Shown: piece after piece, positions 1 through 21,150 of the stretch
Position numbering within the stretch: position 1 is the stretch's first letter
How the letters are laid out: each line of letters begins with the position of its first letter
Virus record (IMG/VR): IMGVR_UViG_3300042731_003843
Span: 1 to 21,150 of that record
Source: a virus
Length of the DNA: 21,150 bases
Reading direction: 5' to 3' (one strand)
The notes under the pieces: model-generated
What the model was told of the DNA's origin: nothing
What the model saw: only the letters and a program-made list of their open reading frames with translations
Database searches by the model: none
Program-made: the position numbers and the translations under genes

Positions 1-3000
1 ACCGTAAGATCAACGCTATTACAGGCGAAGAGACGTTCCTTGAGCAGGCAGTTCTTGAGGACAGTGGTGACGACGATGAAGGAATCGGCGCACTCGTCAC
101 TACCTTCGACACAGCAGTTACCTTCAATGATAAGGTAACCATCGAGGGTGACACCTTCCTGAACAATCCTGTTACTATTAACGTCGATCCTCTGGAAGGT
201 GATGCACTTCGCATCCTGTCTCTGGTTGACACTGGTGACGATCCTACACAGGATAGATCCTCCTTCAGAGACACTAGAGATGGTGATGTTATTATCACCA
301 AGAACCAGATTGATGCTGCAGTTTATAAGTTTAACCCACGCGGTAATGTAAACGATCCTGGTCAGGGTTACAGCTGGAGAACTCACTACACTGGTGGTCT
401 TCCTTCTAACACTTCTCCTGACAACACTGGTCTTCTAGCTGATGGTGAAGGTGGCACTGCCTTCTACACCCTACAGAATATCAGTTATGGTTCTTCTATC
501 TTCCCATCTTCTGGTGATGTACTATACAAGGGTCTAGAAGTTGGTAGTAGCGGTTCGATGGGTTGGGTTTATGCTAACTTCTTCACTGAAATTGCTGATA
601 ACCAAATCTTCTCTATTGCATCTAACAATACCGCAGAACTGGTAATCACCTGGGCTGCTGGTCTAGACAATGCTAGCCTTGGTATTAGAGTTGGTGAGAG
701 ACTACGCATCTCCAACTTCAGTAACTCTTTCTTAAATGGTTCTTGGTCAGTTCTTGCTGGTGGATTCTCTTCTACAGGCAACACTGTCACGATTAGAATC
801 TTTAATGAGATTGCACAGAACGTTTATTCCTGGGCAGATGAAGGTCCTGGTGCGAAGATGGAGATCTCCAAGTCCAGATGGAAGGAGACTGGCGTCATCG
901 GTGCTGAAACACTTCGCACGAGAACTGAAGTACCTGGTGATTACAGACTGGGTATCAACACTATCGGCAGAATGGCGAAGGAAGGTGTACTCACCGCCTC
1001 TGTAACTGCTGAAACGGATCCAAGATCTAACTTGGATGTTGTTGGTAACGCATTTATCAGTGGTAAGGCTCTCGTAACTTATGACGGTGTTGGTGCAGTA
1101 ACTGCAAACAACTACCTAGCAGAACCTTCTGTTGGTAAGACATACTTTACACTCACTAACGCATTCTTGGTTGGTGGTGATAGTGCTGATCCTGATGACT
1201 TCGCTACACTTCGTGTTGCAACTTCTGATCTGGCAGTTGCTGATCAATCTTCTACCTACAGAGCAGGTGGTCGTGTTGGTGTTAACACCAGCATTGGTCT
1301 AGATGCATCTACCGAACTTGATAGAAACTTCGTTGTAATCGGTGATTCTAGATTCTCTGGTAACATCACTGCACAGGATGACTTGAGTGTTGATGGTGGA
1401 GACATCAACTCTACTGCCGAAACATTTAGATTCCTGACCGAGAACGTTGACTTCCTGATTGCTGCTAGTGACGCAGAATCGTTCAACATCGGTAACAACA
1501 CCACTAGTGACCAGCTTATCAACATCGGTAACAATGTTTCTGATACTTCTTCTCATACCTTGAGAATTGGTGCTAACGCTGGTGTAACCACCTTTGAGGT
1601 ACATAAGCGTTCTACTAACGCATTTGTTGACATTGCATCGGTAGAAGATGTAGTAGGTGCTGCTTGTTCTATCAAGATTGGTGGTGCTGCTCCTAACCTG
1701 AACTCTCAAACTCTGATCGGTACATATCAGACCAAACTGAATGGTACTCTGGAAGTTGGTGCTTTTGCTGGCACATCTACAACCAGAATCTTCACTACCG
1801 CAGCAACATTGAACGTTGGTGATGGTCAGAACACCACGAAAGTTACTCTCGGTGCTAACTCCTCTACAGTTGACATCGCAGCACTTGGTGGTCGCACAAC
1901 GATTAGAAACTCTCTACTTGTACAAGGTAGCACCACATCTAACTCCACCATCAAACTATCTGGTGGTCTAAATGCTGGTATTATTGAGATTGAGAGATCA
2001 AGATTTGGCACTACTCCATCGGAGCACATTGTTGGATCTCTTGATAATCCTAACATTACGTTCCTCAAGTACATCCAACTTGGCAGACAAATTGATACTG
2101 CTGGTGTTGGACCTTGGGGTGGTGATCAGTATCTCCTATCTGGTGGTCAGATTGCTGCAATCGACAATATCACTCCAGAGCAGAGTGCTACATGGGTTGC
2201 TAACGAGACATATTCGTTCATCCAACCAACTGGTGGTACAGGTAGCGGTGCTCTGTTCACTGTTCAGGTTCTATCTGACGGCACAGCAGACATCACTCTA
2301 GTATCTCCTGGTTCTGGTTACTCTGACAACGATCTGTTGACCATTGAGGCATCAAAACTGGGTAACTCCAACGGTGCTGACCTATCCTTCAGAGTTAATG
2401 GAACTAATGATTCTGGTAACGTATACTTACTACCAATCACTAGACCTTCTGTCAATGACTTCCAGATCGGTGATCTACTGTTCATTGAAAGAGACACTGC
2501 AGTAGATGGACAGGACACAAACATTTCTCCTGTTGGTGAAGAGTACAGTGAACTTCTTGAGGTCGCTGGTCTAACTAATATCTCTGACCCCGCTGATCCT
2601 CTTGGATTCAGAATTCTGGTTACTCGTGCTAAAGATGGCACAACTGCTAGAACTGATCACCCAGATAATGCAATCATCTCCAAGTTTGACAAGCAAATCA
2701 ATGCTTCGTTCATCACTGGATTTGACTTTGACGATAACGGAACTCTAGATCCTACATCTAGTGTCGCTATCAATGATAGTTCTATCCTAACGATTGTTGC
2801 TGATGGTACTGACATCGTTACAGTCAACTGGAACAGCGAAACTAACGATAGTGTTGGTGCTGATTACGGTGAGTTTATTACAATCTCTGGCACGAACATT
2901 GTTGGTCTGAATGGTACGTGGCCAATTCAAGGTGGCATCACTGGAACTGCTTCTTCCCTTCAAATCAAGACAAGTCAGTATGTTTCCACAGGAACTTACA

Positions 3001-4151
3001 TCTGGTCTGATCAGGTAGCGGCTGCTGAACTTAAGATCAACAGCGGCGCTGGTCTCCTCGCAGACAGTGTTGATGTTAGAATCGGTGTTGCAGAATTTGG
3101 TGGTGTCCTAACCACTAGTGATTACCTGCTCCTATCTAATACTGAAATCGTCAAGGTTTCTGAATTGGTATCTACCGACATTCAGTCCCTGGTTGTCACA
3201 GACGGTGGTGATCCTGAAGTCGAGGTATTTAAGGTTGAGTCTACAACTGGTAACACATTTGTGGGCAACACACTATCTGTCGGACAAGGATTTAACAAGT
3301 TCGTTGTTCAAGGTGGAACTGGCGATACCGTAACTCAAGGTAAACTAACCACCAATGATTCTCTGAAGGTAAGAGGATCTGTTGTAGAACTGACCCAGTT
3401 CTTCACACTGACTAACGGTGGATCCGAGAACATCGCTGAAAGAAACACACTCCGTGTTGACACCGCAACTGGTGATCTGGAGATCTATGGTGGTGACTTC
3501 AATATCTTCGGACCTGATGGCACTACACCACGTCTTCAGTTCAACAACTCTTCGGGTGACTTTACTACCTACGGTTCGTTCTCTGCTCTAGGAACAGGAA
3601 CATCAACATTCGGTGGTAGCATTGTTGCTGGTGGTGATCTGACTCTCAATGGTGGTGATCTAACAGTCAACTCTGATGGCAATAAGATCTTCTCGGTTGA
3701 GAATGATGGTGCTGTCAATATCGCTGGCATTAGCAACTACTTCTCACAAACTGGTGGACGTAAGTGGGAATACAGCGACAGCTTTGAAGTTGAGGCAGAA
3801 GCAAACGTTAACTACTTCCTCAACATTACTCAAAATACCATCGTTAAACTACCTACAAACGCTCTAATCGGTGACATGATTCGCATCGTGGACATCGGTG
3901 GTCTTCTAACTTATAACCTCACGCTGGTTGTAAGAGCACCATCTACGATTAGAGTACAAAACGCAACTGACAACACAGGAACCACTCTATTGACAGGCAA
4001 TACTGCTGACCTAAATGGTTATGATGGTGGTGAACTAGTTGTTCAAACACCTAACGCTGGATTCGCACTAGTATTCGCTGGTACGGCTACTCCAGACGGC
4101 GGCACTGCAGTTCCAACAGGAAAAGACGGATGGTTCTTAATCGAGGTCTGA
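1..4151 (+). CDS. Giant virion structural / fibre-like protein, 5'-truncated by window edge
   Basis: The frame is open from the first complete codon at position 3, so the ATG at 558 is internal and the real start lies upstream of the window. 1382 residues are visible. The composition is typical of a beta-structured fibre: rich in Gly, Asn, Thr, Ser, Asp and Val, with no Cys-rich or catalytic signature. Short repeating phrases such as INIGNN / LRIGAN (around nt 1490-1580) and DLTLNGGDLTVNSDG (around 3640-3680) suggest a beta-helix or stacked-strand shaft. A roughly 105-115 residue domain occurs twice (558-869 and 2697-3041). A GSGY-type segment lies at 2223-2403. The protein ends in KDGWFLIEV. 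Codons favour AAC, TTC, ATC and GGT more than the following genes do, which fits a highly expressed late protein. The next gene starts 4 bp after the stop. Its role as a virion fibre or tail-associated protein is inferred from composition and neighbours; no specific T4 counterpart can be named. Confidence 0.8.
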   Translation, partial: RKINAITGEETFLEQAVLEDSGDDDEGIGALVTTFDTAVTFNDKVTIEGDTFLNNPVTINVDPLEGDALRILSLVDTGDDPTQDRSSFRDTRDGDVIITKNQIDAAVYKFNPRGNVNDPGQGYSWRTHYTGGLPSNTSPDNTGLLADGEGGTAFYTLQNISYGSSIFPSSGDVLYKGLEVGSSGSMGWVYANFFTEIADNQIFSIASNNTAELVITWAAGLDNASLGIRVGERLRISNFSNSFLNGSWSVLAGGFSSTGNTVTIRIFNEIAQNVYSWADEGPGAKMEISKSRWKETGVIGAETLRTRTEVPGDYRLGINTIGRMAKEGVLTASVTAETDPRSNLDVVGNAFISGKALVTYDGVGAVTANNYLAEPSVGKTYFTLTNAFLVGGDSADPDDFATLRVATSDLAVADQSSTYRAGGRVGVNTSIGLDASTELDRNFVVIGDSRFSGNITAQDDLSVDGGDINSTAETFRFLTENVDFLIAASDAESFNIGNNTTSDQLINIGNNVSDTSSHTLRIGANAGVTTFEVHKRSTNAFVDIASVEDVVGAACSIKIGGAAPNLNSQTLIGTYQTKLNGTLEVGAFAGTSTTRIFTTAATLNVGDGQNTTKVTLGANSSTVDIAALGGRTTIRNSLLVQGSTTSNSTIKLSGGLNAGIIEIERSRFGTTPSEHIVGSLDNPNITFLKYIQLGRQIDTAGVGPWGGDQYLLSGGQIAAIDNITPEQSATWVANETYSFIQPTGGTGSGALFTVQVLSDGTADITLVSPGSGYSDNDLLTIEASKLGNSNGADLSFRVNGTNDSGNVYLLPITRPSVNDFQIGDLLFIERDTAVDGQDTNISPVGEEYSELLEVAGLTNISDPADPLGFRILVTRAKDGTTARTDHPDNAIISKFDKQINASFITGFDFDDNGTLDPTSSVAINDSSILTIVADGTDIVTVNWNSETNDSVGADYGEFITISGTNIVGLNGTWPIQGGITGTASSLQIKTSQYVSTGTYIWSDQVAAAELKINSGAGLLADSVDVRIGVAEFGGVLTTSDYLLLSNTEIVKVSELVSTDIQSLVVTDGGDPEVEVFKVESTTGNTFVGNTLSVGQGFNKFVVQGGTGDTVTQGKLTTNDSLKVRGSVVELTQFFTLTNGGSENIAERNTLRVDTATGDLEIYGGDFNIFGPDGTTPRLQFNNSSGDFTTYGSFSALGTGTSTFGGSIVAGGDLTLNGGDLTVNSDGNKIFSVENDGAVNIAGISNYFSQTGGRKWEYSDSFEVEAEANVNYFLNITQNTIVKLPTNALIGDMIRIVDIGGLLTYNLTLVVRAPSTIRVQNATDNTGTTLLTGNTADLNGYDGGELVVQTPNAGFALVFAGTATPDGGTAVPTGKDGWFLIEV
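558..869 (+). repeat. Internal duplicated domain, copy 1
   Basis: This segment of about 104 residues contains the phrase LNGSW, then a hydrophobic strand, then YSWADEGPGAKMEIS. The second copy, near 2697-3041, has LNGTW followed by YIWSDQVAAAELKIN in the same order and spacing. The similarity is at protein level and was aligned by eye. Confidence 0.6.
2223..2403 (+). other. GSGY-type beta module within the structural protein
   Basis: The encoded segment runs GTGSGALFTVQV, then SPGSGYSDNDLLTI, then a Gly/Asn linker and ADLSFRV. From memory, similar G-x-GSGY-x-x-x-D-x-L-T-I modules recur in marine phage virion proteins. The function is unknown. It probably forms a compact beta domain inserted in the shaft. 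Confidence 0.45.
2697..3041 (+). repeat. Internal duplicated domain, copy 2
   Basis: This is the second, diverged copy of the domain at 558-869, recognised by LNGTW and YIWSDQ...AELKIN. Both copies precede a stretch rich in 'VG' beta strands, so the duplication may include part of the shaft. Confidence 0.6.
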
Positions 4152-4155
4152 TTTA

Positions 4156-5514
4156 ATGTTTTATCAGGAAGCAAAAACAGCAAGATCGGCGGTGGTTGGC
4201 ACCATCATGCCGTGGACGGGGGGATTAACTAACATCCCTCCTGGGTGGATTCTATGTGATGGTGGTGTTGTAGATGCAGCAGATTATCCACTGCTTACAC
4301 AAGCTATTGGTAATACATATGATGCGTTGGGGGGATCTATTACAGGAAGCTTTCCAAGTTATTCTGGAACGGTCAAGTTACCTGACTTGAATGAAAAAAC
4401 ATTGATGGATATTGAATCGAGTTACTTCGCTCCTGTTGCAAATGGTGGTACAGGTAGAGCTGCAGACATAGATTCTGATGCTCTCACTCTCATTTCACCA
4501 ATCATTGGGGACCATGTTGACAATGGTGTTACAATTTCACCAACAGATGTTACTGTTGATGTTCTCTTTAATATAAACGCTGGTGATAGAACTGGATATT
4601 CAGGAAAGATCACGGGTAATACAAAAGAAGATGGAGAAGGTGTTGCAACGGTTTACATCGGTCCTAGAAAATTAGGAAGAAAGCACGTTAAGAGACATAA
4701 CCACCCAGGAACATACAGAACACTGGATGATCAAACCCGAACACTACCTGGTAGAGGTGTTTCTGGATACGAGAACATTAAATACACACTATATCACTCA
4801 CACGTTGATAACGAGGGTGGTAGTGATCAGGGTGATACCTACTACTTTGGTTGGTCGAGTGATAGTCCTGGTGACGGCAACGCAGAGACAGTTGATTCGC
4901 GCCCTGGTATTGTGATTGGTGACGCAGTGGCGTCCAACCCGACTAGTCAAGAAATTGACTATATGATGACTTGGCCAGCAAATGGTGATTATGCGCCTGA
5001 TGGACATGGTGGTGGAACGCAAGGTGTTGTTATAGCACACGTACAATCCGAGAGTCCTCCTGTTAACTTGAAACCTAAACAATGTTTATCAACTCCTATT
5101 TCAACTCAATTTAAGGTAACTAATTTAAGACCTGAAGGAGCATTTCTAGATCAAAATAGGGCAGTTCCAGCAGCTGCTAGAGGTGGTACTTTGAATATTC
5201 CTCAAGGATTTACAAATTACTATGATGACAGCAACCAAACCGCATCACAACTTCGTGATACATTAATGAGTCATATCGGACTCAATTTTACAAATACTGA
5301 TCCTGGTGGTGATTTTATTGAAGCACATGATCATGGGGAATTTGATGTTGAGTTTGATTCATCTGGATTGAGACCCAATAGTAGTATTGTATGTGAGGTT
5401 AACCTTCCAGCAACAGTCAATGTAGATAATACACAGAATGAAAAAGCATTGCAAATTGACGTGAACATAGCACAACCAACTCTTTCTTGCATATACATCA
5501 TCAGAGCATACTAA
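4156..5514 (+). CDS. Tail-collar-domain protein (short-tail-fibre-like), 452 aa
   Basis: A phage tail collar domain (the family around T4 gp12-like short fibres) occupies about residues 14-88. GTIMPWTG is followed by IPPGWILCDG (28-36), YPLLTQAIGNTY (44-55) and VKLPDLN (73-79). Downstream are His pairs in the pattern HxH: H181/H183, H214/H216 and another near residue 395 in AHDH. In gp12-type fibres such His pairs help bind a metal ion in the trimer; that role here is inferred. The C-terminus ends CIYIIRAY, a tail shared with two other collar proteins in this window. GAGG lies about 9 nt before the ATG, and the gene starts 4 bp after the preceding stop. It is probably a receptor-binding or baseplate-associated fibre. 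The codons are less C-ending than in the gene before it. Confidence 0.85.
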   Translation: MFYQEAKTARSAVVGTIMPWTGGLTNIPPGWILCDGGVVDAADYPLLTQAIGNTYDALGGSITGSFPSYSGTVKLPDLNEKTLMDIESSYFAPVANGGTGRAADIDSDALTLISPIIGDHVDNGVTISPTDVTVDVLFNINAGDRTGYSGKITGNTKEDGEGVATVYIGPRKLGRKHVKRHNHPGTYRTLDDQTRTLPGRGVSGYENIKYTLYHSHVDNEGGSDQGDTYYFGWSSDSPGDGNAETVDSRPGIVIGDAVASNPTSQEIDYMMTWPANGDYAPDGHGGGTQGVVIAHVQSESPPVNLKPKQCLSTPISTQFKVTNLRPEGAFLDQNRAVPAAARGGTLNIPQGFTNYYDDSNQTASQLRDTLMSHIGLNFTNTDPGGDFIEAHDHGEFDVEFDSSGLRPNSSIVCEVNLPATVNVDNTQNEKALQIDVNIAQPTLSCIYIIRAY

Positions 5515-5515
5515 A

Positions 5516-6433
5516 ATGGGAAAGTCTATATCTACTAATTACGCCAGACAGAAATCTCACTGGGGTGGTGTTCCTGGAACCATTCAGATTCATACCGTTC
5601 CTGGTATGGGATTTAATAATGATCCTACGACTGCGGTATTTAAAGATAACTTACCTGGTGGTTTTTTGAGATGCAATGGTGCTATCTTAAATGCAAAAGA
5701 TTATCTTCTATTGTCTAGAATTTTAGGTGTAGGCACTGAATGTAGATTTGCAAAACCAAATGCTATTCTGCGTGATCCTGATCCCGAGACAGGAGATCTT
5801 GGATCATTTCAGTTACCTGATCTAGGATCTAAAGTTATGATTGGTGGTAGAGGATCGGGTGAATACCGCGAGACAACTATGACCAATAAACCCAACCAAA
5901 ACAAGGTTGGTGTTGAGGTTACACCAAATACACCACTTGGTGAAAGGTTGTCCACAAACTATGTCTCCAGTAATGGAGATGGCATGAAAGTTACAGCGCA
6001 ATCAAGTATTGATTTTAGAGGTAATATTAAGTTCAATATGCCTAGGAATGTTGAGCCTACTATCGTTTCGATTGAACAGTTCCAAGCACACCAGCATGAC
6101 GCTGATTTGCGTATTTTGAATATTACATCTGATGGTTATAATACTGATGGTGATGGACTTACTGGTGACGCTGATTCGGCATTTGATGCAAACGTAGAAG
6201 CACAAAACATTCTAGATGAAGTTCAACCAAATGTGCAAAGAGGTTCGGTTCAACACGACCATAGAATTACAAAACCTTTTACTTACAGCAATAATTTCTC
6301 TTATTCATTCCCAGCTACGAACATACCGTTGGACGACATGGAATCATATATCGATGTTGATACAACCAACTTGGATGTTTTGAATCAAGTTGTAACTCCA
6401 TTCATCATGGTACACTATATCATCAAGTTCTGA
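5516..6433 (+). CDS. Tail-collar-domain protein, 305 aa
   Basis: A second collar domain lies near the N-terminus (about residues 18-112): GTIQIHTVPG, then LPGGFLRCNG (46-55), KDYLLLSRILG (61-71) and FQLPDLGSKV (98-107). Two His-rich motifs follow: AHQHD near residue 190 and QHDH near 245, resembling the HxH metal sites of short tail fibres. The C-terminus MVHYIIKF matches the YII(K/R)xY/F ending of the other two collar proteins here. The start is 1 bp after the stop of the upstream collar gene, so the two are probably translated together and may be diverged duplicates. The function is inferred as a tail or baseplate fibre component. Confidence 0.8.
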   Translation: MGKSISTNYARQKSHWGGVPGTIQIHTVPGMGFNNDPTTAVFKDNLPGGFLRCNGAILNAKDYLLLSRILGVGTECRFAKPNAILRDPDPETGDLGSFQLPDLGSKVMIGGRGSGEYRETTMTNKPNQNKVGVEVTPNTPLGERLSTNYVSSNGDGMKVTAQSSIDFRGNIKFNMPRNVEPTIVSIEQFQAHQHDADLRILNITSDGYNTDGDGLTGDADSAFDANVEAQNILDEVQPNVQRGSVQHDHRITKPFTYSNNFSYSFPATNIPLDDMESYIDVDTTNLDVLNQVVTPFIMVHYIIKF

Positions 6434-6434
6434 T

Positions 6435-7946
6435 ATGGCTACGTATAACAATACCTACACGTATAGTAGCAGTCAGCGTTTAAGATCAGATGTAAAGCAA
6501 GTTAATTATATTGTTGTTGCTGGTGGTGGGGGTGGTGCCCGACCTAATGCTGGTTTTGGTAGATCTCCTAATAATGGTCAAGATACTAGACTCAATACCA
6601 CAGGATTATGGTCGCAGGGTGGTAGACATGGAGAACTAAATCGTGGTGGTTATGGTGGATATGGAAACTACAATTATGGTAGGAATGGTCGTATTAACTA
6701 TTCTGGTGGTCAATATGAGCGTGCTAGATCTGGTTATGGAAATAGTGGATCTGGTGGTGCGGGACAGTGGAGAGCGCCTAGTTTAACTGGTGGTGGCGGT
6801 GGTGGTGGTGCCTCGCGCTCAACATACTATCGAGGATCGAGTGGTGCTATCGCTGGTCAAAGAGTATATTGGACGATCGGGCAAGGTGGTACACAAGGTG
6901 GTAACGGACAGCGCAGAAGGGGTGACAATGGAGCAATCTATATTTCTCAAACTACATATGACCGCCCTTCTGCTAGCATAAGTGCAAGCCCAACTAGTAT
7001 TATTCAAGGTAACTCCACTACACTATCTTGGAGTACGGGTGGAGATATTACCAGCGTTAGTATTGGTGGTGGTGTCGGTAATGTTGGTACTAGCGGATCA
7101 TTAAATGTCTCTCCAAACACTACGACTTCATATACACTTTCGGCAACTAATCCAGCATATACAACAAATGATACTGTCACAGTTACTGTATTGATTCCAC
7201 CGCAAGTTAATATGACTGTTGACAATCCTACTATTGTCTTGGGAGAAAGCACTACCTTGAGATGGAATGTTAGTGGTGATGCCAGTTCAATGACGATTGA
7301 CAACGGAATTGGAAGCACAAACCTTTCTGGTCAGCAAACAATTACACCAACATCAACCATAGTTTATACAGGAACTGCTAGTGGACCTGGTGGAACAGGT
7401 AGTGACACTGCGGTTGTTACAGTATTGCCACCACCAACATTGAGTGTTTCTGGTCCGATTGTGGTTGGATATGAAGATCCAATAACTTTTAGTATAGAAG
7501 CAACAAATGCACCAGGTGGTATTAGTTATGTCTATTCGCAGGTTAATACTGACGGTAGCACAGAAGCTGTGACAGATCCAGTAATAATCCCAAACAGCAA
7601 TGGAGATTTGGTCAACATTACGGATTTTGAATTTACTCCTGTGTATGATAACTTTGGACCATCTTCGGTATCAATTACTTTCACTGCCAATGGATATGGT
7701 GGACTGCTATCACAAGATGTCGAAGTTATTCCTATCAATATTGATCAGACTCCTAATGCTATTGACATTCCCTCAACTGAAGATAAGTTGAGAGATGAAG
7801 AACCTGTTATCACACCTAACGTTGAGGTTACGTCAGAACAGATTGTAATTGAAGATATTGACATCCCTGTAGAAATTAAGTCTGATTATCCTATTCAGGT
7901 TGAGATAGAGAATGAAGATGTCTGGTATAATGTGAGGGAGATCTAA
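6435..7946 (+). CDS. Modular adhesin 1: glycine-rich head, Ig-like domains, shared C-terminal module (503 aa)
   Basis: Residues 1 to about 170 form a glycine-rich head that opens with a strand and a run of Gly (YIVVAGGGGG near 25-34), followed by many GG/NYG/GYG segments and GGGGGGG near 124. This pattern is known from Gly-rich phage tail adhesins, where Gly-rich segments can pack as polyglycine-II helices. Two Ig-like domains follow (about 177-254 and 255-331), each with STTLxW near the start and a TYT/YTGTASGPGG strand near the end. A third beta domain spans about 332-433, and the 70-residue module shared with the next three genes is 434-503. There is no signal peptide or membrane segment. 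The next start codon overlaps this stop (TAATG). It is most likely a virion receptor-binding protein; the head-attachment-tail orientation is inferred from what is variable and what is conserved. Confidence 0.75.
   Translation: MATYNNTYTYSSSQRLRSDVKQVNYIVVAGGGGGARPNAGFGRSPNNGQDTRLNTTGLWSQGGRHGELNRGGYGGYGNYNYGRNGRINYSGGQYERARSGYGNSGSGGAGQWRAPSLTGGGGGGGASRSTYYRGSSGAIAGQRVYWTIGQGGTQGGNGQRRRGDNGAIYISQTTYDRPSASISASPTSIIQGNSTTLSWSTGGDITSVSIGGGVGNVGTSGSLNVSPNTTTSYTLSATNPAYTTNDTVTVTVLIPPQVNMTVDNPTIVLGESTTLRWNVSGDASSMTIDNGIGSTNLSGQQTITPTSTIVYTGTASGPGGTGSDTAVVTVLPPPTLSVSGPIVVGYEDPITFSIEATNAPGGISYVYSQVNTDGSTEAVTDPVIIPNSNGDLVNITDFEFTPVYDNFGPSSVSITFTANGYGGLLSQDVEVIPINIDQTPNAIDIPSTEDKLRDEEPVITPNVEVTSEQIVIEDIDIPVEIKSDYPIQVEIENEDVWYNVREI
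7734..7943 (+). repeat. Shared 70-residue C-terminal module, copy 1
   Basis: The module begins INIDQTPNAIDIPS and ends VWYNVREI. By eye it is identical to copy 2 at about 59 of 70 residues. It has four conserved Pro-containing phrases (TPNAIDIP, PVITP, DIPVE, YPIQVE) and is acidic. The conserved VREI codons also supply the ribosome binding site of the next gene. Confidence 0.9.
7935..7940 (+). promoter_or_regulatory. Ribosome binding site (AGGGAG) inside the end of adhesin 1
   Basis: AGGGAG lies 5 nt before the ATG at 7946. It is formed by the Arg-Glu codons of the C-terminal module, so translation of adhesin 2 is coupled to the last codons of adhesin 1. Confidence 0.6.
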
Positions 7947-9295
7947 TGCCACAGGTTAGTATTTCATGGTCTAGAAACGCAGGCGATAGTAACTACCTAT
8001 ATGGTATGCCTGGTGGAACCATTGGTCCCAATAGTGGTAGTAGAACTGTAAATGTTGGGTGGAACCAAACATATTATCTGTCTGCTAATGGTAGTGGTCC
8101 TGGTAGTGTTGGCATGAGAAGATTAAACAACAACACACTTGGTCTTGACGATAGACAAGGTGCTGGTGCTGACAATGACTACAATGACATGATCATATAT
8201 GTCAATAATGGTGGATTTATTAGTAATAATGCATATCGTGGTCCTGCTCCTGTTTATGGGTGTACTAATTCAGGTGCGATTAACTACAACCCTGGTGCAG
8301 ATCTTGATGATGGTAGTTGTGTAGTTGTCAATCCAATACTAAATCTTGATGCTACTCCTAATTCAATTATTAGGGGACAGAGCACTACGCTATCTTGGTC
8401 TACTAGCGATTCGCAATATATACAAACAGCTAACATTGGTCCTGCGCCTGGCGCTGTAAATACATCTGGAAGTGCCGTTGTTACACCAATCGAGACAACA
8501 ACATATGACTATACTGTTACGTGGGCAAATGGAAGTAGACAAACCACTCGTACAGTTACGGTATATGTACCACCAGAAATTACAGTATCATTAGATAATA
8601 ATCCGATTATTCTTGGAGAGACAACCACATTGAGGTGGAACACTAGTGGTGATGCATCTACCATGACTATTGATCCTGGTATTGGATCAACTCTTTTATC
8701 TAGTGCTCAATCAGTAACACCAACACAAGACACTACCTATACTCTTACTGCTACTGGACCTGGTGGTACAGATACTAAACAGATTACGTTGACTGTTATT
8801 CAACCACCAGAACTAGATTTGACTGGTCCTCTTGCAATACCTTATGGTCAATCTACTATTGATTTTTCATACGAGGCAGTAAATGCATTGAGTATAGATG
8901 TATTAATAATACAGAGAGATCTAGACAACAGTGATGATTTCTTCATCGGTGCTGCTACAACTGATGGTAGTGTATACACATATACACCAACATGGGGAAA
9001 CAGAGGACCACAATCAATTTTGGTCACAATGACTGCTAACGGGCAAGGTGGATTGCAAACAATAAGACAGGTTAGTGTTCCTATTAACATTGACCAGACT
9101 CCAAATGCTATTGATATTCCATCAACAGAAGATAAATTACGTGGCGAAGAACCAGTTATTACGCCTGATGTTGAGGTAGTTAGTGATCAAATTGTAATTG
9201 AGGATATAGATATTCCTGTAGAGGTAAAAGCTGATTATCCAATTCAGGTCGAGATCGATAATTCTAATGTTTGGTATAACGTACAAGAACTATGA
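7946..9295 (+). CDS. Modular adhesin 2: DUF4114-like head, YGC-GSC motif, Ig-like domains, shared C-terminal module (449 aa)
   Basis: The head (about 1-100) ends in LGLDDRQGAGADNDYNDMII (residues 65-84). This closely resembles the Asp-rich core of DUF4114-type domains (E/D-D-x-x-G-G-x-D-x-D-[FY]-N-D), which are thought to bind calcium; D68, D69, D76, D78 and D81 are candidate ligands. A Cys-bounded motif follows, YGCTNSGAINYNP...DDGSC (C106, C125), probably a small disulfide- or ion-stabilised linker. Two Ig-like domains (about 130-208 and 209-287), a third beta domain (288-379) and the common module (380-449) complete it. The start overlaps the previous stop by one base and the stop overlaps the next ATG (ATGA). 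It is most likely a surface-binding virion protein with a head unrelated to those of its neighbours. Confidence 0.75.
   Translation: MPQVSISWSRNAGDSNYLYGMPGGTIGPNSGSRTVNVGWNQTYYLSANGSGPGSVGMRRLNNNTLGLDDRQGAGADNDYNDMIIYVNNGGFISNNAYRGPAPVYGCTNSGAINYNPGADLDDGSCVVVNPILNLDATPNSIIRGQSTTLSWSTSDSQYIQTANIGPAPGAVNTSGSAVVTPIETTTYDYTVTWANGSRQTTRTVTVYVPPEITVSLDNNPIILGETTTLRWNTSGDASTMTIDPGIGSTLLSSAQSVTPTQDTTYTLTATGPGGTDTKQITLTVIQPPELDLTGPLAIPYGQSTIDFSYEAVNALSIDVLIIQRDLDNSDDFFIGAATTDGSVYTYTPTWGNRGPQSILVTMTANGQGGLQTIRQVSVPINIDQTPNAIDIPSTEDKLRGEEPVITPDVEVVSDQIVIEDIDIPVEVKADYPIQVEIDNSNVWYNVQEL
8255..8314 (+). other. YGC...DDGSC cysteine-bounded motif
   Basis: YGCT...NYNPGADLDDGSC resembles the GCTDxxAxNYxPxAxxDDGSC motif that recurs in secreted proteins of marine bacteria. 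Two copies also occur in adhesin 4. The Asp/Asn-rich middle suggests ion binding, but this is an inference. Confidence 0.6.
9083..9292 (+). repeat. Shared 70-residue C-terminal module, copy 2
   Basis: The module runs from INIDQTPNAIDIPS to WYNVQEL. The ending VQEL differs from VREI of the other copies, so the AGGGAG ribosome binding site seen in copies 1 and 3 is lost here. The next gene instead overlaps the stop by 4 bp. Confidence 0.9.
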
Positions 9296-10974
9296 GTACA
9301 ATAACACAGAGAAGAAATAGTCCTGGTACGGTAACATGGACAGTGCCAGCAGGTGCCACTAATGTTACTTTTACTATTGCCGCTGGTAGTGGTGGTGGAT
9401 CTAAATCGCCTTCTGATGGTAGTCTATGGAATCATAGTAGAGGTGGATTCGGTAGAGCTGGTAACTTCACTATTGCACCAAGAAGTGGTTCATACAATCT
9501 AACATTTTACATTGGTGGGCAAGGTGGTAATGGAGTAGGACCCCAGAATCCTGGTGGCGGTGGTGGTTCTTCCCCTCTCGCTGGTGGTGGTAGTGGACAT
9601 AGATCTGGTGGAGGTGGTGGCGGCGCTACTGCTGTATATGATAGCTGGCTTGGTAGATATACTGCCTGGGTAGGTGGTGGCGGCGGTGCTGGTAGATTCG
9701 GTCAGGACACTGGTATCAGTGGATATTACACTGCTGGTCGTGGTATTGGTGGTGGTGCAACTAGCAGCTCACCTTCATGGAAAACTGGACAATCTGCTCC
9801 TGCTGGTCACCGTGGTGGAGGTGGTGGTGGATCCACTAGTGGTGGTGCAGGAAGTTTAGGTGGCAATCAAACTAGCAATGGATATGGTGGCATTGGTGGT
9901 AACTCTGGTTGGTATAATAATGGAGATATTGGTTGGATTACTAACAGTGGTTATGGAAACTTTGGTAATGGATATGCAGTTCTTTCTTATGTACAACCAC
10001 CACCATCAATTGATACGTTTACGGCTAACCCCACCACATTGATTCTTGGTAATACTTTTCAGTTGAACTGGAGTGTATCTGGTAATGTTACTTCGGTCAA
10101 CATTAATAACATTGGAAATGTGAATGCATCTGGAAGTGCTACTGTACTAGCAGAAGGTGATATCACTTACACACTAACTGCTACTGGTCCTGGTGGAACG
10201 GTTGCAAAGAGTGTTTCCATTGATGTCCATATCCCACCGCAGATTACTTTCAGTGTTGACAAACCTCAACTAGTTGGTGGAGATAGTGCTACTTTAACGT
10301 GGAGTGTTACTGGCGATGCTGACACAATGAGCATCAATCCTGGTATTGGCAGCACCAACCTCTCTGGCACTCAAGTTATACAACCATCACAAGACACTAC
10401 ATATACTGCTGTTGCTAGTGGTCTTGGTGGTACTGACACTGAACAGCTTACTGTTGAAGTTGTATACCCACCAGAAGTTCAGTTAACTGGACCACTATCT
10501 ACTGATTATGGTGATGATATAACTTTGACATATAATGCAGACAATGCTGTTACTTCATTGCAAGTGTTGAGAAAATATGTCAGTCAGGGAAATCCTGAAC
10601 CAGACTGGACATTAGCATTTGATTTACCTACAGGTCAAAACACAACTGGAACCTTACTGTTCTCTCCAGATTATGATAATTTTGGACCAGATGTTGTTCA
10701 GTTCCAGTTATATGCCGTTGGTGAAGCAGGATTGAACGATACTGCTACTTTTGATGCATTCATCAATATTGACAGAACGCCTGATGCTATTGATATTCCT
10801 ACATCCGAAGATAAACTTCGTGATGAGCAACCAGTCATCACACCTGATGCAGAAGTAACGTCACAACAGATTTTGATCGATGATATTGATGTTCCTGTTG
10901 AGATCAAAGCAGATCAACCTATTCAGGTTGAGATAGATGATAGCGGTACATTCCAAGATATTAGGGAGATCTAG
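9292..10974 (+). CDS. Modular adhesin 3: long glycine-rich head, Ig-like domains, shared C-terminal module (560 aa)
   Basis: The head (about residues 1-235) begins with the strand TVTWTVPAGATNVTFTIAAG, typical of Gly-rich phage tail domains. It then carries repeated polyglycine blocks (GGGG near 88-92, GGGGGGA near 106-112, GGGGG near 128-132, GGGGGG near 175-180). Two Ig-like domains (about 238-314 and 315-394), a third beta domain (395-490) and the common 70-residue module (491-560) follow. The head is like that of adhesin 1 but longer and with different Gly blocks, consistent with an old duplication followed by divergence. It starts by ATGA overlap with adhesin 2. Its role as a receptor-binding or virion-surface adhesin is inferred, by analogy with Gly-rich T-even adhesins; there is no sequence evidence for a specific receptor. 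Confidence 0.75.
   Translation: MSTITQRRNSPGTVTWTVPAGATNVTFTIAAGSGGGSKSPSDGSLWNHSRGGFGRAGNFTIAPRSGSYNLTFYIGGQGGNGVGPQNPGGGGGSSPLAGGGSGHRSGGGGGGATAVYDSWLGRYTAWVGGGGGAGRFGQDTGISGYYTAGRGIGGGATSSSPSWKTGQSAPAGHRGGGGGGSTSGGAGSLGGNQTSNGYGGIGGNSGWYNNGDIGWITNSGYGNFGNGYAVLSYVQPPPSIDTFTANPTTLILGNTFQLNWSVSGNVTSVNINNIGNVNASGSATVLAEGDITYTLTATGPGGTVAKSVSIDVHIPPQITFSVDKPQLVGGDSATLTWSVTGDADTMSINPGIGSTNLSGTQVIQPSQDTTYTAVASGLGGTDTEQLTVEVVYPPEVQLTGPLSTDYGDDITLTYNADNAVTSLQVLRKYVSQGNPEPDWTLAFDLPTGQNTTGTLLFSPDYDNFGPDVVQFQLYAVGEAGLNDTATFDAFINIDRTPDAIDIPTSEDKLRDEQPVITPDAEVTSQQILIDDIDVPVEIKADQPIQVEIDDSGTFQDIREI
10762..10971 (+). repeat. Shared 70-residue C-terminal module, copy 3
   Basis: The module runs from INIDRTPDAIDIPT to FQDIREI. 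It is the most diverged copy at its end (FQDI in place of WYNV), but it keeps all four Pro phrases except that YPIQVE reads QPIQVE. Confidence 0.9.
10963..10968 (+). promoter_or_regulatory. Ribosome binding site (AGGGAG) inside the end of adhesin 3
   Basis: AGGGAG sits 8 nt before the ATG at 10977 and is again made by the Arg-Glu codons of the shared module. It supports the 10977 start. Confidence 0.6.
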
Positions 10975-10976
10975 AC

Positions 10977-12551
10977 ATGGGTGCTCAAGGTAATTTACAT
11001 ACTTTTGATGAGTTTTACTATCCCTATAACCCATCAAATCAGCGTGGTGGTGACCATTTTTATACCTCAAATCCTGGTGGAGAGAGCTTGGGTGCTTACT
11101 ATCAGACAGGTACTAATGTGTGGAAACTCTTCATGTCTGCTAGCGTCCCAGGCATCCCATACGGTCAATCAGTAGGAACTATCTACAGATTTTATAGCGA
11201 CTCTATTGTAGATCACTTATTTAAGTTTGGGTCTAATGTTCCTAGCAGTGCTTATGTATTAGAAGGTGCTGTTGGAGTTGCATTTACACAGAATGGACCT
11301 TATCGCCAACCAATTTATAGATATTACAATCCTAGTGATGGCGACCACAAATTTTCAACTAGCAGTAGTACGCCTAGTGGATGGGTCTATGAAGGTGTTG
11401 CGTGGTACTCTCCAATTCCTGTCTATGGGTGTAAAGATTCTAGTGCTACTAACTATAATCCATGGGCAAATCAACCAAGCACTGGATGTACCTATATTGT
11501 CTATGGATGTACTGATCCTAATGCTAGTAACTACAATTCTAGTGCTACAAACAATGACGGTAGTTGTACATACCCAAATCCAACTGTTTCGTTAAGTTTG
11601 AGTCCTAATTCAATCATTCAGGGGCAGAGTGCATCATTGTCGTGGAGTACATTTAATTCTACGTCACAGTCAATTACAAATATTGGTGGAGTTGCTAGTT
11701 CTGGTAGTGTGAATGTATCTCCTAGTTCTACAACAACATATACACTCACTGGAAACTATTATGGATATACATCTGCGAGTGTAAGTAGAACTCTCACGGT
11801 ATATCAACCACCAAGTATTTCATTTACTGTAGATGATAGTGAGATTGTTAGATTAGATACTACAATATTACGTTGGAGTGTGAGTGGTAGTGTAAGCACA
11901 GTGACCATCAGTCCTGAAATTGGTTCTACTAATATATCTTCTCAAGCGACTATTTCTCCAACAACAACCACTACATATACTTTGTCTGCCGATGGTCCTG
12001 GTGGAGCTGCTAGCGCACAACTTACTGTCACTGTGGTAGATCCGCCATCAGTTTCTCTTAATGGTCCTCTGGCAGTATCTTATGGAGATAACATAACACT
12101 CTCCCATGAGATGTCTAGAGCAACAGCATCATATTTGCTATACATACAGGAGACAGATCTTGACGGCAATGTAACTACTCCGTCTGTCAGTCCTGTTGAT
12201 CTTGGAGCAGGAAATTCCGCAAATGCTTCTTACACTCATTTAGTTACTTATCATGATAGAGGACCTGCTTCTATACAATATTCACTAACTGGAGTTGGTA
12301 GTGGTGGATTGACTGATGTAGATGTTGTCACTGTACCTATCAATATCGATCAAACACCTAATGCTATACAGATTCCATCATCTGAAGATAAATTGCGTGA
12401 TGAAGCACCAGTTATTACTCCTGATGTAGAAGTAACAACTGATCAACTTTTAATTGAGGAGATTGATATACCTGTGGAGGTCAAATCTGATTATCCTATT
12501 CAGGTTGAAATTGAAAACAGTGGAACATACATTGAGGTCAGAGAGATCTGA
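10977..12551 (+). CDS. Modular adhesin 4: DUF5648-like head, two YGC motifs, Ig-like domains, shared C-terminal module (524 aa)
   Basis: The head (about 1-147) has three imperfect units: GGDHFYTSN (24-32), then IYRFYSDSIVDHLFKF (69-84) with YVLEG (93-97), then IYRYYNPSDGDHKFST (113-128) with WVYEGVAWY (136-144). This [IV]YR[FY]Y-x(5)-DH-x-[FY] and EG-x-x pattern matches DUF5648 repeats found in secreted bacterial and fungal proteins. Two Cys motifs follow (YGCKD...TGC at 150-171; YGCTD...DGSC at 176-197). Two Ig-like domains (about 200-277 and 278-357), a third beta domain (358-454) and the common module (455-524) complete it. The start is 2 bp after the previous stop, with AGGGAG at 10963-10968. 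It is probably a virion adhesin; the target is unknown, but a carbohydrate is plausible. Confidence 0.75.
   Translation: MGAQGNLHTFDEFYYPYNPSNQRGGDHFYTSNPGGESLGAYYQTGTNVWKLFMSASVPGIPYGQSVGTIYRFYSDSIVDHLFKFGSNVPSSAYVLEGAVGVAFTQNGPYRQPIYRYYNPSDGDHKFSTSSSTPSGWVYEGVAWYSPIPVYGCKDSSATNYNPWANQPSTGCTYIVYGCTDPNASNYNSSATNNDGSCTYPNPTVSLSLSPNSIIQGQSASLSWSTFNSTSQSITNIGGVASSGSVNVSPSSTTTYTLTGNYYGYTSASVSRTLTVYQPPSISFTVDDSEIVRLDTTILRWSVSGSVSTVTISPEIGSTNISSQATISPTTTTTYTLSADGPGGAASAQLTVTVVDPPSVSLNGPLAVSYGDNITLSHEMSRATASYLLYIQETDLDGNVTTPSVSPVDLGAGNSANASYTHLVTYHDRGPASIQYSLTGVGSGGLTDVDVVTVPINIDQTPNAIQIPSSEDKLRDEAPVITPDVEVTTDQLLIEEIDIPVEVKSDYPIQVEIENSGTYIEVREI
11424..11567 (+). repeat. Tandem YGC cysteine motifs
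   Basis: Two adjacent copies lie here: YGCKDSSATNYNPWA...TGC and YGCTDPNASNYNSSA...DGSC. They correspond to the single copy in adhesin 2, showing that this linker unit varies in number between paralogues. Confidence 0.65.
12339..12548 (+). repeat. Shared 70-residue C-terminal module, copy 4
   Basis: The module runs from INIDQTPNAIQIPS to YIEVREI. It is the last copy. The gene downstream is unrelated and has its own probable promoter, so the array ends here. Confidence 0.9.
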
Positions 12552-12557
12552 TAAATA
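12550..12557 (+). promoter_or_regulatory. Probable T4-type late promoter (GATAAATA)
   Basis: GATAAATA matches the T4 late promoter TATAAATA at 7 of 8 positions. It lies at the largest gap in the structural region, 31 nt before the ATG at 12589. A similar element (AATAAATA) lies 29 nt before the ATG at 16400. No -35 element is needed by gp55-type sigma factors. Confidence 0.5.
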
Positions 12558-12588
12558 CTACAGAAATCGTGACCATTGCTTGCGTTAA

Positions 12589-15500
12589 ATGACCTTTTCG
12601 TTCGGAACTACACCAGTATATGTAAGCGAAGGGCAAACTATTCGCCTGAAGTTTAAAGCACCTTCGGCGTGGGATACAACACAGAGTGTAACGGTTCAGA
12701 TCGGTGATCAGCAAACAATCTGGTATATCTCTACAGTTCCAGAAGACTTTGCTCCTGATCCATTCCCATTTACACCACTAGATGATGCAACACCAGACGT
12801 TATGTACGTCTATGGTGATGGTACTAGAGCACAAGAAGATATTGTTGAGGTTGCTGGACTAACACCTGGATCATCTGCTAGTGTTTCTCTAGTATCATCT
12901 TATCTTGGAACTAATATTGATGACTACGCTGTTCGTATTCAGCTAGTACACCAAGGTGAAGCAGACTTTGGTGACTGGGTTATTCCAACTAGTAACATCT
13001 TCGTACAAAATGGTGACAGACTCCAGTTAAGACTCAAGTCTAATGATACTGGTGGTCTAACTAGAACTGCTGACCTGACTATTGGTGCAAGAACCGAGAG
13101 ATGGCAGATCACATCAGCGGTTCAACCACCTAACATTCCAGAACCATTCCCTGATTTTAATGAAATTACTGGTGCGCCAGTTGATGTGGATGTTTATAGT
13201 GAGATCTTAAGAGTCACTGGTCTAAATGCACAGGCAGTGGTTAATACTGATAATAATGCTAGAATTGGTATCTCTTCTAGTAATGCTTTCGTTGTAAACG
13301 ATCTAGGATATAGTGTTCTAGATGGTGTTACTTTTGTCGATTCTAGCACCAATCCAACTATTCAAAATGGTGAGTATCTACAGTTAGTATTAACCACTCC
13401 AGTAACATCAACGACTACAGTTACAAACTTGTTAAGCATTGGTGATGCTGTCGGTGGATCTAGTTGGGGTGTTACTACTGGTAGTTTCCCATCAACTACA
13501 CCACAATCATTTGTATTTACAGATGAACCAAGTGCAGAAGAAGATGCACTGATTGCGTCTGATGTAAAACCAGTTGGTGGAATCACTGGACTGGGTGCTG
13601 GTGTATCTGTACCTGTAACACTAGTATCTACAGATGGTACGGAACCAAGAGTTAAAATTTACTATGACGATGGTAGTGAGAGTTCTGTCGGAATCTTCCC
13701 CACAGATGTAAGCAACGGAGATAGTATTCAGATCTATAACAGATCTAGTGCTACATTCAGTGCTACAGTACAAACTACGATTAAAGTTGGTACACTACAG
13801 GTTCCTACATGGTCTATCGTTACAAACTCTGGTCCTGATACTGACGCTGACTTCACAGCACCAGCAAGTCTTTCAAACAAAGCACCCAACAGACAGTATG
13901 TTAGTTCTGTTGTTAGTGTTTCTGGTATCAACAGAGATATTACAATCACAGGTACAAATAATGTACTGATTTCTATTGACTTTGACACACCAGTTGTGGG
14001 ACCAAGAACATTTACACCTTCCAACAGTAGTGTCCAGTTCTATCTAACTTCTGGTGGTCTTGCAAGCACGGTGAGCAGTACCATCACTATTGGTACTGGT
14101 AGCAGCAATCAGTTTATCTGGAACGTTTCGACATATGCTGTTGCTCCACCACCTCCAGAATTACTGGGAACATGGTATAGTAGGAAGAACTCTTACACAT
14201 ATGAAGACTCTAATGGTGATCTCCAACTACGAAATTCAAAGGATGATGGTCTCGCTATTGGTACAGTTCTTTCCATTCTTAAGCAACCAGGCGGAAGTTA
14301 TGGTACAATAGATGGTGATCTAGATTCTAGATATCCTGGTTTTATTGAGTGTGATGGTAGAAGTCTTTCTAAAGATTCTTATGGAGATCTATTTGCTGTC
14401 ATCGGATATACTTATGGTGGTTCTGGTGCTAACTTCAATGTTCCAGATTATAGAAACAGGAAACTCACTGGTTGTGGTGTTGTTGATGGAAATAGAGCAT
14501 CTTCTGCTTTCTTGCCAACAAACAATATCAATGAACCAGGTAACATTGGAGGATGGTGGTACATTGATAAGGTAGACGTTGCTGGTGATAATCCTTATGA
14601 GCAGATCATTGGTACTGGTAACACAGGTAACGAGAGTAACTTCTTTAACTTTGGTACAGTAAAGACCCAGTTCAACGCACCTATCCAAGCTGACATTGAG
14701 TTTGCTGTTGTTGGTACAGTAACTGCACAGATTGGACAGTTGCAGGAGAAACTAATTGATGTTCCTGTACACACTCACCTATATGTTAGTGCCGTCACTG
14801 ATGATATTGGTGCAACAGGTTTGATTCCATGGGAAACTCAAGTTCTGGCTAGTGGTTCCCCTGGTAATACTGGATTTGAAAATAGCACCCCACTTGGAAC
14901 AACTGGTATGGGTGATGGTCCATATGTTGATTACATCGGTGGTGGTGGTACTGACGAACTCTTCCGAGAACTTCCTGAAACCTGGTATGACTTATGGATT
15001 GGAGAATTGGATCGTAAAGTTGGTAGACCTGACTTTAAAACTGTTTGGGATAACATTTTATTGACCAATAAAGGAGTTAACTTCAAGGCAGAAATTCTTG
15101 AGTGGGCTAGCACTTGGCCACCGTCACCTCTTGGAGAAAACCAAAACGCAGCACAAGTATCACGTACATTATCTGCAAAAGTATGGTGGCCATCACATTA
15201 CAGTCAACTAGATCCTAATGACGTTGAAAGTGTTTCTACACAATTAACAAATATGCAGAGATATCCAGAAGGAGTATATGGTCAGTCTCGTGCTGGTGCT
15301 GTTGCTGTTTCTGCTGCTATTGACGTTGAGACAAGAAGATTTAGAGTTGAAGCATATACTCCACCAGCAATTCTAGAAGATAATGATACTACAACCTCTT
15401 CTCATAACCACTTGATGGGTCTAACTCCTGTTTTAGATCCAACCCAAGACTTTAGTTATGGCAACCAGAATGGTCCTGGTTCTTTCAAAGAAGGACTAGG

Positions 15501-15708
15501 TAGCTTCGGTAGTACACTTAACGTCACCTTTGATAATAATCAATTCAATGGTAATACAGCACCTGTTGGTCTTATCCTGAATACTGGTACATTTGAGCTC
15601 AACCAAAACATTAAGAAACCAATTCCTAGTGTCACTATGGAACCCAATAGACAGATTCCTGTCATTGAGGAGTTCCACAAAGTCAAATATATAATTAAAG
15701 CATACTAA
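12589..15708 (+). CDS. Tandem beta-repeat fibre with C-terminal tail-collar domain (1039 aa)
   Basis: Residues 1 to about 515 hold five copies of a strand pattern ending IG-x(5-8)-W-x-[IV]: IG39/W45, IG166/W172, IG285/W293, VG401/W408 and IG502/W511. Each is preceded by NGD-x-[LI]-Q-[LI] and a GL/GI-x-V strand. The first copy lacks its front half. A Pro linker (519-523) leads to a tail collar domain: AIGTVLSILKQPGG (556-569), YPGFIECDGRSL (582-593), YGDLFAVIGYTYGG (598-611) and FNVPDYRNRKLTG (616-628). His pairs occur in VPVHTHLY and SSHNHLMG. The C-terminus KVKYIIKAY matches the two smaller collar proteins. The gene follows a 37-bp gap with a probable late promoter and has no clear ribosome binding site. 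It is likely a fibre whose Ig-like repeats space a short-fibre-like tip or base, but the orientation in the virion is unknown. Confidence 0.8.
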   Translation: MTFSFGTTPVYVSEGQTIRLKFKAPSAWDTTQSVTVQIGDQQTIWYISTVPEDFAPDPFPFTPLDDATPDVMYVYGDGTRAQEDIVEVAGLTPGSSASVSLVSSYLGTNIDDYAVRIQLVHQGEADFGDWVIPTSNIFVQNGDRLQLRLKSNDTGGLTRTADLTIGARTERWQITSAVQPPNIPEPFPDFNEITGAPVDVDVYSEILRVTGLNAQAVVNTDNNARIGISSSNAFVVNDLGYSVLDGVTFVDSSTNPTIQNGEYLQLVLTTPVTSTTTVTNLLSIGDAVGGSSWGVTTGSFPSTTPQSFVFTDEPSAEEDALIASDVKPVGGITGLGAGVSVPVTLVSTDGTEPRVKIYYDDGSESSVGIFPTDVSNGDSIQIYNRSSATFSATVQTTIKVGTLQVPTWSIVTNSGPDTDADFTAPASLSNKAPNRQYVSSVVSVSGINRDITITGTNNVLISIDFDTPVVGPRTFTPSNSSVQFYLTSGGLASTVSSTITIGTGSSNQFIWNVSTYAVAPPPPELLGTWYSRKNSYTYEDSNGDLQLRNSKDDGLAIGTVLSILKQPGGSYGTIDGDLDSRYPGFIECDGRSLSKDSYGDLFAVIGYTYGGSGANFNVPDYRNRKLTGCGVVDGNRASSAFLPTNNINEPGNIGGWWYIDKVDVAGDNPYEQIIGTGNTGNESNFFNFGTVKTQFNAPIQADIEFAVVGTVTAQIGQLQEKLIDVPVHTHLYVSAVTDDIGATGLIPWETQVLASGSPGNTGFENSTPLGTTGMGDGPYVDYIGGGGTDELFRELPETWYDLWIGELDRKVGRPDFKTVWDNILLTNKGVNFKAEILEWASTWPPSPLGENQNAAQVSRTLSAKVWWPSHYSQLDPNDVESVSTQLTNMQRYPEGVYGQSRAGAVAVSAAIDVETRRFRVEAYTPPAILEDNDTTTSSHNHLMGLTPVLDPTQDFSYGNQNGPGSFKEGLGSFGSTLNVTFDNNQFNGNTAPVGLILNTGTFELNQNIKKPIPSVTMEPNRQIPVIEEFHKVKYIIKAY

Positions 15709-15723
15709 TATTATTTTATTGTA

Positions 15724-16407
15724 ATGGCAGAACAAGGCATCCCTCCCTATCGTCCCCTGAAACTGATGAAGGATCCAAAAATCACCAAGGTTGATTTTAC
15801 GGATTTTATTGGTGTATGGGAAAACTTCGTGCCCGCTAATCTATGTGAGCAACTCATTGATTATGGTGATAGAGTTTTAAATGAAGACATATCGTCGGTC
15901 ATTGATCTAGAACTAGATCATGATGCAACAGACGCTGATAGAGTTCCCATGAACGGTTCTGAAATGTACGGATCTTCATATACTAGAGAAGATAAGTCTT
16001 TCATGCTAAACTATGCAAGTCAAAAGTACACTATGAACGTCAATCAGATGTTGAAATCCTGTGCTTCTCATTATTGTCAGCAATACTCCACACTGAAGAA
16101 GACTAGGATGGTGTCTACTGATATCAAGTTCCAAAGAACTCCTCCTGGCGGTGGATATCATGCATGGCATTATGAGAATGGTACGTTTGAGTGCGCTGCC
16201 CGTGAATTGGTGTGGATGATTTACTTGAATGACATCGAAGAGGGTGGCGAAACAGAATTTATGTATCAGAAACGTAGAATCAAACCTACTCAAGGTACAA
16301 TGGTTATTTTCCCCGCTGGTCTGACACATGTTCATAGGGGCGGTTTTCTTCTTGGCGACAAGAATAAATACATAGTAACAGGTTGGTATATGAAAACCCA
16401 TGGCTGA
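15724..16407 (+). CDS. 2-oxoglutarate/Fe(II)-dependent oxygenase (prolyl-hydroxylase-like), 227 aa
   Basis: A double-stranded beta-helix dioxygenase signature is clear in the second half: GGGYHAWHYENG gives the iron ligands H149 and E151 (an H-x-E rather than H-x-D variant). MIYLNDIEEGGETEF is the usual central strand. FPAGLTHVHRG gives the distal His (H202, or less likely H204). A basic residue near KNKYIVTGWY (213-222) should bind the 2-oxoglutarate carboxylate. The family hydroxylates Pro, Asp/Asn or other carbons using O2 and 2-oxoglutarate. The gene starts 15 bp after the collar protein, and its end overlaps the next gene by 8 bp. Such oxygenases are common in T4-like cyanophages but their substrates are not established. 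Placement beside fibre genes suggests a virion protein substrate; this is inference. Confidence 0.85.
   Translation: MAEQGIPPYRPLKLMKDPKITKVDFTDFIGVWENFVPANLCEQLIDYGDRVLNEDISSVIDLELDHDATDADRVPMNGSEMYGSSYTREDKSFMLNYASQKYTMNVNQMLKSCASHYCQQYSTLKKTRMVSTDIKFQRTPPGGGYHAWHYENGTFECAARELVWMIYLNDIEEGGETEFMYQKRRIKPTQGTMVIFPAGLTHVHRGGFLLGDKNKYIVTGWYMKTHG
16363..16370 (+). promoter_or_regulatory. Possible T4-type late promoter (AATAAATA) inside the oxygenase gene
   Basis: AATAAATA matches TATAAATA at 7 of 8 positions and lies 29 nt before the ATG at 16400, almost the same spacing as the element before 12589. It falls in coding sequence, so a chance match is possible. Confidence 0.35.
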
Positions 16408-17350
16408 TATCGAAACAACTATTAGAAAAAGTGTTTTAGAGATTGATCTCATTAACAGTCTCGTGATTGATGCTACTAGTACGCTTATATTACCTAATAA
16501 CACAAAGGTCAATCAACCAATTCAAATCCTTCCTGATATTATGGAAAGATTTAAGACAGAGGTTGTCGGTGACACATTTCATATGGAAGGTGATGAACTA
16601 CAGTATGCTATTTTCTATAGCGATGATACTGCACTTATTCAACGTAAAAAGTTAAAGTATGATTTTGCGACAAATTCATCAACTGAAGTGCAGTATATTT
16701 TCAATGGTGCTACGCAAGAGCAAATTTTGGCACTAAAAGAGAGAGTGACACAACTAGTTGATGCTTCTGGTGTTATTAGAGAGCAGCAGATTAAAGAGAA
16801 GATCGTTAAAATTTCTGAAGAGCGACTATTTTATGATGCCAAGATGAATAAAAGGTTGGAAGAAAGAAAAGCGATGCTGAAGGGTTCTGACTGGCGTGTA
16901 CTTCCTGACATTGAAGATTCTTACGAAGGTGAGAAAGAGATGTGGAAGAAGTGGAGAAAAACACTTCGTGAAATGGACGTGTTCACTGCTACATATGATG
17001 ACACTCTTGCTCTCTTCAAAGCACTTCATAATATGAAGTGGCCAATCGATCCATCAATCTTTAAACAAGTGTTTCCAGATGGTTTAGATGCAAATGGAAA
17101 TCCTATTGAGTATCTTGCAACAGATGATCAGTGGACAAAGAGAGACATTGACGCATCTAAAGACTATGTTGGTGATAGAATGGCTAGTGTCATTGAGTGG
17201 AGAGACAGATCGACTAATGCAAAGAGAAACGTATCACAATCTGTTCAGGATTTAATGAAACTGATGCGTTTGGAAGATTTCGTTGAAAATGGTATTGACT
17301 ATTCTGAATTTTACGATGAGGCAGATATAAATGATTTGGCAACTGAATGA
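16400..17350 (+). CDS. Tail-fibre-assembly-chaperone-like protein, 316 aa
   Basis: A central segment matches the phage tail (fibre) assembly chaperone pattern. SDW (163-165) is followed by LPDI (168-171), W182, WRKTLR (185-190) and, after a spacer, MKWPIDP (212-218). In the known family this appears as SDWt-x-lPD...W-x-x-YRq-x-LR...WP-x-P. Residues 105-160 are charged and probably form a long helix or coiled coil (QEQILALKERV...EERKAML). The N-terminus and the C-terminal 95 residues are not recognised. Family members help fold or trimerise tail fibres and are encoded next to them, which fits this position. The start overlaps the upstream oxygenase by 8 bp and the end overlaps the next oxygenase by 20 bp. 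The chaperone assignment is moderately confident; the remaining parts could have another role. Confidence 0.6.
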   Translation: MADIETTIRKSVLEIDLINSLVIDATSTLILPNNTKVNQPIQILPDIMERFKTEVVGDTFHMEGDELQYAIFYSDDTALIQRKKLKYDFATNSSTEVQYIFNGATQEQILALKERVTQLVDASGVIREQQIKEKIVKISEERLFYDAKMNKRLEERKAMLKGSDWRVLPDIEDSYEGEKEMWKKWRKTLREMDVFTATYDDTLALFKALHNMKWPIDPSIFKQVFPDGLDANGNPIEYLATDDQWTKRDIDASKDYVGDRMASVIEWRDRSTNAKRNVSQSVQDLMKLMRLEDFVENGIDYSEFYDEADINDLATE

Positions 17351-17978
17351 TGTTCTAACCACTGTCCAGTGTGACAATATACTCTCTGTATACCAAGAGC
17401 ATAGATTCCACTGTGGTAGTGACAGCAACCCCCGAGAGGGTGTAAAGAATACTAGCGTATTAGATTATGATGATCCAGATTATAAGAGATGTATTGCAAT
17501 ACTCTACCCTCTACTAAAAAAAGCAACAGCAGATCACCTAATCAGGAGAGCTGGACAACCATACTTTGTTTGGTATAAAACTGGTGGGTTCTATGATTGG
17601 CACTTGGATGCATTTCCTATCGCTGGTATTGCACCACACTATAGTATGACTATAGCTCTCAATGACCCTGATGAATATGAGGGTGGAGAGCTAGTTCTTC
17701 GTGTTGGTAATGTTGAAAAAGAAATAAAACCACCGAAAGGATCAATGATTTTATACAATACTGGTCTGTGGCATAAAGTCAATGAAGTCACTGCAGGTGA
17801 TAGAAAGGTTGTTGTTTGCTGGGCAGAGAGTTATGTTAAAGAGTCTGCCATGAGACAGAATATTATTGATCTTAAACTTGCAATCAATAATGTTGCTGCT
17901 GACATTACTCATGAGCAACTAGAGAAACTTGAGTCTGCAAGGATGAATATGATTAGAGAATATGTTGATAGACCATGA
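17331..17978 (+). CDS. PKHD-type 2-oxoglutarate/Fe(II) hydroxylase, 215 aa
   Basis: The pattern of PKHD-type hydroxylases (PiuC-like) is clear. FYDWHLDAF gives iron ligands H91 and D93. YSMTIALNDPDEYEGGELVL (104-123) is the characteristic central strand and turn. PPKGSMILYNTGLWHKVNEV gives the distal ligand H148, and GDRKVVVCWAES gives R158 for 2-oxoglutarate. The family tail SYVKESAMRQNII follows. Length is close to the usual size of about 225 aa. It overlaps the chaperone-like gene by 20 bp and the next gene by an ATGA. The reaction is O2- and 2-oxoglutarate-dependent hydroxylation of an unknown substrate. It differs enough in motif from the oxygenases at 15724 and 17975 that the three are not simple recent duplicates. 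Confidence 0.85.
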   Translation: MIWQLNDVLTTVQCDNILSVYQEHRFHCGSDSNPREGVKNTSVLDYDDPDYKRCIAILYPLLKKATADHLIRRAGQPYFVWYKTGGFYDWHLDAFPIAGIAPHYSMTIALNDPDEYEGGELVLRVGNVEKEIKPPKGSMILYNTGLWHKVNEVTAGDRKVVVCWAESYVKESAMRQNIIDLKLAINNVAADITHEQLEKLESARMNMIREYVDRP

Positions 17979-18511
17979 AATATACTACTAGCGACGTTGT
18001 ACAATATAATAACTTCTTTGATAAAGAAGATTTTCAAGAGATTCAAAACAAGACTGGATATGGATCTGCATGGAAATTCGGTCATACATCATATGGACAA
18101 GAGCATCCAGAGTATCGGTACTGTACACCATTCTGGAAGATTGATTTTGCTGAAGACACGTTCTTTAAAGATCACCTTCTAAATAAGATACAGGAGAAAC
18201 TAGAGACACGATTTAAACTACAGCATGTGTATGCCAATGGGCATACTTACGGTCAAGATGGGTCAATTCACGTTGATGCAAATACCGACAACGGAAGAAC
18301 ACTATTGTTATATCTAAATCCTAACTGGCATCCAATGCTAGGTGGGGCAACAAACTTCTACATCAACGACGGTGAAGTGCATAGTATCTTCCCCAAAGAG
18401 AATAAAGCAGTATTATTCCCTGGTCAAATACCACATTGTGCTGCACCGTGTACTAGAAACTTCAAAGGATTAAGAGTCACCATCGCCTGGAAACTGTTTA
18501 TCGATGATTAA
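17975..18511 (+). CDS. Third 2-oxoglutarate/Fe(II) oxygenase, 178 aa
   Basis: GSIHVDANTDNGRTLLLYLN supplies H99 and D101. WHPMLGGATNFYIN is the middle turn. VLFPGQIPHCAAP supplies the distal H154. FKGLRVTIAWKLF places R167 for 2-oxoglutarate binding. The double-stranded beta-helix core is thus complete in 178 residues, shorter than the other two. The conserved WHPMLGGATNFY and PHCAAPCTR phrases are typical of the compact phage and cyanobacterial 2OG-Fe(II) oxygenases. It starts by ATGA overlap with the PKHD-type gene and ends with an 8-bp overlap with the next gene. The substrate is unknown. Confidence 0.8.
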   Translation: MKYTTSDVVQYNNFFDKEDFQEIQNKTGYGSAWKFGHTSYGQEHPEYRYCTPFWKIDFAEDTFFKDHLLNKIQEKLETRFKLQHVYANGHTYGQDGSIHVDANTDNGRTLLLYLNPNWHPMLGGATNFYINDGEVHSIFPKENKAVLFPGQIPHCAAPCTRNFKGLRVTIAWKLFIDD

Positions 18512-18857
18512 CCAAAACTATCAGATCTACAATCTACAAGAGATTCTTGGACGCTATGCATTGGCGGCAGGTAAACCATTGGCGTTCATTAGAGTGACTG
18601 GGTGGAACAATAGCACTGATGTTGATGCTATCAATACATCTATTGCTACGTATACATCAATGCTGGAGACAGATCTTATTGCTGACATGAAAGAGTCGGA
18701 GTATGTGATTGTAGAACTTGAGCGACTAGACAAAGGTGTTCTAGAATACTTTGAAGATAACTTCCCAGAAAATCAAGCATCTGTTGCTAATCCAGAACTT
18801 TATGTGTTCTACGCATTATATAATGAAGACGGACAACTTATCGCATCGAACGAATGA
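18504..18857 (+). CDS. Conserved-looking hypothetical protein, 117 aa
   Basis: I do not recognise this protein. It has a mixed alpha/beta pattern with a central acidic helix (SMLETDLIADMKESEYVIV), a second helix (DKGVLEYFEDNF) and a final strand (ELYVFYALYNEDGQL). It has no Cys, signal peptide or membrane segment and is acidic overall. It overlaps the oxygenase upstream by 8 bp and the next gene by an ATGA, so it is translationally coupled to both. The position suggests a partner of the oxygenase or fibre module, but there is no motif evidence. Confidence 0.65.
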   Translation: MINQNYQIYNLQEILGRYALAAGKPLAFIRVTGWNNSTDVDAINTSIATYTSMLETDLIADMKESEYVIVELERLDKGVLEYFEDNFPENQASVANPELYVFYALYNEDGQLIASNE

Positions 18858-19849
18858 TCTTCTCCGACACTTACACAGTTAATGAAGTATACAGTGTATT
18901 GAGGCAGGAGCATCTATACACTAGTTCATCGATGCCATGGTTGTACACATCATTGAAAGATGTGAAGTATCAACCTGCATTAACAGATAGTGTTCGTAAC
19001 AAGTTGAATGAGATATTTGTTTTTAATTATCTCATTACTAGTGGCATGACTCCCCCTATCAAGAATGAAGAAAAACATCTTGTAGTCAATCATAATGGTG
19101 ATCAGCACCTGTCTTATGAGACGGTTGTGAATCTATGTTTCAATGATTTGTATCAGCAAGGAGGCAACTTCAAGTATTTGATCAACCAGACAAATACTTC
19201 GCACTTAAGTGATGTGTATGATAAAGGAGTAGAGGCTCTACTAAAACAGCATATTAACCCAGATGCACTCAAGAGTTGTCATACTACATCACACTTTTAT
19301 GGATACTTACATGATAGTTCTGGTACACCCATTGCTATCAAGATAGGGCAGTCGCAATCGTGGTCTGAATCTTTCAACCCCACTGGTAATGACCTGATGG
19401 ATAGACTCGTTGCACATTGCAATAGAAGTCCTCTATATCTCAAACCAGAAAAGATCTTCCATATTGATGGTAAAGAATCAATCAGGTTGAATTGTAAGTA
19501 TCCTGAAGCATTTTGGAGAGAGAGGAAGAGTATCAAAGAGGGTAGATCAAAATTCACACCTGAAATCAATTCACAAAAGATTGAGTTGAGACCAGAACAA
19601 ATCTCTAGACGACATCTGCATGGTTTATCATCTGCAGCGGGTGACTTCTTGACGGAAGATCAAGGACAATACATCTATAGTGTACTTCCTGATGCTCGTG
19701 AAAGAGTATATGATAATGGATATAGGAAAGGATTCCAGAACTTCAGACTTGACTTTGAGTTTGTGTTTGAGGATAATGAATTGGTAGATATTCTATTGTT
19801 TAGGAGGACACATCACCAGTTCGATGAGGTAGAGACCCTGATCCCTTGA
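18854..19849 (+). CDS. Hypothetical protein with a possible GIY-YIG/T5orf172-like segment, 331 aa
   Basis: This is a cytosolic-looking protein of unknown role. Residues 147-185 read FYGYLHDSSGTPIAIKIGQS...DLMDRLVAHC. This loosely matches the T5orf172 form of the GIY-YIG nuclease fold (aromatic-x-Y, a turn, then K-I-G-x-[ST], then R-L after a gap), with Y149/Y151, K163-I-G165 and R184 as candidate equivalents. No clear catalytic Glu can be assigned (E218 in KYPEAFW is possible). The N-terminal 140 residues are helical and the C-terminus (LDFEFVFEDNELVDILLFRR) is beta-rich. It starts by ATGA overlap and ends exactly at a strong promoter whose -35 box contains the stop codon. It could equally be an unrelated virion-associated protein. 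Confidence 0.6.
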   Translation: MIFSDTYTVNEVYSVLRQEHLYTSSSMPWLYTSLKDVKYQPALTDSVRNKLNEIFVFNYLITSGMTPPIKNEEKHLVVNHNGDQHLSYETVVNLCFNDLYQQGGNFKYLINQTNTSHLSDVYDKGVEALLKQHINPDALKSCHTTSHFYGYLHDSSGTPIAIKIGQSQSWSESFNPTGNDLMDRLVAHCNRSPLYLKPEKIFHIDGKESIRLNCKYPEAFWRERKSIKEGRSKFTPEINSQKIELRPEQISRRHLHGLSSAAGDFLTEDQGQYIYSVLPDARERVYDNGYRKGFQNFRLDFEFVFEDNELVDILLFRRTHHQFDEVETLIP

Positions 19850-19874
19850 CAACTATGGTCAACTGCTGTATGAT
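19846..19874 (+). promoter_or_regulatory. Sigma70-type promoter (TTGACA-17 bp-TATGAT)
   Basis: TTGACA (19846-19851) is a perfect -35 box. The spacer is exactly 17 bp, and TATGAT (19869-19874) is a 5-of-6 -10 box. Transcription should start near 19881, about 20 nt before the ATG at 19901. The -35 overlaps the stop codon of the 331-aa gene. This host-type promoter differs from the late elements upstream and likely drives the small-gene block. Confidence 0.75.
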
Positions 19875-19885
19875 TAGTCAGTTGA
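19846..19885 (+). repeat. Nested inverted repeats over the promoter (possible operator)
   Basis: TTGAC (19846-19850) pairs with GTCAA (19858-19862). TCAACTG (19859-19865) pairs perfectly with CAGTTGA (19879-19885), flanking the -10 box. The arms share the core GTCAA/TTGA(C), so a repressor could bind either. A chance origin is possible because the arms are short. Confidence 0.45.
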
Positions 19886-19900
19886 TCACCCCACTACATC

Positions 19901-20197
19901 ATGCAAGGTTCTCTGCCCGACCGCAGCACCCTGTCTGTCAAGGATGCTGCTGCTCTTGCCCCGTTCTTCGCTGCTCAACGCCCTCACGGTGCCATTCCTA
20001 CCCGCCAGGAACTCCGTGCGCGTGGTCTGCAGTCTAAAAAGCGTGAAGACTCTCTCAAGAACGTCTGTGACGCTTACAATGCTGTCTACCCTGGCAGTCT
20101 TGACTTCAGTGTAGTTGAACAGGCACGCAAGCGCAAGGCAGCAGAAGCAAAAGCAGAAAAACAACGTCTCAAGGAGGCAGCATGTACGAAGAGCTAA
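19901..20197 (+). CDS. GC-rich small basic protein, 98 aa
   Basis: I do not recognise this protein. The N-terminal half is Ala/Pro-rich (KDAAALAPFFAAQRPHG), the middle (TRQELRARGLQSKKRED) is basic, and the C-terminus (EQARKRKAAEAKAEKQRLKE) is a strongly charged helix that could bind nucleic acid or form a coiled coil. Base composition is unusual: two 60-nt stretches (19921-20040) carry 37 and 36 G/C, against 26 in 18901-18960. C-ending codons dominate, unlike the neighbours. It follows the sigma70-type promoter directly with no clear ribosome binding site. The stop overlaps the next gene by 16 bp. It may be early and highly expressed, or a recent acquisition from a higher-GC host. Confidence 0.75.
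   Translation: MQGSLPDRSTLSVKDAAALAPFFAAQRPHGAIPTRQELRARGLQSKKREDSLKNVCDAYNAVYPGSLDFSVVEQARKRKAAEAKAEKQRLKEAACTKS
20171..20177 (+). promoter_or_regulatory. Strong ribosome binding site (AAGGAGG)
   Basis: AAGGAGG lies 4 nt before the ATG at 20182, within the coding end of the 98-aa gene. It supports the overlapping start of the next gene. Confidence 0.7.
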
Positions 20198-20364
20198 ATT
20201 GTTTTGAGGAAGCACTCAAACACTTCGGAACTCGTGTTGAAGTTATCACTGCTATGGAGATGGCAAGGAGAATCTCTCCTGAAGATGCATATCAGATGAT
20301 CAAAGACGAACTCAAAGAAGTTAAAAAGTGCCGTAAACTGTTCAATAGTAAGGAGCAATGCTAA
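20182..20364 (+). CDS. Small helical hypothetical protein, 60 aa
   Basis: The protein is unrecognised. It is almost entirely helix-forming (EEALKHFGTRVEVITAMEMA, then SPEDAYQMIKDELKEVKKC) with Cys at the N- and C-terminal ends. The start is supported by AAGGAGG at 20171-20177 and overlaps the upstream gene by 16 bp. Its stop shares an A with the next ATG (TAATG). It is part of the probable early operon from the promoter at 19846. Confidence 0.7.
   Translation: MYEELNCFEEALKHFGTRVEVITAMEMARRISPEDAYQMIKDELKEVKKCRKLFNSKEQC
20350..20355 (+). promoter_or_regulatory. Ribosome binding site (AAGGAG) deciding the 20364 start
   Basis: AAGGAG ends 8 nt before the ATG at 20364 but only 2 nt before the in-frame ATG at 20358, so 20364 is the better start. 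Confidence 0.6.
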
Positions 20365-20600
20365 TGTCACAATCCGAACCACGCCAACGCGACCCACAAG
20401 ATCCACTCTACGATCCCAACGATAAGTGGAATGAATATAAGGTAGACTTCCACGCTAATGAAACACACGCACCTGATGAGTGGGATCCAAAGACTGAAGG
20501 TAAGATCGCTGACCCACAAGAACGTCACAAAGACAAAGTTTTAGATAAGTTCTGTGATGATCATCCTGGTTCACCCATGTGTAAGGTGTTCGACGAGTAA
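20364..20600 (+). CDS. Small acidic hypothetical protein, 78 aa
   Basis: The protein is unrecognised, highly charged and Asp/Pro-rich (RDPQDPLYDPNDKWNEYKV; DEWDPKTEGKIADPQERHKD), probably largely unstructured. It ends with a two-cysteine tail FCDDHPGSPMCKVFDE. From memory, cyanophage and cyanobacterial small proteins often end with a similar C-x(4)-P-x(3)-C-[KR]-V-[YF] tail; this was not verified. The start at 20364 is chosen from the ribosome binding site spacing; starting at 20358 would add two residues. It is coupled to the 60-aa gene by a one-base overlap. Confidence 0.7.
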   Translation: MSQSEPRQRDPQDPLYDPNDKWNEYKVDFHANETHAPDEWDPKTEGKIADPQERHKDKVLDKFCDDHPGSPMCKVFDE

Positions 20601-20626
20601 TATATACAAACACTGACATTAAAACT

Positions 20627-20806
20627 ATGGACGATCTTAAACGACAGAAACGACTTGATGCTTTCAATTTGTTTTATGAATCTGTTCTGAAACCAGACCA
20701 TGAACTTCGTCAGGCAGCACATGAGCAACTGTGCTATCATGAGTTGATGGAATGGCGTGGTGACATCATTAGATACCTTGACGAGAGACGAAACTTTGAG
20801 CTCTGA
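20627..20806 (+). CDS. Short hypothetical protein, 59 aa
   Basis: An ATG frame, starting MDDLKRQKRLDAFNLFYESV and ending RYLDERRNFEL, fills the space between the 78-aa gene and the membrane peptide. It is helical and charged (ERR, KRQKR), with one Cys and several His (HELRQAAHEQLCYHELMEW). It follows a 26-bp gap with no obvious ribosome binding site. Its stop lies within the start of the next frame. It is accepted because otherwise 26 bp would become an unusual gap of more than 150 bp, and because its codon use matches the neighbours. Confidence 0.6.
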   Translation: MDDLKRQKRLDAFNLFYESVLKPDHELRQAAHEQLCYHELMEWRGDIIRYLDERRNFEL

Positions 20807-20945
20807 ACCACAGAATCCCACCGTGCCACTAGTGTTATCATTGGTGGCATGTTTCTTGTTTGGCATCAGTATCATTGTTGCTGGTTATTTCAAAGGCAAC
20901 ATGCATATTGAAGCAGTATATCACTCACTTCACAATTTCACATGA
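20796..20945 (+). CDS. Small single-pass membrane protein, about 49 aa (non-ATG start)
   Basis: A clear transmembrane helix (VPLVLSLVACFLFGISIIVA) follows a short polar N-terminus (SSEPQNPT), with a basic and polar C-terminus (KGNMHIEAVYHSLHNFT), so an N-out/C-in or N-in/C-out single pass is possible. There is no ATG before the helix. TTG at 20796 is preferred because it overlaps the upstream gene only slightly; GTG at 20757 or 20760 would give about 61-62 residues. The stop overlaps the next start (ATGA). Small membrane peptides are common in phage early or accessory blocks. The function is unknown. Confidence 0.55.
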   Translation: MSSEPQNPTVPLVLSLVACFLFGISIIVAGYFKGNMHIEAVYHSLHNFT

Positions 20946-21150
20946 AAGAGTTTGACTATGGACTGGATTACAAACAACTTGACTTCACAGATCCAGAGAC
21001 TCGCAAACTTTATCGTATTGGAAGGGGAGAGCAAGGAGTGCTACTGGTACGCCCTTACACTAACGACATTTGTGCTCACTGGCGCTTTGTAGATGAAACT
21101 ACTGCTCGCGACTCTTCTGCTAAGATATACCAAATGTTCCTTGGATTTAA
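20942..21150 (+). CDS. DUF4385 family protein, 3'-truncated by window edge
   Basis: The visible 69 residues match the N-terminal part of DUF4385 (usual length about 150 aa as I recall). FDYGLDYKQLDF is followed by YRIGRGEQGVLLVRPYTND (around residues 24-42), then HWRF and SSAKIYQMFLGF, all characteristic of the family. It starts by ATGA overlap with the membrane peptide. The function of DUF4385 is not established. It occurs in T4-like phages as well as in bacteria, and its presence supports the phage assignment. The end lies beyond the window. Confidence 0.75.
   Translation, partial: MKEFDYGLDYKQLDFTDPETRKLYRIGRGEQGVLLVRPYTNDICAHWRFVDETTARDSSAKIYQMFLGF

Follow-up and report, generated by a model that had tools for sequence, protein, structure and literature searches.

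Four tandem paralogues among tail genes

The window (the whole stretch of DNA analysed, 21,150 nt; IMGVR_UViG_3300042731_003843, positions 1-21,150) is DNA of a marine T4-like cyanophage (Kyanoviridae). It carries four tandem ORFs of 503, 449, 560 and 524 aa at 6435-7946, 7946-9295, 9292-10974 and 10977-12551, lying among genes of tail proteins. Every copy begins with an N-terminal head and ends in a C-terminal module (C-module), the two being joined by three Ig-like domains that form a stalk. Promoter scans gave matches at chance level only. The features are as follows.

3..4151, +, giant tail protein gene, 3' part (phrog_4527, profile length 3730)
4156..5514, +, short tail fibre protein with Collar domain (phrog_4591, PF07484)
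5516..6433, +, tail collar protein, conserved left neighbour of the array (phrog_4714)
6435..7946, +, copy 1, 503 aa, glycine-rich head, family A
6435..6965, +, copy 1 head, 177 aa (boundary set by body HMM)
6966..7733, +, copy 1 stalk, three Ig-like domains (sequence alignment; fold by analogy with the models of copies 2 and 3)
7734..7943, +, copy 1 C-module, 70 aa
7946..9295, +, copy 2, 449 aa, DUF4114-like head (family D), then Cys repeat GCTNSGAINYNPGADLDDGSC
7946..8332, +, copy 2 head, 129 aa
8333..9082, +, copy 2 stalk, three Ig-like domains (pLDDT of at least 88 by ten-residue block in the AlphaFold model)
9083..9292, +, copy 2 C-module (pLDDT blocks 42-69, monomer model)
9292..10974, +, copy 3, 560 aa, larger glycine-rich head, family B
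9292..9999, +, copy 3 head, 236 aa
10000..10761, +, copy 3 stalk, three Ig-like domains
10762..10971, +, copy 3 C-module (pLDDT blocks 36-60, monomer model)
10977..12551, +, copy 4, 524 aa, DUF5648 head (family C) plus Cys repeats
10977..11579, +, copy 4 head, 201 aa (PF18885, E 9.6e-12)
11580..12338, +, copy 4 stalk, three Ig-like domains (sequence alignment; fold by analogy)
12339..12548, +, copy 4 C-module
12589..15708, +, short tail fibre protein with Collar domain, conserved right neighbour of the array (phrog_4924)
16400..17350, +, tail assembly chaperone-like gene (phrog_4697)

A common body and dissimilar heads

The original prediction held that four consecutive genes share a common body ending in a 70-residue C-terminal module. 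This was borne out: the last 70 residues of copies 1-4 align without a gap, the six pairs being identical at 59, 48, 54, 47, 52 and 49 of 70 residues, and all four copies match phrog_2155 (E 5e-130 to 2.5e-167) as well as phrog 9770 and 29022. Matching of the same three PHROG families by all copies indicates similarity far above chance, and the identity of copies 1 and 2, put by eye at about 59 of 70, is exactly 59/70 in the alignment. Structure search with the copy 2 model showed that residues 128-388 match three-Ig chains, as does the copy 3 model; the domain predicted as a third beta domain is indeed common to the four proteins and can be refined to a third Ig-like domain. Structure matches listed in the PDB were mostly generic Ig chains, with no phage tail-spike or Hoc structure among them. 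The C-module has no confident fold in the monomer models of copies 2 and 3. Natural fusion proteins carry two C-modules, hinting at a joint complex, and the C-module can be internal in a fused protein with a second head behind it.

Synonymous sites of the window's C-modules are near saturation. Recent gene conversion among the four was not supported by a codon-identity test, in which copies 1 and 2 had identical codons at 30/59 positions where 26.8 were expected from codon usage. Codon identity exceeded expectation in all six pairs, most in copies 1 and 3 (30/48 vs 21.4). Across loci, C-module pairs from the same genome mostly lay slightly above cross-genome pairs of similar protein identity, so that older conversion among C-modules is possible.

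Under strict clustering the window's heads form four sequence families, A-D. The original prediction counted three unrelated head types; here they number four, for copies 1 and 3 both have glycine-rich heads, but blastp at E 1e-3 links none of the A heads with a B head. The copy 4 head carries DUF5648, above the curated Pfam cut-off, and that of copy 2 is DUF4114-like at E 5.8e-4, below the cut-off. Likeness to extracellular domains is seen in some of the heads, for DUF5648 above the cut-off and for DUF4114, PA14 and Gly_rich_2 below it, the last being a weak match on heads of relatives; the copy 3 head model is partly of low confidence. A C-type plus D-type double head on a single body also occurs. 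Over all loci, strict clustering sorted 202 heads into 29 clusters, 17 with at least two members (near-copies counted) and 12 singletons, some of them composite and one (U) truncated where the reading frame of S-CAM3 isolate 0910TB04 is broken. Loose single-linkage clustering was dropped because long composite heads and the Cys repeat chained most heads together. Heads H and L might be read as vWA-like from the motif DTSGSM / DVSGSM, but neither Pfam (H, L) nor PDB sequence search (H only) confirmed this. An NCBIfam search of six heads gave no matches. Head combinations vary from phage to phage.

The array occupies a conserved tail locus

The array recurs in Kyanoviridae between the tail-collar and short-tail-fibre genes, with 2-6 genes per isolate examined. 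Where 700 nt or more of upstream sequence is present (56 loci), the collar gene immediately precedes the array in 53, the exceptions being two S-CAM1 records (larger collar gene, partial alignment) and Sf-FP1; where the downstream sequence reaches 1500 nt (57 loci), the short tail fibre gene follows in 56. The original prediction had proposed a search for the C-module across phage genomes; in 12 whole genomes all 38 strong matches lie inside the array. Head order is fixed in the window clade and heads are conserved among close relatives: compared with Ig1, heads A and B are more conserved in 5/5 comparisons each, D in 3/5 with two ties, and C in 0/4.

In the original S-PM2 record only the middle one of three paralogues is annotated 'virion structural protein'. 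Over the aligned locus S-PM2 does not differ from S-PM2d, the derivative obtained from it by passage, so no array mutation can be deduced from them. Mapping the published ORF identifiers onto the S-PM2 locus placed d218, d219, d220 and d224, which acquired mutations in S-PM2d/Synechococcus co-culture, on both sides of the array (PMC9910659). The main text of that paper names no ORF d221-d223, reports mutations in many other ORFs too, and has d220 changing late, in one of three chemostats (PMC9910659).

The stalk invites comparison with capsid fibres. T4 Hoc has Ig-like domains, as the array proteins do, and docks on the capsid by its C-terminus; C-terminal docking is putative in the array. Hoc-like decoration fibres, with the C-terminus on the capsid and the heads outward, would provide weak, unspecific adhesion and not host recognition. 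The PHROG category of the family, 'head and packaging', is consistent with this, and the viral-structure matches include an S-SCSM1 'outer capsid protein' at rank 13 and two 'highly immunogenic outer capsid' proteins at ranks 36 and 48. However, the outer-capsid hits are weak Ig matches amid many other viral proteins, the window's neighbouring genes encode tail-fibre, collar and tail-assembly-chaperone proteins, and almost every locus that could be checked has the collar gene on one side of the array and the short tail fibre gene on the other. A place on the capsid is unlikely. Apart from its tail-fibre locus, the array differs from T4 Hoc in its 2-6 paralogues and large variable heads. No family named for a Hoc-type capsid-binding C-terminal domain was found among the Pfam and PHROG matches.

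C-module subtype goes with the phage and Ig1 with the head

C-module subtype is uniform in 61/61 loci and 39/39 dereplicated loci (5000 shuffles: mean 16.2, maximum 24) under a rule that is post hoc, since it was widened after exceptions were known. The 61 loci include near-copies; two loci in which the end of the contig truncates the final module (L022 and L059) are excluded. By the first rule (VRF only) 55/61 loci and 35/39 dereplicated loci were uniform; the six exceptions carried VKF or IRF, and three of them are near-copies of one locus. Head families E, G, J and K occur on both subtypes, the crossings of E, G and J coming from one RF locus each.

We compared paralogues within a phage with distant same-head orthologues, removing 23 hand-picked loci that were near-copies or fragments and retaining modules with an uncut head and a body of at least 250 aa (139/217 modules, 42/71 loci). 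With divergence taken from the neighbouring collar gene, the same-phage C-modules were the more similar in 36/37 loci, whereas the paralogue exceeded the distant orthologue in 3/37 for Ig1, 21/37 for Ig2 and 9/37 for Ig3. A reduced set, from which 10 loci were removed by hand, gave 27/28 for the C-module, 3/28 for Ig1, 14/28 for Ig2 and 9/28 for Ig3, and an earlier version, with divergence on Ig1 itself, gave 36/39 for the C-module and 1/39 for Ig1. As the loci are related, these counts and the sign-flip values of the earlier version are not independent trials. The within-phage C-module signal is a relative one: averaged across the 42 loci, C-modules are as similar in same-phage pairs (mean identity 0.661) as in same-head pairs (0.659). 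The nearest C-module belonged to a same-head gene of another phage in 79/122 cases and to the same phage in 27/122 (38/84 and 32/84 in the reduced set).

Exchange in S-RIM44 and ACG-2014j

At array position 2, four of eight S-RIM44 isolates have a 486-aa gene with a K head and four an 884-aa gene with a Q head (for Np_20_0711, where gene 2 is annotated from a later start, we used the upstream ATG matching the other three isolates). The final 213 nt of the two alleles are 95.8-96.7% identical, 60-nt blocks further upstream mostly have 28-40 identical positions, and a 5,308-nt match at 98.2% starts ~260 nt before the gene end. Gene 1 differs as well (79% aa), indicating that the 5' edge of the exchange is not clean. 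In ACG-2014j the C-module of the replaced gene is 76% identical compared with 92% in the flanks, and this replacement probably took the entire gene including the C-module. Given the fixed heads of the window clade and this probable whole-gene swap, head exchange appears to be occasional and sometimes to involve more than the head alone. Since Ig1, the domain next to the head, travels with it, head plus stalk would be the movable unit. Head swaps in related phages, anticipated by the original prediction, are found as S-RIM44 head-and-stalk alleles on nearly one C-module, but not among the window's close relatives. Its cassette array stands as to a constant C-module with exchangeable N-terminal parts (S-RIM44, subtype uniformity), and has to be amended for ACG-2014j and for an Ig1 that moves with the head.

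Much of this might be expected of ordinary ancient paralogues with fixed heads, gained and lost as genes between phages, their C-modules kept alike by strong constraint. The fixed head order and the conservation of heads A, B and D over Ig1, the frequency with which the nearest C-module is on a same-head gene elsewhere, the near-saturated synonymous sites and the probable whole-gene replacement in ACG-2014j all fit such a history. Constraint alone fails, however, to give the C-module 36/37 while Ig1 behaves oppositely, and it leaves the S-RIM44 alleles unexplained, making this account quite improbable. It is highly unlikely that the C-module is a host-matched receptor-binding tip and the variable N-termini accessory or for assembly: the phage-specific uniformity of the C-module could track host rather than virion partner, and Ackermannviridae tail spikes have a constant N-terminus and variable C-terminus (PMC11414711), but fused proteins exist in which a further head follows the C-module, and the variable ends bear domains of extracellular or adhesin type.

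Discussion

Together, the data suggest a plug-in set of attachment proteins. We favour, with a probability of roughly 0.6, tail-associated adhesins that dock by the C-terminus and carry exchangeable N-terminal heads, several per phage, joined by recombination. From outside to inside, an array protein would comprise a variable binding head, the three-Ig stalk and a C-terminal docking module, the latter fitting a partner that differs from phage to phage. A position on the tail of the virion, an outward N-terminus, docking by the C-module, receptor binding by the heads and their simultaneous display are what we infer from the genes. As isolates have 2-6 array genes, particles of one phage probably present several heads together. 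Recombination would bring in new heads, in some cases as a head-plus-stalk unit joined at the C-module, as in S-RIM44, and in others as a whole gene, and after exchange the resident C-module sequence would be retained or brought back in line.

Homologous proteins are on record as phrog_2155, 'virion structural protein', in Kyanoviridae (S-CAM1, S-CAM3, S-PM2 p221-p223 and others), likewise between collar and short-tail-fibre genes; these records assign no function. Among the literature matches listed, a scope mostly without subscription papers, no description of this array or of its modular rule was found. In T-even gp38-type (and S16) adhesins a glycine-rich domain is the presumed distal binder. 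A glycine-rich adhesin gene tracks host range in haloarchaeal myoviruses (PMC8651126). Two of the four array heads, those of copies 1 and 3, are glycine-rich, the feature that bears on a gp38-type polyglycine-II distal domain. Unlike in the gp38 type, the glycine-rich part of the array proteins is an N-terminal head on an Ig fibre, and the likeness implies neither sequence nor structural membership.

A close parallel in organization is TSP1-TSP4 of Ackermannviridae, described as clustered receptor-binding proteins with constant structural domains and recombining variable heads (PMC11414711). The array resembles them in its several clustered proteins with a constant part and variable recombining heads, and differs in that their constant XD/TD domains are N-terminal and their heads C-terminal, whereas the array has the reverse, an Ig stalk and another C-terminal module; a joint complex is described for the spikes (PMC11414711) and would be putative for the array. 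No Gp10-like XD family was found among the Pfam and PHROG matches of the four copies. The array is best read as a novel variant of known multi-receptor-binding-protein clusters. More tentatively, at somewhat under even odds, it would be set apart by a private C-terminal plug per phage, a head pool shared among cyanophages, 2-6 heads per virion and reversed polarity. The host recognition cluster of pelagimyophages and cyanomyophages, reported as a hypervariable tail-fibre region between VrlC and gp14, is similarly a variable tail-fibre region of T4-like marine phages (PMC7029224). In S-CAM3 the array lies ~24 kb before gp25/gp6, and its locus appears distinct from that cluster.

Receptor-binding proteins are poorly known in marine T4-like cyanophages. 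A 2010 review notes that these phages miss the T4 tail-fibre genes, whose place may be taken by structural proteins without a name (PMC2984593). The array supplies concrete candidates, the C-module a rule for spotting more, and the S-RIM44 isolates a natural experiment with different heads at a single position. If the plug-in reading is true, host range would shift by combining stable heads and not by mutating a single tip, and the 17 recurrent sequence clusters plus singletons would be the pool of plug-compatible heads. If the heads bind receptors, the order of the genes would reveal which binding repertoire an uncultured cyanophage has.

Four tandem genes carry different heads on a shared body

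The window is the entire 21,150-base virus record, and the four consecutive genes of the original prediction proved real, encoding proteins of 503, 449, 560 and 524 aa in ORFs that overlap or nearly abut.

6435-12551, + strand: array of four genes, each encoding an N-terminal head, a stalk of Ig-like domains (Ig1, head-proximal, to Ig3) and a 70-residue C-terminal module (C-module); stalk and C-module form the body
7946 and 9292-9295, + strand: stop/start overlaps of array genes
15724-16407: 2OG-Fe(II) oxygenase gene (Pfam), between the short tail fibre gene and a tail assembly chaperone-like gene
12551-12557 (array end, before the short tail fibre gene) and 16364-16370, + strand: ATAAATA

Of the named relatives found, S-CAM1 is nearest, aligning to 16% of the window at ~75% identity; several 2OG oxygenases are listed in its counterpart region. 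ATAAATA forms the core of the late cyanophage promoter that PMC2984593 reports for S-PM2; the motif's count in the window is not above chance.

All four proteins match the same PHROG families over the body, and an HMM of 325 positions built on the shared body matches every copy in the window as well as relatives' copies, in some cases as fragments. For copies 2 and 3, AlphaFold models (mean pLDDT 86.5 and 78.8) gave a stalk of three tandem Ig-like domains, with structure matches including titin I67-I69 and NCAM2 Ig1-3 chains. The C-module is the best-conserved domain of the body; its identity between copies 1 and 2, first estimated by eye at about 59 of 70 residues, is exactly 59/70. Its low pLDDT in the monomer models (blocks of 42-69 in copy 2 and 36-60 in copy 3), despite the highest conservation, would fit a module whose folding depends on a partner or on oligomerisation.

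Strong C-module matches in whole phage genomes lie at one locus

The C-module occurs 218 times in 213 ORFs and in 71/71 records searched, most of them chosen because they carry it. In 12 whole phage genomes, 38/38 strong matches lay inside the array. One weak match (E 0.0026; NC_031900 37263-37367), within the S-CAM4 short tail fibre adjoining the array, may have arisen by chance or be a remnant of a docking interface. The one confirmed match in the bacterial collection was a contig titled Opitutia MAG (L078, NYYP01000039.1); given that array genes and a short tail fibre are also on this contig, it probably comes from a cyanophage and was binned into a bacterial genome. Of the 56 loci with 700 nt or more of upstream sequence, 53 have a collar gene directly before the array; of the 57 with 1500 nt or more downstream, 56 have a short tail fibre gene after it. 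The window's own array lies among genes for collar, short-tail-fibre and tail-assembly-chaperone proteins.

Heads vary in combination among phages

Strict clustering of 202 heads gave 29 clusters (denoted by letters), 17 with at least 2 members and 12 singletons, some of the latter composite or truncated. The window reads A-D-B-C. Relatives with D read A-D-B-C-E and A-B-D (S-CAM1); other A-first relatives read A-B-C-E-G-V (S-CAM3), A-B-C-G-F, A-B-C-E-F and A-B-F; further orders are K-F (S-CAM4), H-Q-I (Syn1), H-K-I, H-J-I, O-E-H and O-G-H. The DUF5648 head match was above cut-off, and the DUF4114, PA14 and Gly_rich_2 matches were weak. One gene (locus L044; family P, also in L046) carries a double head on one body, C-type at residues 1-184 followed by D-type at 191-314 (54% identical each). 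Single ORFs with two complete modules were found in one ACG-2014e record, ACG-2014j isolate US23 and contigs L049, L054 and L055; at the three junctions inspected, the first C-module runs through a linker into the next head or Ig part. In S-CAM3 isolate 0910TB04 (L074 11105-13176) the sixth array gene lies in two frames, split in its glycine-rich head and unsplit in isolate 1010CC42; the gene may really be broken, or the split may be a sequencing error. The fifth array gene of locus L013 (5710-7087) is likewise in two frames, split near the C-module, unlike L016, L017 and L019.

Head and Ig1 are inherited together, while the C-module tends to follow the phage

In a reduced set of 32 loci, mean C-module identity was 0.635 for same phage and different head, 0.586 for same head and different phage and 0.472 for neither, versus 0.301, 0.454 and 0.299 for Ig1. 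With all 42 loci, many close relatives included, the C-module values for same phage and same head were equal (0.661 and 0.659). For the nearest C-module in the reduced set (n=84) the picture was mixed, with 32 from the same phage, 38 from a same-head gene of another phage and 14 others; the nearest Ig1 was within its own phage in 0/83. With divergence between phages gauged on the collar gene, a paralogue exceeded the distant same-head orthologue at 36/37 loci for the C-module, 21/37 for Ig2, 9/37 for Ig3 and 3/37 for Ig1 (reduced set: 27/28, 14/28, 9/28 and 3/28). The C-module subtype, RF or EI, was uniform in 61/61 loci with at least two modules, under a rule widened post hoc after the first result. 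Both subtypes carry heads of families E, G, J and K; for E, G and J the RF case is a single locus each. Together, the identity, orthologue and subtype comparisons indicate that head and Ig1 are one inherited unit, and that the C-module tends to be a property of the phage.

Head exchange is seen in S-RIM44

The predicted head exchange stood in part: S-RIM44 alleles differ at position 2, but the window's close relatives showed no head exchange. Among eight S-RIM44 isolates, position 2 holds a 486-aa K-head gene in four and an 884-aa Q-head gene in four; both alleles came from Rhode Island Sound and from Cape Cod Bay, and the Q-head gene is common to Syn1 (878-879 of 885 positions identical, stop included). 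The final 213 nt of the alleles are 95.8-96.7% identical, whereas 60-nt blocks upstream of the module mostly have 28-40 identities, rising to 47 and then 58 at the module. Where one pair was compared in full, a match of 98.2% identity starts ~260 nt ahead of the gene 2 end and spans 5,308 nt, nearly to the end of the compared stretch. The match start and block identities place the 3' junction at the C-module or immediately upstream of it. The 5' edge is less sharp, as gene 1 is 79% identical. In one S-RIM44 locus (L067 10687-12147 and 12147-13916), genes 2 and 3 have C-modules with 86.6% DNA identity, which suggests older homogenisation within one phage. Between ACG-2014j isolates US103 and US23, homology ends at the gene 2 ATG and resumes at 92% ~205 nt before its end; since their C-modules are only 76% identical (160/210), the whole gene was probably replaced.

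Two further results weaken the exchange reading. Among the window's close relatives the head was more conserved than Ig1 for A (5/5 loci), B (5/5) and D (3/5, two ties), and for C in 0/4. Synonymous sites of the window's C-modules are near saturation, indicating that the uniformity seen today is maintained by selection or dates from old events.

Putative function

Mutations arose early in d218, d219 and d224 and late, in one chemostat, in d220 during a 500-day S-PM2d/Synechococcus culture (PMC9910659); these genes flank the S-PM2 array on both sides. Eighteen ORFs mutated early, so such hits are not confined to the array locus; mutations 61 and 62 are numbered between d220 and d224, and the main text ties neither to a gene and names no ORF d221-d223 (PMC9910659). 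The original S-PM2 record labels only the middle paralogue 'virion structural protein', and a Hoc-like capsid role of the array proteins is possible. The tail-gene neighbours, flanking-gene mutations and head domain matches favour host-surface adhesins.

The closest working analogue described is the Ackermannviridae tail-spike cluster, which likewise has several heads, constant structural domains and recombination (PMC11414711). The polarity of the array is reversed, so that it departs from this type in that tested feature, though the working similarity holds. We regard the array proteins, with a probability of 0.6, as putative host-surface adhesins docked on the tail by their C-terminus.
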